Of a stretch of DNA of 64,000 nt, positions 1-64,000 are shown in pieces; the stretch's first letter is position 1, and each line of letters opens with the position of its first letter. A program made the translations under genes and the position numbers. The notes under the pieces were generated by a model. It saw nothing but the letters and a program-made list of their open reading frames with translations. It was not told the DNA's origin and did no database searches. Source of the DNA: Pedobacter schmidteae (GTDB taxonomy: Bacteria > Bacteroidota > Bacteroidia > Sphingobacteriales > Sphingobacteriaceae); the NCBI RefSeq assembly GCF_900564155.1, contig NZ_LS999839.1, forward strand, positions 1,423,097 through 1,487,096, given 5' to 3'.

Positions 1-63
1 GAAATAGTTGACTATTGTTTTCATATCATTTAAAAGTTTATTGTGTATGTGATTAAAATTCGG

Positions 64-2463
64 TTATAAAATGTCTTTGCTAAAGAAATAGCGAACCTTC
101 ACGGAAAACGAACGACTGGGTCTCTGTAAGCTGTAATTGTCATACAGCACTTTATCGGCGATGTTAAAGCATTCCAGCGACAGATTGTATTTGCCTCCGG
201 CTATAGTATAAACTATATTGGCATTGTGCGATACCTGGTGTGGAATTTCCAGTTTTGAAGTTTGGCTTCCCTGGCTTGGCCAACGCAAGTAGAATTTGCC
301 AACAAATAACATATTATAACCGATTGTCAGGGAATTATTCCCTTTACCAATATGATCAATTACAACCGAGGTATTTGCGTTTCCAAAAAGATAAGGCATA
401 TTCGGTATCCTGTCTCCATATGTGGTGCTGATTTCGGTCTTCCCAGGTTCATATAAGGAATTGTTCCTCAAATTCTGATAGGTAATATTGAAGCCGGCAT
501 TGAGCCACTTTTTATAAGAATAATTTATTTCTCCTTCTATTCCATTGTTTTTGACATCCCTTACATTGTCGGCTTTTTGGGCCTGTTTTCCGTCGAAACT
601 AACAGGTTGAAGTACCCATCGGATGAAGTCGGCCGCACCCCGGTATAAATAAGTAGCATCAATGCTGAGCCGATGATTATTGTTGATGTTAAAATTGAAA
701 TTACCGCCGATGTTGATGTTATTACTGCTTTCGGGTAAAAGATTCTGGTTAGGCGACAGAAGATCGATATCGCCAAATAGTTCATTATTTTCAGGTAATC
801 TCCTCGCTTTTTCATAGGAAGCTTTTAACTGAAGGTTGGGAAGTATATAGTAGGTTGTGGCAAGGCCATATCCAAGTTCAGAAATATTTCCTTTGCCGTT
901 GGTATAAATTCCATCTTGCAACTTGCTGTTGGAACTTTGCTGGAAGTAATTTTTTACAAAGACGGTGGTACTCCACTTCCGGTTATAATCAAAACGATAT
1001 CCCAAACCTGTAATGTGTTTTGTCGTTTTTGCGGGCTGCTGGTCGGCCAGGTTCCCAGGATCTAATGCATTAAACCCTTTTCTGTTAAATGTGGTGGTGA
1101 TATGATTGAAATTAAATGAATGATGTTCATTAATCAGATAAGCTATATTTCCTGAGAATACGCCATTGTTGTTTTTGTAGCGGTAATCTCGTCTGGTGCC
1201 CGATTCGCCTCCTTTTGCTGAAGGATTATTCCTGTCTTTGTAAACAAAGTCTCCCAGCCAGTTATACTGACGAAACATAGTATCAATAGAGCGTTCTTCA
1301 CCTAAATTGTACCTTCCTGTTATCTGTACATCCAGACCTTTGATAAAAAAATTCTTTTTAATGTACTTAAGTGTAGGCTGAACAATATTCCCCCTTCTTA
1401 AACGGCCACCATATACGTCATACATTCGGTTGCCTGTTTGAATATCCGCTTTGTTTTGCCCTAACGTAATACCCAATAGTAGCAGATCTGCATATTTTTT
1501 ACCCATTACGCCTATATTGAGTATTGCTGTTTCGTTATGGTAGTTATCATGAAACCTCCTTACCCGCATAGGGGTGTAAACCCCAGTCTCAAAATCTGCG
1601 ACATCGACGTCCACCCAGTAATTGTTATCGGAATAGTTTTGAAAGGCGTTCAGTTGAACAGTAAAACCGGATTTTGCGGTATAACCTGTATTAATTGTAG
1701 TTTTATGCGTATTAAATGAACCGTAAGAATAAGACGCATCAAGATAGGTACGAGGCGTGTTTTTGGTTACAATATTTACCGCTCCGCCCAGGGCATCGCC
1801 ACCAAGCCACACAGGTACTACTCCCTTATACACTTCTATTCGATCTGCAAAATTGATGGGAATATTGTTTAATTGAAATGATGAGCCAAAATTGTCCATC
1901 GGTAATCCATCAATGAAAAATTTAACCTGATTACCTGTAAAACCATTTAAAGAAATGCTCATGTCAGATCCCAATCCACCGGTTTCTTTCACCCTTATGC
2001 CAGAAACCCTATCCAGGGCCTGACCGATATCCAATGAAGTATTATGAAGTTTTTTGGCATCAATTGCTGTAACATTGTAAGCTTGTCTGTTCACCTCCTG
2101 GGTTGTGGTTCTGCCATTTATGTTTACAGACTCCAATTGCTGAACGCTGGATAGGAGGGAGAAATGAATGTCCGTGATGGTTCCAGCTTTAGTGTAAACA
2201 GTCTTCTGCTGTGGCTTCATTCCAATTGCTGTGACGGCGATTGTGAATTTACCACTTGAAAGATGCTCAAACCTAAAATGCCCATTTTCATCTGCTGCTT
2301 TGGAGATGTTGGCACCAATGATCTTTATCATTGCACCTGGAATAGGTTTGTCAGACTCATCTTTAACTTTTCCGGCGATTGTTGCGCTTCCGGACTGTGC
2401 ATAAACACAAAATAAATTCAGGGCACAAAAGATCCCCGTCAGCAAAATTTTCTTAATTTGCAT
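64..2463 (-). CDS. TonB-dependent outer-membrane receptor with N-terminal carboxypeptidase-like domain
   Basis: This 799-residue protein is an outer-membrane ligand-gated channel powered by TonB. It has a signal peptide (about residues 1-22, ending CVYAQ), a carboxypeptidase-regulatory-like beta-sandwich (about 27-110, with IAGKVKDESDKPIPGAMIKI), a plug domain (about 120-235, including LGGDALGGAVNIVTKN) and a beta-barrel ending in an aromatic strand (VKVRYFF). At about 800 residues it is shorter than SusC proteins and has no SusD partner, so it looks like a siderophore or metal-chelate receptor rather than a glycan importer. The upstream gene on the same strand encodes a DUF4198 protein, a family often linked to metal uptake, which supports a metal role; the ligand is unknown. 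The intervening leader contains three hairpins. No promoter box was recognised. Confidence 0.9.
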   Translation of the reverse strand: MQIKKILLTGIFCALNLFCVYAQSGSATIAGKVKDESDKPIPGAMIKIIGANISKAADENGHFRFEHLSSGKFTIAVTAIGMKPQQKTVYTKAGTITDIHFSLLSSVQQLESVNINGRTTTQEVNRQAYNVTAIDAKKLHNTSLDIGQALDRVSGIRVKETGGLGSDMSISLNGFTGNQVKFFIDGLPMDNFGSSFQLNNIPINFADRIEVYKGVVPVWLGGDALGGAVNIVTKNTPRTYLDASYSYGSFNTHKTTINTGYTAKSGFTVQLNAFQNYSDNNYWVDVDVADFETGVYTPMRVRRFHDNYHNETAILNIGVMGKKYADLLLLGITLGQNKADIQTGNRMYDVYGGRLRRGNIVQPTLKYIKKNFFIKGLDVQITGRYNLGEERSIDTMFRQYNWLGDFVYKDRNNPSAKGGESGTRRDYRYKNNNGVFSGNIAYLINEHHSFNFNHITTTFNRKGFNALDPGNLADQQPAKTTKHITGLGYRFDYNRKWSTTVFVKNYFQQSSNSKLQDGIYTNGKGNISELGYGLATTYYILPNLQLKASYEKARRLPENNELFGDIDLLSPNQNLLPESSNNINIGGNFNFNINNNHRLSIDATYLYRGAADFIRWVLQPVSFDGKQAQKADNVRDVKNNGIEGEINYSYKKWLNAGFNITYQNLRNNSLYEPGKTEISTTYGDRIPNMPYLFGNANTSVVIDHIGKGNNSLTIGYNMLFVGKFYLRWPSQGSQTSKLEIPHQVSHNANIVYTIAGGKYNLSLECFNIADKVLYDNYSLQRPSRSFSVKVRYFFSKDIL

Positions 2464-2489
2464 GTACTTTTAATTGACGTTAGAAGTTT

Positions 2490-2561
2490 CCTCTTTTCAG
2501 AGGTATTTGCCGTACAGTTGCTGCTGTACGGCTTTTTTGGTTAAAGAGTTGCTGCTCTTTA
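2490..2561 (-). promoter_or_regulatory. three-hairpin leader between the DUF4198 and TonB-receptor genes
   Basis: Read on the minus strand toward the receptor gene, this spacer holds three perfect stem-loops: a 7-bp stem at 2542-2561, a 9-bp stem at 2509-2532 (GCCGTACAG paired with CTGTACGGC) and a 5-bp stem at 2490-2503. The first two have the same six-base loop, CAGCAA on the minus strand. On the plus strand the 9-bp stem is followed by six T (2533-2538), like an intrinsic terminator, but no gene reads that way here. It may be a processing or attenuation element that sets the expression ratio of the two genes. Confidence 0.45.
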
Positions 2562-2600
2562 TCAAATTGTGCCTGTATTACACACATTCTAACCAAAGTA

Positions 2601-2614
2601 TGTGTGCAAACAGG
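2601..2614. promoter_or_regulatory. weak operator-like palindrome, possibly fortuitous
   Basis: The minus strand reads CCTGTTTGCACACA, matching 11 of 14 bases of the TGTGTTCGCACACA element found at 16160. It lies just past the stop codon of the DUF4198 gene, a poor place for an operator of that gene. It is listed only because it resembles the better sites near the LacI-controlled operons. Confidence 0.15.
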
Positions 2615-2621
2615 GCTTTAT

Positions 2622-3332
2622 TTATTTAGTTACTTCAAAGCTTGATGTTGCACCTTGCCAAGCGGTAGTGTAGGTTTTACCATTATGTGTACCTTCCGTT
2701 TTTTCACGTGCGGATACTTCAATAACATATCTTCCAGGCCATATCGGTTTAAAAGTAATCAGTCCATTTTCGTCAGTAGTGATCTCTTTGCTCCATCCTT
2801 CGGGAGAGAAAACGGAAATTGCTGTTTTGGCTAGAGGCTTGCCATTGGCTACGGCTTTAATCTGCAGAGATGTGTTAATTTTGTAGATTTTTGACTCCGT
2901 TGTGTGCACCTTAAGGGCTGTAGGTATTGCATCATAATTAATAGCTGCTGATTTCCCGACAGTAACAATCGCTGTCGATAAAAATTCGTATTTTGTCGTT
3001 CCGCCCAATTCTTTTGCTTCATGGCTAACGGTTAATATATATTGCCCGGCTTTTTCAGGAGTAAAAGTTGCTGAATAAAAATTGTCTCCAGGGATGGTGG
3101 TCAGTTTAATTTTCTCTTTTCCGGGCGCGGAAAGCCATAATGTGAACTCTTTAACGTCCGAGTACCATTTTGAAGTCTCTTCGCGTTCGTTGGTAGCGTA
3201 CTCGCCGTAATATACTTTTATTTGTTGGGCCTGGCCCGTTTTGCCATTGGATTCAGTTTCGATCCACAACGCGTGAGCAAATAGTTGAGTTGTGCCTAAT
3301 GTAAACAATAATGCAAGTAGTAGTGATTTCAT
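2622..3332 (-). CDS. DUF4198 family periplasmic protein
   Basis: This 236-residue protein has a signal peptide (MKSLLLALLFTLGTTQLFAHA). The mature protein starts HALWIETES, close to the H-x-(L/F)-W-x opening typical of DUF4198 proteins, which resemble the periplasmic NikM/CbiN-like parts of nickel and cobalt uptake systems. Two beta-sandwich regions can be seen: about 20-125, and about 150-235 with TTDENGLITFKPIWPGRYVI, a transthyretin- or CarboxypepD-like pattern. The N-terminal His could bind metal. It is followed on the same strand by a TonB-dependent receptor after a 158-base spacer, so the two probably form an uptake pair. The family assignment is fairly secure; the metal is inferred. 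Confidence 0.8.
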   Translation of the reverse strand: MKSLLLALLFTLGTTQLFAHALWIETESNGKTGQAQQIKVYYGEYATNEREETSKWYSDVKEFTLWLSAPGKEKIKLTTIPGDNFYSATFTPEKAGQYILTVSHEAKELGGTTKYEFLSTAIVTVGKSAAINYDAIPTALKVHTTESKIYKINTSLQIKAVANGKPLAKTAISVFSPEGWSKEITTDENGLITFKPIWPGRYVIEVSAREKTEGTHNGKTYTTAWQGATSSFEVTK

Positions 3333-3478
3333 TGTTTTCTGTTATTTAGATTGATTAAAAATTAGGCTAATCTATGAACTAAAATCAGAGTTATGAAATT
3401 TATTTAGAATTATTATAAATTAAATAATCGAATAGATATGAAAAACACTATAATACATGTTAATTGGACGCACGTCGT

Positions 3479-4768
3479 TTACAATGTTTTATTTGATGCT
3501 TTCTGCCCCTTTAAACTGTAATACAAGGTGAACAGGTAACAAGGGATAAGTATCAGATATGCATATTGATTGTTGGTATGCCTGGCCACTGCACCATAAA
3601 CCAAGGGCATAATGGCACCACCAGCTACGCCCATAATTAAAATAGCTGATCCTTTGTTTAGTATTTGGCCACTTAGCCCTTTTAATGCTTGTGGCCATAT
3701 TGCGGGCCACAGTAATGCATTGGCCAGTCCAAGCAAGGCTATAAAATAAATGGATATTTCACCAGGAATAAAAATGGCGAACAACAGAATTATTAATCCA
3801 AGCCAGGAGGAATAGGTGAATGCTTTTTCCTGTGTAATATACCTTGGGATGGCATAAGCACCAAACAGGTACCCCAGCATAGTGCATGCTAATGTATATG
3901 AAGTTAGATTTTTTGCTATATCTAAAGGCACGCCATGATAGATGCCGTAATTGCTAATCGTATCACCGGCTACTACCTCAAGCCCGACTGTACAGAAAGT
4001 TGCGATAAAACCCAATGCAAAGTTTTTACGCGATATAGGAGCGCTTTTCACATGTTGATGGATTTCTTCTGCACCGTCATTTGAAGTGGCTTCAATTTCA
4101 GGTAGATGTGCAAACCTGATCACATAGGCGATTACCAGTAAAATAATTGTAAGCGCGATGTAAGGCATAATTACAGCATGTGCCAGTGTGTCAAGTCGAA
4201 TGTTGCGCTTGATATCATCCATCTGTTGAAGCTCAGCAATAAGTCCGTCAGAATTTTTCAAAATGATTGCTCCCAGAACAATTGGAGCCATTACTCCTGC
4301 AAACTTATTACATATGCCCATAATGCTGATGCGTTGTGCTGCTTTCTCAGGAGGACCTAACAAGGTGATATAAGGGTTAACCGTGGTTTGTAATAGTGTT
4401 GTCCCGGTACCAACAATAAACAACCCGATTAAGAATAAAGGATAGTACCGCATCATTGCAGCTGGGATGAATAATGCGCAACCAATTGCCATAATAACCA
4501 GTCCTACACTCATCCCTTTTACCATGCCAGTATACTGAAGCAGCTTACTGGAAGGGATGGCCATAACGGTGTATGAGATGTAGAAGGCGAAGGTGACCAG
4601 GTAAGCCTGCCATTCTTCCAGTTCGCAGGCTATTCTCAGGTAAGGGATTAAGGTGCCGTTTACCCAGGTAATAAACCCAAAAATGAAAAAAAAGGCGCCA
4701 ATGGTGGCGATTTGCATAGTTATGGCATTCTTGGCTGCAGGTTGTATGGCTACGGTTTCATTGGACAT
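3479..4768 (-). CDS. FucP/GlcP-type sugar:H+ symporter (MFS)
   Basis: This 429-residue inner-membrane protein has about 12 hydrophobic segments. It opens with FFIFGFITWVNGTLIPYL and contains GTGTTLLQTTVNPYITLLGP, both characteristic of the FucP branch of the major facilitator superfamily, which carries fucose, glucose, galactose or related sugars with a proton. It is the last gene of the minus-strand operon that begins at 9649. Its start codon overlaps the end of the isomerase gene by 11 bases, so translation is probably coupled. The other operon genes suggest the sugar is released from the glycan handled by the nearby SusCD system. The substrate cannot be read from sequence; several members of this branch prefer sugars other than fucose. 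Confidence 0.88.
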   Translation of the reverse strand: MSNETVAIQPAAKNAITMQIATIGAFFFIFGFITWVNGTLIPYLRIACELEEWQAYLVTFAFYISYTVMAIPSSKLLQYTGMVKGMSVGLVIMAIGCALFIPAAMMRYYPLFLIGLFIVGTGTTLLQTTVNPYITLLGPPEKAAQRISIMGICNKFAGVMAPIVLGAIILKNSDGLIAELQQMDDIKRNIRLDTLAHAVIMPYIALTIILLVIAYVIRFAHLPEIEATSNDGAEEIHQHVKSAPISRKNFALGFIATFCTVGLEVVAGDTISNYGIYHGVPLDIAKNLTSYTLACTMLGYLFGAYAIPRYITQEKAFTYSSWLGLIILLFAIFIPGEISIYFIALLGLANALLWPAIWPQALKGLSGQILNKGSAILIMGVAGGAIMPLVYGAVARHTNNQYAYLILIPCYLFTLYYSLKGQKASNKTL

Positions 4769-5576
4769 AATATCTGTTTTTTAATAGTTCTTTCATATAT
4801 TCATTTATTTCCCATTGATGCGTTTCATTCGATTTGCCATCGGGACTCCATTGCATATAAGGAAAAGGGCCAAACTCAGATGTAAAAGTAAAATAGTCGG
4901 CTTTTTCTGCAATTCGCATGGCCACCACTTTGTCCCAATGTTTTAGGTGTTGTTGCAGGGCCTCTTTCCAAACGATATTACGCGGATCGTTTACTTGTGG
5001 ACTTTGAGTGAAACCAATGCGCGAATGGATATGGCGGGTTCTGGATAAAGCAAGCTCAAGGGCATCATTCTGGTCTTCGAGGTAACTTTCTGCGACTGAA
5101 AACCAATGCGAAATATCAAGGGTTAACAATAGTTCAGGTAGTTCCTTTAAGAAAGCTTGTGTGTAATGGGCTGCGAAGCTAAATTTACCACGATGGGTTT
5201 CATGTAGAATGGATATTCCTGTGGCATTGCTGATTTCCTGAGCTGCTGACAGTAAGGCAATGTTTTGACGAAAACTGAAATGATCTTTTCCTGTATGAGA
5301 GGTAATAAACAAAGGTTTTGCAGCAGATAGAGTAAGCAATCTTTCAGTCATTTCTTTTTTGTGCTGAGGGAAGTTAGGTGTGATCGTGTCCCAGTGTACA
5401 CCAATCCATTGCAAACCGAAATCATGTATTGCAGAAATCATGTTGGCTTGTGATACTGCGTTATGAGGTAGACTGAACTCCACACCGTCATAACCTGATT
5501 TTTTAACCCTGGTCAAAAAATCAGTCCATTTCAGGTGTTCGCTACCCCAGTAGGTGCAAAAGAATAAGATTTTCAC
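4758..5576 (-). CDS. sugar phosphate isomerase/epimerase-like TIM-barrel protein
   Basis: This 272-residue cytoplasmic protein belongs to the xylose-isomerase-like / AP-endonuclease-2 superfamily of metal-dependent TIM barrels. Visible landmarks are SGYDGVEFSLP near the start, ILHETHRGKFSF carrying a probable metal-ligand Glu, LLTLDISHWFS with an Asp-x-x-His pair, and a late FTSEFGPFPY strand with another Glu. These fit the Glu-Asp-His-Glu metal site of the fold. The family isomerises or epimerises keto and aldo sugars, but also includes inosose dehydratases and 3-keto-sugar enzymes. The gene overlaps the upstream dioxygenase gene by four bases (ATGA-type coupling) and the downstream transporter by 11. 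The reaction is not known; the context says carbohydrate catabolism. Confidence 0.8.
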   Translation of the reverse strand: MKILFFCTYWGSEHLKWTDFLTRVKKSGYDGVEFSLPHNAVSQANMISAIHDFGLQWIGVHWDTITPNFPQHKKEMTERLLTLSAAKPLFITSHTGKDHFSFRQNIALLSAAQEISNATGISILHETHRGKFSFAAHYTQAFLKELPELLLTLDISHWFSVAESYLEDQNDALELALSRTRHIHSRIGFTQSPQVNDPRNIVWKEALQQHLKHWDKVVAMRIAEKADYFTFTSEFGPFPYMQWSPDGKSNETHQWEINEYMKELLKNRYYVQ

Positions 5577-6481
5577 ACTTTTACTGCCAGTTCTTTTGTC
5601 GGATCCATCAATAAAGGGAAGTATTGTCCGCTTATTTTTTCTCCTTTTGGAATTGCCGGAGCACCTGGCATAAGCTCATTGTCAGTGTCTGAAATGGTTC
5701 CGTCAGCAAACATATTGAGTACAAATGCTCTTCTTGACCTTTCCGATCTGTTTTCGTAAGAACCATGTACCAGCAGGGGGTGATGAAAAGTACCATAGCC
5801 CTTTCTTAGTTCCATTGGGATAGGTTGAAATGCAGCCTTTTGTTCAGCGGTTAAAAACTCCATCAATCCCTCCATTTCGCCAGCAAGTTCCGGTTTTTGG
5901 AGCAGGCCCCATTGATGACTTTTAGGTACATAGTACATGCAGCCATTTTCAGTGTTAGCGTCGTCCAAAGCTACCCAGCAGGTAAGATGCTGTAATGGAA
6001 TCGTGCGTGTCCAGTAAGAATAATCCTGATGCCAGGCAACCACTCCGCCGTGTTTAGCTGGTTTGCAAAAAAGTTGGTCATGCCAGAATCGTACTGCTTT
6101 ATTCCCTAGAAGTTGACTGGCAGCCATTACAAATGCAGGATTCCAAAGGATGTCATGAAAGCCAGGAGTAATCCGCCATGCACCTAATGCATGAAATAAA
6201 ACCGAATTAGGGTCCGTAGAAGCATTAGAAAAAAATTGATGGAATAGGGTGTGGTCTGGGAGGTTCGGGTCAGAAATGCGGACTAAATCTTCATTGAGTT
6301 GATCTACCTGCCATTCTTCCAGAAATTTAATGCCGCTTAAGTAGCCGTTTTCTTTAAAAAAACTAACCTGTGCATCATTAAGCTGGTATTGTTCCCATTC
6401 TTCTTTGTTAGTTGGCCATTTGAAAAAATCAGAGACCAGGTGATGGTATTCGGAAAGGTCTTTAAGTTCGTTGGTATTCAT
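5573..6481 (-). CDS. phytanoyl-CoA dioxygenase (PhyH) family Fe(II)/2-oxoglutarate oxygenase
   Basis: This 302-residue protein has no signal peptide. The iron-binding facial triad is visible: H151 and D153 in AWHQDYSYW, and the distal H239 in LLVHGSYENRS. The following Arg-rich stretch (RSERSRR) probably supplies the 2-oxoglutarate-binding Arg. An intact triad implies an active oxygenase that hydroxylates or oxidatively demethylates a small molecule while decarboxylating 2-oxoglutarate. Lying between the DUF5107 gene (27-base gap) and the isomerase (4-base overlap), it probably acts on a sugar or on a substituent such as an O-methyl group released from the glycan. That substrate is inference; related PhyH enzymes act on very varied compounds. 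Confidence 0.83.
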   Translation of the reverse strand: MNTNELKDLSEYHHLVSDFFKWPTNKEEWEQYQLNDAQVSFFKENGYLSGIKFLEEWQVDQLNEDLVRISDPNLPDHTLFHQFFSNASTDPNSVLFHALGAWRITPGFHDILWNPAFVMAASQLLGNKAVRFWHDQLFCKPAKHGGVVAWHQDYSYWTRTIPLQHLTCWVALDDANTENGCMYYVPKSHQWGLLQKPELAGEMEGLMEFLTAEQKAAFQPIPMELRKGYGTFHHPLLVHGSYENRSERSRRAFVLNMFADGTISDTDNELMPGAPAIPKGEKISGQYFPLLMDPTKELAVKV

Positions 6482-6508
6482 TCTGCTATTTTTTAATCCA
6501 ATAATCTG

Positions 6509-9500
6509 TTATTTTATGGTTGCTAAATGTATTTGCTTATTAAATAACCCTTTGCTGTATAGTTTTTTTATAAAGAAAAAAGACCGGTCTTCGAATGGAA
6601 TTTCATATGGTAAAACTTCCTTAACCAATAATTTTTGTTTAGAAAGCCTGTTAAGCTCCTGTTGATTATTATTTAAGAATGCTATGCTCCATTTCAGCGG
6701 TAAGGCCTCCGGATCCTCCTGGGCCCAGGCCTTCAGTATCCGTTCTATTCCTTGCTGGTCATTTGATTCCTGCATCAAAAAAATACTGATGAAATCCATC
6801 GATCCATAAGGTGTAAAATCACCAGATGCTCTAAAATCGGAAATCTTTTGAATCAGCTGTTTCCTTTTTACTTTATCTGCCATTTGCAGACAAATCAGTT
6901 CCATAAAGTCCTCCAGGCGTTCGTCAACAAGATGCGGTTTTCCAATGCCCATGTTTTCTGGCCATGTTTTGGCCATATGGATATGGTAGATCGCTTTTTT
7001 CGGATTTCTCATATCTATCGCATTTAACGCGCAACGTAATTGGGTTTCACGCCAGCTATTTCTGCCTTCCGAAGCACCTTCATTTGGTAAAACCGACATA
7101 TTTGTCATTAGGGAAATGCCTTGTTCAAATTTTTGGGTATGCATAAAACATCTGGCTAGTTTTAAACCCAGGTAATAATTGTGAGGGTAAAGTTTGTAGC
7201 CCTTGCTCGTAATGGAAAGAGCAGCGGTCCAATCGTCATGTTTTGCATAATATTTAGATAAGCTTAAGATTGTCCGCCAGTCATTTGGAGCAAGATGATA
7301 AGCCTGCTTCAAATCTTCCAAAGTACCTGGCTCACCCATTTTTTGTCTTAAATCTGCTCTTACAATATAGAAAGGATAAAAATCTGGCGCTACATTACAG
7401 CTATTTAACAGATTCAGCGCATTCTCATTCTTAAGGTTCTGGATGTAGGCCAGTGCCAGAAAATACCTGAATTTCCAGGAAGGATGTAAGTCGATCGCCC
7501 AGCGTAACAGCATGATGTCTTCTTCCCGGTGTGGAAAAACAAAATCAGCACTTAAAGCTGCCGCGCTGTTTAAGGTCGGATCAACCTTTTCTTTAAAGCC
7601 TATTTTTTGAAATAAATAAGCTTTCCAAACTCCAACCATAGGGTATTCGGGGGCAGCTTCAATGAGTAGTAGGGCATCTTTGTATAAATTTAAACTGGCA
7701 TAAAATGAGGCCAGTTCCATATAGGTTTCATAGGGAAGTTCGCTATCGGTTAGCTGCGCAATAGGCAGACCTTTTGCTTTATTCAATTCAAATCTCGCCA
7801 TATAGTTAATGGGATCTGTAATCAATAGCTGCTGTATTAAGACCATAGCCTTATCATGTTGCCCCTTTAGATTGTTGATAATGATGCTTAAATATACAGA
7901 ATGAAGATTAATAGATCCAGATTGTCCCGCCTTTCTTACATAGCTGCTTGCTTTTTCAAGCTGGCCTTCCTGCAGAAATAATTTGGCTAGTTCGATGTAA
8001 GCCGCAACTCTGTAGGTTATCGACTGGCTGGCGATAGAAAAGCCATCTTTTGCATCTGCAGTATTCTGTAGTCGATGATTTACCAATCCATAAAAATAAT
8101 TTGCTTCAGGATTATAGGTGTCGACAGCTAAAGATGTGTTTAATAATCTTAGGGCATCCGTGTATTTCATTTGTTTAAAATAAAGTCCGGCCAGCCCATT
8201 AAGAGCTTCTATAAAAAAAGGATCTTTTTCCAAACAGTTTTTGTAGTTGCTTATTGCACGGTCAAAAAAACGTTGCCTTTCCCATTCCCTGGCTTGTATG
8301 GAGGAAGCCTGAACAGAATTAAAATTATATCCTTCATTAATCTTTACCGGTCTTTTTAATAAAGTATGTTGCTCCGGGCCGTTGTAGATGATAGTGTCAT
8401 CTAAGATCAATGTCAATGTCGTGGCGCTGACAGGGGCAGGTAGATCAATGACGAAGGTTTGCATGGTATTCATTAAGATATGTTGACTTACCAATTTCCT
8501 CTGTTGATTTAAAATGATCAGCTGATGATTCAATGGTTCGTTGCTGAACAACTGAAGCTGCGTTTTGCCTTCTTCCCTGGTGATGTGGAACGAGAGCTTA
8601 GGGCATCCATAAGTTAGTCCACCCAAATCTTTAACAGGAAACCAGTGCTCTTCCCAGGTATCGGAAGTGTGGGGTAAAAACGAGGCATGTTTAAAGGGAG
8701 TTTTGGAACTGGAGGCAATACTTTGATTAAACAGTCTACCGCTTTGAACTTCTGTATATTGACCGTCTTTATCAGTTAGTAAGTCTTCCCAGATCATTCC
8801 ATATCTGGATAAGCCCCATATCCATATTTTTTTTCCTGGCTTTTCATCATATGGTGCGAAATGCCCCATCCCAAAGTTGTCAGCATGCCAGTAACAACCC
8901 CAAAAATCCGAATAAGAACCTATGACGTGGTAGGACTTATACTCGCCGTGATCGTTCTGATCATAAAAAGATATTTTTCTGTTAGCCTCATCTTCCGGCC
9001 AGCTTAGCGCATTTCCATCATGTCCCAGTCTTTGCTGTCCCGGATAAATATATTCAAGATTCCCGGATGCTTTAATACCGACGTTGTTCCATTGATAGTA
9101 GGACTGTGGAAGGCATGTGTTGTTGTGCCACCAACTTTTGGTTTTAAAATATGCAGTATCCTTGGGTAGATTAATTTCCACACGCCATTGGGTGCGTGAT
9201 GGCCAGTCTGTAGCACCTATAAAGCAGCTAACACTACCGTCCTCATTTTCGATCATTTTGTAGTCAACATCTGCTGAACATGATGGACTGTGCCCGATAA
9301 TACCCATATTGATTTCCATGCCACCGGAAGTCCATGGTCCGCGCATAGCCACATCTCTGAATTTTGCGGTATGATTAAAATAAATAAACTCCTTTCCTGT
9401 AGCTTTTTCTATGGCTCCCCATATTTTACCACCTACTGCCGGATTGATCCAGAGTTTGATATAAGGGTTTTCCATAACAACCATTTCCCAGGCCTGATCT

Positions 9501-9649
9501 TTGCCGTTAGTAGTGTAACCATCGAATCTGTTATATGGATATAGTCGTCCGAACTCAGGTATAGGACTTGGATCTGAATAAGGGTATGTTTTGAGTACGA
9601 CGAGTTCCTTCCTGATCTTAGCTTCTTCTATGATTTTAGTGTTTTCCAT
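6509..9649 (-). CDS. DUF5107 domain and TPR-repeat protein
   Basis: The ATG at 9649 (MENTKIIEEAKIRK, 1046 residues) is preferred over one 36 bases upstream, whose extra residues (MPQCTLLHQHYQ) look non-coding. Residues about 15-330 form a DUF5107 domain, with WINPAVGGKIWGAI and GPWTSGGMEINMGI, likely a beta-sandwich of the galactose-mutarotase type that binds carbohydrate. Residues about 430-1000 form a long series of tetratricopeptide-like helical repeats (for example GLAGLYFKQMKYTDALRLL). No signal peptide is seen, so it is probably cytoplasmic. It is the first gene of the operon ending with the FucP-like transporter. The biochemical role of the family is not established. The gene is preceded by a -7-like box and an operator-like palindrome. 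Confidence 0.85.
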   Translation of the reverse strand: MENTKIIEEAKIRKELVVLKTYPYSDPSPIPEFGRLYPYNRFDGYTTNGKDQAWEMVVMENPYIKLWINPAVGGKIWGAIEKATGKEFIYFNHTAKFRDVAMRGPWTSGGMEINMGIIGHSPSCSADVDYKMIENEDGSVSCFIGATDWPSRTQWRVEINLPKDTAYFKTKSWWHNNTCLPQSYYQWNNVGIKASGNLEYIYPGQQRLGHDGNALSWPEDEANRKISFYDQNDHGEYKSYHVIGSYSDFWGCYWHADNFGMGHFAPYDEKPGKKIWIWGLSRYGMIWEDLLTDKDGQYTEVQSGRLFNQSIASSSKTPFKHASFLPHTSDTWEEHWFPVKDLGGLTYGCPKLSFHITREEGKTQLQLFSNEPLNHQLIILNQQRKLVSQHILMNTMQTFVIDLPAPVSATTLTLILDDTIIYNGPEQHTLLKRPVKINEGYNFNSVQASSIQAREWERQRFFDRAISNYKNCLEKDPFFIEALNGLAGLYFKQMKYTDALRLLNTSLAVDTYNPEANYFYGLVNHRLQNTADAKDGFSIASQSITYRVAAYIELAKLFLQEGQLEKASSYVRKAGQSGSINLHSVYLSIIINNLKGQHDKAMVLIQQLLITDPINYMARFELNKAKGLPIAQLTDSELPYETYMELASFYASLNLYKDALLLIEAAPEYPMVGVWKAYLFQKIGFKEKVDPTLNSAAALSADFVFPHREEDIMLLRWAIDLHPSWKFRYFLALAYIQNLKNENALNLLNSCNVAPDFYPFYIVRADLRQKMGEPGTLEDLKQAYHLAPNDWRTILSLSKYYAKHDDWTAALSITSKGYKLYPHNYYLGLKLARCFMHTQKFEQGISLMTNMSVLPNEGASEGRNSWRETQLRCALNAIDMRNPKKAIYHIHMAKTWPENMGIGKPHLVDERLEDFMELICLQMADKVKRKQLIQKISDFRASGDFTPYGSMDFISIFLMQESNDQQGIERILKAWAQEDPEALPLKWSIAFLNNNQQELNRLSKQKLLVKEVLPYEIPFEDRSFFFIKKLYSKGLFNKQIHLATIK

Positions 9650-9703
9650 TTGATAATGTTGATGGAGCAGGGTGCATTGCGGCACCTGTAAAATTTATAT
9701 GAT

Positions 9704-9735
9704 CAAACTTAATCAACAATAACTTAATAAGCAAG
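9704..9735 (-). promoter_or_regulatory. candidate promoter of the DUF5107-dioxygenase-isomerase-MFS operon
   Basis: On the minus strand 9711-9704 reads TAAGTTTG, a full match to the Bacteroidota -7 element TAnnTTTG. Twenty bases upstream, 9735-9732 reads CTTG, a weak version of the TTTG -33 element. The start codon is 54 bases downstream at 9649. The operator-like palindrome lies about 17 bases upstream of the -33 box. Confidence 0.4.
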
Positions 9736-9751
9736 CATTTTTCTTAAAATA

Positions 9752-9765
9752 TGTGCGCGCACACA
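9752..9765. promoter_or_regulatory. LacI-type operator candidate
   Basis: TGTGCGCGCACACA matches 12 of 14 bases of the element at 16160. It is almost palindromic, as expected for a homodimeric LacI-family regulator, and lies between the regulator gene and the divergent catabolic operon. Its position upstream of the likely promoter allows either repression by looping or activation. Confidence 0.5.
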
Positions 9766-9937
9766 GTTTGTTTTTAATGCTTATATGCTAATAAATGTGT
9801 TTATTTTGTAATACGTATACATTTCGTGTTAGGCGATGAGAATCTTCGTGAATTTTAGGTATTTTAGACAACCGGAAAGTGATGCCTGGTTGTGTAGTTT
9901 GCATAGGGTTTATGCAAATGTTGTAAACTAAATTAGA

Positions 9938-9945
9938 TACATTTG
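9938..9945 (+). promoter_or_regulatory. candidate -7 box for the LacI-family gene
   Basis: TACATTTG is an exact TAnnTTTG match on the coding strand, 78 bases before the regulator's start codon. No good -33 TTTG is seen at the usual spacing, so this is tentative. Confidence 0.3.
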
Positions 9946-10023
9946 TAAAATTTTTATAGCCGTCTGGATGCAATGATTAGTGAAATAGTGGAGCTTTTAA
10001 ATTGTATAAAATAAAATAGGAAA

Positions 10024-11100
10024 ATGAAGAACATCCGTATTAAGGATATTGCCGCCAAGGCTAAAGTTTCTGCTGGTACTGTTGACCGGGTATTGCATGA
10101 TCGCGGAAATGTTTCAGAAAAGGTAAAGGAGCGGATTCTCCAGATCATAGAGGAGATGAACTACGAGCCTAATCTGATGGCAAGGGCATTGGGTACAAAA
10201 AAAGAGTATCATTTTGCGGCCCTGATTGGAGATCCCCGTTACGATGCATATTGGCTTGATCCAAAATCGGGTATTCAGAAAGCTGCAAAGGAGGCCAGGC
10301 AGTACGGTGTCAAAGTGACTCTGTATATGTTTAATCCATACGATCCTGGTTCCTTTGTTAAAAAAGCTGAAGAGGTTACCCGGACTAATCCTGATGGAAT
10401 TTTGCTTGCACCGATGTTCTATCGCGAAGTACTTCCTTTTTTCGAAGCCTGGAAAACGCAGGAGATCCCTTTTGTACTATTTAATACCCAGATTGCAGAG
10501 GCTGATCCCTTAAGTTATATTGGACAGGACTCTTATCAAAGTGGCCAGGTTGCCGGAAAGCTAATTCACTACGGGCAATCTCAAGGCTCGTCTGTTTTGA
10601 TTGCGCATATCGATGAAGAAATCAGCAATTCTGCCCACCTTACCAAAAAGGAACAGGGATTAAGAAATTACTTTATTCAAAATAAGCTTGATCACCAGTA
10701 CGAGATCATTAAAGCAGAGTTAAATCTCAGGAACTATGCCTTGTTTGTGGAGCAACTGGATGCGATCTTTGAAAGCAACCCTCAGCTTCAGTTTTGTTTT
10801 GTAACAACTTCTAAGGCATTTGAAATCGCCAAATATTTTGAGCAGAAATTTATAAATCATATCAAAATAATTGGATACGATCTTATTCCTCAGAATTTAC
10901 ATTACCTGAATAAAGGTTCAATTAGCTTTCTGATTAATCAAAATCCATTGGGTCAGGGATATTGGGGTATTAACCAACTCCTGGACCACCTGGTACTTAA
11001 AAAGGAGATTTCTGCTATAAAGTTCCTGCCTTTGGATATCGTAACCAAAGAAAATCTGAATTACTATATAGATGATTCTCTGCTCTACAATAGATTTTAA
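10024..11100 (+). CDS. LacI-family transcriptional regulator
   Basis: This 358-residue regulator has an N-terminal LacI helix-turn-helix (about residues 4-50: IRIKDIAAKAKVSAGTVDRV), a hinge containing LMARALGTKK, and a periplasmic-binding-protein-like effector domain (about 60-340) with DGILLAPM and IGYDLIPQNLHYL. The Asp in GTVDRVL replaces the more usual Ser of family recognition helices; this form is common in Bacteroidota homologues. The effector is probably a sugar from the locus A glycan. The likely targets are three nearby operons, because similar 14-base palindromes lie at 9752, 15933, 16160 and 16216. Its stop codon is only two bases from the stop of the convergent beta-helix gene, leaving no room for a separate terminator. 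Confidence 0.92.
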   Translation: MKNIRIKDIAAKAKVSAGTVDRVLHDRGNVSEKVKERILQIIEEMNYEPNLMARALGTKKEYHFAALIGDPRYDAYWLDPKSGIQKAAKEARQYGVKVTLYMFNPYDPGSFVKKAEEVTRTNPDGILLAPMFYREVLPFFEAWKTQEIPFVLFNTQIAEADPLSYIGQDSYQSGQVAGKLIHYGQSQGSSVLIAHIDEEISNSAHLTKKEQGLRNYFIQNKLDHQYEIIKAELNLRNYALFVEQLDAIFESNPQLQFCFVTTSKAFEIAKYFEQKFINHIKIIGYDLIPQNLHYLNKGSISFLINQNPLGQGYWGINQLLDHLVLKKEISAIKFLPLDIVTKENLNYYIDDSLLYNRF

Positions 11101-11102
11101 GT

Positions 11103-13274
11103 TTATTTCTCTACCAGCATTAACTTCCTGTAGCCAATCTTTTCAAAAGGAATATTTCTGAAGCCAGGAATTTTTTCGAATACAATGGCGTCTTTCTTTA
11201 ATTTAAAATTCTCGGCTTCGTAGTTTTCAAAACCAGGATCCTGTTCAGTTTCGTAATTAATTCCGGTGAATGATAGTAAGGCTTCCTTACCTTCAACTTT
11301 TTTAGGAATTTTTACAAATACATTGTTGCTGAAGACATTTCGTTTGGGCATGGCCGGGTCATCGTCAAAATATTTAGCAAGTTGTGGATATTGGATAGCA
11401 TATGGTGGATTCTTATAGTTTACGGCCTCAAGCCTTTTTTGATAGGTGCCACCTTTAACAAGCATTGCTTTTGCCCAGGATTTTAGTCTGTCATCAATGT
11501 GAGCCGCGAATTTAGTCTCTATAAAAATATTGTTGTAGTACCTGTTGTCCTGACCCCCGCCAATAAATCCCGCAACGGTACCCGCTTTGTAAAACACGTT
11601 GTCATATACTTCCATGTCGCAGGCGCCATCGTCATGGTAAACAGCCATGGTTTTATGATCTCCACCAATATGGTGAAAATAATTATACCTGGTCACATGT
11701 CCCCGCTCTGAAGGATTACGGCCATAATATAGCGCTCCCATATCATCTGATTCCATTACTAAATGGTGAAAGTTATTGTATTCAATGACATGATTATTAC
11801 CGTGCATAAATACACCTGTTGAGGGGGCATTATAAATGTCGCAGTTTGAAATGTGATTTCCTACCCCTGAAATCCATATTCCTGGCCGATAGAAAAATTC
11901 AATACGGTTGAAGTCGTGTATGTTGCAGTTCTTAACATAATTATTGCCAGGTTCCAGGGTTAGTCTATTGCCGCCGCTAATAAAAAAGCCGCCGGTGCCA
12001 GTATTGTAAACCTCACAATTGATGATCCCATTGTTTTTGCCCGCTTCTCTGTTAAAGATGGTATTGTCGTAAACATAAGGTACTATGCTGCCAATAACAC
12101 GAGATTCAGGCTTGATGGCATATACACTCAGGCTGTCAGACTCGGCCTGTAATCCTTTGCCCATAAATATGGCTAACATACCCAGGTTTGTAAACTTACA
12201 GCCATCTATTACAACGCCCTCAGTTCTCTCCATAGTGATGCCAATCCCCCTGCTGCAGGTGAACTGGAGGTTCTTTATGGTTACATTACGTACGTCGTCT
12301 ATGGCAAATAGTGGAGTTTCAAGTTCCGATACTTCCAGTTTTTTCAAGTTTTCCGGCGGTAGGAAATATAGATTTTTTTGCTCAGTATCAACATAATATT
12401 CCCCAGGCTGATCAATCTCTTCCGGTAAATTGTAAGCGTACCAGGCTCTCCAGGGTTTCCCGGCGCCAAAGCCATATGTGTGTGGTTTTAGCGTAGTGAT
12501 CGTTTTGGTAAGCGTGTCGATACCCTTTAGCGGAACGGCATCGTCTGCGTAGCCCCACATAAAAAAGCCAGCTATCCAGGCTTTGTTTGGCTCCTTCCAT
12601 CTTGAAGGACGTTGAATAGCATCGTATGTGAATACAGCACCACGATTTGTTGAATCACCCCATCTTGGGATTGACCCCGTATCTAAAACCTTATGAATAG
12701 GTATTGATCCTTTATTTGGCCAACGTGCAATTTTTCCAGGCTCATCATTGGTGAAGATTTCGAGCCAGGAGGGGGCAAAGGGCCTTGTGAAACCTGTCAT
12801 TCTAATCTTGCCGACATTACTTACCCCTGCGTCTTTTAGTGCCACCTGCCTGATTTTATTCCTTACTTCAGGGAGAAAGCGACTTAAATAAACAGGGTCT
12901 GAAACAGGTTTGATTAGACTGTCCTTAATGATCTTTCCTCCATGTATAACCGGCTGTTCATTTTCGTATGCTTTAATCAGCAAAGGCACTAAAGAGCTCC
13001 ATGTCTTATGCTGAACAATTTCAAGTGTTGCTGACATAGGGTAAGCTCCCCCTCGTAAGATGATCTCGATTGGCTTTTTAGTTCTCTTACTTGCTTTATG
13101 AGCAATCTCTAGCGCTTTAGCAATGCTGGATGTTGGTTTTTTAAGCGAGCCTTTATTCTTAGGCAATCCTTGCGGAGATACATAAATCTGAATTGGTTTT
13201 TGTGCATAGCCCCATGTTGTTGTTAGGACTAAGAATAGCCCCAAAAATGCTTTTTTTATAAAATTATCAGTCAT
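11103..13274 (-). CDS. secreted right-handed parallel beta-helix protein, possible glycoside hydrolase or lyase
   Basis: The ATG at 13274 (MTDNFIKKAFLGLFLVL, 723 residues) gives a clean signal peptide ending WGYAQ; an in-frame ATG 54 bases upstream would overlap the preceding gene. After the signal comes IYVSPQGLPKNKGSLKKP, a common opening of extracellular beta-helix carbohydrate enzymes. Residues about 325-640 carry repeated rungs rich in Asn, Gly and His, such as NCDIYNAPSTGVFMHGNN and YNYFHHIGGDH. Families with this architecture include GH141 (fucosidase or xylanase) and several polysaccharide lyases; sequence alone does not decide. It follows the GH123-like gene after 13 bases and is probably co-transcribed with it. 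It could be the missing lyase that makes the substrate of the GH88 enzyme at 32557, but that is speculation. Confidence 0.75.
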   Translation of the reverse strand: MTDNFIKKAFLGLFLVLTTTWGYAQKPIQIYVSPQGLPKNKGSLKKPTSSIAKALEIAHKASKRTKKPIEIILRGGAYPMSATLEIVQHKTWSSLVPLLIKAYENEQPVIHGGKIIKDSLIKPVSDPVYLSRFLPEVRNKIRQVALKDAGVSNVGKIRMTGFTRPFAPSWLEIFTNDEPGKIARWPNKGSIPIHKVLDTGSIPRWGDSTNRGAVFTYDAIQRPSRWKEPNKAWIAGFFMWGYADDAVPLKGIDTLTKTITTLKPHTYGFGAGKPWRAWYAYNLPEEIDQPGEYYVDTEQKNLYFLPPENLKKLEVSELETPLFAIDDVRNVTIKNLQFTCSRGIGITMERTEGVVIDGCKFTNLGMLAIFMGKGLQAESDSLSVYAIKPESRVIGSIVPYVYDNTIFNREAGKNNGIINCEVYNTGTGGFFISGGNRLTLEPGNNYVKNCNIHDFNRIEFFYRPGIWISGVGNHISNCDIYNAPSTGVFMHGNNHVIEYNNFHHLVMESDDMGALYYGRNPSERGHVTRYNYFHHIGGDHKTMAVYHDDGACDMEVYDNVFYKAGTVAGFIGGGQDNRYYNNIFIETKFAAHIDDRLKSWAKAMLVKGGTYQKRLEAVNYKNPPYAIQYPQLAKYFDDDPAMPKRNVFSNNVFVKIPKKVEGKEALLSFTGINYETEQDPGFENYEAENFKLKKDAIVFEKIPGFRNIPFEKIGYRKLMLVEK

Positions 13275-13287
13275 TTTCAAACTAAAT

Positions 13288-15990
13288 TTATTTTCGTTTA
13301 ATAACAATAAGAAATCCTTTCTCTCCATCTAGTGTAATTTCTTTGCTGACGTCGATGTTCTTTTTCTCCTGGAAGTCAATTATTTCTGGGATTTCTGCCG
13401 TTATCTGGTCTGCTGAAAAACCGAGTGCTTTCCAATCAATATTTAGTTTGCAGGTTTGCGCCTCCGATTTCCAGTTGGCAACGGCAATAATAACTTCGTC
13501 TTTGCCCTTGAAAATGGTGGCTTCAGTGTTCCTGTTGTTCGTCTTAACAGGTATTTCATCATTCCAAAACCCAATCATCTGCTTCTTCTCAATATGGTAG
13601 TCATCCCAAAATTTCCAGATGTGTTCAGGTGTTTTGGCTTTAAACCAGCCGAGTCTGTTCGTTATGCCAAATACCATTCCGCGCCATGGGTTTCCGCCTT
13701 TGTTGAGCATTTGAGAGGAGAGACCAAATGGCACGCCACTTACCTCTATGAGCCAATAGTCTGAAGAGCGGTTGTAATCTCTGGCCTCGCCAACCCACAA
13801 GTGATCAATGTAAGGGAGCATATCCATATATAAGTTTAGGGAAGAGGCCCATTTTGCATATTTGTTAAAATGGTTCCAGGTGTGCATATCTATTTTGGAT
13901 CCAGGTCTTTCTCTCTCCAGTATCTTACGGGTTCTTTGCATGGTCTCACGATCAAGTGCCAGGTCGTCCATATAGATCCCGTCAATATTTATTTCTTTGC
14001 ACATCCACTCCAGTCCCCCCAGAAAAAAGTTGTTCAAACGAGAGTCTGGTCTGGTTAATACCGCCAGGTCCTGACGCCCCTTGTACTTGCCTGAAGTAAA
14101 AGTGGCGACCCACCCCGGGATAAAATCCTTTTTAAGATTTTGTCCCAGCCATGGGTGTACACCATTGGGGTTAACAAGTGTTCTGGTGGCCATCCCCGGC
14201 CCGGGGAAAATAATTTCATCACCCAGGGCGCGCATAGCCCATAATTCGGGAGCATTTACGCTAATTTCTCTTGTTGTATAATAGATTTTGGTTTTAAACC
14301 CTTTGGTATGAGAGCTGTCAATAAACGCTTTCAGGTCAGGTACATTGTCATTGGCAAAAGGATAATCCAGGAAAGGATAGATGTCTTTTTTATGGTGAAT
14401 ATTGATGATGTTGGCGCCGTGTTGCTGTGCAAGCTTGATGGTGTTGCTGGTGGTGTCAATGTCGGAATGATAGTAACGGTCATTGAACTGAATGTCTTTG
14501 TTGATGAGCTTAAAAGGGGTAACTAAAAATTCGGCATCAAACTGATAAGTCTCATCTTTTTTTAGGATGCGGTTGCCGGAATAGGCTTTAATCATTACTG
14601 TTTTATGATCTTGGTAAATGTCTACACCGCCTTTATTGCTGTTTCCCCATGATTCTGGTTCATGAAGCGGGCCAAAAGGATAATAAAGATTGACCAACTG
14701 CCTTTGATAGTTTTTTCCTTTTAACTTGAGTTTCAGTCCGCCGTTTACTGCACCCATCCACACTTCATCCTGATGTTTTTCGATCACATCCCATTTCCAT
14801 TTCCATTCTTTCGGACTTAATCCGCCTTCTCTATCCAAGCCCATCATGTAAATCGCTTTTTCCGGACGCATCGGTATTTCCAGACGAATGTCATCGATGG
14901 GTATATCACGGGTTGTACTCACCGTGGCGCTATATCCAATAAATCCATCATAATCTGCACGGCCTTTTATGAGAACGGTGATTTCCCCGTTTGTCAGCTT
15001 CGTTTCCCAGTGTGTTGATCCGGGAAAATGATCTTCAAATTTTAACGTTCCGGACTTAAGGCTTAAGGCCTTGCCATTTTGAGCAATCACAAACTGAATA
15101 GGGGCGGCAATAATGGGCTCGCCTTTGGGTAAAATCAATTCATTATTTTTATCAAAGTAAGTCTGGATGTCTATCGGAAGGCCCTGATCGGATAGCTTTA
15201 TAGATCGGCCAAGTATATTGATGTTTTTTTGTGTCCGGTCTACCTGTTTAAATCCGTTGGTGAGTCCGCTGTCAAGTGCTACTTTAGTATTTAACCAGGC
15301 TAATCTTGATAATTTAGTTTCGTCGTTATAGCCGTGATTTTTTATAATGCTGCCAGACACATTCAATCGTACCTGTATGGTGGTGGTTTCCCGGCCTTCA
15401 GGAGTGATTTTAACGATGCCCTTATATTCACCTTTAAAATCTTCGGGAATCTGGATGCCAAACCATAAAGGCAATACATTTTTCGCTGTTAGCGCTAAAG
15501 TTTTAGAGAAAGGCTCACCCTTAAAGGAGGTGCCGCCCGTATTAAAGCATGTTACCTCTTGAATAGACTGTCCATTGGTATTGCGAAGTGGAGAAAAATG
15601 AACGTTAATATTTTTTAACGATTGTGTCGGAGCATATAACCCTACCTGGAATACATAGTATTCTCCCGGTTGAGCGAGTCCATTAAAATTAGTAAGCGCT
15701 TCGTTTGAGTAGTTTGTCCATTTTTCGGGCAGACTATCTAACAATCGAATAGGATTTTCACGACTCTCCGGAAAGGTGAAATATGGTTTGCCAGGAAATT
15801 TCTTCAGTAAGGAGCTGACTTGCTGTGTTGAGGCTGGTTTTGACATAATGGTTGGTCCCAGTCCAATATATCCTGTCAGTTTTGTTTCTCTAATGGCATC
15901 AACATCTATAGCGTGAAGAAGTTTGTCTTTGTTTTGTGCGGACACAAAAGATGTAATAAGCATAAAAGAAGAAAATAATAGTTTTTTCAT
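13288..15990 (-). CDS. GH123-like (DUF6067) secreted glycoside hydrolase
   Basis: This 900-residue protein has a signal peptide (ending SFVSAQ), an N-terminal beta-sandwich region (to about 480) and a TIM-barrel-like catalytic region. The barrel contains NINGIYMDD-type sequence, read as EINIDGIYMDDLALDRE near residues 664-680, with adjacent acidic residues suited to catalysis. The pattern resembles proteins with GH123-like N-terminal and DUF6067 domains; characterised GH123 enzymes are beta-N-acetylgalactosaminidases using substrate-assisted chemistry. The substrate here is uncertain because the homology seems distant. It is the first gene of a minus-strand pair with the beta-helix protein and is divergent from SusC, sharing an intergenic region with two operator-like palindromes. 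A further candidate lies inside its first 20 codons. Confidence 0.68.
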   Translation of the reverse strand: MKKLLFSSFMLITSFVSAQNKDKLLHAIDVDAIRETKLTGYIGLGPTIMSKPASTQQVSSLLKKFPGKPYFTFPESRENPIRLLDSLPEKWTNYSNEALTNFNGLAQPGEYYVFQVGLYAPTQSLKNINVHFSPLRNTNGQSIQEVTCFNTGGTSFKGEPFSKTLALTAKNVLPLWFGIQIPEDFKGEYKGIVKITPEGRETTTIQVRLNVSGSIIKNHGYNDETKLSRLAWLNTKVALDSGLTNGFKQVDRTQKNINILGRSIKLSDQGLPIDIQTYFDKNNELILPKGEPIIAAPIQFVIAQNGKALSLKSGTLKFEDHFPGSTHWETKLTNGEITVLIKGRADYDGFIGYSATVSTTRDIPIDDIRLEIPMRPEKAIYMMGLDREGGLSPKEWKWKWDVIEKHQDEVWMGAVNGGLKLKLKGKNYQRQLVNLYYPFGPLHEPESWGNSNKGGVDIYQDHKTVMIKAYSGNRILKKDETYQFDAEFLVTPFKLINKDIQFNDRYYHSDIDTTSNTIKLAQQHGANIINIHHKKDIYPFLDYPFANDNVPDLKAFIDSSHTKGFKTKIYYTTREISVNAPELWAMRALGDEIIFPGPGMATRTLVNPNGVHPWLGQNLKKDFIPGWVATFTSGKYKGRQDLAVLTRPDSRLNNFFLGGLEWMCKEINIDGIYMDDLALDRETMQRTRKILERERPGSKIDMHTWNHFNKYAKWASSLNLYMDMLPYIDHLWVGEARDYNRSSDYWLIEVSGVPFGLSSQMLNKGGNPWRGMVFGITNRLGWFKAKTPEHIWKFWDDYHIEKKQMIGFWNDEIPVKTNNRNTEATIFKGKDEVIIAVANWKSEAQTCKLNIDWKALGFSADQITAEIPEIIDFQEKKNIDVSKEITLDGEKGFLIVIKRK
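15933..15946. promoter_or_regulatory. operator-like palindrome inside the start of the GH123-like gene
   Basis: The minus strand reads TGTGTCCGCACAAA, matching 12 of 14 bases of the 16160 element. It lies 44-57 bases into the coding sequence, over the codons at the end of the signal peptide. An intragenic site could serve as an auxiliary operator, but coding constraint may explain the match. Confidence 0.3.
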
Positions 15991-16159
15991 AACTGTTGAT
16001 TTATTAAGACAAATCGATTGGTTTATAGTTGGTTATGCAAATTAGCTGTTTTTAAGCATTTAAGGCATTAGTCTACGTCTTCAGCTGTTGCGTTAAAAGC
16101 GAAAATGCAATACTCAAACATAGTAACAAAAAATCGGGAATAAAAAATATTTTCAAAAT

Positions 16160-16173
16160 TGTGTTCGCACACA
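16160..16173. promoter_or_regulatory. LacI-type operator candidate, best copy
   Basis: TGTGTTCGCACACA has 5-bp inverted arms (TGTGT and ACACA) around a four-base core, the shape of a LacI-family operator. It overlaps the expected -33 region of the first TATGTTTG box, so binding could block transcription of the SusC operon. Confidence 0.55.
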
Positions 16174-16185
16174 TTAATATTTTGT

Positions 16186-16242
16186 TATGTTTGTGTAAGC
16201 ATATGAGGGTAATTCTGTGTTCGCACACTTAATGTATGTTTG
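16186..16242 (+). promoter_or_regulatory. two candidate -7 boxes for the SusC operon
   Basis: TATGTTTG occurs twice on the coding strand, at 16186-16193 and 16235-16242, both exact TAnnTTTG matches. Each lies just downstream of an operator-like palindrome (gaps of 12 and 5 bases). A clean -33 TTTG is not seen for either box. The arrangement suggests one or two repressible promoters. Confidence 0.35.
16216..16229. promoter_or_regulatory. LacI-type operator candidate, second copy
   Basis: TGTGTTCGCACACT differs from the 16160 copy only at its last base. The 56-base start-to-start spacing (about five helical turns) would place two bound dimers on roughly the same face of the DNA, which favours cooperative binding or looping. 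Confidence 0.5.
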
Positions 16243-16336
16243 CTTAATTTACAATGAACCATTGACTGGGCAATTTAATCTCAGATACTAACCAATATAA
16301 CCAAGTACAAGAATAACCAACCTAAATTCATGAAGT

Positions 16337-19300
16337 ATGATCAAACTCAAACTAAGGAATTGTAACTTTTTAAACCTAAAGGTTACAAAAATGTTGTTTG
16401 CTTCTGTTTTTGTAGTTTTACTGGGGGTCGCCGGTCAAGCTATGGGCGCGAAGAAAATGCCGGCCCCCGTTACCATTACAGGCAAGGTAATGGATGAGAA
16501 AGGGGAAACCATCATTGGGGCAACTATCAAAAGCTCGGCAGGAGGTGGTGCCGTAACCGACGCCAATGGAAATTACAGTTTAACAACCGAAAGTACAGCT
16601 ACGCTAACCATCAGCTTCCTTGGGTATGTGAGTCAGGAAGTCAAAGTCAATAACCGGACAAAGATTAACATTACACTTGTTGCCTCACCTAATCAATTGA
16701 ATGATGTTGTGGTAATTGGTTATGGAACACAGAAGCGAAGAGATGTAACTGGCGCAATTACAACGATTAAATTTGAAGAGGGCCCAAAAACTGCCATGCC
16801 TTTTATCAATGTAATGGAAGCTTTACAAGGTACACCAGGTGTCAATATCGGCCCCTCTACTTCGGCGGGTGCTACTCCAAATATTGTACTCCGTGGCCAG
16901 AATTCCATAAGTTCCAATCAAACCCCATTAATTGTCCTGGACGGCGTTATTTTCAATGGGAATTTGAACGAGATTAATATGAACGATGTTGCAACATATG
17001 ACATCCTTAAGGATGCGAGTGCAGCCTCTATTTATGGATCCCAATCTCAAAATGGAGTAATTGTTATTACTACGAAACGTGGTAAAACTGACAAAGCACA
17101 GATTAATTTCAGTACTTATTATGGTGTTCAGAACTGGACAAGGGTACCTAAGATGAAATCTGGAGAGAATTTTCTGAAGTGGCGCAAAGATAATTTGTCT
17201 ATCCGTGGTACAGATATTACGGATATAACTAAAGTACTTACACCAATTGAGCTTAAAGCCTATAATGAAGGTCATGAATTGAACTGGATGGATGAGGTTA
17301 CTCAATATGCGCCGGTGCAGAATTATGAATTGAGTGTTTCAGGTAGAACAGAAAAACTGAATTATTATTTCTCAGGCGGCTTTCTCGACCAGAAGGGGGT
17401 GTTGTACAACGATAGGTTTACCAAACCGAACTTAACCTTAAAACTGGAAAACAACATCACAGATTGGCTTTCGTTTGGGATGAATGCTTATTATTCTTCA
17501 CGTGATTTTTCGGGGTTCTCGCCAAATATGTACATGGCAACATATATGTCCCCCTTTAGTTATAAATATCTGGATGGTACTAACGATCAGATTTTACAAA
17601 GATATCCGTCTGGAAATACATCGTTGTTTAATCCCTTTTGGGGAAACCCAACCAACGCTTTGTTTCCTGGTATGTACGATGATGACTTAAACAAACAGTA
17701 TAATATTCGGGGAACGGGCTTTGTGAACATAAAGGTTCCTTTTATTAAAGGTTTAAATTATCGTTTCGAGGCTACAGGAAATAAAGGGACAAATGAACAG
17801 GGATATTTTCATCATGAATTTGGGGAAGTGAATACACTGCTTCCTGCAAATGTGGCCAATCCTTTACAGTTTCTATCTACTGCTAACGGATCTCGTACTA
17901 ATGAGCAGACCAATTCCTGGTTAATTAATAGTCTCTTATCCTATACCAGGTCATTTGGTGATCATAATATAGACGCACTGTTCGGGTATACCAGAGATTA
18001 TGCAAGTGTCCAGTCAACCAAATTTATCGGATTGGATTTCCTGAAAGCCGGAACCACATCTTTAGGTTATAATGGTCTTCAATTTGCGACTACAAAAGAT
18101 GGAACAAATTCTTTGACTGAGAAAAAAAATGTAGGTTATTTTGGCAGGTTAAACTACAATTACAAACAACGTTATTACGCTACATTTAACCTTAGAGGTG
18201 ATGCCAATTCTGCCTTCGCTGATGGATATAAGTGGGGCTATTTTCCTGGAGGTTCTGTAGCCTGGGCAATAACTGAAGAAGATTTCATAAAAGGAAAAAC
18301 TTTTGTTGATTACCTGAAAGTCAGACTGTCATATGCCAGAACAGGCAACCAGGGCGTCTTGCCTTATGAAACTTTAGCTTTCACCAGTGGCGTAAATAAT
18401 ACTGTATTTGGCAGTACTACAACAGCAACCAGCTTTCCGGCAAATCTTGCCAATAATAGGTTTACCTGGGAAAAGACAGATGTGCTGAATCTCGGGTTTG
18501 ATTTTCAGCTCTTTAATAACCGTCTATCTGGTAGTGTTGATATGTACAAAAGTAAAACAATTGATCAGCTGCTAAATCGCGCAATTCCAATATTTACAGG
18601 CTTTAGCTCTGTTAAAGCTAATGAAGGTGAGGTACAAAACCGGGGGATAGAGATTACCCTAAATACGGTAAATATTAAATCTGACGGGGGATTCAATTGG
18701 AATTCAGGCTTTAGCTTTTGGATGAACCGGAATAAATTGGTTCACTTATATGGCCTGGATGTAAACAAAGACGGCAAAGAAGATGATGATATCGCCAATG
18801 GGTTGTTTATCGGAAAATCCCTGGGAGGAAATTATGATTATACAGTAGAAGGTATCGTTCAAAGTTCGGATACGGAGTATATGAATACGTACAAAACGGT
18901 GAGTGGTACCCAGATATTTTTTCCAGGCGATTTGAAGATTAAAGATATCAACAATGATGGTGTGATTAATGAGTTGGACAAGTCTATAATTGGATACAAT
19001 AAGGAGAATTTTAACTTCAACATATCGAACACTTTAACCTATAAAAATTTCCAGTTGTTCTTTAGTGTTAATGCCATTATTGGTGGTGGCAAAGACAATT
19101 TCTTTAGTTCTACAAATTTAAGGGGGTTATATCCGGCAGCTACCTTACCTACAGTTGCCAATTGGGTAGACCTTCCTTATTGGATGCCAGGCAATGAAAA
19201 TAACAAATACCCAAGACCAAATTATGCTAACCCTTTCTTATATGGTTTCTATCAATCCAGAACGTTTGTACGTTTGCAGACAGCTTCTCTTAGCTATGCT

Positions 19301-19510
19301 TTTCCAAAAACCATAACAGAAAAATTGAAAATCGATAATCTTAAAGTTTATGTAAGTGGAACCAACTTAATCACTTTAACCGGTTGGACAGGCCTCGATC
19401 CTGCAAATGGTGCTCAAATTGGAGGAAATGGAGGTTCGTCAAATGGAAATGTCAATATCTCGAATCCTTTAATGCGTACTGTATCTTTTGGCTTAAACGT
19501 AGGCTTTTAA
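16337..19510 (+). CDS. SusC-like TonB-linked outer-membrane glycan importer (locus A)
   Basis: This 1057-residue protein has an N-terminal extension and hydrophobic signal (LFASVFVVLLGVAGQAMGA), a carboxypeptidase-regulatory-like domain (about 45-120, TITGKVMDEKGETIIGATIK), and a plug (about 128-245, with VVIGYGTQKRRDVTGAI and the ASAASIYGSQSQNGVIVITT motif). The rest is a 22-strand barrel of the SusC class. It forms the barrel of an oligosaccharide importer with the SusD lid encoded 15 bases downstream. GH3 and DUF2264 proteins follow in the same operon. Two operator-like palindromes upstream suggest control by the LacI-type protein encoded at 10024. Confidence 0.95.
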   Translation: MIKLKLRNCNFLNLKVTKMLFASVFVVLLGVAGQAMGAKKMPAPVTITGKVMDEKGETIIGATIKSSAGGGAVTDANGNYSLTTESTATLTISFLGYVSQEVKVNNRTKINITLVASPNQLNDVVVIGYGTQKRRDVTGAITTIKFEEGPKTAMPFINVMEALQGTPGVNIGPSTSAGATPNIVLRGQNSISSNQTPLIVLDGVIFNGNLNEINMNDVATYDILKDASAASIYGSQSQNGVIVITTKRGKTDKAQINFSTYYGVQNWTRVPKMKSGENFLKWRKDNLSIRGTDITDITKVLTPIELKAYNEGHELNWMDEVTQYAPVQNYELSVSGRTEKLNYYFSGGFLDQKGVLYNDRFTKPNLTLKLENNITDWLSFGMNAYYSSRDFSGFSPNMYMATYMSPFSYKYLDGTNDQILQRYPSGNTSLFNPFWGNPTNALFPGMYDDDLNKQYNIRGTGFVNIKVPFIKGLNYRFEATGNKGTNEQGYFHHEFGEVNTLLPANVANPLQFLSTANGSRTNEQTNSWLINSLLSYTRSFGDHNIDALFGYTRDYASVQSTKFIGLDFLKAGTTSLGYNGLQFATTKDGTNSLTEKKNVGYFGRLNYNYKQRYYATFNLRGDANSAFADGYKWGYFPGGSVAWAITEEDFIKGKTFVDYLKVRLSYARTGNQGVLPYETLAFTSGVNNTVFGSTTTATSFPANLANNRFTWEKTDVLNLGFDFQLFNNRLSGSVDMYKSKTIDQLLNRAIPIFTGFSSVKANEGEVQNRGIEITLNTVNIKSDGGFNWNSGFSFWMNRNKLVHLYGLDVNKDGKEDDDIANGLFIGKSLGGNYDYTVEGIVQSSDTEYMNTYKTVSGTQIFFPGDLKIKDINNDGVINELDKSIIGYNKENFNFNISNTLTYKNFQLFFSVNAIIGGGKDNFFSSTNLRGLYPAATLPTVANWVDLPYWMPGNENNKYPRPNYANPFLYGFYQSRTFVRLQTASLSYAFPKTITEKLKIDNLKVYVSGTNLITLTGWTGLDPANGAQIGGNGGSSNGNVNISNPLMRTVSFGLNVGF

Positions 19511-19525
19511 ATAAAAACTATAGTT

Positions 19526-21166
19526 ATGAAATCTAATCAAAAAAATATAATCATTACCGCTGCATTAGGTCTGCTGTTATTCGCTTCCTGTAAAGATAAT
19601 GCATTTCTCGATGAAAAATTGAAGGACAGATTGAGTACAGAAACCGCTTATGCCAATAAAGCGCAGTTTGACGCATTGAGTGCTAATATGTACCGCAGTA
19701 TACAGTTAATTTATAATACAGCCGATGTTACGCATGAGGCCTTTATCCTTGGAATGGGAACAGACGTATGCTTTGATCCAAGAGATGATGCGGCTAAGTT
19801 TAACAATTGGGGTCTGGTAAATTCTCAGGAGACTTTTTCGGCAGATTGGTTTAATTTGCAATATACTATTATCAGAGACGCAAATACGCTAATAGAAAAT
19901 GCATCTAAGGACGGTGTGCTGTGGACAACTGCCACACAAAAAAATGAAACTTTGGCCGAAGGTTATTTTTTCAGGGGGTTCGCTTACCGTAACCTTGCCA
20001 ATATGTATGGTGGCGTCCCCATTGTGGAGAGCCCGGTAAAAGAGGCAAAAGTTGACTTTCAAAGAAGTACACGTGATGAGGTATGGGCCTTTGCAAAAAA
20101 AGATCTGGAGTTTGCAAGACTTAATCTGCCGTTAACTACCGCTGTAATTGGGCGGGTAACCCGGGCAGCGGCCGATCATTTTCTTGCCGAAGTCAATATT
20201 TGCCTTAAAGATTACGATGGTGCAATCGCAGCCGCTACAAGGGTGATTGATGGTACAGACGGCGCATATGATTTGGTAAAAGCAAGATTTGGAGCGCGCA
20301 GCTCAGAAGCGGATAAAAACTACTACTATGATCTTTTTGTAATGGGCAACCAGAATAGGCAGGCAGGTAACACCGAGGGAATATTTGTTGCACAGTTTGA
20401 ACAAAGCCCAACGGGTGCGGTTGTTATAGGCGGAACGCAATTTGCCGGCAGGCCTTTAATTGAGCGAATGATGTGGTGTAATTACTGGGGCTTAGTGAAG
20501 GCAGGCTATTCAAACGTTGCACAGGACAGTACTGGAAGGGGAGTTGCTTTTTGTCGCCCTACTAATTATACCAATTACACGATCTGGAAAAATTCGGGAA
20601 CCGATATGCGGAACAATGAGGTTAACATTAAACGTAAGTATTATTTCGCTGCAGATGTTCCTGGTTTTAAAAAGGGACAGCTTATTCCAAAATCTTTCCT
20701 CACTGCGCGTGAGGACACAATGATGTACATTTATCCAAACTGGTCTAAATTTGGTACCGACAAGCACATCGCTCAAAAGCCAGATAATGGTCATGTACGG
20801 GATTTCTATGTGACGCGTCTTCCGGAAACCTATTTTTTAAGAGCTGAAGCCTATTTGGGGAAATCAAGACCAGATCTTGCCGCTGATGATTTAAATGTAG
20901 TGCGTCGTCGCGCAAATGCGACAATAGTTGCTGCAGCAGATGTCAACATTGACTATATTCTGGATGAACGCGCAAGGGAATTATTTGGAGAAGAGTTTCG
21001 CGTGATGACGCTTACCCGTTTGGGGAAATTGTATGAAAGAACCAAAAAGTATGGATACGAACGGTCACAGGAGTCAGTACAAATGATCAATAACCTGATG
21101 CCTATTCCGCAAACGGCGATAGACAGGAATGTTGGTTTCCAGATGCTCAACAACCCAGGCTACTAA
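19526..21166 (+). CDS. SusD/RagB-family surface glycan-binding lipoprotein (locus A)
   Basis: This 546-residue protein is the lid of the SusCD importer. It has a lipoprotein signal with the lipobox Cys in LLFASCKDNAFLDEK, followed by acidic residues of the surface-export type. The N-terminal helical TPR-like region contains EGYFFRGFAYRNLANMYGGVPIV, and the C-terminal half has the family's RLPETYFLRAEAYL and ELFGEEFRVMTLTRLG stretches. It directly follows its SusC. A hairpin 27 bases past its stop may reduce read-through into the GH3 gene. Confidence 0.95.
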   Translation: MKSNQKNIIITAALGLLLFASCKDNAFLDEKLKDRLSTETAYANKAQFDALSANMYRSIQLIYNTADVTHEAFILGMGTDVCFDPRDDAAKFNNWGLVNSQETFSADWFNLQYTIIRDANTLIENASKDGVLWTTATQKNETLAEGYFFRGFAYRNLANMYGGVPIVESPVKEAKVDFQRSTRDEVWAFAKKDLEFARLNLPLTTAVIGRVTRAAADHFLAEVNICLKDYDGAIAAATRVIDGTDGAYDLVKARFGARSSEADKNYYYDLFVMGNQNRQAGNTEGIFVAQFEQSPTGAVVIGGTQFAGRPLIERMMWCNYWGLVKAGYSNVAQDSTGRGVAFCRPTNYTNYTIWKNSGTDMRNNEVNIKRKYYFAADVPGFKKGQLIPKSFLTAREDTMMYIYPNWSKFGTDKHIAQKPDNGHVRDFYVTRLPETYFLRAEAYLGKSRPDLAADDLNVVRRRANATIVAAADVNIDYILDERARELFGEEFRVMTLTRLGKLYERTKKYGYERSQESVQMINNLMPIPQTAIDRNVGFQMLNNPGY

Positions 21167-21192
21167 TAATTTTCAATACACACAATCGTCGA

Positions 21193-21217
21193 CTGTGCAG
21201 GATAGATTCCTGCGCAG
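21193..21217 (+). terminator. hairpin between SusD and GH3, partial terminator or processing site
   Basis: A 10-bp stem with one G-T pair (CTGTGCAGGA against TCCTGCGCAG) and the five-base loop TAGAT is followed 7 bases later by a T-rich run (AATTTTT). It lies 27 bases after the SusD stop and 36 bases before the GH3 start, which fits attenuation inside an operon. Confidence 0.45.
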
Positions 21218-21252
21218 CGGCTTAATTTTTAACCAAATCTATTGCTAACTAA

Positions 21253-23475
21253 ATGCGCATGAGGTTCATTCAGTACATACCATTCTTATTTATAATCTCG
21301 CATGCTTTAACTCTAAATGCACAGGAAAAAAGTGGCTACATTCCCTTAACGCAACAGGAAAAACAAAAAGTTGAAATGTTGTTGAGCAAGATGACTTTGG
21401 AAGAAAAAGCACATCAGCTGGCCTCATTTTATCCAAATGCCAATAAAAGATTAAGCATCCCGCATATGCAGGCGGGTGAAGCTTTACATGGTATTGTTGC
21501 AGCTGGAGCTACCTCATTTCCTCAGGCCATCTCGTTAGCCAGTTCCTGGGATCCTTCACTGGTAGAACGGGTAGCAGCTACAATCGCAAAGGAAGCCAGG
21601 GCTGTAGGTATCCATCATTGTTATACGCCTATGCTTGGGGTGTTACGTGATGCGCGTTGGGGGCGTTTTGAAGAAGGTTATGGAGAAGATGCTTACCTGG
21701 TAAGTAAAATAGGAGTAGCTTTCATCAAAGGTTTACAAGGCGTGGGAAAAGACAAGTTCAACAGAGACCATGTCGTCGCCACAGCCAAGCACTTTGTCGC
21801 GGATAGCGAACCATTGCTAGGGGCTAATGGCGCAGCTGTCGAAATATCCCTGCGAAGTTTACATGAAGTTCACCTTCCGCCTTTCAGAGCAGCGGTGCAG
21901 GAAGCTCAGGTTGGTTCTGTAATGCCTGCACATCATACTTTAAATGGTATTCCCTGTCACATCAACACTTATACCTTAAACGATGTGCTGCGTAAAGAGT
22001 ATGGCTTCGATGGACTTGGGGTGTCAGATAACAACGATTTAAGATGGGTTCAGGATCGTTTATTTGCCACAGAAGCCAGAGAAGAAACCATTAAGAAAAG
22101 CCTTGAAGCAGGTGTACATACCGAACTTGCATTTAAACAAACCTGGGCCAATAAAAGAATGTATGGACCTCCATTGGTCGCCGCAGTAAAAAACGGCAAA
22201 GTTCCACAACAACTGCTGGATGATGCCGTCAGAAAAGTCCTTGAATTTAAAATCGCCCTACATCTTGATGAAGAAGAAAATCCCCTGGGTAAAGAAATGA
22301 CAGAACTACAGAAAGGAGCCAAAGATGCAGACGTAAATGCAGATGTGTTCTTTTCTCAGATAGACGGTTCATTATCAAGCCCAAGATCAGATTGGAAATC
22401 TGTATTGAACAATCCAGCACATGATGCCCTCGCGCTGGAGGCGGCAAGAAAGAGCATTATCCTTTTGAAAAATGCAAACGGCCTTCTGCCCTTTAAAAAG
22501 GACCAGTTTAAAAAAATAGCTGTCATAGGACCCAATGCCGACACTGTTCGCCTGGGGACCTATTCTACACAACAACCTAAACATTTTATTACTGTCAGGG
22601 AAGGCATAGCAACTGCGGTTGGTAAGAATGTGGAGGTGTTGTATGCAAAAGGTACAAATATTCAGCAGCCTAAGGTAAACCAGATTGCCGAAGCAGTGGT
22701 CGTTGCACAACAGGCGGATGTCTGTGTACTGGTGTTGGGAGATGATGACAAAACAGTAATGGAGAACGTAGACAGGGATGATATTACCTTGCCTGGTGAC
22801 CAGGATAAATTGATGCAGGCCATCGTTGCAACCGGCAAACCTGTTGTACTGGTATTATTGCACGGTCGGCCTGCTGCCATACAATGGGCAAAAGATCATG
22901 TCCCTGCAATTCTGGATGGCTGGTTTCTGGGACAGGAAACAGGAAGGGTAGTTGCCGAAGCCATTTTTGGAGATATCAATCCTTCAGGTAAATTAACGGT
23001 TACCTATCCCCGAAATGTGGGCCAGGTCCCGGCATTCTACAACACTTTGATTCCTGGTCGGCCAAGAATGATGTGGGGGACTGCAGAGGGAGCTACCTAT
23101 CCTTTTGGATATGGTATCAGCTATACCCAGTTTAAGTATGGCGAGCTTAAACTTTCTAAACCAGTGATGACTACCGGAGAGACTATTTCTGTAGCAGTGG
23201 AGATTAGCAATACAGGAAAAATGGCAGGCGACGAGATTGTGCAGCTATATCTTCGTGATGATGTATCCTCTCTGGCGCGTCCCATTAAAGAACTAAAAGC
23301 TTTCAAGAGAATAAGTTTAAAAGCTGGAGAAACTCAAAAAGTAGTTTTTCCCATATCCACACAGGCATTAGAGTTTTGGAAAGATGGAAAATGGATTACG
23401 GAGCCAGGTAGCTTTACAGTTATGGTAGGGCCTGGTTCAGAAGAATTTAAAGCTGTTAAACTTCAGCTAAAGTGA
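21253..23475 (+). CDS. GH3 family beta-glycosidase
   Basis: This 740-residue enzyme has a signal peptide (ending TLNAQ). The GH3 TIM barrel (about 30-310) includes GVLRDARWGRFEEGYGED and AKHFVADSE; the alpha/beta sandwich runs about 370-590 and a fibronectin-III-like domain about 630-735. The nucleophile Asp is D259 in GLGVSDNNDLRW. GH3 enzymes remove terminal beta-linked glucose, xylose or other sugars with retention. Here it should act in the periplasm on oligosaccharides imported by the preceding SusCD. The Asn after the nucleophile, where Trp or Tyr is common, may bear on specificity, which cannot be predicted further. Confidence 0.92.
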   Translation: MRMRFIQYIPFLFIISHALTLNAQEKSGYIPLTQQEKQKVEMLLSKMTLEEKAHQLASFYPNANKRLSIPHMQAGEALHGIVAAGATSFPQAISLASSWDPSLVERVAATIAKEARAVGIHHCYTPMLGVLRDARWGRFEEGYGEDAYLVSKIGVAFIKGLQGVGKDKFNRDHVVATAKHFVADSEPLLGANGAAVEISLRSLHEVHLPPFRAAVQEAQVGSVMPAHHTLNGIPCHINTYTLNDVLRKEYGFDGLGVSDNNDLRWVQDRLFATEAREETIKKSLEAGVHTELAFKQTWANKRMYGPPLVAAVKNGKVPQQLLDDAVRKVLEFKIALHLDEEENPLGKEMTELQKGAKDADVNADVFFSQIDGSLSSPRSDWKSVLNNPAHDALALEAARKSIILLKNANGLLPFKKDQFKKIAVIGPNADTVRLGTYSTQQPKHFITVREGIATAVGKNVEVLYAKGTNIQQPKVNQIAEAVVVAQQADVCVLVLGDDDKTVMENVDRDDITLPGDQDKLMQAIVATGKPVVLVLLHGRPAAIQWAKDHVPAILDGWFLGQETGRVVAEAIFGDINPSGKLTVTYPRNVGQVPAFYNTLIPGRPRMMWGTAEGATYPFGYGISYTQFKYGELKLSKPVMTTGETISVAVEISNTGKMAGDEIVQLYLRDDVSSLARPIKELKAFKRISLKAGETQKVVFPISTQALEFWKDGKWITEPGSFTVMVGPGSEEFKAVKLQLK

Positions 23476-23493
23476 AATTAAATCTATAGAAAC

Positions 23494-24753
23494 ATGTACA
23501 GACGCCACTTTTTATCTTTAATACCTCCTGCAACCTTAATCGGACTTGGTCTGGATGCTGATGCTAAACAGCCGGAAGAAAAAAAAATGGAGCTTAAAGC
23601 AGATGCGGAAAATAGAAAGTATTGGGTAAATGTACTTACCAAAATCGCCGATCCGGTATTACAGCATTTGAGCCGTGGAACGCTGAAAATACACATGCCG
23701 ATTGAAGTTAACCCCAAAAGTACTTACGATCGGAGTACGGTAACTTATCTGGAAGCATTTGGTCGTTTAATGGCAGGAATGGCCCCTTGGTTGGAACTTG
23801 GCCCCGATGAAAGCGAAGAAGGAAAACTAAGGGCTAAGTATCTGGTTCTGGCTAGAGAAAGTCTGGCCCATGCGGTCAACCCTTCCTCGGCAGATTTCAT
23901 GCAATTCACATCCCAAAAATACGAACAGGCATTAGTCGACGCCTCTTTTTTAGCACATGCGCTGATAAGGGCTCCCAAACAACTGTGGGAGCCCTTATCA
24001 GCAAAAGCGAAAAGTGACATCATCAATGCGCTTAAATCCACGCGCAACATTAAGCCAACCTATAACAACTGGCTATTATTTATGGCAATGATAGAAGCTT
24101 TTCTAATGCAAATTGGGGAAGACGGTGACGTAGTCAGAATAGATTATGCCGTTAAAAAATTGGAGGAATGGTATAAAGGAGACGGGATATACGGAGACGG
24201 GCCGAAGTTTCATTTTGACTATTACAACAGTTTTGTCATACACCCAATGCTCATTGACGTTATAAAAATAATGGTCGACAAAGGCCTGGAGAAACAGGAA
24301 GTATACGATACCATTTTAAAAAGAGCGGTAAGGTATGCGGATATCCAGGAAAGGTCTATTTCACCTGAAGGAACATTTCCGCCGGTAGGCAGATCACTTG
24401 TGTACCGTTTTGGCGCATTACAAGGATTGGCACAGATAGCGCTAATGAAACAGTTGCCGCCATCCATTAGTCCACAACAAGTAAGAGGAGCCATGTCGCT
24501 CGTTATTCAGCGGATGATCGAAGCTCCCGGGACGTTCGATAGCAAGGGCTGGCTTACCATAGGATTTTGCGGTCATCAGATAGATCTTGGAGAATATTAT
24601 ATGTCGACCGGAAGTTTGTATCTGTGTACAGTGGGATTACTTCCCCTGGGCTTACCTCCAAAAGATGCATTTTGGACTGCAGCACCGGAACCCTGGACGG
24701 CAAAAAAAATCTGGGGAGGAGTAAATATGCCTGCCGACCATTCTATTCCCTGA
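23494..24753 (+). CDS. DUF2264 family protein, possible glycoside hydrolase
   Basis: This 419-residue protein fits the DUF2264 family (TYLEAFGRLMAGMAPWLELG near residues 83-102), predicted to be an (alpha/alpha) toroid related to uronyl hydrolases and lyases. The N-terminus, MYRRHFLSLIPP, contains a twin-arginine-like RRHFL motif, suggesting Tat export. DWGDGPKFHFDYYNS-type residues (GDGPKFHFDYYNS near 230-245) are candidate active-site or ligand residues. It is the last gene of the SusC-SusD-GH3 operon, 18 bases after GH3, so it probably takes part in degrading the same glycan. A perfect 17-bp inverted repeat is embedded at 23961-24002. The enzymatic activity is not known to me. Confidence 0.82.
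   Translation: MYRRHFLSLIPPATLIGLGLDADAKQPEEKKMELKADAENRKYWVNVLTKIADPVLQHLSRGTLKIHMPIEVNPKSTYDRSTVTYLEAFGRLMAGMAPWLELGPDESEEGKLRAKYLVLARESLAHAVNPSSADFMQFTSQKYEQALVDASFLAHALIRAPKQLWEPLSAKAKSDIINALKSTRNIKPTYNNWLLFMAMIEAFLMQIGEDGDVVRIDYAVKKLEEWYKGDGIYGDGPKFHFDYYNSFVIHPMLIDVIKIMVDKGLEKQEVYDTILKRAVRYADIQERSISPEGTFPPVGRSLVYRFGALQGLAQIALMKQLPPSISPQQVRGAMSLVIQRMIEAPGTFDSKGWLTIGFCGHQIDLGEYYMSTGSLYLCTVGLLPLGLPPKDAFWTAAPEPWTAKKIWGGVNMPADHSIP
23961..24002. repeat. perfect 17-bp inverted repeat inside the DUF2264 gene
   Basis: GCTGATAAGGGCTCCCA is followed, after the eight-base spacer AACAACTG, by its exact reverse complement. The mRNA would form a very stable hairpin within the coding region (residues about 157-170), with no T-run after it. 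The reading frame passes through unbroken. Such a long perfect stem is unusual inside a gene. Confidence 0.85.
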
Positions 24754-24899
24754 ACCAATTAAATAAAGACATACGCTTGAACAAATGTTAACCCTTAAAA
24801 AACCAGCTAAACTGCAGAAAGGAGATGCTTATGATTTAAACCGGGTACTTATATGATAACTTTTCAGTCCGTCAGCGCAAATGAGAAGCAACCAAACTA

Positions 24900-24948
24900 A
24901 TTCATAACGAAAGGAGAAAGAACCAAACAAACCTCTGTTTTCGTGAAT
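24900..24948 (+). promoter_or_regulatory. imperfect hairpin in the leader of the locus B SusC gene
   Basis: Three paired blocks, ATTC with GAAT, ACGAAA with TTTCGT and GAG with CTC, are separated by small bulges and close a loop of about 16 bases. The structure ends 26 bases before the SusC start codon. It could modulate translation or mRNA stability. The rest of the 221-base gap between locus A and locus B shows no gene. Confidence 0.3.
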
Positions 24949-24974
24949 CATAACAATTAACCAAGTTATACCAC

Positions 24975-27900
24975 ATGAGAAAAATACCCATTCTTCTTGC
25001 ATGTATACTAATGTGCAGCATCAATTCGGTGCTGGCAGCCCATTCAAAAATGGAGCGTGTTTTTAACCACAACACCAACATTGATACCTACAGACAAACC
25101 ACGCAGCGTGTAGTTACCGGAACGATATATGATGAAAGCGGGCTTACCCTTCCAGGAGCTACCGTCAAAGTAAAAGGTAGTGAACGTGGAGCCGTCACTA
25201 ACATTGATGGAAAATATACCATTCAAATTAACAGCGATACAGAAATATTGATTTTTTCCTATATCGGTTACATCAGTCAACAAATCACCATCGGTGATCA
25301 AAAAATATTAGATGTCAAATTATTACCTAATCCTAAAAATGCCTTAGACGAAGTTTCCGTGGTGGCTTTTGGTGTCCAAAAAAAGGAGAGTGTGATCGGT
25401 TCCATCACCACCGTAAAACCTGGGGACCTTAAAGTTCCCTCCAGCAACCTTACCACAGCACTTGCCGGCCGGGTGGCGGGGGTAATTGCTTACCAGCGTA
25501 GTGGAGAGCCAGGCGCCGACAATGCGGACTTCTTCGTACGGGGGATCACCACCTTTGGTACCAATACCAAACCACTGATCCTGATTGACGGAATCGAGTT
25601 GACTACGACAGACCTGGCAAGGTTACAAACAGACGATATCGCTACGTTTTCAATTATGAAAGATGCCACCGCAACGGCACTTTACGGTGCACGTGGTGCC
25701 AATGGTGTTATCCTTGTGACCACCAAACAGGGGGTAGCAGGTAAGGCAAAAGTTTCCTTAAGAGTAGAGAACTCTGCCAGCGCCGCAACCAGCAATGTTG
25801 AACTGGCCGACCCTGTAACCTATATGAAACTGGCCAACGAAGCAACGGCCACAAGAAGCGCGATCACACCGATCCCTTACCTGGAAGATAAAATTGAAAA
25901 TACCGCAAACGGGGTCAACCCATTAATTTTTCCTGCCAATGACTGGAGGAAAATGATGTTTAAAGATTATGCGACTACACAACGCTATAATTTAAATGTA
26001 AGCGGAGGCGGTACCGTAGCACGCTATTATGTTGCGGGATCTTTTAGTAAAGACAATGGATTGCTTAAAGTAGACAATAAAAACAATTTCAATAACAATA
26101 TTGACTTCAAAACATATTCCTTACGATCTAATGTTAATATTGACCTCACCAAATCTACGGAGTTAATCGTTCGTCTGAGTGGAAATTTTGATGATTACAA
26201 TGGCCCGATTGATGGTGCAACATCCATGTACAGAAAGGTGATGCGCTCCAACCCTGTGCTTTTTCCAGCCTACTATCCGCTGGATGAAGATCATAAATTT
26301 GTCAGACACATCATGTTTGGAAACTCGGGATTAACCAATGCTTTTGTAAATCCTTATGCGGATATGGTGAGGGGCTATCGCGATGAAAGCCGATCTCAGA
26401 TGCTGGCGCAACTTGAACTCAAACAAGGCTTGTCGGCGATTACAGAAGGACTTTCCGCACGGGCGATGGTGAACTTAACCAGAACCTCCAATTTCAGTTA
26501 CTCCAGAGCTTCTAATCCATTCTATTATCAACTTGCCGGCTATGATCTATTGACCAATCAATATTCAATCTCCCAGTCAAATACGACAGGTACGGAATAT
26601 CTGGGCTTTACTGAAGGCCCGAAGACTTTAAATTCTACGTTTTATTTTGAATCCACCGTAAATTATAACAGGACTTTTGCTTCCAAACATGAAGTAGGTG
26701 GGTTATTGGTCATGATTGCCAGGGAAAGTCTTGGTGGTGCCAATGCACAGAATATATTCCAATCCCTGCCTTCGAGAAATTTAGGCATTTCCGGTCGCAC
26801 AACCTACGCCTATGACAGGCGATATTTTGCTGAATTTAACTTCGGATATAATGGATCAGAAAGATTTGCAGAGAACAACCGATTTGGGTTTTTTCCTTCC
26901 GCAGGCTTAGCCTGGAGTGCTTCCAATGAGAAATTCTTTAAACCCTTAAAAAAGGTGGTGACGAACCTGAGGTTCCGCTATACTTACGGCCTTGTGGGTA
27001 ATGATCAGATCGGCGATGTCGATGACCGTTTCTTTTATTTGTCCAACACAGATTTAAACAATGTCGGTCGGAGGGGAGTTTTTGGAAGAGATCTCAACGA
27101 AATCAAAAATGGGGTGGTGGTATTGAGGTACGCCAATCCAAATATTACCTGGGAACGCGCAACCAAACAAAATGTGGCGATGGAATTGAGCCTGTTTGGA
27201 AAAGCCAATGTCGTTGCTGAATATTTCACAGAAAAACGGGACAATATCCTCATGTCGAGAGCTTCCATTCCGAATACCATGGGGCTTTCGTCCGTTTCCA
27301 GATCTAATTTAGGTAAAGCAAATGGTAGAGGTGTGGATATTTCATTAGACATGCAACATGCCTGGTCCAAAGATTTATGGCTCTCTGTACGTGGAAACTT
27401 TACCTATGCAACCAGTAAATATGAGGTATATGAAGAACCTCAATATGCAGAGCCATGGAAATACAGGGTCGGGAACTCTTTGCAGCAGAATTTTGGATAC
27501 ATAGCAGAACGTCTGTTTATAGATGATCAGGAAGCAGCGAATTCACCCCGACAAGAGTTTGGTGGAGTATATGGAGGTGGCGATATCAAATATACAGATG
27601 TAAACCGGGATGGTAAAGTGAACGAAGCCGATATGGTGCCTATTGGAAATCCTACAGTTCCAGAAGTGGTTTATGGATTTGGTTTTTCGGTAAGTTATAA
27701 AAAGTTCGACTTTTCTGCATTTGCCCAAGGCTCATCTAATCAGTCATTTTGGATTGATCCGGCCGCAACCGCACCTTTTGTCCCATTCTATTACAACACC
27801 ACAGAACAGAATTCCGGAATTCAGTATACCAATCAATTGTTACAGGCCTATGCCGACAGCTATTGGTCTGAAGAGAATCGAAACGTTTATGCCACCTTAC

Positions 27901-28178
27901 CCAGACTCAGCAATACACCAAACGCGAATAATAGTCAGGTGAGTACATGGTACATGCGTAATGCAGCCTTTTTACGGCTAAAACAAGTTGAAGTTGGTTA
28001 CACTTTTCCTAAAAGCTTAGTGGATCGTATCAAAGCCGCTAACTTCCGAATTTATGCCAGTGCAACCAATTTGTTGATGTTCAGTAATTTCAAAATATGG
28101 GATTCTGAAATGGCTGGAAACGGCTTAGGCTATCCCTTGCAAAAAGTTTTCAACCTGGGCCTCAACTTAACCTTTTAA
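24975..28178 (+). CDS. SusC-like TonB-linked outer-membrane importer (locus B)
   Basis: This 1067-residue protein has a signal peptide (MRKIPILLACILMCSINSVLA), a carboxypeptidase-like domain (about 45-118, VVTGTIYDESGLTLPGATVK), a plug (about 123-255, with VVAFGVQKKESVIGSIT and the ATATALYGARGANGVILVTT motif), and a SusC barrel. It pairs with the SusD encoded 11 bases downstream. With the two surface lipoproteins, GH88 and GH106-like genes that follow, it makes a complete polysaccharide-utilization locus. No LacI-type operator was found upstream, so control is probably different from locus A; the nearby hybrid two-component system is the obvious candidate. Confidence 0.95.
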   Translation: MRKIPILLACILMCSINSVLAAHSKMERVFNHNTNIDTYRQTTQRVVTGTIYDESGLTLPGATVKVKGSERGAVTNIDGKYTIQINSDTEILIFSYIGYISQQITIGDQKILDVKLLPNPKNALDEVSVVAFGVQKKESVIGSITTVKPGDLKVPSSNLTTALAGRVAGVIAYQRSGEPGADNADFFVRGITTFGTNTKPLILIDGIELTTTDLARLQTDDIATFSIMKDATATALYGARGANGVILVTTKQGVAGKAKVSLRVENSASAATSNVELADPVTYMKLANEATATRSAITPIPYLEDKIENTANGVNPLIFPANDWRKMMFKDYATTQRYNLNVSGGGTVARYYVAGSFSKDNGLLKVDNKNNFNNNIDFKTYSLRSNVNIDLTKSTELIVRLSGNFDDYNGPIDGATSMYRKVMRSNPVLFPAYYPLDEDHKFVRHIMFGNSGLTNAFVNPYADMVRGYRDESRSQMLAQLELKQGLSAITEGLSARAMVNLTRTSNFSYSRASNPFYYQLAGYDLLTNQYSISQSNTTGTEYLGFTEGPKTLNSTFYFESTVNYNRTFASKHEVGGLLVMIARESLGGANAQNIFQSLPSRNLGISGRTTYAYDRRYFAEFNFGYNGSERFAENNRFGFFPSAGLAWSASNEKFFKPLKKVVTNLRFRYTYGLVGNDQIGDVDDRFFYLSNTDLNNVGRRGVFGRDLNEIKNGVVVLRYANPNITWERATKQNVAMELSLFGKANVVAEYFTEKRDNILMSRASIPNTMGLSSVSRSNLGKANGRGVDISLDMQHAWSKDLWLSVRGNFTYATSKYEVYEEPQYAEPWKYRVGNSLQQNFGYIAERLFIDDQEAANSPRQEFGGVYGGGDIKYTDVNRDGKVNEADMVPIGNPTVPEVVYGFGFSVSYKKFDFSAFAQGSSNQSFWIDPAATAPFVPFYYNTTEQNSGIQYTNQLLQAYADSYWSEENRNVYATLPRLSNTPNANNSQVSTWYMRNAAFLRLKQVEVGYTFPKSLVDRIKAANFRIYASATNLLMFSNFKIWDSEMAGNGLGYPLQKVFNLGLNLTF

Positions 28179-28189
28179 TAGCTAATCCT

Positions 28190-30139
28190 ATGTATGACAT
28201 GAAATATTTAAGAAAAGGAAGCTGGTGTTTAAAAGCAGCCATCCTTATTTTTTTCTCTGCATTCAGCTCTTGTAAAAAGTATTTGGATATCATTCCTGAT
28301 AACATTCCGACGATCGACAATTCATTTACCATGCGATCCGAAGCGGAGAAATATTTATATACCTGTTACGCTTATATGCCTAAAGACGGGAATCTGGAGC
28401 AGGACCCGTCGCTGTTAGGCGGAGATGAGATCTGGGCGATAGATGGCCCGCCAAGACCTACGTTTAACCATCGCATGTTCGACATCGCACAGGGAAGGCA
28501 AGCTACCGTGAATCCAAAAGGTGACAGCAGTTCACCGTTAGATACGTATAGCATCTGGGTCAATCTTTACCGGGGATTGCGGGATTGTAACATCTTCCTG
28601 GAAAATATTGGTAAGGTTCCTGATCTTCGTGAAGAGGAAAGAAACCAGTGGATCGCAGAAGTGAAATTTTTGAAAGCATACTACCACTTTTACCTGGTAC
28701 GCATGTATGGTCCCATTCCGCTGATCAAAGAAAATTTGCCCGTTGAAGTTGATATCTCTAAAGTGAAAATTTCAAGAGCACCGGTAGATGAGTGTTTTGC
28801 TTACATCGTACAATTGCTCAATGAGGCTAAAGATGATCTGCCGCCAATTGTTAACGATCCCGTGAAAATGCTGGGCAGGATTACCAAACCCATCGCTTAT
28901 GCTTTAAAGGCTAAAGTTTTAGTTACTTTCGCTAGCCCGCTCTATAATGGAAATACAGAACAGGCAACTTTGAAAAATCCAGATGGCCTGAAGTTGTTCA
29001 ACCAGCAATATGTGGCAACGCGTTGGGATGATGCGGTGTTGGCCTGTAAAGAAGCAATAGAAGTTTGTGAAGGCGCAGGACATCGTTTGTATAAATTCGA
29101 TAGGGCCAGCTCCACTTCTGTACTAACAGACCAGATCGTACAGCAATTGAGCATCAGGAATGCTTTCGCAGAAAGGTGGAATACAGAAGTAATTTGGGGG
29201 AATAGCCAAAGTTTATCTGCTAATATTCAGCTCATCGCTACGCCAAATGTTGATTTTCGGTACCAGGACAATAGTGTTATCGGTTATGAACTTGCACCAC
29301 CATTGAAAATTGCAGACATGTTCTATTCCAAAAATGGAATCCCGATAGAAGAAGATGCCAGCTGGAATGTCAATCAGCCTGCTATAAAGGCGGGGACCAC
29401 AGCTGATCAGCGTTATATCAAGCTGAACTATGAAACTTCATCAACAAATTTCGACCGTGAACCCCGTTTTTATGCAAACCTGGGATTTGATGGTGGCGTG
29501 TGGTATGGTCAGGGCTATTATAACGATGCGGTACCAACCGGTACGTATTACGTTTCTGCTAAAAAGGGACAGCCCAATGGTAAAGGCAAGCCCGACTATG
29601 GCTCGGTAACCGGCTATTTTATCAAAAAGTATGTGCATTTTCAGAATACACAAGGTGCAGGAAATGAATACAGCATCAACAATTACCCATGGCCTATATT
29701 CCGACTGGCACAATTGTATCTCCTGTATGCCGAAGCTTTGAATGAGAAGGATGGGCCAGGAAACGAAGTGTATAAATACATTAATTTGGTCCGTGAAAGA
29801 GCTGGATTGCAAACAGTGGAACTAGCCTGGTCTACTTATTCAACAAACAAAACCAAGTATACAACGCAGCTGGGTTTGAGGGCCATTATTCATAGGGAGT
29901 CCTTAATAGAACTCGCCTTTGAAGGTGCTCGTTTCTGGGACCTCAGGAGGTGGAAAGAAGCACCGCAGGAATATGTTAAGCCCATACAAGGTTGGGATAT
30001 TGAACAGGCGACAGCTGCACTTTATTATCGCAGGAAGCTGATCTTTTCTCCAAGGTTCGGATTGAAAGACTATTTCTGGCCGATTAGGGACAACAACATA
30101 TTAAACAATAGAAACCTCGTTCAAAACATAGGTTGGTAG
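28190..30139 (+). CDS. SusD-like lipoprotein (locus B)
   Basis: This 649-residue lipoprotein is the partner of the preceding SusC. Its lipobox is FSSCKKYLDI, typical of surface-exposed Bacteroidota lipoproteins. IAEVKFLKAYYHFYLVRMYGPIPLI marks the helical SusD core, read here from IAEVKFLKAYYHFYL onward, and ALNEKDGPGNEVYKYINLV with LIELAFEGARFWDLRRWKE are C-terminal family hallmarks. At about 650 residues it is longer than the other SusD proteins in the window (509-546), with the extra length in the middle part, where ligand loops usually lie. Confidence 0.95.
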   Translation: MYDMKYLRKGSWCLKAAILIFFSAFSSCKKYLDIIPDNIPTIDNSFTMRSEAEKYLYTCYAYMPKDGNLEQDPSLLGGDEIWAIDGPPRPTFNHRMFDIAQGRQATVNPKGDSSSPLDTYSIWVNLYRGLRDCNIFLENIGKVPDLREEERNQWIAEVKFLKAYYHFYLVRMYGPIPLIKENLPVEVDISKVKISRAPVDECFAYIVQLLNEAKDDLPPIVNDPVKMLGRITKPIAYALKAKVLVTFASPLYNGNTEQATLKNPDGLKLFNQQYVATRWDDAVLACKEAIEVCEGAGHRLYKFDRASSTSVLTDQIVQQLSIRNAFAERWNTEVIWGNSQSLSANIQLIATPNVDFRYQDNSVIGYELAPPLKIADMFYSKNGIPIEEDASWNVNQPAIKAGTTADQRYIKLNYETSSTNFDREPRFYANLGFDGGVWYGQGYYNDAVPTGTYYVSAKKGQPNGKGKPDYGSVTGYFIKKYVHFQNTQGAGNEYSINNYPWPIFRLAQLYLLYAEALNEKDGPGNEVYKYINLVRERAGLQTVELAWSTYSTNKTKYTTQLGLRAIIHRESLIELAFEGARFWDLRRWKEAPQEYVKPIQGWDIEQATAALYYRRKLIFSPRFGLKDYFWPIRDNNILNNRNLVQNIGW

Positions 30140-30165
30140 TATTCATAATTTTAAACTAAAATGTG

Positions 30166-31332
30166 ATGAAAAAAATATTGTACATCGCCTTTACATTGCT
30201 AACCACATTGAGCCTGCATGGCTGTAAAGAAGATCCAAGGTTAGACCACACTAACCCCGATGCGCCTGCACCACAACGAGTGACCGATTTTAAACATGAA
30301 AATACGCCTGGAGGAGCAAACATTACTTATAAATTAAATACAGATCTCAACTTAGCCTATGTGAAAGCCATATATGAGATTCAGCCCGGAGTATTTAAGG
30401 AGTCGAAATCTTCCATTTATACTGACACCCTGAAGCTGGAAGGTTTCGGAGAAGTCAAAGAATATGATGTGAAAATCATCAGTGTCGGTAGAAATGCGAA
30501 AGAATCGGAACCCGTAATTGTCAAAATAAATCCATTAGCTCCACCTGTTGCATTGGCATTCAATGACCTGACTATGGAAGCCGGTTTCGGGGGCGTTAAA
30601 ATCAAACTTAAGAATGACCTGCAAGCAAATCTTGCCATCGTTATTGATGCTGATACTACAGGCAATGGCCTTTTAAGACCTTTGCAAACTTTTTATACAA
30701 AATCTGCTGCTGGTTCTTTTTCAGTCAGAGGGCTTTCCGCCACTCAGAAAAAGTTTTCCGTGTACCTCAGGGACCGTTGGGGTAATAAATCACTGGCAAT
30801 CGTAAAGGACCTGACACCGCTGTTCGAACAGCGTGTGCCTAAGCCTTTCGGAATGTACGCATTGCCAACAGATCAGGCAGCCCTAAGTACGAACGTACTC
30901 GCAAATATATGGGATGGCTTAGTTAACACTTCCATTTATGCGTCAGCAAACAATTCGCCGATTCCACAATGGTTTACCATCGACCTTAAAGTACCCGTTG
31001 TACTGAGCCGTATGAAAGCTCATCAAAGGACTTCTCCATATACCTATACGGGTGCTAACGTGAAAGTCTTTGAACTGTATGGTTCCAATGCGCCTGCATT
31101 AGATGGGAGTTGGGCTTCCTGGACACTGATAGGTAAATTCGATTCATTTAAACCATCAGGGCCTGGAGTCCTGACCACGGAGGATCATAACTATGCATTT
31201 ATCAATGGCGAAGATTTCGAAATGCCAGAGATTCCGCCTGCATATCGTTACCTGCGCTTCAAAACGCTGGAAACCTGGGGCGGAACAGGTCAGGTTACCA
31301 TTGCTGAAGTTACTTTTTGGGGTAAATTATAA
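30166..31332 (+). CDS. surface lipoprotein with DUF4959, DUF5126 and DUF5000-type domains
   Basis: This 388-residue lipoprotein begins at the ATG at 30166; a GTG one codon upstream is also possible. The lipobox Cys is in LSLHGCKEDPRLDH. The N-terminal part (about 30-120) resembles DUF4959, the middle (about 125-220, including LRDRWGNKS) resembles DUF5126, and the C-terminal part (about 235-388, with WFTIDLKVPVVLSRMKAHQR and YRYLRFKTLETWG) is a discoidin-like DUF5000 carbohydrate-binding domain. It follows SusD by 26 bases and probably helps hold the polysaccharide at the cell surface. Domain names are from memory of this architecture. Confidence 0.8.
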   Translation: MKKILYIAFTLLTTLSLHGCKEDPRLDHTNPDAPAPQRVTDFKHENTPGGANITYKLNTDLNLAYVKAIYEIQPGVFKESKSSIYTDTLKLEGFGEVKEYDVKIISVGRNAKESEPVIVKINPLAPPVALAFNDLTMEAGFGGVKIKLKNDLQANLAIVIDADTTGNGLLRPLQTFYTKSAAGSFSVRGLSATQKKFSVYLRDRWGNKSLAIVKDLTPLFEQRVPKPFGMYALPTDQAALSTNVLANIWDGLVNTSIYASANNSPIPQWFTIDLKVPVVLSRMKAHQRTSPYTYTGANVKVFELYGSNAPALDGSWASWTLIGKFDSFKPSGPGVLTTEDHNYAFINGEDFEMPEIPPAYRYLRFKTLETWGGTGQVTIAEVTFWGKL

Positions 31333-31347
31333 TTTTAAGCAGTTCAT

Positions 31348-32457
31348 ATGAAGACCAAAATATTTTTATCAATTGCATTGACAGGTGCTTGCACATTTCT
31401 CGCCTGTAAAAAAATGGACAGCACCTATGCGCGGTACGTTGTGCCGGATGGGATCATTTACCCTGGTAAAGCCACTGCGCCCAGCGTTAAATCAGGGCTA
31501 AATAAGGTACAGCTTTCCTGGCTTCGGGGGTCAGACCCGAAGGTAGTCAAAGCGAGGATTTTCTGGAATAACTTTACAGATTCTGCAGAATTGGCCATCC
31601 CTGCAGACCAGCCGGTAATTCGTTATACCGTCAATAATCTCGCAGAAAATTTTTACAGTTTCACCATTAAGACTTACGACAAAGAAGGACGTGTTTCCGT
31701 TCCTGTAGAAGTTTCGGGAGCGGCCCTGGGAGACCGTTATCGTTCCACCTTACTAAACCGTGTAGTTAGCTCCTCTACTTTTAACCTCGCAAATACACTC
31801 TCGCTACAGTTTGAGCCGGTATTGCCTGGCAGTTCAATTGTAAAAACAGAAATTGAATATACCACAACCACCGGAGCATTGAAGACGGTGACCGTTCTGC
31901 CTGGCACTTTAGCTCTGCAGCTAACTGACTATCAAACGGAGACCGGTTATAAGCTGAGAACCCAGCATCTGGAAGCTAACGTAGTTGATCCTTTCTTCTC
32001 CAACGACCAGCTGGTTGATAATTTTTTACTCAACAAATCTGAATGGAAAGTGATTGATTTCTCTTCCCAAAATCCAGATGCCAATAATGTCAGCATCTCG
32101 GCAAACATGATTGACGGTAATCCGGCTACCCGATGGGTTTCACTGGCCACAACTTCAAGATATCCGCATCACATTACTGTGGATTTTGGTGCCTTAAGGA
32201 CTATCAAAACGGTGAGCCTTTGGCGATGGGTGCAAGCTACACCTGATGAGCGTGGGCCTAATGTTGTGCAGTACCTGGGAAGTACAAATAACGTTACATG
32301 GACGGACCTGGGGACCTACAATTTTGACCGCTTAACCAATAATGAACAGATATTTACCATTCCTAATCTTCCAAAAGTACGCTACCTTAAAGTTGTGGCT
32401 GTAAGTGGGCCACAAACGTTCGTGGTTTTAGGGGAAGTAGATGTGACAGTAAAGTAA
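31348..32457 (+). CDS. DUF4998 and F5/8-type C (discoidin-like) surface lipoprotein
   Basis: This 369-residue lipoprotein has its lipobox in CTFLACKKMDSTYARYV. The N-terminal half matches DUF4998 (VPDGIIYPGKATAPSVKSGL, about 32-125, fibronectin-like). The C-terminal part (about 230-369) is a discoidin-type beta-sandwich with MIDGNPATRWVSLATTSRYP and HHITVDFGALRTIKTVSLWR, a fold that commonly binds galactose- or uronate-containing glycans. It starts 15 bases after the previous gene and is a second surface glycan-binding component of locus B. A hairpin follows within a few bases of its stop. Confidence 0.83.
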   Translation: MKTKIFLSIALTGACTFLACKKMDSTYARYVVPDGIIYPGKATAPSVKSGLNKVQLSWLRGSDPKVVKARIFWNNFTDSAELAIPADQPVIRYTVNNLAENFYSFTIKTYDKEGRVSVPVEVSGAALGDRYRSTLLNRVVSSSTFNLANTLSLQFEPVLPGSSIVKTEIEYTTTTGALKTVTVLPGTLALQLTDYQTETGYKLRTQHLEANVVDPFFSNDQLVDNFLLNKSEWKVIDFSSQNPDANNVSISANMIDGNPATRWVSLATTSRYPHHITVDFGALRTIKTVSLWRWVQATPDERGPNVVQYLGSTNNVTWTDLGTYNFDRLTNNEQIFTIPNLPKVRYLKVVAVSGPQTFVVLGEVDVTVK

Positions 32458-32462
32458 TGGTG

Positions 32463-32500
32463 GTTCCCTGTCAGATGATTAACGACCGTTGGCAGGGAAT
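32463..32500 (+). terminator. hairpin between the DUF4998 and GH88 genes
   Basis: TTCCCTGTCA pairs with TGGCAGGGAA (10 bp with one G-T pair) around a 16-base loop, followed by TCTTTATCATATTTT. It lies just past the DUF4998 stop and 57 bases before GH88. It may terminate or attenuate the transport half of the operon relative to the enzyme half. Confidence 0.5.
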
Positions 32501-32556
32501 CTTTATCATATTTTGTCTACTCCGTCGCAGTTGTAATAGAAATTAACCAGATCGTA

Positions 32557-33762
32557 ATGAATAAATTAAACATCTATCTAAGTATACTGCTTGTGGTCAT
32601 GATTGCAGTAGGATGTACGGTAAAAGAAACTGTTTTTAAAACAGACCCGACATTGTTAAAAAGTATCGACCGCAGTTTTACTGATGCGGATCGGCAATAT
32701 CAGTTGATGATGAAAAACCTTCCGCCCAACCAGTTTCCTAAGACGTTTTACCCCCTTACCGGAAAATTTGAAGCCTGCAATTCAGATTGGTGGGTGAGTG
32801 GATTTTATCCGGGTTCCCTGCTTTATATCTATGAGCAGACAAAAGACACCATACTTTACAAAGAAACCGAAAGGATGCTGAAAGTACTTGAAAAAGAAAA
32901 GAACAACAAAACCACACACGACCTCGGTTTTATGATGTATTGCAGTTTTGGCATGGCCAATTCGATGAACCCGAAACCGGAGTATAAAGATATTTTAATC
33001 AGCAGCGCCAGGTCACTGGCCAGCAGATTTAACCCAAAGGTGGGCTGCATCCAGTCCTGGGATGCCAAACCTGATGAGTTCCTGGTGATCATCGACAACA
33101 TGATGAACTTAGAACTTTTATTCTGGGCCACGCGGGAAACTGGCGATTCGACTTATTATAAAATGGCTGTTACCCATGCCAATACGACTATGAAAAACCA
33201 TTTCCGTCCGGATTACAGTTCTTATCACGTGATCAATTACCATCCTGAAACAGGGCAGGTACAAGAAAAAAGAACAGACCAGGGCTATGCCGATGAATCA
33301 GCTTGGGCAAGGGGCCAAGCCTGGGGGCTTTATGGTTACACGCTGATGTACCGTGAGACAAAAGACAAGCGGTACCTGGATCAGGCCAATCATATTGCCG
33401 GATTTCTACTCCAACATCCCAATATGCCCGAGGATAAAATACCCTTTTGGGATTTCAATGCACCTGATATACCCAAAGCTTTAAGAGATGCTTCAGCAGG
33501 GGCGGTAATGGCGGCGGCATTGCTGGAACTATGCCGGTACAATACATCCGATCAGGCACAATTATATTTCAAAACAGCTGAAAAGATGATTCGGACACTT
33601 TCATCAGTGCAGTACAAAGCAGCACTTGGTACCAATGGCGGGTTTATATTAAAACATGGGGTGGGCCACATGCCAAAGGGATCGGAAGTGGATGTACCAC
33701 TTACTTATGGTGATTACTATTACCTGGAGGCTTTAAAACGATACAAAGATTATGCAAATTAA
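32557..33762 (+). CDS. GH88 unsaturated glucuronyl hydrolase (lipoprotein)
   Basis: This 401-residue protein is an (alpha/alpha) barrel that removes the 4,5-unsaturated uronic acid from the non-reducing end of oligosaccharides made by polysaccharide lyases. The two Asp residues expected in the active site are visible: D122 in THDLGFMMY and D180 in VIIDNMMNLELL, spaced about as in characterised enzymes. RGQAWGLYGYTLMYRET is another family signature. The signal is of lipoprotein type (AVGCTVKET). Its presence shows that the locus B glycan contains uronic acid and is opened by a lyase, yet no certain lyase gene is in the window. Confidence 0.9.
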   Translation: MNKLNIYLSILLVVMIAVGCTVKETVFKTDPTLLKSIDRSFTDADRQYQLMMKNLPPNQFPKTFYPLTGKFEACNSDWWVSGFYPGSLLYIYEQTKDTILYKETERMLKVLEKEKNNKTTHDLGFMMYCSFGMANSMNPKPEYKDILISSARSLASRFNPKVGCIQSWDAKPDEFLVIIDNMMNLELLFWATRETGDSTYYKMAVTHANTTMKNHFRPDYSSYHVINYHPETGQVQEKRTDQGYADESAWARGQAWGLYGYTLMYRETKDKRYLDQANHIAGFLLQHPNMPEDKIPFWDFNAPDIPKALRDASAGAVMAAALLELCRYNTSDQAQLYFKTAEKMIRTLSSVQYKAALGTNGGFILKHGVGHMPKGSEVDVPLTYGDYYYLEALKRYKDYAN

Positions 33763-33789
33763 AGCAAACCTGGTTTAAACAGAACGACT

Positions 33790-36700
33790 ATGAAAAGCAA
33801 AGTAATGATATGCTCCTTATGTGGGATAATCGCCCTGACCCTGCAAACGGGAAATGCTTCTGCCCAAAAAAAGAATGGTGTTCCGCACGATACAAAGTTT
33901 AGCGGATATCCAACGAGAGATCCGGGGTTTGATGTGCGTCCGGGTTTCCGTAGTCCACCCAAGGGGTATGGAAATGTTCCTTTTTTCTGGTGGAATGGTG
34001 ATACCCTGTCCCGGGCACGTTTAACCGAACAACTGGATATCCTCAAAGAATCAGCGACGGATGGTTTTGCCGTCAGCTATTTGCATACTGACCCCAAAGG
34101 TGCTGATGCCGAGCTCAACAAGAAGCTCGGTTATGGTCTTTATGGCCGGACAGAGCATGGCAATCCCGCCGTATATTCCGCCGAGTGGTGGAAAACCTGG
34201 AACTGGTTTTCCGGCGAAGCTGCCAAAAGAGGCATGGCCGTAGGTTTAGACGATTATACCATCGGCTGGGTGGGAAATGGTTATTCTACCGACGAGGTAC
34301 GAGACCTGGAACGTTTTAAATCATATAAGGGTACGTTAGTTATAAAAATCGATACCATAAAAGGTGGTTCCACGCTAAAAAAAATGGTACCGCCTGATCT
34401 GATTAGTCTGACTGCCTGGCCGGCGAACGGTAACGCTGCACTTATCGACCTGAAAGGAAAAGTTAAAGACGGCCATATTGAGTTTAAAGCCCCAAACAAC
34501 GGCGACTGGAAAGTGTATACCATTGTGGCCAGCAATAACTACATGTTGCATCCCGATCATGGTAAAGAATTGGTAAAACACTATTTTCAGCGCTTTGAAG
34601 ATAAAATGGATGCCCAGGGACGTAAAGGGATGAATTATTTTTTTCAGGATGAACTATTCATTCCATTTAATATGAATACCTGGTCTGAAGATTTTGCTCA
34701 GCAGTTTAGTCGCATAAAAGGCTATGATGTGCTTCCTTATCTGCCCGCGTTAAAAGAAAATATTGGCGCAATTACCCCTAAAATTCGAATGGATTATGCG
34801 GATGTGTTGATGGAACTGGCAGAAGAAAGATATTTCAAACCCATCTACGACTGGCATTCAAGTCGCGGCCTTATTTATGGCTCAGATAACCTGGACCGGG
34901 GATTGGAGCCGCTCAATTATGTAGACTATTTTCGTGTAGAAAGCTGGTATACCGCACCAGGAAATGATGCCCCCGCCAGAGGTTCTTCCTTTATACAAAC
35001 CAAAGTGTCCAGCTCCGTGGCGCATTTATACAAGCGTCCACGCACCTGGTTGGAGGCCTTTCATAGCATGGGCTGGGGCAGTAGTGGCGAATGGCTGACC
35101 GAACAGCTGGACCATCACTTTATTGCGGGAGGTAATCTCATTTGTATGCATGGCCTTTATTACACAACGCATGGCGGATGGTGGGAGTGGGCACCACCCG
35201 ATTTTCATTACCGTATGCCTTACTGGCCACACATGAAAAAATGGCTCGAATATGGTGAACGTTTAAGTTTTGTGATGAGTCAGGGTACTCACGTTAGTGA
35301 TATCGCTTTGATGTACCCAACCGAACCGATGCAGGCTTTCCCCGGAACCAGACCTAATGTGAGTTTTGCTACCGCAAAAACATTAAGCAATGCTGGCCTC
35401 GATTATGATTTTATGGATTACAGGTCACTCCTTAAAACTGAGATCGGTGCCAAATCCCTGAAAGTATCAGACATGGCATACAAGATCCTGATCCTGCCTG
35501 ATATGAAGGCGATGCACTATGAGGCCTTGCAGCAGGCATTAAATTTTTACCGAAAAGGAGGAATCGTCGTAGCCACGGGTGCATTACCTATGGCCAGTAC
35601 ACGTAAAGGCAGTAACGATTCGCAAGTTGATGCGATTGTTAAGGAAATTTTCGGTTTAACGGCAAAGGAACAGGAAGCAGGTAAAAAGACCGGCCTCCAT
35701 CAAAATGCGTCCGGAGGAAAGGGTTTACTTGCTGATACATTGAATATCGCAACCGTACTTGCACAACACATTACACCAGATTTTATTCCAGGTGAAGGAG
35801 GAGGGAAGGTTCTGCACCGCAAAATCGGCGACAAAGACCTGTACATGACTATGAACATCAAACCTGGAAACGAAGTTTTTTACCGCGTGCAGGGACGCCC
35901 TGAATTATGGGACGCCAAAACCGGGCAGACGAAAGTTTTACCTGTTGTTAAACAAACCAGGGAGGGTACCGTTATCCGCTCTGATGTGGGATACACCAAC
36001 TCCTCTATTATTGTTTTTTCTCCCGGACAGCCGGTGATCGAAAATAAAGGACAGACTGAAACAGCAGCAGTGGAGAAAAAACTGCTTGACGGTGACTGGA
36101 AAATTGAATTTCTGCCTACCATGAATAACAAATGGGGTGATTTCCGTTTGCCTGCTTTCGACAGGATGATCGGTACGGAAGCACGTACCTTTAAATTCAG
36201 CAAGAAGGTAAAAGCAGCTAACGACTGGACGGCGAAGTCTTTTGATGACAACAGCTGGCAGGAGGGTATTTACGACTATGGCTATCAGATGCAATGGCTG
36301 CGGGATTCTACATCCAATAATTTTGAAAGATTAATCAGTAATGCGCTGGAGGAAAAACTTGAAGGTTGGAAACCTTACCGGTTCAGCTGGCGTTTTGGTG
36401 TTTGGAATCATCCGGGGCCGCAAGGTTATCATGGATTAAAAGGTAAAGTAAACGATGGTTTTCTCATTTTAGATGGCGCGGGTGACCACTTATTTAAAAC
36501 CTATGTTTATGCTCCTCTCGAGCAGTTATATCGTGTGGATCTGGGCGAGAGGAAACCCGACCGTTTTTACATAGATGGAAAGGTTTTTACCGGAACTGAA
36601 ATTAAACTGGGCAAAGGCTGGCACACCATATTAGCTGCTTATGCTGGTGTACCTAAAAAAGGATACAAAACCGGGCCTAACTCTCGGGATGAACGTCCAA

Positions 36701-37458
36701 GGAGTGCTATCGTATTTATTCCTTCAGCACAGCCCGTACCTGAACCCATTTCTCCTTACTCGAAGATTCTGGCCATGCGCTGGTACCATACAGATCACCT
36801 GATGTTTGACCCGGACAAAGGACTGGACCCTGTTTATTGTTATCGTTTCGTGGCTGCGCCAGGACTGGAGAAAATGGAAATGGGTATTTATGGGAAAAAC
36901 CTATTGTGCTGGATAGACGGCAAGCTTCTGGAAAAGAAATATGTAAAACTATTGAAAACTGAAAATGGCTTAAATACCTATCAGGTCATTTTACCGGAAA
37001 AGAAAGCGAGAATTGCAGAAGTTGCTATGGAGCTAACCGCTGAAACCGGTATTCAGGACGTGGCCGTTTTCCCTTTTCCCATTAAGTTATTCTGTAGTTC
37101 CGGCCTGCTTCCAGCTGGTAACTGGGCCGAAACGGGGCAAATGAAGCATTATTCCGGTGGATTATTCTACCGTAAAACAATTACCCTTACTGAAGAGCAG
37201 ATGAAGAGAAAAGCCAGTATCGACCTCGGCGAGGTTGTAGCCACCTGTGCGGTTAAAGTAAATGGGAAAGAAGTGGCAACCATGATGTCTAAACCCTATA
37301 AAGCTGAAATTACTTCATTTTTGAAAGCTGGCGATAATGAAATAGAAGTTTTGGTTTACAGCACACTATCCAATCACTATCAGACTATTCCATCTGCCTA
37401 TCGTGGAAATCCAAGAGCAGGCTTAATAGGACCTGTTGTATTGGAACTGCAGCAATAG
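33790..37458 (+). CDS. GH106-like alpha-L-rhamnosidase
   Basis: This 1222-residue secreted protein has a signal peptide ending GNASAQ. The N-terminal catalytic region begins with FRSPPKGYGNVPFFWWNGD and AVGLDDYTIGWVGNGYS, both typical of GH106-type proteins, and continues through a large TIM-barrel part to about residue 650. Beta-sandwich domains follow, the last (about 1095-1222) being a galactose-binding or GH2-like sandwich with YRKTITLTEEQMKRKAS. GH106 enzymes release alpha-linked L-rhamnose with inversion. Next to GH88, it suggests a rhamnose- and uronate-containing target such as rhamnogalacturonan, ulvan or a gellan-like exopolysaccharide. A GH2-related activity is the main alternative. 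It ends locus B and is convergent with the sensor gene. Confidence 0.82.
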   Translation: MKSKVMICSLCGIIALTLQTGNASAQKKNGVPHDTKFSGYPTRDPGFDVRPGFRSPPKGYGNVPFFWWNGDTLSRARLTEQLDILKESATDGFAVSYLHTDPKGADAELNKKLGYGLYGRTEHGNPAVYSAEWWKTWNWFSGEAAKRGMAVGLDDYTIGWVGNGYSTDEVRDLERFKSYKGTLVIKIDTIKGGSTLKKMVPPDLISLTAWPANGNAALIDLKGKVKDGHIEFKAPNNGDWKVYTIVASNNYMLHPDHGKELVKHYFQRFEDKMDAQGRKGMNYFFQDELFIPFNMNTWSEDFAQQFSRIKGYDVLPYLPALKENIGAITPKIRMDYADVLMELAEERYFKPIYDWHSSRGLIYGSDNLDRGLEPLNYVDYFRVESWYTAPGNDAPARGSSFIQTKVSSSVAHLYKRPRTWLEAFHSMGWGSSGEWLTEQLDHHFIAGGNLICMHGLYYTTHGGWWEWAPPDFHYRMPYWPHMKKWLEYGERLSFVMSQGTHVSDIALMYPTEPMQAFPGTRPNVSFATAKTLSNAGLDYDFMDYRSLLKTEIGAKSLKVSDMAYKILILPDMKAMHYEALQQALNFYRKGGIVVATGALPMASTRKGSNDSQVDAIVKEIFGLTAKEQEAGKKTGLHQNASGGKGLLADTLNIATVLAQHITPDFIPGEGGGKVLHRKIGDKDLYMTMNIKPGNEVFYRVQGRPELWDAKTGQTKVLPVVKQTREGTVIRSDVGYTNSSIIVFSPGQPVIENKGQTETAAVEKKLLDGDWKIEFLPTMNNKWGDFRLPAFDRMIGTEARTFKFSKKVKAANDWTAKSFDDNSWQEGIYDYGYQMQWLRDSTSNNFERLISNALEEKLEGWKPYRFSWRFGVWNHPGPQGYHGLKGKVNDGFLILDGAGDHLFKTYVYAPLEQLYRVDLGERKPDRFYIDGKVFTGTEIKLGKGWHTILAAYAGVPKKGYKTGPNSRDERPRSAIVFIPSAQPVPEPISPYSKILAMRWYHTDHLMFDPDKGLDPVYCYRFVAAPGLEKMEMGIYGKNLLCWIDGKLLEKKYVKLLKTENGLNTYQVILPEKKARIAEVAMELTAETGIQDVAVFPFPIKLFCSSGLLPAGNWAETGQMKHYSGGLFYRKTITLTEEQMKRKASIDLGEVVATCAVKVNGKEVATMMSKPYKAEITSFLKAGDNEIEVLVYSTLSNHYQTIPSAYRGNPRAGLIGPVVLELQQ

Positions 37459-37473
37459 GAATAATACCAGACA

Positions 37474-37510
37474 TTGCTGCCTGAAGTCATTTTTTGATAT
37501 CAGGCAGCAA
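37474..37510. terminator. bidirectional terminator between the GH106-like and sensor genes
   Basis: TTGCTGCCTGA and TCAGGCAGCAA form a perfect 11-bp stem around a 15-base loop that contains six T. It sits midway between two convergent stop codons (37458 and 37522), where a terminator serving both strands is expected. Confidence 0.65.
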
Positions 37511-37521
37511 CATCTTGATCA

Positions 37522-40500
37522 TTACAATGAATACAACTTCGGACTATGCCCGTATTGTTTTTTAAATTCTCTGCTGAAATATTTAGGATCATTAAAGCCA
37601 ACCATATAGGACACTTCAGAAACATTATATGTTTTTTGGGCCAGCAATTGAGCCGCTTTCTTCAATCGTATGGTTTTAATAAAATCATTTACAGAAAGGT
37701 CGGTAATTGCTCTGATTTTTTTATACAATACCGGCTGACTCATACCCATATAAGTCGACAATTCAGGGACGTTAAAATCCTGATCAGCCATGTGGTCTTC
37801 AATATACTGAACTATTTTAATCATAAAGGTATGTTCAACTGTGTTTACCGTAATGTTCTGAGGCTGCAAATTTACTTCCTGGCTAAATTTCTGCCGCATC
37901 ATTTGTCTGGATTGAAGCAGGTTTCTGACATTAAGTTTTAGCAGATCGGTGCTAAATGGTTTGGTCATATATACATCTGCACCGGTTTCCAGTCCGTCCA
38001 TTTGATGAACGTGAGAGGATTTTGCCGTTAACAGGATGACAGGAATGTGGCTGGTACGATCATCCGTTTTGAGTTTACGGCATAGCTCCAAACCGTCCAT
38101 TACCGGCATCATCACATCACAAATAACCAGATCAGGAAACAAGTCGGTCGCGGTCTCCCAACCACTTAGACCGTTAGTACACTCCCTAATCTCGTATTCA
38201 TCAGCTAAAAACTGCTTTAACATCTGTCGGATTTCTTCGTTATCCTCTACAATCAAAATTGTTTTTCCGGATGTAGGTTTTGTCTTGTCCAACGCTATAG
38301 TGTTACTTACTGGCTGTAAAGGTTTGTAAAGTGAATTTTCTGCAATGGGGTGTGTAACAGATATAATTTCATCGGGTTTAAAATGACTTCTGCCTTTTTT
38401 AAGAGATATAGTGAAACAGGTATCGCCAAGCTGGTCTGCCGTAGCCGGACTGCTCACTATACTGATACTTCCATGATGAGATTCGATAATGCTTTTGGAT
38501 AAAGCCAGGCCAATTCCTGAGCCAATATGACCTGATCCCTGTTCGTCAACCTGGAAAAAATCACTAAATAATTTTTGTTGACTCTCATAAGGTATTCCTT
38601 TGCCGTTATCCCGTACTTTGATAATAACCTCATCAGTATTGTCTTCAATAGCCATGTTAATAATGCCTTGATTACCGGTAAATTTAAATGCGTTTGAAAG
38701 CAGGTTAAACAATACTTTTTCTAATTGTATCCTATCAAAATACACCGCTATGTCCTCTTTTGCAAAGTCGAATGTATAGCCGATGTCGCGGGTATCTGCC
38801 ACATGCTTAAAGGCAATGAAAATTTCCCTTGCAAATGCGATGATATTATCACAGCTCACATGCAATTTTAAGTGTCCCGTCTCCGCCTTTCTAAAGTCCA
38901 TGAGCTCGGTAATGAGCCTCATCAGCCGGTCCGCATTATTTTTTATGGGCAATACCTGTTTATTTATCTCCGGAATCTCCTGGGTAGTTTTTACCAGGTT
39001 TTCCAGAGGCCCGAGTATCAGGGTCAATGGCGTGCGTATCTCATGTGAAATGTAAGTGAAAAAGTTTAATTTCATCTTTTGTACATCTTCTGATCTTTTT
39101 AACAATTCCCTGATAAAAAGGTATCTTACCGTAAGAAATAAGAGCACAGAAAATAGGACGATATACAAAACGTAAGCCCACCAGCTTGCCCAAACTGGTG
39201 GCAGGATTTTGATATTCAGGCCCGGCTGGTTGCTTGCCGAAAGACCGTCATTGTTAATGCCTTTGACCACAAAATGATAGTTCCCCGAAGGAAGATTGGT
39301 GTACGTAGCACTTGGATGATCAGTATAATTCCATTGTTGATCATAACCTTCCAGTTTATAGGCATATTTGTTTTTGTCAGTTTTAATATAATTTAACAAA
39401 GCAAAACCAAGGGTAAAATGGTTTTGATCGTGCTTAAATGTAAGCTCTTTTGTTTTTAAAATCTGTTCCTTCAGCAACTCATCCGCACCACCCACATCAA
39501 CAGGTTGGTTAAACAATTTCAACCCTGTAAAAACGATCGGAGCGGCATAAGTGTTGGTCTCTATTTCTTTAGGGTAGAAGGACGTAAGGCCATTTAAACC
39601 TCCAAAAAAGATCTCTCCGTTACTGTCTTTAAAATACGATCGGGTATTGAACTCATTCCCAGCCAATCCGTCACTTTTAGTATAATTTCTGAATTTTCCT
39701 GTGGTTAGGTTTAACTCCGAAAGTCCATTAGCGGTACTGATCCATAATTTACCTGAATCGTCTTCCACTATGCCCACCACATTATTGTTGGCCAGGCCAT
39801 TTGCCTCGGTATAGGTTTTAAAACGATTGGTACTATTGTCAAATATACTGATCCCACCAAAATATGTACCTACACATATTAACCCTTTGGAGGTTTGAAC
39901 CACACAATTGATATAATCAGATTGAAGCCTGTTGTTGTCTCCTTCATTTTTGGTGAAAAGCGTTAGCACTTTTGAGCTGAAATTATAACGGTACAAACCT
40001 GCCGATGTACCTAGCCAAAGGTTTTGTGCTTTGTCTTCAAAAAGAACCTGAACACCCTTTTTGTTTTGTTTGGTGTATTTGTCAAGTACACTTTTGGTGG
40101 TATGATCGGGGAAATCGCCGTTGTGTTTCCTTAAAATTGACAGCCCATTTCTGGATCCAACCCATATTGTCCCATACCTGTCCTGTCTCAGCGCCAGGAT
40201 CTCGGCCGTACCGATCTTATTTTTAGTGTCTCTTACATTTACGATATGTTTAAAATGACCGGTTTTAGGATTAAAGATATTGAGACCGCCATAATGGGTG
40301 CCAACAATTAAATCTCCATTTCCTGAGTTTTCTTTACAAACAATCTTAACCAGATTAGAGGTAATACTGGACATATCGTTTGGATTGGTTTTATAAACGG
40401 TATAGGTGTTCGTTTTTCTATTCAAATGATTTAACCCACCACCCTCAGTCCCAATCCAAAGGTCATTTTGCTTATCCTCTACAATTGAACTCACAATATT

Positions 40501-41601
40501 GCTGCTGATGCTGGAGTGCAGACGGCTGTTTTGATAAGTTTTGAATCTTGTAGAAATAGTATGACTATAGTTAACGCCTCCATAATAAGTCCCCACCCAC
40601 ATGGTTTTATTAATATCCAGATAAATGGAATGGACAGAATTGTGACTGATGCTGTTTTTAAGCTCCGGATCGTGCAGGTAATTACTGAAGTTCTTATTTA
40701 TGGGGTCTAAAATACTCAGTCCTTCCTGGGTGCCTATCCAAAGCAATCCCTGTCCATCTTTGGTAATGCTTCTTACATCGTTATGGGTAAGTGAATTGGG
40801 GTTTTTGTTATCGTGGCCATATCTTGTAAAGGATTTTGAAGCGTAATTGTACAAGCAAATTCCGTTAGATGTTCCAATCCACAGATTTTGTTGATCATCG
40901 GCATTGATGCTTGTAACATAGTTTGAACTAATGCCAGAGGCATTTTTTGGGTCATGTTTAAAACGCTCGTAATGGTAGCGACCATTCTTTAAACGCATAC
41001 ACAATAACCCGCCACCTGTTCCAATCCACATATTTCCCCGTGTATCTTTGTAAAGGGCATAAATGCCGTTAATTCCATCCGCTTTTAGCCGATTAAAACG
41101 AAAGGATTTAAATGTGTTTTTGCTCTTATCAGTCAGCAGATTGAGCCCCCCCAATGTGCCTATCCAAATATTTTTGTCTCTATCTTCGTAAATGCGCTCA
41201 ATTCCATTATTACTCAAGCCACTTTTTGTTCGCGTGCTGATCTGGGTAAAGGTATCTTTATCCGAATTATATCGATTTAGCCCATTTGCTGTACCTATCC
41301 ACATTGTTCCTTCACTATCAGTAAGCAGGCATTGAATTTCATTGTTAGAAATGCTGCGTGGGTCGGCAGGGTTATTCCTGTAAATCTTAAATTGGTAACC
41401 ATCGTATCGGTTCAAGCCTTGTCGGGTCCCAAACCACATAAAATTTGATTTATCCTGAATGATGGCAATTACTGAGTTTTGTGACAGTCCATTTTCTATT
41501 GTAAGGCTGTTAAATGCGACAGGTTTTTGACCTGCAGCAGTCTGGCCGATTACAGTAACAGAAAAGCTTAAGAGAATGAATCTCCACATAGCTAAATTCA
41601 T
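37522..41601 (-). CDS. hybrid two-component system sensor-regulator
   Basis: This 1359-residue protein joins sensing and DNA binding. After a signal peptide (to about residue 25) come 14 Reg_prop-like blades (WIGTxxGLxxY pattern, about 30-690), enough for two seven-bladed propellers. A Y_Y_Y domain follows (about 715-795), then one membrane helix (about 805-830), a HisKA domain with H853 in SHEIRTPLT, an HATPase with NLLSNAFKF and GSGIGLALSKS, a receiver domain with D1162 in VICDVMMPVMDG, and a C-terminal AraC helix-turn-helix (about 1265-1359). The periplasmic part binds an oligosaccharide cue. All catalytic residues look intact. It is divergent from locus C and convergent with locus B, so either could be its target. 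Confidence 0.95.
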   Translation of the reverse strand: MNLAMWRFILLSFSVTVIGQTAAGQKPVAFNSLTIENGLSQNSVIAIIQDKSNFMWFGTRQGLNRYDGYQFKIYRNNPADPRSISNNEIQCLLTDSEGTMWIGTANGLNRYNSDKDTFTQISTRTKSGLSNNGIERIYEDRDKNIWIGTLGGLNLLTDKSKNTFKSFRFNRLKADGINGIYALYKDTRGNMWIGTGGGLLCMRLKNGRYHYERFKHDPKNASGISSNYVTSINADDQQNLWIGTSNGICLYNYASKSFTRYGHDNKNPNSLTHNDVRSITKDGQGLLWIGTQEGLSILDPINKNFSNYLHDPELKNSISHNSVHSIYLDINKTMWVGTYYGGVNYSHTISTRFKTYQNSRLHSSISSNIVSSIVEDKQNDLWIGTEGGGLNHLNRKTNTYTVYKTNPNDMSSITSNLVKIVCKENSGNGDLIVGTHYGGLNIFNPKTGHFKHIVNVRDTKNKIGTAEILALRQDRYGTIWVGSRNGLSILRKHNGDFPDHTTKSVLDKYTKQNKKGVQVLFEDKAQNLWLGTSAGLYRYNFSSKVLTLFTKNEGDNNRLQSDYINCVVQTSKGLICVGTYFGGISIFDNSTNRFKTYTEANGLANNNVVGIVEDDSGKLWISTANGLSELNLTTGKFRNYTKSDGLAGNEFNTRSYFKDSNGEIFFGGLNGLTSFYPKEIETNTYAAPIVFTGLKLFNQPVDVGGADELLKEQILKTKELTFKHDQNHFTLGFALLNYIKTDKNKYAYKLEGYDQQWNYTDHPSATYTNLPSGNYHFVVKGINNDGLSASNQPGLNIKILPPVWASWWAYVLYIVLFSVLLFLTVRYLFIRELLKRSEDVQKMKLNFFTYISHEIRTPLTLILGPLENLVKTTQEIPEINKQVLPIKNNADRLMRLITELMDFRKAETGHLKLHVSCDNIIAFAREIFIAFKHVADTRDIGYTFDFAKEDIAVYFDRIQLEKVLFNLLSNAFKFTGNQGIINMAIEDNTDEVIIKVRDNGKGIPYESQQKLFSDFFQVDEQGSGHIGSGIGLALSKSIIESHHGSISIVSSPATADQLGDTCFTISLKKGRSHFKPDEIISVTHPIAENSLYKPLQPVSNTIALDKTKPTSGKTILIVEDNEEIRQMLKQFLADEYEIRECTNGLSGWETATDLFPDLVICDVMMPVMDGLELCRKLKTDDRTSHIPVILLTAKSSHVHQMDGLETGADVYMTKPFSTDLLKLNVRNLLQSRQMMRQKFSQEVNLQPQNITVNTVEHTFMIKIVQYIEDHMADQDFNVPELSTYMGMSQPVLYKKIRAITDLSVNDFIKTIRLKKAAQLLAQKTYNVSEVSYMVGFNDPKYFSREFKKQYGHSPKLYSL

Positions 41602-42115
41602 AGGGGTGGTTTGGTTGCTTGAGACTAAAGATAGAAATATCTGTTCATTTTCTCCCTTTTGGGCTTATTTTTTAGAATCTTCTACCTTTTTGTTTAGATT
41701 TTTCATCTTTTTTTAAAGAATAATATCACAGATTTGGATATCTCAATGATGATATTTTAATGACGGCCAAGCTGAATAACGAGGAGGCGGGCAAAAGTAA
41801 AAAGCATTAACCAGCTTTAGACGCCGTAACATTTATTGAGCGAAACAAACGAACCTAAACCAAACTGTATGAACAAAACAATTACCAAACCTTAAAGGAT
41901 TCAGATGAAGGTATAATGCCTTTCATCCATCTGAATTTATCAATCAATTTTCATAAGTATTTTATTCAATCAGGATGAAAGGCCATTGGCTGTGCCTGTC
42001 AATTACTGGACCATGCTGCACTAACGAGTATTGCTATGGTAACCAGGCCTGAGTGTTAAAAAAGAATAAAAAATTATCCAACGAAATAAATAAAACGAAA
42101 AAACAATTATAACGG
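41602..42115. other. divergent regulatory region before locus C
   Basis: This 514-base stretch separates the sensor gene from the SusC gene of locus C. It is AT-rich near both ends and contains a nested, partly exclusive pair of inverted repeats (41899-41983). On the minus strand, 41799-41792 reads TACTTTTG, a possible -7 box for the sensor gene about 190 bases upstream of its start, with no matching -33 box. No TAnnTTTG box facing SusC was found. Very short ORFs here look random. Confidence 0.55.
41899..41983 (+). promoter_or_regulatory. leader with two mutually exclusive hairpins upstream of locus C SusC
   Basis: The segment 41918-41936 can pair in two ways. With the upstream strand, ATTCAGATG (41899-41907) pairs with CATCTGAAT (41928-41936), and AAGG with CCTT inside. 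With the downstream strand, GCCTTTCATCC (41918-41928) pairs perfectly with GGATGAAAGGC (41973-41983). The first structure blocks the second. This is the geometry of an RNA switch or attenuator in a 5' leader. Transcription through this region is assumed, not shown. Confidence 0.35.
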
Positions 42116-45100
42116 ATGAGAAATACCCGAATTATTAAACACAGGTCTTATCAATGGATTCTTGTGTCTTTTTTTCTTGTTGGTCTTGGTTTTCCGATAA
42201 GTGGATACAGCTTTAGCGCCCTGCATAAAAACAGTTTGTTTTTTTTCCAGGATGTAACAGCCGGTAAGTCCGAAAAAGACACGGCAGAAAAAGATTCAGG
42301 AATTGTAGAATTAAGACGCTTTGTATCCATAAGAAATGTCGACTCTCTGCAGGTCAAAAAGATCGCCATTTATCCTTTTATTTCTCTGCAACAAGTTCTG
42401 AAAGGGAACGCTGCGGGTGTTTATGTACAGGAGACAAATGGAGAACCTGGTACTACAGAGCAAAGCATACTGATTAGGGGCCTTTCCATGCCGCTGCTTT
42501 CCAGAAAGGATATCTATCAGGCACAACCACAAGTATATGTGAATGGTATTCCACTGATACAGGATAATCCTTTTATGTTCGATATTCAGAAATTTGACTA
42601 CGCTCCAATCGGAACTGCAACAAACCTGTTAGCTACCATTGATATGGACAATATTGAGTCTATCAATGTGGTTAAAGGAGGTGCTGCAGCTGCTATTTAT
42701 GGTCCGAGGGCCGCTAACGGAGCTATTTTGATCACCACCAAAAATGCGCAGGCTGGTATGAAACAGATTAGCGTGAACAGCTATTTTGGGATGGCCCTGA
42801 AAGATAATGTAACGACTACCAATGCCCAGGATGAAAGTGCATTTAGAATGCCTTTCTACCAAAAATTTGCCAGTTCTGCCGATATGGACAATTACCCGGC
42901 TTATTTAAGAGATGCAACCAATGAGAATTATTATGGACCTTCTAACTGGACAGACCTTTATTATAAAACCAGTCCGGTACGATCGGTAAATGCCAGTATA
43001 ACCGGAGGTACAAACCGCTCAAATTTCCGGTTTTTTGGAGCAAACACCAGTACTTCTGGTAATGCGGACGACACCAGGCTGGATAAATATAATGCTTCTT
43101 TCTTCATCAATATGCTGCCATTGCCGTGGCTGACAGTTTCCAGTATGATCAATGCGACAAGGCTGGAACGTGACCGTAACAGGTCATTTCGCGATCGTTT
43201 TTCGGAAATGCAGTATATCCCAGATTTAACAAGTCCCATTGCACCTAATAAAATCATCTATGGCAATTTGTTAAATGAGTATAAAGCAAAATCATTTGAC
43301 GACAATAAAAACAGCGCTATTCAGGGATATTTCTCCTTATCCGCAAAATTAAAGAAGTTGGATTTTACCTCGCGTGTAGGTTTCGACTACAACGAAAGCA
43401 CACGTGATGTTTTTTTCCCTTCAACTATGCTCGACGGGAATAATTATGTTTCAAATTATTATGGTTATAACCAACGGGTGATTATTGAAAATTCCATCAG
43501 TTTCAAACATGCTTTTAACAAAAAGCATACACTAAACCTTGAAGCAGGGCAGTCCTTTCAATCAGATTTTAACCGTTACAACTATGCTTACGGATATAAA
43601 GGATCAAGTGATTACATCAGGATTAATGTTGTAAACGGAAATTCAAAGGAGTCAGATTATTTATTGCCTAAAGATTTTATTGTTTTTCGTTTTACAGACA
43701 GACAAAAAGCGAATTTAAGTTCATTGTTTGCGAAAGCAGAATATAACTATAACGATGAGTTGTCATTAACTGCGGTAGCAAGAACCGATGGTTCTTCTAA
43801 TATGCAGCCAAGCGCAAGGTGGTTCTTTTCACCAATTGTCAATGCAGAATATAACTTCAGCAAATTGTTGCCTCAGGACAAATCTGCCATTTCATCACTT
43901 TCCCTAACGGCCTCATGGAGCCGTATTGGCAATCTGTTGTTGAACGATAGATTTGCCGCCGGGCCACAGTACACTGTTGATCTGGGTTGGTCAGCTAATC
44001 CCGCTTTCTATTCTTACGCAGGCTTTGGTACTTTATCCAGACCATATACTGCCGGTTGGGTTGGTTATGATATTCCCTGGTCTTACGTTCAGGAAACAAA
44101 CTTTGGTGTAAATGCGGGTTTTCTGGACAGCAGAATTCAGGCGAGGCTAGAACTCTACAGTAAAAATAATAACCGCATGTTACTGGCCATGCCGGTAATA
44201 GCAGAATCGGGCTATACCTCAGCTTATCAGAGTGGAATGGACGTAAATAACAGCGGCGTAGAACTAACCTTGCAGGCCAATATATTTAAAGGTAAAAAAG
44301 ATCATTTAAACTGGGCTGCCAGTTTAAATGCCAGCTATAATCAAAATAAACTAAAGGCACTTCCCGGGGGCATTTCAGAAATATTAATCGGAACACAAAA
44401 GCTTGTAGTAGGCGAGGCCATTGATAAATTCTGGGTGCTGAAAACACAAGGTGAAGCATTTCATACCGATGCAGATGTACCCGTAAACCCTCAAACTTAT
44501 CAGATTCTGAATTACAAAGGGTTACCATTTAAAGGTGGAGACCCTCGCTGGAAAGATCTCAATGGAGATTACACTATAAATGAACAAGATAAGGTGGCAT
44601 TGGGTAATTACATGCCAAAATTAACCGGAAACTTCGCCAATAACTTTAGTTACCGCAAGTTCAGCCTTGATTTTAACCTGTACTTTGCTTTAGGCCGCAA
44701 TATCCTGAACCAGGCTGCCGCCAATCGTTTTGATTTTATTAATAGGGGCGGGCAGAATGATATTTCATCCATAGACGAAATCACTTTCTGGAAAAAAGAT
44801 CTTAATGCTGCAAATTACCCGGTTTATAACCCCTGGAGTGCTGTACAGGCTTATCGCGCCGATCAGGACATCTTCATTGAAAATGGGTCTTTCCTGAAAT
44901 TAAGGTCACTTTCCCTGGGCTATGATTTTGCGGGGATGAGTTTTCTTAACAAAGATAAGAAGGCACAACACAGGTTCCTGGTATATGTAACTGCAACAAA
45001 TCTGTTTACAATCTCTCCGTATACAGGCGGCGATCCCGAACTGGTTGGGTATACCGGCATCGATTCAGGATATGGATTGTCTATTCCAAGAACGTATACA

Positions 45101-45124
45101 CTAGGTTTCAAAATCGATTTATAG
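42116..45124 (+). CDS. SusC-like outer-membrane importer lacking the usual N-terminal domain (locus C, first)
   Basis: This 1002-residue protein has a signal segment (WILVSFFLVGLGFPISGYSF) followed by only about 50 residues before the plug, which includes SLQQVLKGNAAGVYVQETNG and the VKGGAAAAIYGPRAANGAILITT motif. The carboxypeptidase-regulatory-like domain that opens most SusC proteins is absent; the equivalent region is a short charged linker. The barrel and its end (RTYTLGFKIDL) are complete. It starts the locus C operon and is followed after 8 bases by its SusD. The missing domain is real in this sequence, because no in-frame upstream extension encodes it. Confidence 0.92.
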   Translation: MRNTRIIKHRSYQWILVSFFLVGLGFPISGYSFSALHKNSLFFFQDVTAGKSEKDTAEKDSGIVELRRFVSIRNVDSLQVKKIAIYPFISLQQVLKGNAAGVYVQETNGEPGTTEQSILIRGLSMPLLSRKDIYQAQPQVYVNGIPLIQDNPFMFDIQKFDYAPIGTATNLLATIDMDNIESINVVKGGAAAAIYGPRAANGAILITTKNAQAGMKQISVNSYFGMALKDNVTTTNAQDESAFRMPFYQKFASSADMDNYPAYLRDATNENYYGPSNWTDLYYKTSPVRSVNASITGGTNRSNFRFFGANTSTSGNADDTRLDKYNASFFINMLPLPWLTVSSMINATRLERDRNRSFRDRFSEMQYIPDLTSPIAPNKIIYGNLLNEYKAKSFDDNKNSAIQGYFSLSAKLKKLDFTSRVGFDYNESTRDVFFPSTMLDGNNYVSNYYGYNQRVIIENSISFKHAFNKKHTLNLEAGQSFQSDFNRYNYAYGYKGSSDYIRINVVNGNSKESDYLLPKDFIVFRFTDRQKANLSSLFAKAEYNYNDELSLTAVARTDGSSNMQPSARWFFSPIVNAEYNFSKLLPQDKSAISSLSLTASWSRIGNLLLNDRFAAGPQYTVDLGWSANPAFYSYAGFGTLSRPYTAGWVGYDIPWSYVQETNFGVNAGFLDSRIQARLELYSKNNNRMLLAMPVIAESGYTSAYQSGMDVNNSGVELTLQANIFKGKKDHLNWAASLNASYNQNKLKALPGGISEILIGTQKLVVGEAIDKFWVLKTQGEAFHTDADVPVNPQTYQILNYKGLPFKGGDPRWKDLNGDYTINEQDKVALGNYMPKLTGNFANNFSYRKFSLDFNLYFALGRNILNQAAANRFDFINRGGQNDISSIDEITFWKKDLNAANYPVYNPWSAVQAYRADQDIFIENGSFLKLRSLSLGYDFAGMSFLNKDKKAQHRFLVYVTATNLFTISPYTGGDPELVGYTGIDSGYGLSIPRTYTLGFKIDL

Positions 45125-45132
45125 AAAAAGAT

Positions 45133-46662
45133 ATGATGTTTACTAAAAGAACTATTCCCTTTCGTGTCCTTACGTTAGTAATGATCATAGGATTATTGGG
45201 CTCTGGATGTAATAAACAGCTGGATGTTCCCTCCTCTCACCTGGTGAATGAGGAAAACCATTGGAAATCAATCACCGATACCCGATCTGCATTACTGGGT
45301 GCATATGGATTGCTTCGGGCAGCTATGGCTGATAATAACGGACATTGGTTATATGGAGAACTTAGGAGCGGGGATTTTAAAGCTACCTCTCGTCTTGATT
45401 TGAAGGCTGTAATTGCTGGCAACTTAAATGCGCCATATCCCGTAGTCCAGTCACTTAGCAATTGGAGAAGATTTTATGCCGTTATCAATAGCGCCAGCAT
45501 ATTTATCGAACGTGCGCATGAAGTACTGGAAAATGACAGGCAATACACTGAAAAAAATTACCAGGTAGACATTGCTCAGATGCGTGCCATACGTGCTTTT
45601 GCCTATTTTTATATGACCCGTATATGGGGAGATGTTCCCTTGATTACCGCTGCGGGTGACGGGAATTTTGAACAGAAAGCACGTAGCCCGAAAGAAGCTG
45701 TACTTGGTTACGCTGAAAGTGAATTGCTGAAAGCAGTAAATGACCTTCCATTCAGATACGGTTCTGTTTTAGATCCTGTTTTTCCGGGGTTGTATTACGG
45801 ACAGACCACCACTTATTGGAGCGGGGTATTGCTGACTAAAATATCTGCATATGCAATCCTTGCACATATCGCGGCATGGAATGAGAAATACATTGATGCT
45901 TCAGGCTACGCAAATTTTGTATTAACCTATTATCAGAATTCCGGAGCCAGTTATACGCTTACCGCAGGCATCTCTAAAGTAGATGGTCTGTTCTATGATA
46001 AAAATCCATCACAGATATTTGGCGTTCCTTTTGCTTGGAGTGACCGTGAGGCTAGCATTGTAGGCCACATTGAAGACCTTACCCTTGCCGCGCCATTGGT
46101 AACCAAACCGGTTCCGCAAATTTATGTTCCTGATGCTGCTATTTTAGCAATCTATAATGAAGATAAAGACCAGCGGTTTTCTATCAACCCAATAACCGGG
46201 CGCGCCGTAACCGATTTCTTTGCAAATTTTGGAAGCTTCAGTACGGTGTTCAGCAAAATTAAATGTATCCGTAATGCTTCAACTGATGGTTCACTGGGGC
46301 TATTCAGTTCAGCAATTGTTTTCACCCGTCTGGAAGAGATCAGCTTATTGTATGCGGAGTCTATGGCCGTAATTGGAAACATTGAGCCGGCCATTGATGC
46401 CTTGGATAATGTAAGACTTGCGCGTGGACTTACCCCTTATACAGGGCCCAACAGTGGAGTAATTGATGCCATTTTTAAGGAGCGTAAAAGAGAACTCATT
46501 GGCGAAGGATGGAACTGGTACGATCAGGTGCGTTACAACAGGATCAAAAGAACCAATACCGAGTTCAATAAGCTCATCAGCACCAACGGTATTTTCTGGC
46601 CAATCGCCGAGGATGTACTCAATCGTAATTCTTTATTGGTTCAAAATGAATTCTGGAGGTAA
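45133..46662 (+). CDS. SusD-like lipoprotein (locus C, first)
   Basis: This 509-residue lipoprotein has its lipobox in LLGSGCNKQLDVPS. Family signatures include AQMRAIRAFAYFYMTRIWGDVPLI in the helical core, read from AQMRAIRAFAYFYMT onward, and FKERKRELIGEGWNWYDQVR near the C-terminus. As the lid of the preceding SusC, it captures ligand at the surface. A fasciclin lipoprotein gene follows after seven bases, an association repeated in the second cassette. Confidence 0.94.
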   Translation: MMFTKRTIPFRVLTLVMIIGLLGSGCNKQLDVPSSHLVNEENHWKSITDTRSALLGAYGLLRAAMADNNGHWLYGELRSGDFKATSRLDLKAVIAGNLNAPYPVVQSLSNWRRFYAVINSASIFIERAHEVLENDRQYTEKNYQVDIAQMRAIRAFAYFYMTRIWGDVPLITAAGDGNFEQKARSPKEAVLGYAESELLKAVNDLPFRYGSVLDPVFPGLYYGQTTTYWSGVLLTKISAYAILAHIAAWNEKYIDASGYANFVLTYYQNSGASYTLTAGISKVDGLFYDKNPSQIFGVPFAWSDREASIVGHIEDLTLAAPLVTKPVPQIYVPDAAILAIYNEDKDQRFSINPITGRAVTDFFANFGSFSTVFSKIKCIRNASTDGSLGLFSSAIVFTRLEEISLLYAESMAVIGNIEPAIDALDNVRLARGLTPYTGPNSGVIDAIFKERKRELIGEGWNWYDQVRYNRIKRTNTEFNKLISTNGIFWPIAEDVLNRNSLLVQNEFWR

Positions 46663-46669
46663 TTAAATT

Positions 46670-47341
46670 ATGAAAAGAAAATTAAACCTATTTAAAGGCC
46701 TTGCTTTATTATTTGCTGCAATGTTATTGGTTACAGCATGTAAAAAAGAAGAAGGTGCCTATAATTTTGAAAATGAGGTAAATGTTTACGAAGGAGATGT
46801 TTACGCCTATCTAAAGTCACAACCTGGTGTTTACGATTCCTTGCTTAAGGTTGTTGACCGTATCACCTGGCTAAAGGATACTTTAAGTGCACCCGCCACA
46901 TTCACTCTTTTTGCACCCACAAACCGCAGTTTTGTACTCGCATTACAGAATCTCAATAACGTTAGGAAAACCCAAAATAAACCCGTTCTTGGCCTGGCAA
47001 CAGTAAATATAAAAGAGCTGGATTCACTGACTAACCGTTATTTTATTTCCGGAAAGTTTACCACAGACAGTTTGCTGCTAACCGAAGGTGTACTGTTAAA
47101 CACCATAAAATACCAATACGAGATGCATGGGCAGAATAAGAGTGCAAATGCCTACGGTTTTGTAAATGGAGGACCAAAAAGTATCATTTACAGCGACGTA
47201 AAAAGATCCCAATATATTGTGGAATGGCAGCGTACCAATACCCAGGCGGTAAATATTTTTACCACCAATGCGGTTGTACATGTGCTTTCTCCATCACATG
47301 AATTTGGATTTAGCGAATTTACAAGAAGGCTTAATAAATAA
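46670..47341 (+). CDS. fasciclin (FAS1) domain lipoprotein, first copy
   Basis: This 223-residue lipoprotein (VTACKKEEGAYNF) has one FAS1 domain: DVYAYLKSQPGVYDSLLKVV begins it, FTLFAPTNRSFVLAL is the conserved H1 motif, and NAVVHVLSPSHEFGF is close to the H2 and VIHVID-like ending. FAS1 domains usually mediate binding to proteins or glycans rather than catalysis. It sits directly after SusD, so it may be a further surface part of the importer. The second fasciclin protein of locus C (53223) has the same position in its own cassette. Confidence 0.85.
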   Translation: MKRKLNLFKGLALLFAAMLLVTACKKEEGAYNFENEVNVYEGDVYAYLKSQPGVYDSLLKVVDRITWLKDTLSAPATFTLFAPTNRSFVLALQNLNNVRKTQNKPVLGLATVNIKELDSLTNRYFISGKFTTDSLLLTEGVLLNTIKYQYEMHGQNKSANAYGFVNGGPKSIIYSDVKRSQYIVEWQRTNTQAVNIFTTNAVVHVLSPSHEFGFSEFTRRLNK

Positions 47342-47366
47342 TCAGGGAGTTTTAGCTAGTAAAGTT

Positions 47367-48398
47367 ATGATCAACAAAAAACATTTTATTTCAGGAGTAA
47401 TGCCAATACTGTTTGCACTTGCATTATTAAGTGCCTGTAAAAAGCTATTGCCTACAGACCGCGATTACTTCAATACGGAAGCCCGTTTCACGCAAGTCTT
47501 ATATAAGCCCGTAATGGGGCGTACAACTGTGATGAGTAACAATTTTGACGCACAAAATTCATCGCAGCCATTGACATTCAAAATAGTTAATCCGAGGAAT
47601 AGCGATGGTATCATTGCACCGGAACTTATCAAACCATTCGACGTGCTGGTTTGGAAAAAAGCATATACAGGAAAGGAAACCTCCCTTGAAGAGATTGAAA
47701 ACAAAAGAGCGATAGAACAACATCCACTTTTTGAGATCAGGGAGCATTCGGGAGAATTTATCCTTTGGGCAGCATCCAATTCACGGGTACTCAAAGCTCT
47801 CCCGGATTCGGGTTATACTTTTGATGTAGAAGTAACCAACAATGGTGGACGCAGGTATTTTAATAATCTGAAGCTTCAGGCGTATAGAGAGCGTGCTTAT
47901 GAGCCTAATAAAATAGATGCCATTAGTGGGGCAAGTAGCAATGCTCCGATCCGGTTAAATTCAATAAATAATTTTAAAGCGCAACGTACCGGCGATCCGC
48001 TTACTATTGGTGATGTAAAGGTGGACTTTAACAAAAAACAGGGCAGTAGCGGTAGCTCATTAACCTTCCGTTTTTTGGATAGTATCGGACAAAATATTGA
48101 TCCGGCAAAATTCAATTTAACCGCCTGGAATAAATTGATACACGGTTTTAATATGGAAAAAACCAGTACGTATGTCAAATACAATGTTGCTTATCCTATA
48201 CCCCTGGTAGAGATCCAGACTCCTTATACAACTGTTGACGGGAAGGAAGCTACACTTAAATTTTCTTACGATCGCCTTGGCTTTGGCGGGGTAAAGGAAA
48301 TCGCAGATATGAGCTTCAATTTTAACATCTATGAAAAGGGTGAGTGGGAAATTATCTTTTCGTTTACCAGAGACAACCCAAAATTCACAAACGAATGA
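47367..48398 (+). CDS. DUF5007-like surface lipoprotein
   Basis: The ATG at 47367 (MINKKHFISGVMPILFALALL, lipobox ALLSACKKLLPTDRDYF) gives a 343-residue lipoprotein; an in-frame ATG 99 bases upstream lies inside the fasciclin gene and would add residues with no signal. Residues about 27-130 and 200-320 look like beta-rich modules, with ITGTVM-like strands absent and many aromatic residues. The family name DUF5007 is from recall of this gene order in Bacteroidota and is moderately sure. Its stop codon overlaps the next SusC start (ATGATG at 48395-48400), indicating translational coupling. The function is unknown; a substrate-binding accessory role is likely. Confidence 0.65.
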   Translation: MINKKHFISGVMPILFALALLSACKKLLPTDRDYFNTEARFTQVLYKPVMGRTTVMSNNFDAQNSSQPLTFKIVNPRNSDGIIAPELIKPFDVLVWKKAYTGKETSLEEIENKRAIEQHPLFEIREHSGEFILWAASNSRVLKALPDSGYTFDVEVTNNGGRRYFNNLKLQAYRERAYEPNKIDAISGASSNAPIRLNSINNFKAQRTGDPLTIGDVKVDFNKKQGSSGSSLTFRFLDSIGQNIDPAKFNLTAWNKLIHGFNMEKTSTYVKYNVAYPIPLVEIQTPYTTVDGKEATLKFSYDRLGFGGVKEIADMSFNFNIYEKGEWEIIFSFTRDNPKFTNE

Positions 48399-51300
48399 TG
48401 AAACATAGAGATAAAAGAATATTTAAGCTAAACACGCTAAAACAAAATATGGCTATGAAGCACTTGTTTAAGATATTTATCATTATTCTGGCGGGCATTG
48501 CGGCAACAGTTCCGGCATATGCCCAGAAAATGGTTGTTGTTAAAGGAACTGTCATTGAAAAATCCACCAACCTCGGACTTCCGGGGGTGACCATTTCAAC
48601 GGGTACACCTTTAAAAGTGATTGCAAGTAGTGGTAACGCAGGTAACTTTTCAGTAAGTGTACCCGAAAATGCATCCTTAGTGTTCAGGTATATCGGATTT
48701 GCCAACCAAACCATTAAGGCCGCTGCAAAATCTGATTTCAGGGTAATGATGCAGGAGTCGAGCAACAATCTTGATGTGGTAAAAATTACCGTAGGTTACA
48801 ACACAAAAACAAAGGAGGTTTTAACAGGAGCCGCGACCACCATCAGTGGTAAAGCATTGCAGGATGTTCCTGTGGCCAATGTGATGGAATTGCTGCAAGG
48901 TAAAATTGCTGGTTTAAATATCCAGAATAACAGCGGTAGTCCTGGTGCCCGTGGATCCATTTTTGTAAGGGGGCTATCCAGTATTGATATTCAGGGGTCT
49001 GGTAATGATGCTTTTCTTACCCCAACCTCTCCGTTATTTGTAATTGACGGAGTTCCGCTCGATGCGAATTCAAACTATGAATATGGGTTCTCACAAGGAG
49101 GTCCTGGTATCAGCCCGCTGTCGTTAATTCCACCAGAAGACATTGAGGAAGTTACCCTTTTAAAAGATGCACAGGCAACCTCACTGTATGGTTCCCAGGG
49201 AGCATATGGTGTAATTCTGATTACCACAAAGAGAGGTAAATCGAAAACACCTATTATCCAGTATGTAACCAACCTTTTTGTAAATACACCGCCTAAATTA
49301 AGGTCGGTGATTGGAGGAAAGGGAGAACGAGATAGCAGGTTATGGCAAATCATGAACAACGATTCGACCATTTTTACAGGAAGAGAACGCATTGACAATA
49401 ACCCATTTCTTTCAGATAGTTTAAATGCTTTTTTTAACAACTCTACTGATTGGCAGCGTGTGTTTTTCCGGACTACAGTAAATCAAACACATAATATCAA
49501 CGCTTCCGGAGGTGATCAGAATTTTAACTACAAAGTGAACGTGGGTTATTACGATGAAAAGGGAATTATTGAAAATACCGGATTAAAAAGGTATTCGCTC
49601 GGGATGAATGTATTATATCAGCCCAGCCAAAAGTTCCGCTTATTTGCAAACGTGTCCAGCGCCATGGGTATCAGTAAAAAAGGGAGTGGGAATGGTGTAC
49701 AGCAGACAGGGGTGGCTTCGGGCAGTTCAGCGTCTTCTCTTCTACCACCCCCATCGCTGTTCAGCAGCTCAGGTGATGCGACAGGAGTATTTTTGACGGA
49801 CAACAATAACAAAACCGGTAACATTAAAACCAACCTTGAGGGGCGTTACCAGTTTCTAAAATCTTTATCGTTGACCAGTGTAGTCAATTACGATTACAAC
49901 AATGGTACGGCTGACATTTATAAGCCTGCGGTACTAAACAATAATACAGCCATCGTTTACAATTTTAACGAACGCCGGAGTGTATTGTATAACCGTAACA
50001 TGATCAACTTTACGGAATCATTAAAGGAGAAGCACAATATCAGTGTTTTTGCCTTCAATGAGATGTACATTCGTAATTACCAGGCTGGGACGATCAATCA
50101 GCTTCAGACACCCAACGACCAGTATCAGGGACCATTAGGTTTTGACGCCAACCTGTCTAGGGGAGGTATCCTCGATAATTATTCTGCATCCCGTTCTGCA
50201 GCATTGGCAACCTCAGTGTCGTACAACTACGATAAAAAATATGTGATTGACCTTTCTTATCGCTGGGACGGCGTGTCTAACGCAGGGCCGGACGTGCCCT
50301 GGTCTAAAAATCCGTCAGTCGGCTTAAGGTGGAACTTTAATAAGGAAAACCTGCTCGCTACCTCAAAATGGCTGGATTACGGTTCGGTACGTACCAGCTG
50401 GGGGAAAAATATTGTACCAAATGGAACTGTATTCGACGCCTTTGGCTCTTATAACTTTAGCGGAATCTATAATGGATCGCAGGCGATTGGCGTAAACTTT
50501 GAGAATCTGCCAAACACCTCACTTACCCCAACGGTAACAACTCAGTTTAATGCCGGACTTGATGTTGGCTTATTTGAAGGTAAATACCAGATCACTTTCG
50601 ATACCTATTATAAAATGGTGGATAATCAGCTCAGACAAAAGGCACTGGCTGACCACAATGGTTTTAATAAAATCAAGACCAATGAAGTAAGTCTGGTTAA
50701 TTATGGATATGAGTTTAGCTTGACGGTAAGGCCATTGCCAAAAGGAAGTAATTATAACTGGACAGTTTCGTTTAATGGTGCCATTAATAAAGACGTACTG
50801 ACAGGATTACCTGACGGCGTTCGCCAGATTCTGCAAAAGGATACGCAAACCGGCCAGTCTATTCTTTATCGTTTGGGACGTAACAGTTTGTCTAATGTTT
50901 TGTACAATACCAAGGGTGTGTATAGTACAACAGATGACGTGGCAGTTGACCCCGCAACAGGAAAAAGATACAGTACAAAGAATGGTACTTCTACTATTTT
51001 CTTCCAGGGAGGCGATCCTTATTGGGCCGATATTAATGGAGATTATAAACTTGATGAAAGAGACCTGGTAATTGCCGGTAACTCATTTCCACAAGTTACA
51101 GGAGGTATTTCCTCATTCTTCTCCTGGGGACCGTATTCAGCGAACATCAATCTTTCCTATACGTTAAAAAGGGATATCCTAAACAATGCCCTGGCACAAC
51201 GCTTTCAGAACTTCGCAAACCCAGCCGAACAAAATAACCTGGTGCCGATATCACAATATAATTACTGGAAACAACCGGGTGACGTAGCAACCTATCCCAA

Positions 51301-51631
51301 TCCATACAGTTTCCTTCGGTATGGTGCCTATTCGGAGTTCGTTAAAGGCGGATCTCTGTTTCTACCCTACAGATATGACCAAACCTTGTTCCAGGAAGAT
51401 GGATCTTACTTAAAAATCAATACCCTTACACTGGCTTATACTTTTGATAAAAAATTAGCCTCGCGTCTCGGTGTCACTTCTATGCGTGTGTACTGTACTG
51501 GAAATAACCTGTATACCTTCACCAATTACAGCGGTCCCGATCCTGAAAACGTAACGGATCTGGGCAGGGACAATTCTGCAGGATATCCAAGTCGACGCAG
51601 TTATTCTATTGGTCTTAATGTTCAGTTTTAA
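48395..51631 (+). CDS. SusC-like outer-membrane importer (locus C, second)
   Basis: From the ATG at 48395 this is a 1078-residue protein; ATGs at 48398 and 48455 are alternatives, the last giving the neatest signal peptide (MKHLFKIFIIILAGIAATVP). A carboxypeptidase-like domain (about 45-115, MVVVKGTVIEKSTNLGLPGV) is present, unlike in the first SusC of this locus. The plug (about 122-260) contains VVKITVGYNTKTKEVLTGAA and the AQATSLYGSQGAYGVILITT motif. The barrel ends RRSYSIGLNVQF. It begins the second SusCD cassette, coupled to the DUF5007-like gene by overlapping stop and start codons. Confidence 0.93.
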   Translation: MMKHRDKRIFKLNTLKQNMAMKHLFKIFIIILAGIAATVPAYAQKMVVVKGTVIEKSTNLGLPGVTISTGTPLKVIASSGNAGNFSVSVPENASLVFRYIGFANQTIKAAAKSDFRVMMQESSNNLDVVKITVGYNTKTKEVLTGAATTISGKALQDVPVANVMELLQGKIAGLNIQNNSGSPGARGSIFVRGLSSIDIQGSGNDAFLTPTSPLFVIDGVPLDANSNYEYGFSQGGPGISPLSLIPPEDIEEVTLLKDAQATSLYGSQGAYGVILITTKRGKSKTPIIQYVTNLFVNTPPKLRSVIGGKGERDSRLWQIMNNDSTIFTGRERIDNNPFLSDSLNAFFNNSTDWQRVFFRTTVNQTHNINASGGDQNFNYKVNVGYYDEKGIIENTGLKRYSLGMNVLYQPSQKFRLFANVSSAMGISKKGSGNGVQQTGVASGSSASSLLPPPSLFSSSGDATGVFLTDNNNKTGNIKTNLEGRYQFLKSLSLTSVVNYDYNNGTADIYKPAVLNNNTAIVYNFNERRSVLYNRNMINFTESLKEKHNISVFAFNEMYIRNYQAGTINQLQTPNDQYQGPLGFDANLSRGGILDNYSASRSAALATSVSYNYDKKYVIDLSYRWDGVSNAGPDVPWSKNPSVGLRWNFNKENLLATSKWLDYGSVRTSWGKNIVPNGTVFDAFGSYNFSGIYNGSQAIGVNFENLPNTSLTPTVTTQFNAGLDVGLFEGKYQITFDTYYKMVDNQLRQKALADHNGFNKIKTNEVSLVNYGYEFSLTVRPLPKGSNYNWTVSFNGAINKDVLTGLPDGVRQILQKDTQTGQSILYRLGRNSLSNVLYNTKGVYSTTDDVAVDPATGKRYSTKNGTSTIFFQGGDPYWADINGDYKLDERDLVIAGNSFPQVTGGISSFFSWGPYSANINLSYTLKRDILNNALAQRFQNFANPAEQNNLVPISQYNYWKQPGDVATYPNPYSFLRYGAYSEFVKGGSLFLPYRYDQTLFQEDGSYLKINTLTLAYTFDKKLASRLGVTSMRVYCTGNNLYTFTNYSGPDPENVTDLGRDNSAGYPSRRSYSIGLNVQF

Positions 51632-51632
51632 A

Positions 51633-53198
51633 ATGAAACTTATTATGAAGAAGATCTTTTACATTTTACCCCTATTAATGATTCTGATTGCCAACCAAGG
51701 CTGCAAAAAGTTCTTAAACGTAGAGCCGGTGACGAGCTTATCAGGTAATAACTTCTGGAAAACATCAAAAGATGCAGAAGATTTTACAAAAGATGTATAC
51801 CGTTTGTTCAGGGTATCTACCATGTCCAGTATCATGTTGGCTATGGGTGATTACCGTAACGGTCCGGGAAAGGCTACATCAGTAAACCCAAAACGTTATG
51901 ATTTGGATTACCTGGCTGTAAATAACATGAAAAAACTACTTGCAGCAGACGCTACGCGTACACGTCCCGACTACAACGCCAGTTTGGAGTGGTACCAGGC
52001 AAGAGCACGTTATGATTTGATTCCTGACTGGAAACCATTTTATAAAACCATACAAGCCGCAAATATCTTGTACAAAGAAGTAGACAGAATTCAGGACCCT
52101 GCGTTTTCAGAAGCGAACCGTAAACAATATAAAGGCGAAGCTGTATTTATGCGCTGTCTCTCTTACTTTTTCTTAGTCAGACTGTTCAGCGATGTTCCTT
52201 ATTATACCAATGCCTACAATCAGGAGCCACTTCCAAGAACAGATATGGTTATCGTATTAAAGAACTGTATCGCCGATCTGGATAAAGTAAAAAATGATTT
52301 ACCATGGACTTACAAAGATCCTGCAAACCGTGCAGTAAGGGCAATGCGTGGCAGCGCCATAGCATTAATGATGCATATGAATATGTGGTGTGCAGGTTTT
52401 GATCAGGCAAATACCAACAGTTATTACCGGGCTGTTGACGATCTGGGTAAAGAAATAGAAAATATTGGAGAAGCTGAAAAAGGTGCATATACCTTATTGC
52501 CGATTGAACAAACCTATCTGGTGATGTTTGGCCGCTCTCAGGAAGGTCTTTTTGAAATTCAGCTGAGCAATAACTCGGGCGAGGTAAGTGGCGATCGTCG
52601 TTATAAATTTTCAAATGGTGTTGCCCATTTGCCATTCCTGACCTCAACAGATCGTTTACAGAGTGAATTTGCTTTTAAATCTGACTATATGAAAAGAATT
52701 TTTCCGGAGACTGTAGCAGACAAAAGAAAGAACGTTTGGTTTGATGTTGCCGACATCTATGACGAAACAGGAAAAGCGATAATTTACAAATTCTTTAACC
52801 GGGCAGCTCCAACACAGGGAGACGACGATAATCCAATTATTTTCCGTTATGCTGATGTATTGCTGCTTCATGCAGAGGCCCTTGCTGAACTAGGAGAAGA
52901 TGGTGCTGCCGAAATTTTACTGAACCGAATTAGAAGTCGCGCGGGCGCAGAGCTGTTTCCTGCAAATCCAGGCGAAGGAAAGATCAAAGATGCCATCTAT
53001 TACGAGCGTTGCAAAGAATTACTGGGTGAAGGACATTATTTCTACGACCTGGTGCGCACCCGGAAAATTATGAACCCGACTTATTGTTATAGTCCACTAT
53101 CGTTTTCTGCATTTATCTCAAAAGCATGGACCTGGCCAATTAGCAGTACTGCGCTTGCAAACAATCCATACATGACATTAAATAGCTATTGGCAATAG
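51633..53198 (+). CDS. SusD-like lipoprotein (locus C, second)
   Basis: The ATG at 51633 (MKLIMKKIFYILPLLMILI, 521 residues) lies two bases after the SusC stop; the ATG at 51645 is equally possible. The lipobox is ANQGCKKFLNVEP. The helical core includes GEAVFMRCLSYFFLVRLFSD, and the C-terminal region has YADVLLLHAEALAELGE and CKELLGEGHYFYDLVRTRK, standard for the family. It is the lid of the second locus C importer and is followed by another fasciclin gene. Confidence 0.94.
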   Translation: MKLIMKKIFYILPLLMILIANQGCKKFLNVEPVTSLSGNNFWKTSKDAEDFTKDVYRLFRVSTMSSIMLAMGDYRNGPGKATSVNPKRYDLDYLAVNNMKKLLAADATRTRPDYNASLEWYQARARYDLIPDWKPFYKTIQAANILYKEVDRIQDPAFSEANRKQYKGEAVFMRCLSYFFLVRLFSDVPYYTNAYNQEPLPRTDMVIVLKNCIADLDKVKNDLPWTYKDPANRAVRAMRGSAIALMMHMNMWCAGFDQANTNSYYRAVDDLGKEIENIGEAEKGAYTLLPIEQTYLVMFGRSQEGLFEIQLSNNSGEVSGDRRYKFSNGVAHLPFLTSTDRLQSEFAFKSDYMKRIFPETVADKRKNVWFDVADIYDETGKAIIYKFFNRAAPTQGDDDNPIIFRYADVLLLHAEALAELGEDGAAEILLNRIRSRAGAELFPANPGEGKIKDAIYYERCKELLGEGHYFYDLVRTRKIMNPTYCYSPLSFSAFISKAWTWPISSTALANNPYMTLNSYWQ

Positions 53199-53222
53199 GT
53201 TTCAATATTTAGAACACAGACG

Positions 53223-53963
53223 ATGTACAACTATAAAACGATTATAAAAGGACTCACATTCATTACATGTATCGCCTTCATCTTAACAGGATGTAAAAAA
53301 GATGAGTACTATCAGGATACGGGCATCACCAACGCAAAATTTGACGGTACCATTATGCAATATCTGGATTCAAAACCCTTTCAATTCGACACACTAAGCC
53401 AGGTAATCAGGCTTGCCGGAATGGAAGAGGTATTCAACAAAGAAGAGATTACTTTTTTTGCGCCACAAGACCCTTCTATAGGGGCCGTGATTGATAACTT
53501 AAATGCGTACCTCAACCGAACGGGAAGAGATTCTGTAAGAACCCTTTCGGATATTAAACCTAAGGCCTGGAGGGAGATGCTGTCAATGTATGTTTTTAAA
53601 GGAACCAACAGACTTAAGGATTATCGCCAGGTAGATACGCTGGCATTGGATACTTATTCTGGACAGGGTTATCTAGCTTATAATGGCAAGCCAATGAACA
53701 TTGGCGTAGTATTTAACGATGCGGTTAATGGACCCGTTGACAACAGGACTATCATCAAATACGGGGGATATCGTCAGTTGATGGTATCTTATATTCCTGA
53801 TTTAGCCTATCCTAAGGCTTTTTGGATCAATGCAAAGGTATCTTCATCAGATATCAATCCAACCAACGGAATTGTTCACGCGATAAAATTCAGCAATCAT
53901 TTTTTTGGCTTTGACCCCTATAATTTTGTTACAGTGGCCTTAGAAAATGGTATTGGCAAATAA
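53223..53963 (+). CDS. fasciclin (FAS1) domain lipoprotein, second copy
   Basis: This 246-residue lipoprotein (FILTGCKKDEYYQDTG) has one FAS1 domain. FDTLSQVIRLAGMEEVFNKE opens it, ITFFAPQDPSIGAVIDNL is the H1-type motif and GIVHAIKFSNHFFGFD the terminal strand. It shares the layout of the 46670 protein, including the DGTIMQYLDS / GDVYAYLKS opening and the ending in HxFGF, but sequence identity looks modest, so the duplication is old or the cassettes were assembled separately. It occupies the same place after SusD and probably has an adhesive or ligand-binding role. Confidence 0.85.
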   Translation: MYNYKTIIKGLTFITCIAFILTGCKKDEYYQDTGITNAKFDGTIMQYLDSKPFQFDTLSQVIRLAGMEEVFNKEEITFFAPQDPSIGAVIDNLNAYLNRTGRDSVRTLSDIKPKAWREMLSMYVFKGTNRLKDYRQVDTLALDTYSGQGYLAYNGKPMNIGVVFNDAVNGPVDNRTIIKYGGYRQLMVSYIPDLAYPKAFWINAKVSSSDINPTNGIVHAIKFSNHFFGFDPYNFVTVALENGIGK

Positions 53964-54009
53964 CACAGGAGATCATAATATGTTCGATAAAACTCAAAAC
54001 AATCAAACG

Positions 54010-55611
54010 ATGAAAAGAAACATAGCATATTTCATAGGATTGCTCCTGTTTACGATGGCTTATTCATCCTGTAAAAAGTCGACGCAACTTGCTGAGGATC
54101 CATACGCGGGTGGAAAAGAAGCGCTGGGTATCAGAATTTCCAATACGTTACCTAAACCAACTTATGGATTGATCGGTTCTCAGGTAGTGTATACGGTGTC
54201 TGGACTAATCCCTTACAAGGACAAACTAAAATGCTATTTGAATGAAACAGAAGTGGAGGTGACGGAGATTACCGATAAAACCATCAAAATAAAAGTACCG
54301 GCAGGAGCAAGTTCCGGTGGATTGACCATCATTGTAGATGGTCAGATTTTCTTTGGCCCTCAATTCACGGTTTCTGGCAAAATCTCTTACGATGCGACGT
54401 TTAAACCCACAATCGGACCTAATGGAAGTGTTAGTCAGATTATGCCTTTAACGAATGGGAATATGATCCTGGTAGGCAGTTTCACCGACTATGAAAAGAA
54501 AGCGTCATTAAAAAGGCCGGTTAATAATATTGTGCTCATCAACTCAGATGGAGATTATTTGCCTTCACTTGCCTCAGGGTTGGGATCTGATGGATCGCTT
54601 AATTCCATCGCCCGTTTAACTACCGGGCAGTATATGATAGGAGGCACATTCTCAAGTTATAACAACAGGAAAAGTATCGGCGGTGTGACGCGCTTAAATT
54701 CGAATGGATCATTGGACAGTACAATTGTAGAAGTGGTCAACCTTACACCGTTGCAGCCAAAAAACAGCTTTGATACGGTAGCGGCATTTAATGGAAGAGT
54801 GTTGGGATCAGTACGAAAATTATTCGCTTATAATAACAAAAGTATACTTATCGGCAATTTTAGTAGTTATGGTGAGTACTTCTATGAACGCTCTACGCGT
54901 GACAGAAAAGTTATTGGTTACACCCCCATGGATATGCTGATGCGCCTTGAAGCAAATGGCAAACTGGATGAAAGCTATAATTTTAACGCGGCAACTAAAA
55001 CCAGTTACGAAAAGCCGAACGGTAGTATCAATGACGCATTTATGGAGCCTGATGGAAAGGTAATACTGGTAGGTAACTTTACGCGTTTCCAGGGAATAGG
55101 GGTGAACAGGATTACTCGTGTAGATAATAATGGGATGGTCGACCCTTCCTTTCAGGTAGGCTCGGGAGCTGACGGGCCGATTGGTAATATTCGTTTTAAT
55201 GTAACCACCCAGAAATATATAGTTTCAGGAGCTTTCAAAAGTTTCAACGGCAAGGCGGCCAATGGCATCGTAATGCTGAAAAAGGACGGAACCGTTGATG
55301 AATCATTTAATATGGGAACAATTGAAGGGGGAGGAATTGGCTTCTCTGCTCAGCTTAGCAATGGATTGGTTGTTGTTACGGGTTCCTTTAACAAATACAA
55401 TGGCATTATCAGACAGGGATTTATGGTATTGAATGCTGACGGTACACTTGCTGCGGGATACAATACCACCGGTGTTTTCCAAGGTATAGTAAATGATATT
55501 TATGAAACCACCTCTCCACAGGGATTCCCTGCCTTTATCATGGCTGGCTTTATCTTCAAGTTCGATAACCGTGCTGTACCAAATATCATTAAGGTAGTTT
55601 ATGAACCTTAA
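54010..55611 (+). CDS. DUF5008-like lipoprotein with IPT/TIG and delta-60-type propeller repeats
   Basis: The ATG at 54010 (MKRNIAYFIGLLLFTMAYSS, lipobox YSSCKKSTQLAE) gives 533 residues. Residues about 30-115 form an IPT/TIG-like immunoglobulin fold (GLIGSQVVYTVSGLIPYKDK). The rest is a beta-propeller of delta-60-type repeats with the recurring NGNMILVGSFTDY, GQYMIGGTFSSYN, GKVILVGNFTRFQ and NGLVVVTGSFNKYN strands. Such propellers usually serve as binding platforms. It follows the second fasciclin gene, matching the place of the DUF5007-like gene in the first cassette. No catalytic motif was seen. The name DUF5008 is from recall. Confidence 0.75.
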   Translation: MKRNIAYFIGLLLFTMAYSSCKKSTQLAEDPYAGGKEALGIRISNTLPKPTYGLIGSQVVYTVSGLIPYKDKLKCYLNETEVEVTEITDKTIKIKVPAGASSGGLTIIVDGQIFFGPQFTVSGKISYDATFKPTIGPNGSVSQIMPLTNGNMILVGSFTDYEKKASLKRPVNNIVLINSDGDYLPSLASGLGSDGSLNSIARLTTGQYMIGGTFSSYNNRKSIGGVTRLNSNGSLDSTIVEVVNLTPLQPKNSFDTVAAFNGRVLGSVRKLFAYNNKSILIGNFSSYGEYFYERSTRDRKVIGYTPMDMLMRLEANGKLDESYNFNAATKTSYEKPNGSINDAFMEPDGKVILVGNFTRFQGIGVNRITRVDNNGMVDPSFQVGSGADGPIGNIRFNVTTQKYIVSGAFKSFNGKAANGIVMLKKDGTVDESFNMGTIEGGGIGFSAQLSNGLVVVTGSFNKYNGIIRQGFMVLNADGTLAAGYNTTGVFQGIVNDIYETTSPQGFPAFIMAGFIFKFDNRAVPNIIKVVYEP

Positions 55612-55664
55612 ACATATATCGCAAAAAATTAGGAACACATCTGTTGACATTAACAAATAAAGAA

Positions 55665-57389
55665 ATGATAAAATATCAGCTGTATAAGAAAAGAGCCCAG
55701 GTTACTGGCATGCCTTTATTGGTGCTTTGCCTGCTGGTCCTGGTAGCCTGCAATAAGGATTTTGAAAATAAAATTGACCTGTCTGCCAAACCAGATAGCG
55801 AAACAGGATATCGAGTGCCAAAAGTGCTTTACATTATTATCGACGGCGCCAGAGGGGCAAGCGTTAACACCACAAAAGCGGCAACCTTACCTGATCTGGC
55901 AGATAATTCGCTCCAGAGTTACAGCTCTGTAAGTGATGAGAGTGGGTTGGCTGCCACTACCTGGGCTGACATGCTTACTGGCGTAAAGAAAAATAAACAT
56001 AAGGTAACAAAAGCTGATTTCTCAGGAAATAACCTGGCTAATTATCCGATGTTCTTTAAATATATCAAAGATAAAAACGCAAGTCTGCGTACTGCAGCCT
56101 TTGCATCGACCCCATTATTCAGTACTGCCCTGGTAAGCCATGCAGATGTAAACTTAAGTTTTAATAACGACGACGTAGCGGTTAAAAATGCCGTTGTCGG
56201 CGAACTGAAAGAGGAAAAGGCAAGTGTTGTTCTTGCCGAGTTGAATGGGGTAGACCGTGCTGGAAAGCAATACGGCTATGATGCCAGTGTGAAAGCCTAT
56301 AGTGATGCTATCTATCAGACTTTTGATTATATCAACGAAATGGTTACCACGCTTAAACAAAGAAAGAACTATGAATCGGAGAACTGGCTGATTGTTGTCG
56401 CATCCAACCAGGGTGGAAATTTCACTATCCCACCTTCGCAAAACGACGGCTCGTTATTTAGCAATCCTTTGTTAAATAGTTTTACCCTTTTATACAATTC
56501 AAGGTTTAATTATCAGTTCTTCTCCAGACCAAATGCTGCCGCTGTACCATATGAAGGGAAAGCAATTGGCTATAATGCCAGTACCATTTTTGGGAGTATC
56601 GATGCGGCGAGCTCAAGCATTTATAACTTCGGTACCAGTGGTGAATATACGGTGCAGTTAAAGGTTAAAATTAAAAACAGGGGAACAAATAATCCACCGA
56701 TCATTGCGAAAGCAGATGATACAGGTAATTCTTCGGCGGGATGGTCTTTTTTGTTAACTGCAGCTAATAGCTCCTGGCGCTTCCAGCTGGCAGGCTCTAG
56801 CGTTACAGGCACAGCCCTCGATCTGGATACCTGGTATACTTTAACAGGTAAGCTTTATATGGAGGGTAGCTCCAGGAGAATGAAGGTGTTTACGAATGGT
56901 GTTTTAAACAACCAGAATGCGATGACTGCTAATGGTACCTCAACAACAGCCGGATTGAACATAGGGTCGTCTAAATCTGCTTTTGGTGGCGGAACGTCAC
57001 AAACTACCATTACTGATGTACGGATTTACAATACAGCACTGTCGGATGATTATATCGCAGCTAATTATTGTAAAACGGATGTGAAACCTACTGATGTGTA
57101 TTATAAAAACCTGATCGGCTACTGGCCTTCTATGGATGGAATAGGAAACCAGCTAACGGACTTTAGCCCGAGTAAAAGAAATTTTACGCTTAACGGAGCC
57201 TATGCCTGGACACCATTTAATGAATTGAGTGAAAACCTTTGTTCAGATCTGCCCGATGATATTTATACCCGGATGCCTAACGGTATTGACATCCCCAATT
57301 TCATATTTGGATGGATGGGCATACAGTCTTTGGGCTTAAACCTCGATGGTAAAACCTGGGTACCTACCTATAGAAGTATTAATCCTTAA
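55665..57389 (+). CDS. DUF4983 lipoprotein with degenerate alkaline-phosphatase-like fold and LamG-like domain, first copy
   Basis: The ATG at 55665 (MIKYQLYKKRAQ, lipobox LLVACNKDFENK) gives 574 residues. Residues about 48-275 resemble the alkaline phosphatase / phosphodiesterase superfamily: the first metal Asp is kept (D60 in YIIIDGARG), but the nucleophile position before the LTG motif reads Ala (LAATTWADMLTG), the GH of the PDxxGH motif is GK (DRAGKQYG), and SDHG is SNQG. So catalysis looks unlikely. Residues about 310-500 are a LamG or concanavalin-like sandwich (LGTWYTL-type strands: LDLDTWYTLTGKLYMEG), often carbohydrate-binding. A paralogue lies two genes downstream, and the M60 peptidase gene starts 12 bases after this one. 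Confidence 0.75.
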   Translation: MIKYQLYKKRAQVTGMPLLVLCLLVLVACNKDFENKIDLSAKPDSETGYRVPKVLYIIIDGARGASVNTTKAATLPDLADNSLQSYSSVSDESGLAATTWADMLTGVKKNKHKVTKADFSGNNLANYPMFFKYIKDKNASLRTAAFASTPLFSTALVSHADVNLSFNNDDVAVKNAVVGELKEEKASVVLAELNGVDRAGKQYGYDASVKAYSDAIYQTFDYINEMVTTLKQRKNYESENWLIVVASNQGGNFTIPPSQNDGSLFSNPLLNSFTLLYNSRFNYQFFSRPNAAAVPYEGKAIGYNASTIFGSIDAASSSIYNFGTSGEYTVQLKVKIKNRGTNNPPIIAKADDTGNSSAGWSFLLTAANSSWRFQLAGSSVTGTALDLDTWYTLTGKLYMEGSSRRMKVFTNGVLNNQNAMTANGTSTTAGLNIGSSKSAFGGGTSQTTITDVRIYNTALSDDYIAANYCKTDVKPTDVYYKNLIGYWPSMDGIGNQLTDFSPSKRNFTLNGAYAWTPFNELSENLCSDLPDDIYTRMPNGIDIPNFIFGWMGIQSLGLNLDGKTWVPTYRSINP

Positions 57390-57401
57390 ACCTGAGCAAA
57401 G

Positions 57402-58856
57402 ATGAAGAAGATAGTTAACAGCACAATTGCTTTAGCCCTGATTGCCCTGGTTGTGGGCTGTACAAAAAATTATGGAGTGATGTACCCTGATGGTACCACT
57501 GATGGAAATCACCCCAAAGATACATTTGATTTGGTATTAGACACATCGATGTCTAAAGTTGATAAGTCGCAGTTTAATGCAGCCAGGGTTTTTCCTGGCA
57601 TGGTAGGCGTTGAAGAACCCCGACTCAAAGATTATAAGGTGACATTGGATCTTGACTATATCCAGGTTAAATCTAGTGACCTTAGGATCAGTGTGGTTCC
57701 GCAAGGTTGGTTTAGTACCGGAACGTATGCGGCCCCTGGAGAGCTCATCACTATCAAAGTGCCTGCTGATACTTACGGCCTGGCGGTACAGGTTGGCGCA
57801 CATGATGATAACCTTACTGGTTTATCACCACTGCAGAGGGCACCGATAATTTATACCCGGGCGCAGTTATTCCCGGGGATAAATTATGTGCGAAATCTTT
57901 TTGGCGGGACAATTTTTATTATTCCTGACAGGCCTGTTGGTCGTAAGGTAGACCTGCTTTTTAGCGGTGCGGTGAAGTCACCTGATTTTGTATTGGGCGA
58001 AACAACAGATGCGGAATGGAAGGCGATGATTGCAAAAACAAAAGTTCCCTGGTTTGAACTGCGTAGCAAACGCATGATTTTTACGCTCCCAACTGAAAAA
58101 CTGGTTAAGTTTCCTATTGAAAGTCCTACGGCTTTGATGACGGCCTGGGACGAAGAAATCCTGCACAGTTACTGGGAATGGTATGGATTGTCTGAAACTA
58201 CACCAGACGTAAGAAATAGAAATCCAACATTACCATGGCGAATTGTTCACGATATTCAGCCCAGTGTAGGTGCGCAACATTCTGGTTATCCCGTGGTTGC
58301 AACTGCAAATGAAAATTATTATAAACAAGCGGTTACGCTGAGCCTTGTGGTTGGGTCTAACTGGGGAACTTATCACGAAATCGGGCATAATATGCAAATG
58401 GGTTCTACCTGGAGCTGGTCGGATTTAGGTGAGGTGTCAAACAACCTCTTCTCTTTTAAAATTACCAACAGACATGGATATAAGCACAGTAACCTTTATC
58501 GTGCAATGCCCGCCGCAATTGCCTTTGCATCTACCCCAAATACCGGAAATACAAAATTATTCAGTGCTGCAAGTAATGACGCCCGCATGGGACTCTTTAT
58601 TCAGGTGTTTGAAAAATATGGGTATGATTTTATGACTTACCTGTGTACAGAAGCCCGTATGGCCAGGTTTGGAGCCGGGAACGATCAGGATAAAAAGGAT
58701 TTTTTTTACGAACGCCTTTCGGAGTGGACCAAAAAAGATATGGAACCTTTTATGAAACAGTGGGGACTATATGTGAGCAGTGTTTCAAAAAATAAGATTG
58801 CCGCGAAATTTCCATTGTTAACCGAGCAGGTATGGTTGTTCGATCCAAGTAAATAA
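57402..58856 (+). CDS. M60-family (enhancin-type) metallopeptidase lipoprotein
   Basis: This 484-residue lipoprotein (ALVVGCTKNYGVMYP) belongs to the M60 gluzincins, many of which cleave heavily O-glycosylated proteins such as mucins. The zinc site is intact: H325, E326 and H329 in YHEIGHNMQMG, with E344 in SDLGEVSNNLFS as the third ligand, the spacing expected of HExxH-x(8-28)-E. Residues about 60-200 are the N-terminal beta-sandwich of M60-like proteins (GFTVPADTYGLAVQVG-like: ITIKVPADTYGLAVQVGAHD). The C-terminal helical region continues to the end. It is the only certain catalyst in locus C, flanked by two DUF4983 genes. Its target is probably a glycoprotein, from plant, fungal or animal material. 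Confidence 0.92.
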   Translation: MKKIVNSTIALALIALVVGCTKNYGVMYPDGTTDGNHPKDTFDLVLDTSMSKVDKSQFNAARVFPGMVGVEEPRLKDYKVTLDLDYIQVKSSDLRISVVPQGWFSTGTYAAPGELITIKVPADTYGLAVQVGAHDDNLTGLSPLQRAPIIYTRAQLFPGINYVRNLFGGTIFIIPDRPVGRKVDLLFSGAVKSPDFVLGETTDAEWKAMIAKTKVPWFELRSKRMIFTLPTEKLVKFPIESPTALMTAWDEEILHSYWEWYGLSETTPDVRNRNPTLPWRIVHDIQPSVGAQHSGYPVVATANENYYKQAVTLSLVVGSNWGTYHEIGHNMQMGSTWSWSDLGEVSNNLFSFKITNRHGYKHSNLYRAMPAAIAFASTPNTGNTKLFSAASNDARMGLFIQVFEKYGYDFMTYLCTEARMARFGAGNDQDKKDFFYERLSEWTKKDMEPFMKQWGLYVSSVSKNKIAAKFPLLTEQVWLFDPSK

Positions 58857-58878
58857 ATGCGTATATAAATTCATAGTC

Positions 58879-60633
58879 ATGAAAAATATAAAGAACTCTA
58901 CCAACAGACTGAACACTTTAATTGTGGCTGCCATTGCAATGGTAGTAGTGCTGTTCTGTCTGCAAGGTTGTAAAAAGTATTTCGATCCACCCTATGTGAA
59001 TGAAGAGCCACAGGATGCATCAAAAAAGAGAAGAAAAGTATTGCTTGTTGTAATTGATGGCGCTACAGGTGCCGAGGTTAAAGCAATTGCTCCTCCAAAA
59101 TTAACAGCAATGCTGAGCAATAGTAAGTATAGCTGGAATGCACTTTCCGATTTTATACCAAGTGATGCCGGAACATGGAAAAACATCATGACAGGGGTAG
59201 GTGTTGGTAAACACGGTATCGTGGATGATTCATTTGATGTGCCACCCAATGATGATGGTCATGAACATGACGCTGCTACTTCCTGGCCAACACTGATCGA
59301 AAGGCTGCAGGCCTCAGGTAAAATTCGCCGTACTTCGGCCATTACACCATGGACTCAACTGGATAATAAACTGCTCATCTATGCCGATCAGTCTATTGCA
59401 GTTAGCAATGATCTTGCAGCAAAAGATACGGCAGTGGTTAAATTGAAATCGGTAAGCGACGATCTGGTGATTGTTAACTTTAACGAGGTAAACAAGGCAG
59501 GTCAAAGCTTCGGGTATTCAGCAAATGTTCCTGAATATAAAGACGCTGTTTTGAAAACAGACGGATACATTGGCGAATTGCTTGACGTAATCAAAGGCCG
59601 AAAAACTTATGGCGATGAAGAATGGCTGGTTGTAGTTACAGCTACACATGGAGGTACGGGAAAAAGCTTTGGAGATATCGCCAACAGGGACCGGGAGAGA
59701 AATGTGCTGACCCTTTATTATAACGCCAGTTTTAAGTCTCAGGAAATTATTCCTCCGGTAGCTTTGGATGGTGTGAAGTTTACCGAGGGTGGAATAACAG
59801 CCAAACTTGCCGGAGCAAATGCAGCTATTTACGATCTTGGCCTGACCGGAGGATATACTTTAGAGTTCAGGTTAAGGATCCAGGCTTTTGGAACTCAGAA
59901 TTCTACTATATTCTTTAAGTCCAATAGTCCTGCCAATACAAACCCGGGATGGTGGTTTATACATAATGGTTCTAATGGAACCTGGAGATTTGCCATCAGA
60001 AGAGCTACGGGGGGAGCTGCCAAAACGGTAAATTCAGCCGACCTTAAAGCTGTTCCTGCAATGGTGGTAAACAAATGGTATACATTAGCAGCAAGGGTTT
60101 ACATGGAGGGAAGCAAACGTTTCATGGTTCTTTTTCAGGATGGGGTAAAAGCTTCTGCTCCATTGGAAATTACGGGTGAGGATATTACTACCCCCGCTGA
60201 TCTGTTTGCGGGTTGGAAAACCGGCTTTGGTAACAATACCAATCAAGCTGTTTCAAACATCCGTATCTGGAATACGGCTTTGCCGGAAAGCAAAATTCTT
60301 GAAGATGTCTGCGCTGATGTTGTTAACTCATCTGATCCGTATTATGCCAATCTTATTGGTTATTGGCCATGCAACGATGGATTATCCCATTTTAAAAATT
60401 ATAGTCCGTTGGCTGAAGGCAAAGACCTGGAATTAACAGGCAATTACATCTGGGATTTCCTGGAGAAACCAACCTGTGGTACACCGGTTCCTATCCTTCC
60501 CGGACAATTCGCGTTGAGAAATACAGACATCGCCGCCCAGCTATATTACTGGTATGGGATTACCATAGAAGACCGCTGGAAGCTTGATGGTAAAATATTT
60601 CTGTCCAGTTACGAATCTGAGTTCATTAAATAG
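58879..60633 (+). CDS. DUF4983 lipoprotein with degenerate phosphatase-like fold and LamG-like domain, second copy
   Basis: This 584-residue lipoprotein (CLQGCKKYFDPPY) is a paralogue of the 55665 protein with the same domain order. The phosphatase-like part keeps D in LLVVIDGATGAE, but the nucleophile region reads DAGTWKNIMTG, the PDxxGH motif has become NKAGQ, and SDHG has become ATHG. Thus other metal ligands are lost than in the first copy, and both look inactive. The LamG-like part (about 310-500) contains GGYTLEFRLRIQAFG and NLIGYWPCNDGLSHFKN, the latter matching NLIGYWPSMDG in the first copy. It lies between the M60 and NHL genes. Confidence 0.75.
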   Translation: MKNIKNSTNRLNTLIVAAIAMVVVLFCLQGCKKYFDPPYVNEEPQDASKKRRKVLLVVIDGATGAEVKAIAPPKLTAMLSNSKYSWNALSDFIPSDAGTWKNIMTGVGVGKHGIVDDSFDVPPNDDGHEHDAATSWPTLIERLQASGKIRRTSAITPWTQLDNKLLIYADQSIAVSNDLAAKDTAVVKLKSVSDDLVIVNFNEVNKAGQSFGYSANVPEYKDAVLKTDGYIGELLDVIKGRKTYGDEEWLVVVTATHGGTGKSFGDIANRDRERNVLTLYYNASFKSQEIIPPVALDGVKFTEGGITAKLAGANAAIYDLGLTGGYTLEFRLRIQAFGTQNSTIFFKSNSPANTNPGWWFIHNGSNGTWRFAIRRATGGAAKTVNSADLKAVPAMVVNKWYTLAARVYMEGSKRFMVLFQDGVKASAPLEITGEDITTPADLFAGWKTGFGNNTNQAVSNIRIWNTALPESKILEDVCADVVNSSDPYYANLIGYWPCNDGLSHFKNYSPLAEGKDLELTGNYIWDFLEKPTCGTPVPILPGQFALRNTDIAAQLYYWYGITIEDRWKLDGKIFLSSYESEFIK

Positions 60634-60642
60634 CATTTCAAT

Positions 60643-62901
60643 ATGAAAAAAATCTATAAATCATTTCAGCTATTATTGCTACTTGTAGTGGTTCTGGCTT
60701 GTAAAAAGCTGGCTACCGATGCTATGGAGGTTGTCCCGGTGTTAAAAGCTCCGCTCAGTGTTGCTGTGATCAACGATGACGACCAGTTGCCGGTTGCAGG
60801 AGTTAAAGTTATCGTAAGCCGTAAAATCTCCCCAAAAGGAGATTATATACAGATCGATACCATCCGTACCAATGCGTCCGGGCAGATCAGCATGGAGCTT
60901 CCTTATCCAAACTATTTAAAGATTGATGTAGATACAACCTATTACCATACCGGTGCACAGCAATTGGAATTTGTAACTGAAAATGGAGGGAAGGTTACCT
61001 TGCACACTACACCTAAATATGGAATGGCCCCGCTTAGTATTGCGGTTACCGACCGTAAAACAAATTTGCCGATTTCAAATATAAGCCTTTCGGTAGGCAG
61101 TCGGACCCCGGAGCAAACAAACTGGTTGTCTACCGGCCCGGAAAATGCCGATGCTGCAGGCAAACTCATCGTTTCATTGCCTTATCCAAACAGCGTCAGG
61201 GTAGCCGTTGCGGATACCATGAGGTATTTTCCAGATACTGTACTGACCAGTTTGAAAAATATCAGGGGAGAATCGGTAACGCTAAAAACCGAGTTAAAGC
61301 CGCTAACGGTACCTCTTGAAGTTACGGTGTTAGATAAGGACAATAGTAATCCATTGTCAGATGTGGAAATTGCGGTATTACGAAAGTTGACCGGGGAATC
61401 TGATTTTAAAGATATAGGATTATTGGGCACCACAAATCAGGAAGGAAAGGTGATTTTGAATGCACCTTACTCTGGCGAAGTATTGGTGAAAATAAATGAT
61501 GAAGTCTACTTTCTTGGCGATTCTCATGAAACTCGTTTGGCATATGAAAAGAATAGAAGTATAACTTTATTGTCTAAACGTCAAAACCCGGTTGTTGCAG
61601 TTGAATTGAGTGTGTTTACAACGGTATACGGTACTGGCAATAAAAGAAATGCCTATGGGACCAACGTAAAAGTGAGTTACAGGAAAAAAGGGCAATCTGT
61701 TTTTACAGATTTTACTACAGGATCAATAGCCGCCAACGGTAAGCTGAATTTGAATATTCCTTTTGCTGAAGAATTCAGATTTACAGTGGCCGGTGATCAG
61801 ACCTTTGCAGACAAAACCCTTAATTTTACGAATATTGATACGAAATTAAAAGCCATAGATCTGATATTGGATGTCACCGCGCCTAAGTATCCTGAACCGA
61901 CAATTACCAGTCTTCAGGTAGGGACACTAGCATTAAATAACAGTGTAAGTTTAAATGCCCCTCAGGATATTGTGATTGATAAATTAGGTAACCGATTCAT
62001 CAGTGAAGGAAGTGGCAATAGGATCATCCGGATAGATAGGGCAGGAAATACCACGGTGCTTGCCGGTACAGGCGTAGCAGGTTCTGTAAATGGCGATGAA
62101 ACGGTAGCTCAGTTCTATGGCCCATGGGGTTTAACTATAGACAAGGAAGGGAATTTATATACGGTAGACAATACAGCCGCTACCGGATCGCATAAGGTCC
62201 GGAAAATTACAATAGATGCTGCTTATAAGGCAACAGTTACTACCATTGCCGGAAGTGGATCTGCAGGAGGAGCTAATGGTGTAGGGACCGCAGCAACCTT
62301 TAGTCGTCCATCAGGACTTTGCTATGATGAAGGCCGTAACTGCCTGTATGTAGCCGAGTGGGGTGGACATAGAGTGAGGAAAGTTGATTTGGCAACTAAT
62401 ACGGTAAGTTTAATTGCAGGTAGTGGAACCGCGGGCATTTCCGCTGGTGTGGGTGCTACCGCGACATTCAATTTTCCATGGGGAGTAAAGTTAAGTGCAG
62501 ATGGGAATTCGCTATATGTTTCGAGCTGGACCGGAACAGGAATAAGTAAAATTCAATTGTCGGATAATTCGGTTACCGTATTGGGCACCGCAAAAGCCAA
62601 TACATCACAACCAAGAGGTTTGTATGTGAGCCCTGCAAATCAGTTGTTTATCTCTAATACAGCTGGTTTCTATATCTCAAAAATGCAAAATGAGGTTCCT
62701 GGAAATGCGTCGACTTTCAGCAAGCTAACCGGAGGCACAACAAGAGGATATGCAGATGGTGCCGCAGCTACAGCCTTATTTTCGGGTATTGTAGGAATAG
62801 CATACGATCCATATACCGGAGTATTTTACATTGCTGATGGTGATGGAGCTGCCGCTGCCAATAATAAGATCCGAACCATGAAATCATCGAGTATTCAATA
62901 A
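60643..62901 (+). CDS. lipoprotein with four tandem beta-sandwich repeats and an NHL beta-propeller
   Basis: This 752-residue lipoprotein (VVVLACKKLATDAM) has two parts. Four related modules of about 95 residues start near 36 (PLSVAVINDDD), 130 (PLSIAVTDRKT), 224 (PLEVTVLDKDN) and 319 (AVELSVFTT); their pattern, with SLPYPNSVRV-type strands, resembles carboxypeptidase-regulatory or Ig-like folds. Residues about 425-752 are NHL repeats (PQDIVIDKLGNRFISEGSGN, GPWGLTIDKEGNLYTVDN, RPSGLCYDEGRNCLYVAEWG), enough for a six-bladed propeller. NHL propellers usually bind proteins or other ligands. It ends locus C and is followed by a strong hairpin. Confidence 0.83.
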   Translation: MKKIYKSFQLLLLLVVVLACKKLATDAMEVVPVLKAPLSVAVINDDDQLPVAGVKVIVSRKISPKGDYIQIDTIRTNASGQISMELPYPNYLKIDVDTTYYHTGAQQLEFVTENGGKVTLHTTPKYGMAPLSIAVTDRKTNLPISNISLSVGSRTPEQTNWLSTGPENADAAGKLIVSLPYPNSVRVAVADTMRYFPDTVLTSLKNIRGESVTLKTELKPLTVPLEVTVLDKDNSNPLSDVEIAVLRKLTGESDFKDIGLLGTTNQEGKVILNAPYSGEVLVKINDEVYFLGDSHETRLAYEKNRSITLLSKRQNPVVAVELSVFTTVYGTGNKRNAYGTNVKVSYRKKGQSVFTDFTTGSIAANGKLNLNIPFAEEFRFTVAGDQTFADKTLNFTNIDTKLKAIDLILDVTAPKYPEPTITSLQVGTLALNNSVSLNAPQDIVIDKLGNRFISEGSGNRIIRIDRAGNTTVLAGTGVAGSVNGDETVAQFYGPWGLTIDKEGNLYTVDNTAATGSHKVRKITIDAAYKATVTTIAGSGSAGGANGVGTAATFSRPSGLCYDEGRNCLYVAEWGGHRVRKVDLATNTVSLIAGSGTAGISAGVGATATFNFPWGVKLSADGNSLYVSSWTGTGISKIQLSDNSVTVLGTAKANTSQPRGLYVSPANQLFISNTAGFYISKMQNEVPGNASTFSKLTGGTTRGYADGAAATALFSGIVGIAYDPYTGVFYIADGDGAAAANNKIRTMKSSSIQ

Positions 62902-62938
62902 CAAATAAATTCATAAAAACTGATCTGAATTACAAACC

Positions 62939-62962
62939 GCAGGCATACTCAGGTATGCCTGC
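62939..62962 (+). terminator. strong hairpin at the end of locus C
   Basis: GCAGGCATAC and GTATGCCTGC form a perfect 10-bp stem with the four-base loop TCAG, 38 bases after the NHL gene stop. Only two T follow, so it is a weak classical terminator, but its position suggests transcript end formation or 3'-end protection. Confidence 0.55.
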
Positions 62963-62979
62963 TTAAAAATCTATAACAT

Positions 62980-63090
62980 ATGGAATCTTATCAATGGTAC
63001 ATTTTGGTTTTGACGGTAATTGATGGTCTGCTTATCCTGGGTTTAAGGATGCTGGATAAGCTTGAAGGTGTAAAAAGAAGGTATAGATAA
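62980..63090 (+). CDS. possible 36-residue single-span membrane micropeptide
   Basis: This short ORF reads MESYQWYILVLTVIDGLLIL, then GLRMLDKLEGVKRRYR. It has one hydrophobic stretch (about residues 6-22) followed by a basic tail, as in small inner-membrane proteins with the C-terminus in the cytoplasm. It lies in the gap between the hairpin ending locus C and the fucosidase gene, starting 17 bases after the hairpin and ending 27 bases before the fucosidase start. The composition is unlike random AT-rich DNA, but no ribosome binding site or relative is known to me. Confidence 0.35.
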   Translation: MESYQWYILVLTVIDGLLILGLRMLDKLEGVKRRYR

Positions 63091-63117
63091 AATCAATTAT
63101 AAAATCGGAAATCAATC

Positions 63118-64000
63118 ATGAAACAGATATCACTCGCATTGCTTTGCGCAGGATTATGGTTTAGCCCAAACTCCATAAAAGCACAACAGCCAGTATCGGC
63201 AGCCAAACCAATCGAATTGAAACACGGCAGCCACCGCATTGGTAAACGTACCGATGCAGTAATGCAAAAATGGCGTGGCTATGGCTTGGGGCAGTTTATT
63301 CATTGGGGTTTGTATGCTATCCCCGGGGGAGAATGGAATGGCAAAGCCTACAATGGTGCTGCCGAATGGATCCGTTCCTGGAGCGGTATTCCAAAATCTA
63401 CATATGATTCGCTGATCTACAAATTTAATCCGGTAAACTTTAATGCCACAGAATGGGCTGCCACCGCCAAACAGATGGGGGCAAAATATGTTACCATTAC
63501 CACCAAACACCATGATGGGTTCTGTTTGTGGCCAAGTAAATACACATCTTATACCATAGCCAATTCTCCCTGGAAAAAAGACATCATGAAACCGCTGGTG
63601 GATGCTTATGATAAAGCCGGAATTGATGTGATCCTGTATTTTTCGGTTATGGACTGGAACCACCCGGGATGGCGCTATGATATTAAGTCAAAAGAAGATA
63701 GTGTAGCTTTTGAAGGGTTTAAACAATTTACCCGTAATCAGCTTTTAGAATTGCTAACCCTGTATCCAACCGCCAAAGGTTTATGGTTTGATGGAACCTG
63801 GGACAAATCGTGGGTAAAACAAGCCGCTTTTGCCGATGAGCTGGAAACGGAAATGCGGAAACTAAGACCGGGATTAATCATAGGCAGCAGATTTAGGGCC
63901 GATGAAAATGGCAAGCGCCATTTCGATTCAAATAATGTGTTGATGGGCGATTACGAACAGGGTTGGGAGCGTAAACTGCCTAATAAAATTGAAGATGTAC
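63118..64000 (+). CDS. GH29 alpha-L-fucosidase, cut by the window edge
   Basis: The open frame from the ATG at 63118 runs past the window end, giving 294 residues. There is a signal peptide (MKQISLALLCAGLWFSPNSI, cleaved near KAQQ). The GH29 barrel is clear: WRGYGLGQFIHWGLYAIPGG, KYVTITTKHHDGFCLWPS, and D225 in KGLWFDGTWD as the probable catalytic nucleophile. The enzyme removes terminal alpha-linked L-fucose by a retaining mechanism, probably in the periplasm. It follows locus C; with the M60 glycopeptidase it would fit fucosylated glycoproteins, though a separate terminator-like hairpin suggests its own transcript. Confidence 0.92.
   Translation, partial: MKQISLALLCAGLWFSPNSIKAQQPVSAAKPIELKHGSHRIGKRTDAVMQKWRGYGLGQFIHWGLYAIPGGEWNGKAYNGAAEWIRSWSGIPKSTYDSLIYKFNPVNFNATEWAATAKQMGAKYVTITTKHHDGFCLWPSKYTSYTIANSPWKKDIMKPLVDAYDKAGIDVILYFSVMDWNHPGWRYDIKSKEDSVAFEGFKQFTRNQLLELLTLYPTAKGLWFDGTWDKSWVKQAAFADELETEMRKLRPGLIIGSRFRADENGKRHFDSNNVLMGDYEQGWERKLPNKIEDV

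Follow-up and report, generated by a model that had tools for sequence, protein, structure and literature searches.

What step could an oxygenase carry out in a sugar operon that encodes no kinase? The question is raised by four genes in the window, the whole stretch of 64,000 nt from Pedobacter schmidteae analysed here (Table 1). A preliminary description had called them a catabolic operon for an unusual or modified sugar, possibly with demethylation of an O-methyl sugar, and the evidence supports a sugar-catabolic operon. The answer that we tentatively favour, at somewhat below an even chance, is that the PhyH-type oxygenase (PhyH) O-demethylates a sugar within a LacI-regulated PUL operon that would finish the breakdown of a modified monosaccharide.

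Table 1. Features of the operon and the neighbouring PUL (positions in the window).
Feature	Position	Strand	Evidence or context
MFS carrier, GluP/NagP-like	3479..4768	-	MFS_1 3.5e-19, gluP subfamily over cut-off
Xylose-isomerase-like TIM-barrel protein (ISO)	4758..5576, GTG start	-	metal-site pattern, fold model
PhyH-type Fe(II)/2-oxoglutarate oxygenase (PhyH)	5573..6481	-	PF05721 6.4e-35
DUF5107 + TPR protein	6509..9649 (ATG start) or 6509-9685 (GTG start)	-	PF17128 7.1e-116, TPR_19
LacI-type operator-like palindrome TGTGCGCGCACACA, consensus TGTGTGCGCACACA	9752..9765	.	operon upstream region
Second conserved palindromic element AATGTATACGTATTACA	9807..9823	-	LacI/DUF5107 intergenic region
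Divergent LacI-family regulator	10024..11100	+	PF00356 3e-16, PF13407 3e-38
Right-handed beta-helix protein, very weakly GH141-like	11103..13328	-	PF13229
GH123_N (PF19543) family protein	13288..15990	-	1e-278
Second box copy TGTGTTCGCACACA	16160..16173	.	between GH123-like gene and SusC
Weaker box copy	16216-16229		
SusC, SusD, GH3, DUF2264 genes	16337..24753	+	PUL gene set

The genes are packed as tightly as had been claimed, with two true overlaps, one of 4 nt (GTGA) between PhyH and ISO and one of 11 nt between ISO and the carrier, and one near-contact of 27 nt between the DUF5107 stop and the PhyH start. Gene order and spacing are kept in related genomes, which rules out a chance arrangement. 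The first gene of the operon encodes the DUF5107/TPR protein, a relative of PDB 5cd6 with no evident signal peptide; its ATG start (9649) is favoured among relatives, the GTG at 9685 being the alternative. Its place in the set holds for this operon, but in the comparison of related loci it is kept only within this PUL subtype and does not belong to the widespread PhyH-ISO module. In the open literature we found DUF5107 in one unrelated paper and DUF6067 in none. A domain search detected no kinase, aldolase or dehydrogenase domain in the operon or, as far as 37.5 kb, in the adjoining PUL, and no lyase or lactonase within the operon. P450, ferredoxin, reductase and formaldehyde genes are likewise absent from the operon, and GFO/IDH/MocA, LacABC and DUF1080 proteins from both the operon and the adjacent PUL.

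PhyH matches its domain PF05721 with 121.8 bits (cut-off 22). The H-D-H triad is intact as previously stated: H151-x-D153...H239 as well as R250, the 2-oxoglutarate-binding arginine, are invariant among 52 relatives. The structural model (pLDDT 88) has the double-stranded beta-helix fold and resembles SnoN, SnoK, MysH, GriE and PAHX with Z-scores of 24-27. ISO is modelled as a confident TIM barrel (pLDDT 96) that compares with UlaE, D-tagatose epimerase and others at Z 19-20 (20 for sugar epimerases), and shows an invariant E-D-H-E metal site (E126, D154, H182/H184, E234), whose ligands are assigned by pattern and not from a metal-bound structure. Fold and metal-site pattern are those of the xylose-isomerase-like TIM barrels (AP_endonuc_2 clan), whereas ISO falls short of the Pfam AP_endonuc_2 cut-off (27.4 versus 31.1 bits); a close relative in locus L038 passes it at 35.4 bits. 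The fold neighbours also include IolE, AsbF, YcjR and AtHYD. Naming the reaction of ISO from profile (best AsbF, 1.5e-4) or fold was attempted and rejected, as the members of the superfamily all tie, with Z-scores of 18.5-20.3 that are alike for many families including characterised 3-keto-sugar enzymes. The carrier had been described as FucP-like but is nearer to GluP/NagP: it reaches 258 bits with the gluP model (cut-off 202.55) and 374 bits with the NagP model (under its cut-off of 625), compared to 166.2 bits with the fucP equivalog (under its cut-off of 280.4).

The LacI gene occupies the same position in L013, L014, L023-L026, L115 and L116, and the upstream box is kept at the same place in L013, L014, L025, L026, L115 and L116. 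Through this conserved box the operon is tied to the GH123-like, beta-helix, GH3 and SusCD genes next to it; boxes flank GH123 and GH3 also in L115 and L116, where the GH3 relative has the box. Judging from box positions, the SusC, SusD, GH3 and DUF2264 genes are probably under the same LacI-type box. With no further boxes above chance outside the window in a genome-wide search, the LacI regulon looks local. The second palindromic element is unique in the genome. The beta-helix protein matches PDB 9rx2 (2e-10) and BT_1002 (1e-3), and the GH123_N gene accompanies the cassette in Pedobacter and Chitinophagaceae.

PhyH-ISO pairing is conserved across the phylum Bacteroidota. A search with ISO alone gave 67 distinct loci, of which 30 have PhyH immediately adjacent to ISO (chance ~0.2) and 37 have it at most three genes away (chance ~0.5). 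In related loci the longest ORF was simply taken as the gene, a rule that overlooked the PhyH of L039 (visible directly) and the ADH of L183. In 17 other loci of the 67, ISO stands in a c-type-cytochrome/DUF1501 set instead and mostly has an export signal, as judged by a crude rule; none of the 67 carries both PhyH and this set. The PhyH partner differs in subfamily, with at least four exchanges on the ISO tree (trees being of a quick kind), and the pairing persists. Moreover, the pair recurs next to sugar carriers and genes for GH20, GH38, GH92, GH120, GH127 or GH3. No publication on a PhyH-ISO module was found, including on PhyH combined with sugar catabolism, demethylation or PULs.

A second kind of company links PhyH to demethylation. 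Orthologues ~68% identical to the window's PhyH close an operon of P450, ferredoxin, reductase, ADH and esterase in three Zobellia species. The ADH of this operon matches PDB 8h2b, which we take to be the ADH of the 6-O-methyl-galactose cluster, at 1e-238. A cluster of P450, ferredoxin, reductase, ADH and esterase for 6-O-methyl-D-galactose demethylation has been described in Zobellia and Formosa (Reisky 2018, as cited in PMC10033563). Knockout of the CYP abolishes growth on this sugar and knockout of the ADH causes a dramatic growth defect (PMC10033563). With the thiols that were tried, the ADH showed no activity on formaldehyde, and its preferred substrates are aromatic aldehydes (PMC10033563); it is thus tied to demethylation by genetics only. 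The ADH-esterase pair also adjoins PhyH of the window's type without P450 (L049, L051, L071, L079). In 26 loci found by ADH alone, PhyH lies at most six genes away in 14 (chance 0.4), one of them in the window's own genome (L022), although many of these loci share synteny and binomial figures therefore overstate the evidence. P450 occurs in four of the 26 and together with PhyH in none. On the PhyH tree, a quick one with long branches, PhyHs linked to ISO are intermingled with those linked to the ADH, which forces at least six changes. Most PhyHs of the window's type in the sample have neither ISO nor the ADH-esterase pair nearby.

How would demethylation proceed? In the order of steps that we infer, in which any role of DUF5107 is equally conjectural, the SusCD, GH3, GH123-like and beta-helix proteins would free a modified sugar extracellularly and in the periplasm, and the GluP/NagP-like carrier would import it. 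PhyH would then oxidise it with Fe, O2 and 2-oxoglutarate, most likely by hydroxylating the O-methyl carbon. The hydroxylated methyl ether, a hemiacetal, would yield formaldehyde and the free sugar without P450, and ISO might isomerise or epimerise the product for central metabolism in a metal-dependent manner. The plant 2-oxoglutarate O-demethylases T6ODM and CODM are a precedent for Fe/2-oxoglutarate cleavage of methyl ethers to formaldehyde, but differ from the window's PhyH in subfamily and in their alkaloid substrates.

The recurrence of PhyH near ISO, the ADH-esterase pair and the P450 operon is independent, circumstantial support for O-demethylation. It makes the example given in the preliminary description the best supported reading by related loci, with sugar and reaction still conjectural. 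The window operon shares with the P450 cluster the PUL link and O2-dependent oxidation, but has no P450, ferredoxin or ADH-esterase and instead combines a 2-oxoglutarate oxygenase with a TIM-barrel isomerase, both of predicted activity. Against demethylation, the P450 beside PhyH in Zobellia already demethylates 6-O-methyl-galactose, which leaves PhyH there with some other task or with a different sugar as substrate. Furthermore, ISO and the ADH-esterase pair share none of 126 loci, so the role of ADH-linked PhyHs need not apply to those linked to ISO. The lack of a formaldehyde gene in the operon, and of any RuMP isomerase over cut-off in the window's genome, also speaks against it. As a companion of PhyH or ISO, RuMP formaldehyde fixation is uninformative, being over cut-off in three of ten genomes that carry either gene, the window's genome not among the three.

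A serious rival is plain oxidation of an ordinary sugar, which we regard as possible, if rather doubtful. PhyH would replace a sugar dehydrogenase. By hydroxylating C-H at C1 or at a secondary carbinol it would form an aldonate or a keto-sugar, on which ISO would work as epimerase, hydratase or dehydratase; the 3-keto-glycoside, inositol and De Ley-Doudoroff routes would be the parallels. The 3-keto-glycoside pathways (GFO/IDH dehydrogenase, xylose-isomerase-like lyase/hydratase and DUF1080 hydrolase; BT_2159 family, AtHYD, DgpB/C) likewise oxidise sugars with the help of an enzyme from the AP_endonuc_2 superfamily. PhyH or PhyH-ISO indeed adjoins GFO/IDH/MocA dehydrogenases, a second AP_endonuc_2 enzyme or 3-keto-disaccharide hydrolases in L053, L034, L125, L149, L170, L171 and L173, and ISO alone adjoins 2-keto-3-deoxygalactonokinase (DGOK) and a KDPG-type aldolase in L103. 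The cytochrome-associated ISOs and the fold neighbours named above also fit. However, the window operon has neither a C3 dehydrogenase nor any other, no DUF1080 hydrolase, lyase or lactonase; ISO is equidistant from all these enzymes, fold Z-scores fail to separate the families, and the recurrent ADH-esterase pair is left unexplained.

We think it unlikely that the substrate of PhyH is no sugar at all but an aglycone, phenolic ether, lipid or signal, the sugar operon then serving a glycoside of which PhyH would use the aglycone. The chemistry of the PhyH family is diverse, and the aldehyde preference of the ADH and the resemblance of its esterase partner to feruloyl esterases point this way. 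On the other hand, PhyH is tightly paired with a sugar-isomerase-like enzyme having a complete metal site and shares operons with sugar carriers. Marginally less probable again is amino-sugar or ether-sugar (N-acetylmuramate-like) catabolism, in which PhyH would strip a hexosamine of an N- or O-linked substituent. Chitinophaga-type loci (L038, L040, L042, L045, L082, L101) have the pair flanked by a NagB-like protein and by a MurQ-type etherase, which in L038 scores over cut-off, and also contain a NagP-like carrier and mostly GH20; one of the other pairs of genome G000 has a NagB-like protein, NagP is the best model for the window's carrier, and a GH123-family protein is nearby. Nevertheless, NagP and NagB models score far under their cut-offs, and amino-sugar catabolism was dropped as main reading since most other pair loci are without such genes and carry mannosidases, xylosidases or other non-amino-sugar enzymes.

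The missing kinase, which had served as an argument for unusual chemistry, is weak evidence. The operon shares with classical carrier-isomerase-kinase-aldolase operons a carrier and a TIM-barrel isomerase-like protein under a LacI regulator, and differs by having an oxygenase in place of kinase and aldolase. As PhyH-ISO pairs adjoin ROK-type kinases (L018, L019, L147) and DGOK occurs in L103, the window's kinase may simply be encoded elsewhere, as is the single KDPG-type aldolase of its genome; in P. hiemivivus the operon is retained but lacks ISO, of which this species has three paralogues. That PhyH merely widens the range of such a conventional route is highly improbable as a full account, being compatible with O-demethylation but failing by itself to explain the oxygenase.

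Plant pectin and the polysaccharides of algae and bacteria commonly contain methylated sugars, which become usable only once the methyl ether has been removed. The only characterised bacterial route of monosaccharide demethylation that we found is the P450 system, and within Bacteroidota sugar O-demethylation is so far known only from a cytochrome P450. The broader idea of a widespread P450-independent module, in which PhyH would release formaldehyde from O-methyl monosaccharides and work either with ISO as a new family of metal-dependent TIM-barrel isomerases or with the ADH-esterase pair from porphyran use, is in our view possible though on the unlikely side. If true, it would mean that hundreds of Bacteroidota from soil, fresh water and the sea have a soluble 2-oxoglutarate demethylase, explain many unannotated PhyH genes in polysaccharide loci and help to explain the ADH-esterase pair. 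Even with other chemistry, ISO alternates exclusively between a cytosolic oxygenase and exported cytochrome partners, a handle on two large uncharacterised groups, PhyH in PULs and the DUF1501/DUF1549/DUF1553 sets.

The genome containing the window comprises 6.2 Mb on one contig, and the nearest named related loci are from Pedobacter. The operon is tightly packed with start-stop overlaps, as the preliminary description had stated. Four nucleotides (GTGA) are shared by the genes for the PhyH-type Fe(II)/2-oxoglutarate oxygenase (PhyH) and the xylose-isomerase-like TIM-barrel protein (ISO), 11 nt are shared by those for ISO and the MFS carrier, and 27 nt separate the end of DUF5107 from the start of PhyH. 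Past the LacI gene come first the genes for a beta-helix and a GH123_N-family protein, next SusC, SusD, GH3 and DUF2264, and finally another SusCD set accompanied by GH88-like and GH106 proteins. DUF5107 is restricted to a subtype that also has GH123_N, GH3 and a CBM9-like protein (Pedobacter, other Sphingobacteriaceae, Chitinophagaceae). The genes at the window's start look like an uptake unit unrelated to the operon, probably for metal or siderophore uptake.

Features of the window with their positions
Feature	Position	Strand	Remark
DUF4198 protein, MxcH-like TonB receptor	64-3332		
MFS carrier	3479-4768	-	
ISO, isomerase-like protein	4758-5576	-	
PhyH	5573-6481	-	
DUF5107/TPR	6509-9685 or 9649	-	
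TGTGTGCGCACACA-like palindrome	9752-9765		upstream of DUF5107
AATGTATACGTATTACA, second conserved palindromic element	9807-9823		LacI/DUF5107 intergenic; single occurrence in genome
LacI-family gene	10024-11100		divergent from operon
Further TGTGTGCGCACACA-type boxes	16160, 16216		between GH123 and SusC
Hybrid two-component regulator	37522-41601		adjoins the SusCD tandem
Two tandem SusCD sets	42116-62901		fasciclin-domain protein after each; DUF5007/DUF5008 proteins

A palindrome near TGTGTGCGCACACA is kept 5' of DUF5107 in six related loci (L013, L014, L025, L026, L115, L116). In L115 and L116 such boxes additionally precede GH123 and GH3. A genome-wide pattern search for the LacI-type box revealed no more convincing sites beyond the window. 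Judged from these boxes, shared by operon and adjacent polysaccharide-utilisation locus (PUL) and not convincing elsewhere, the cassette and the PUL very probably form one LacI regulon. We hold the assignment of operon and regulon with high confidence.

Genomes were searched with ISO alone and the surroundings fetched, yielding 67 distinct loci. PhyH directly adjoins ISO in 30 of these and lies at most three genes away in 37, with ~0.2 and ~0.5 expected by chance, respectively, given that the genome of the window contains six PhyH genes. More than one subfamily is represented among the partners (identity to the window's PhyH over 50% or about 25%), and on the ISO tree one kind has replaced another at least four times. 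We therefore take ISO and PhyH to act as a functional pair. Seventeen other ISOs sit in a conserved cytochrome set of fixed gene order, consisting of PSD1/PSCyt2 (DUF1553/DUF1549), DUF1501 and PSCyt1/DUF2231 (L105, L106, L112, L123, L131, L134, L137-L139, L150-L154, L164, L165, L174), and form one supported group on the ISO tree. By a crude rule, 15/17 of them carry a Tat- or Sec-like leader compared to 0/37 of the PhyH-linked ISOs (p 1.6e-11, uncorrected for kinship). None of the 67 loci has both PhyH and the cytochrome set. Pairing, cytochrome set and mutual exclusion therefore suggest that ISO works with an oxidising system, either cytosolic with PhyH or exported with cytochromes. A sugar-directed oxygenase-isomerase module is likely.

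In P. hiemivivus (L026, 8900-8911) ISO is cleanly deleted between PhyH and MFS with its apparent last bases remaining, yet three paralogues exist, and ISO activity may therefore be shared between loci. The window's genome (G000, contig C1) holds two further ISO-PhyH pairs in L021 (G000:C1:5126000-5145000), one lying with PL8, GH92, SusCD and a NagB-like protein, the second interrupted by an AraC gene and an MFS gene.

ISO scores slightly below the AP_endonuc_2 cut-off. It is modelled with confidence as a TIM barrel and shows the E-D-H-E pattern typical of metal-dependent sugar isomerases/epimerases. Its fold is as close to tagatose and allulose epimerases as to UlaE, IolE, DgpB/C, AtHYD and xylose isomerase, and the comparison therefore names no single reaction. 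The chances that ISO is a true isomerase or epimerase, not a hydratase or lyase, are about even.

Scanning genome contigs with the window's PhyH gave 547 stretches encoding relatives. Among the best 80 of these, three Zobellia species exhibit a 68% identical PhyH at the end of a run encoding P450 (387 aa, heme motif), ferredoxin (102 aa), reductase (418 aa), ADH (372 aa) and esterase (264 aa). This ADH matches PDB 8h2b at 1e-238, which we take to be the ADH of the 6-O-methyl-D-galactose operon. The identical gene neighbourhood is described in PMC10033563, the text of which does not mention PhyH; there, the CYP knockout did not grow on 6-O-methyl-galactose, the ADH knockout had a dramatic growth defect, and the ADH showed no formaldehyde activity with the thiols tested. 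Four loci among the best 80 of 547 (L049, L051, L071, L079) have the ADH-esterase pair beside a window-type PhyH without P450. Searching by ADH alone, PhyH was found at most six genes away in 14/26 loci (chance 0.4), the P450 set in 4/26 and both in 0/26. Synteny is common to many of the 14, which therefore represent perhaps six independent arrangements. They include the window's own genome, where a PhyH paralogue diverges from a run made up of an esterase-like gene and an ADH and esterase of the 6-O-methyl-galactose type (L022, G000:C1:5681209-5685560). ISO-linked and ADH-linked PhyHs are intermixed on the PhyH tree.

The simplest reading of these neighbourhoods is that P450 and PhyH would be alternative oxygenases cleaving sugar methyl ethers. 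O-demethylation, the example offered in the preliminary description, gains circumstantial support from their alternation beside ADH-esterase. However, Zobellia carries both oxygenases together, ISO and ADH-esterase share no locus, and what ties the ADH to demethylation is genetic evidence. We regard O-demethylation by PhyH as a tentative possibility, somewhat short of even chances. Formation of a keto-sugar or sugar acid is a serious rival, sustained by other contexts. PhyH or PhyH-ISO also occurs beside GFO/IDH dehydrogenases and 3-keto-disaccharide hydrolase, with GH20, NagB-like protein and MurQ, with GH38 and a ROK-type kinase, with GH92 and with GH120-like proteins; ISO without PhyH adjoins 2-keto-3-deoxygalactonokinase and a KDPG-type aldolase. 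These contexts support oxidative sugar chemistry generally. The kinases among them weaken the earlier argument that a missing kinase points to an unusual route. No paper on the oxygenase-isomerase module, a variant of PUL-linked oxidative sugar catabolism, was found in the open literature searched.

The iron triad of PhyH (H151/D153/H239) and R250 are complete and invariant among 52 relatives. Its fold resembles SnoN, SnoK, MysH and phytanoyl-CoA hydroxylase. RESC14, one of the subunits of the RNA-editing complex in trypanosomes, is the nearest solved relative (E 3.7e-38; Z 35.8, 288 residues). Because all three of its iron ligands are gone in the alignment with PhyH, RESC14 has the appearance of an inactive relative of the enzyme family.
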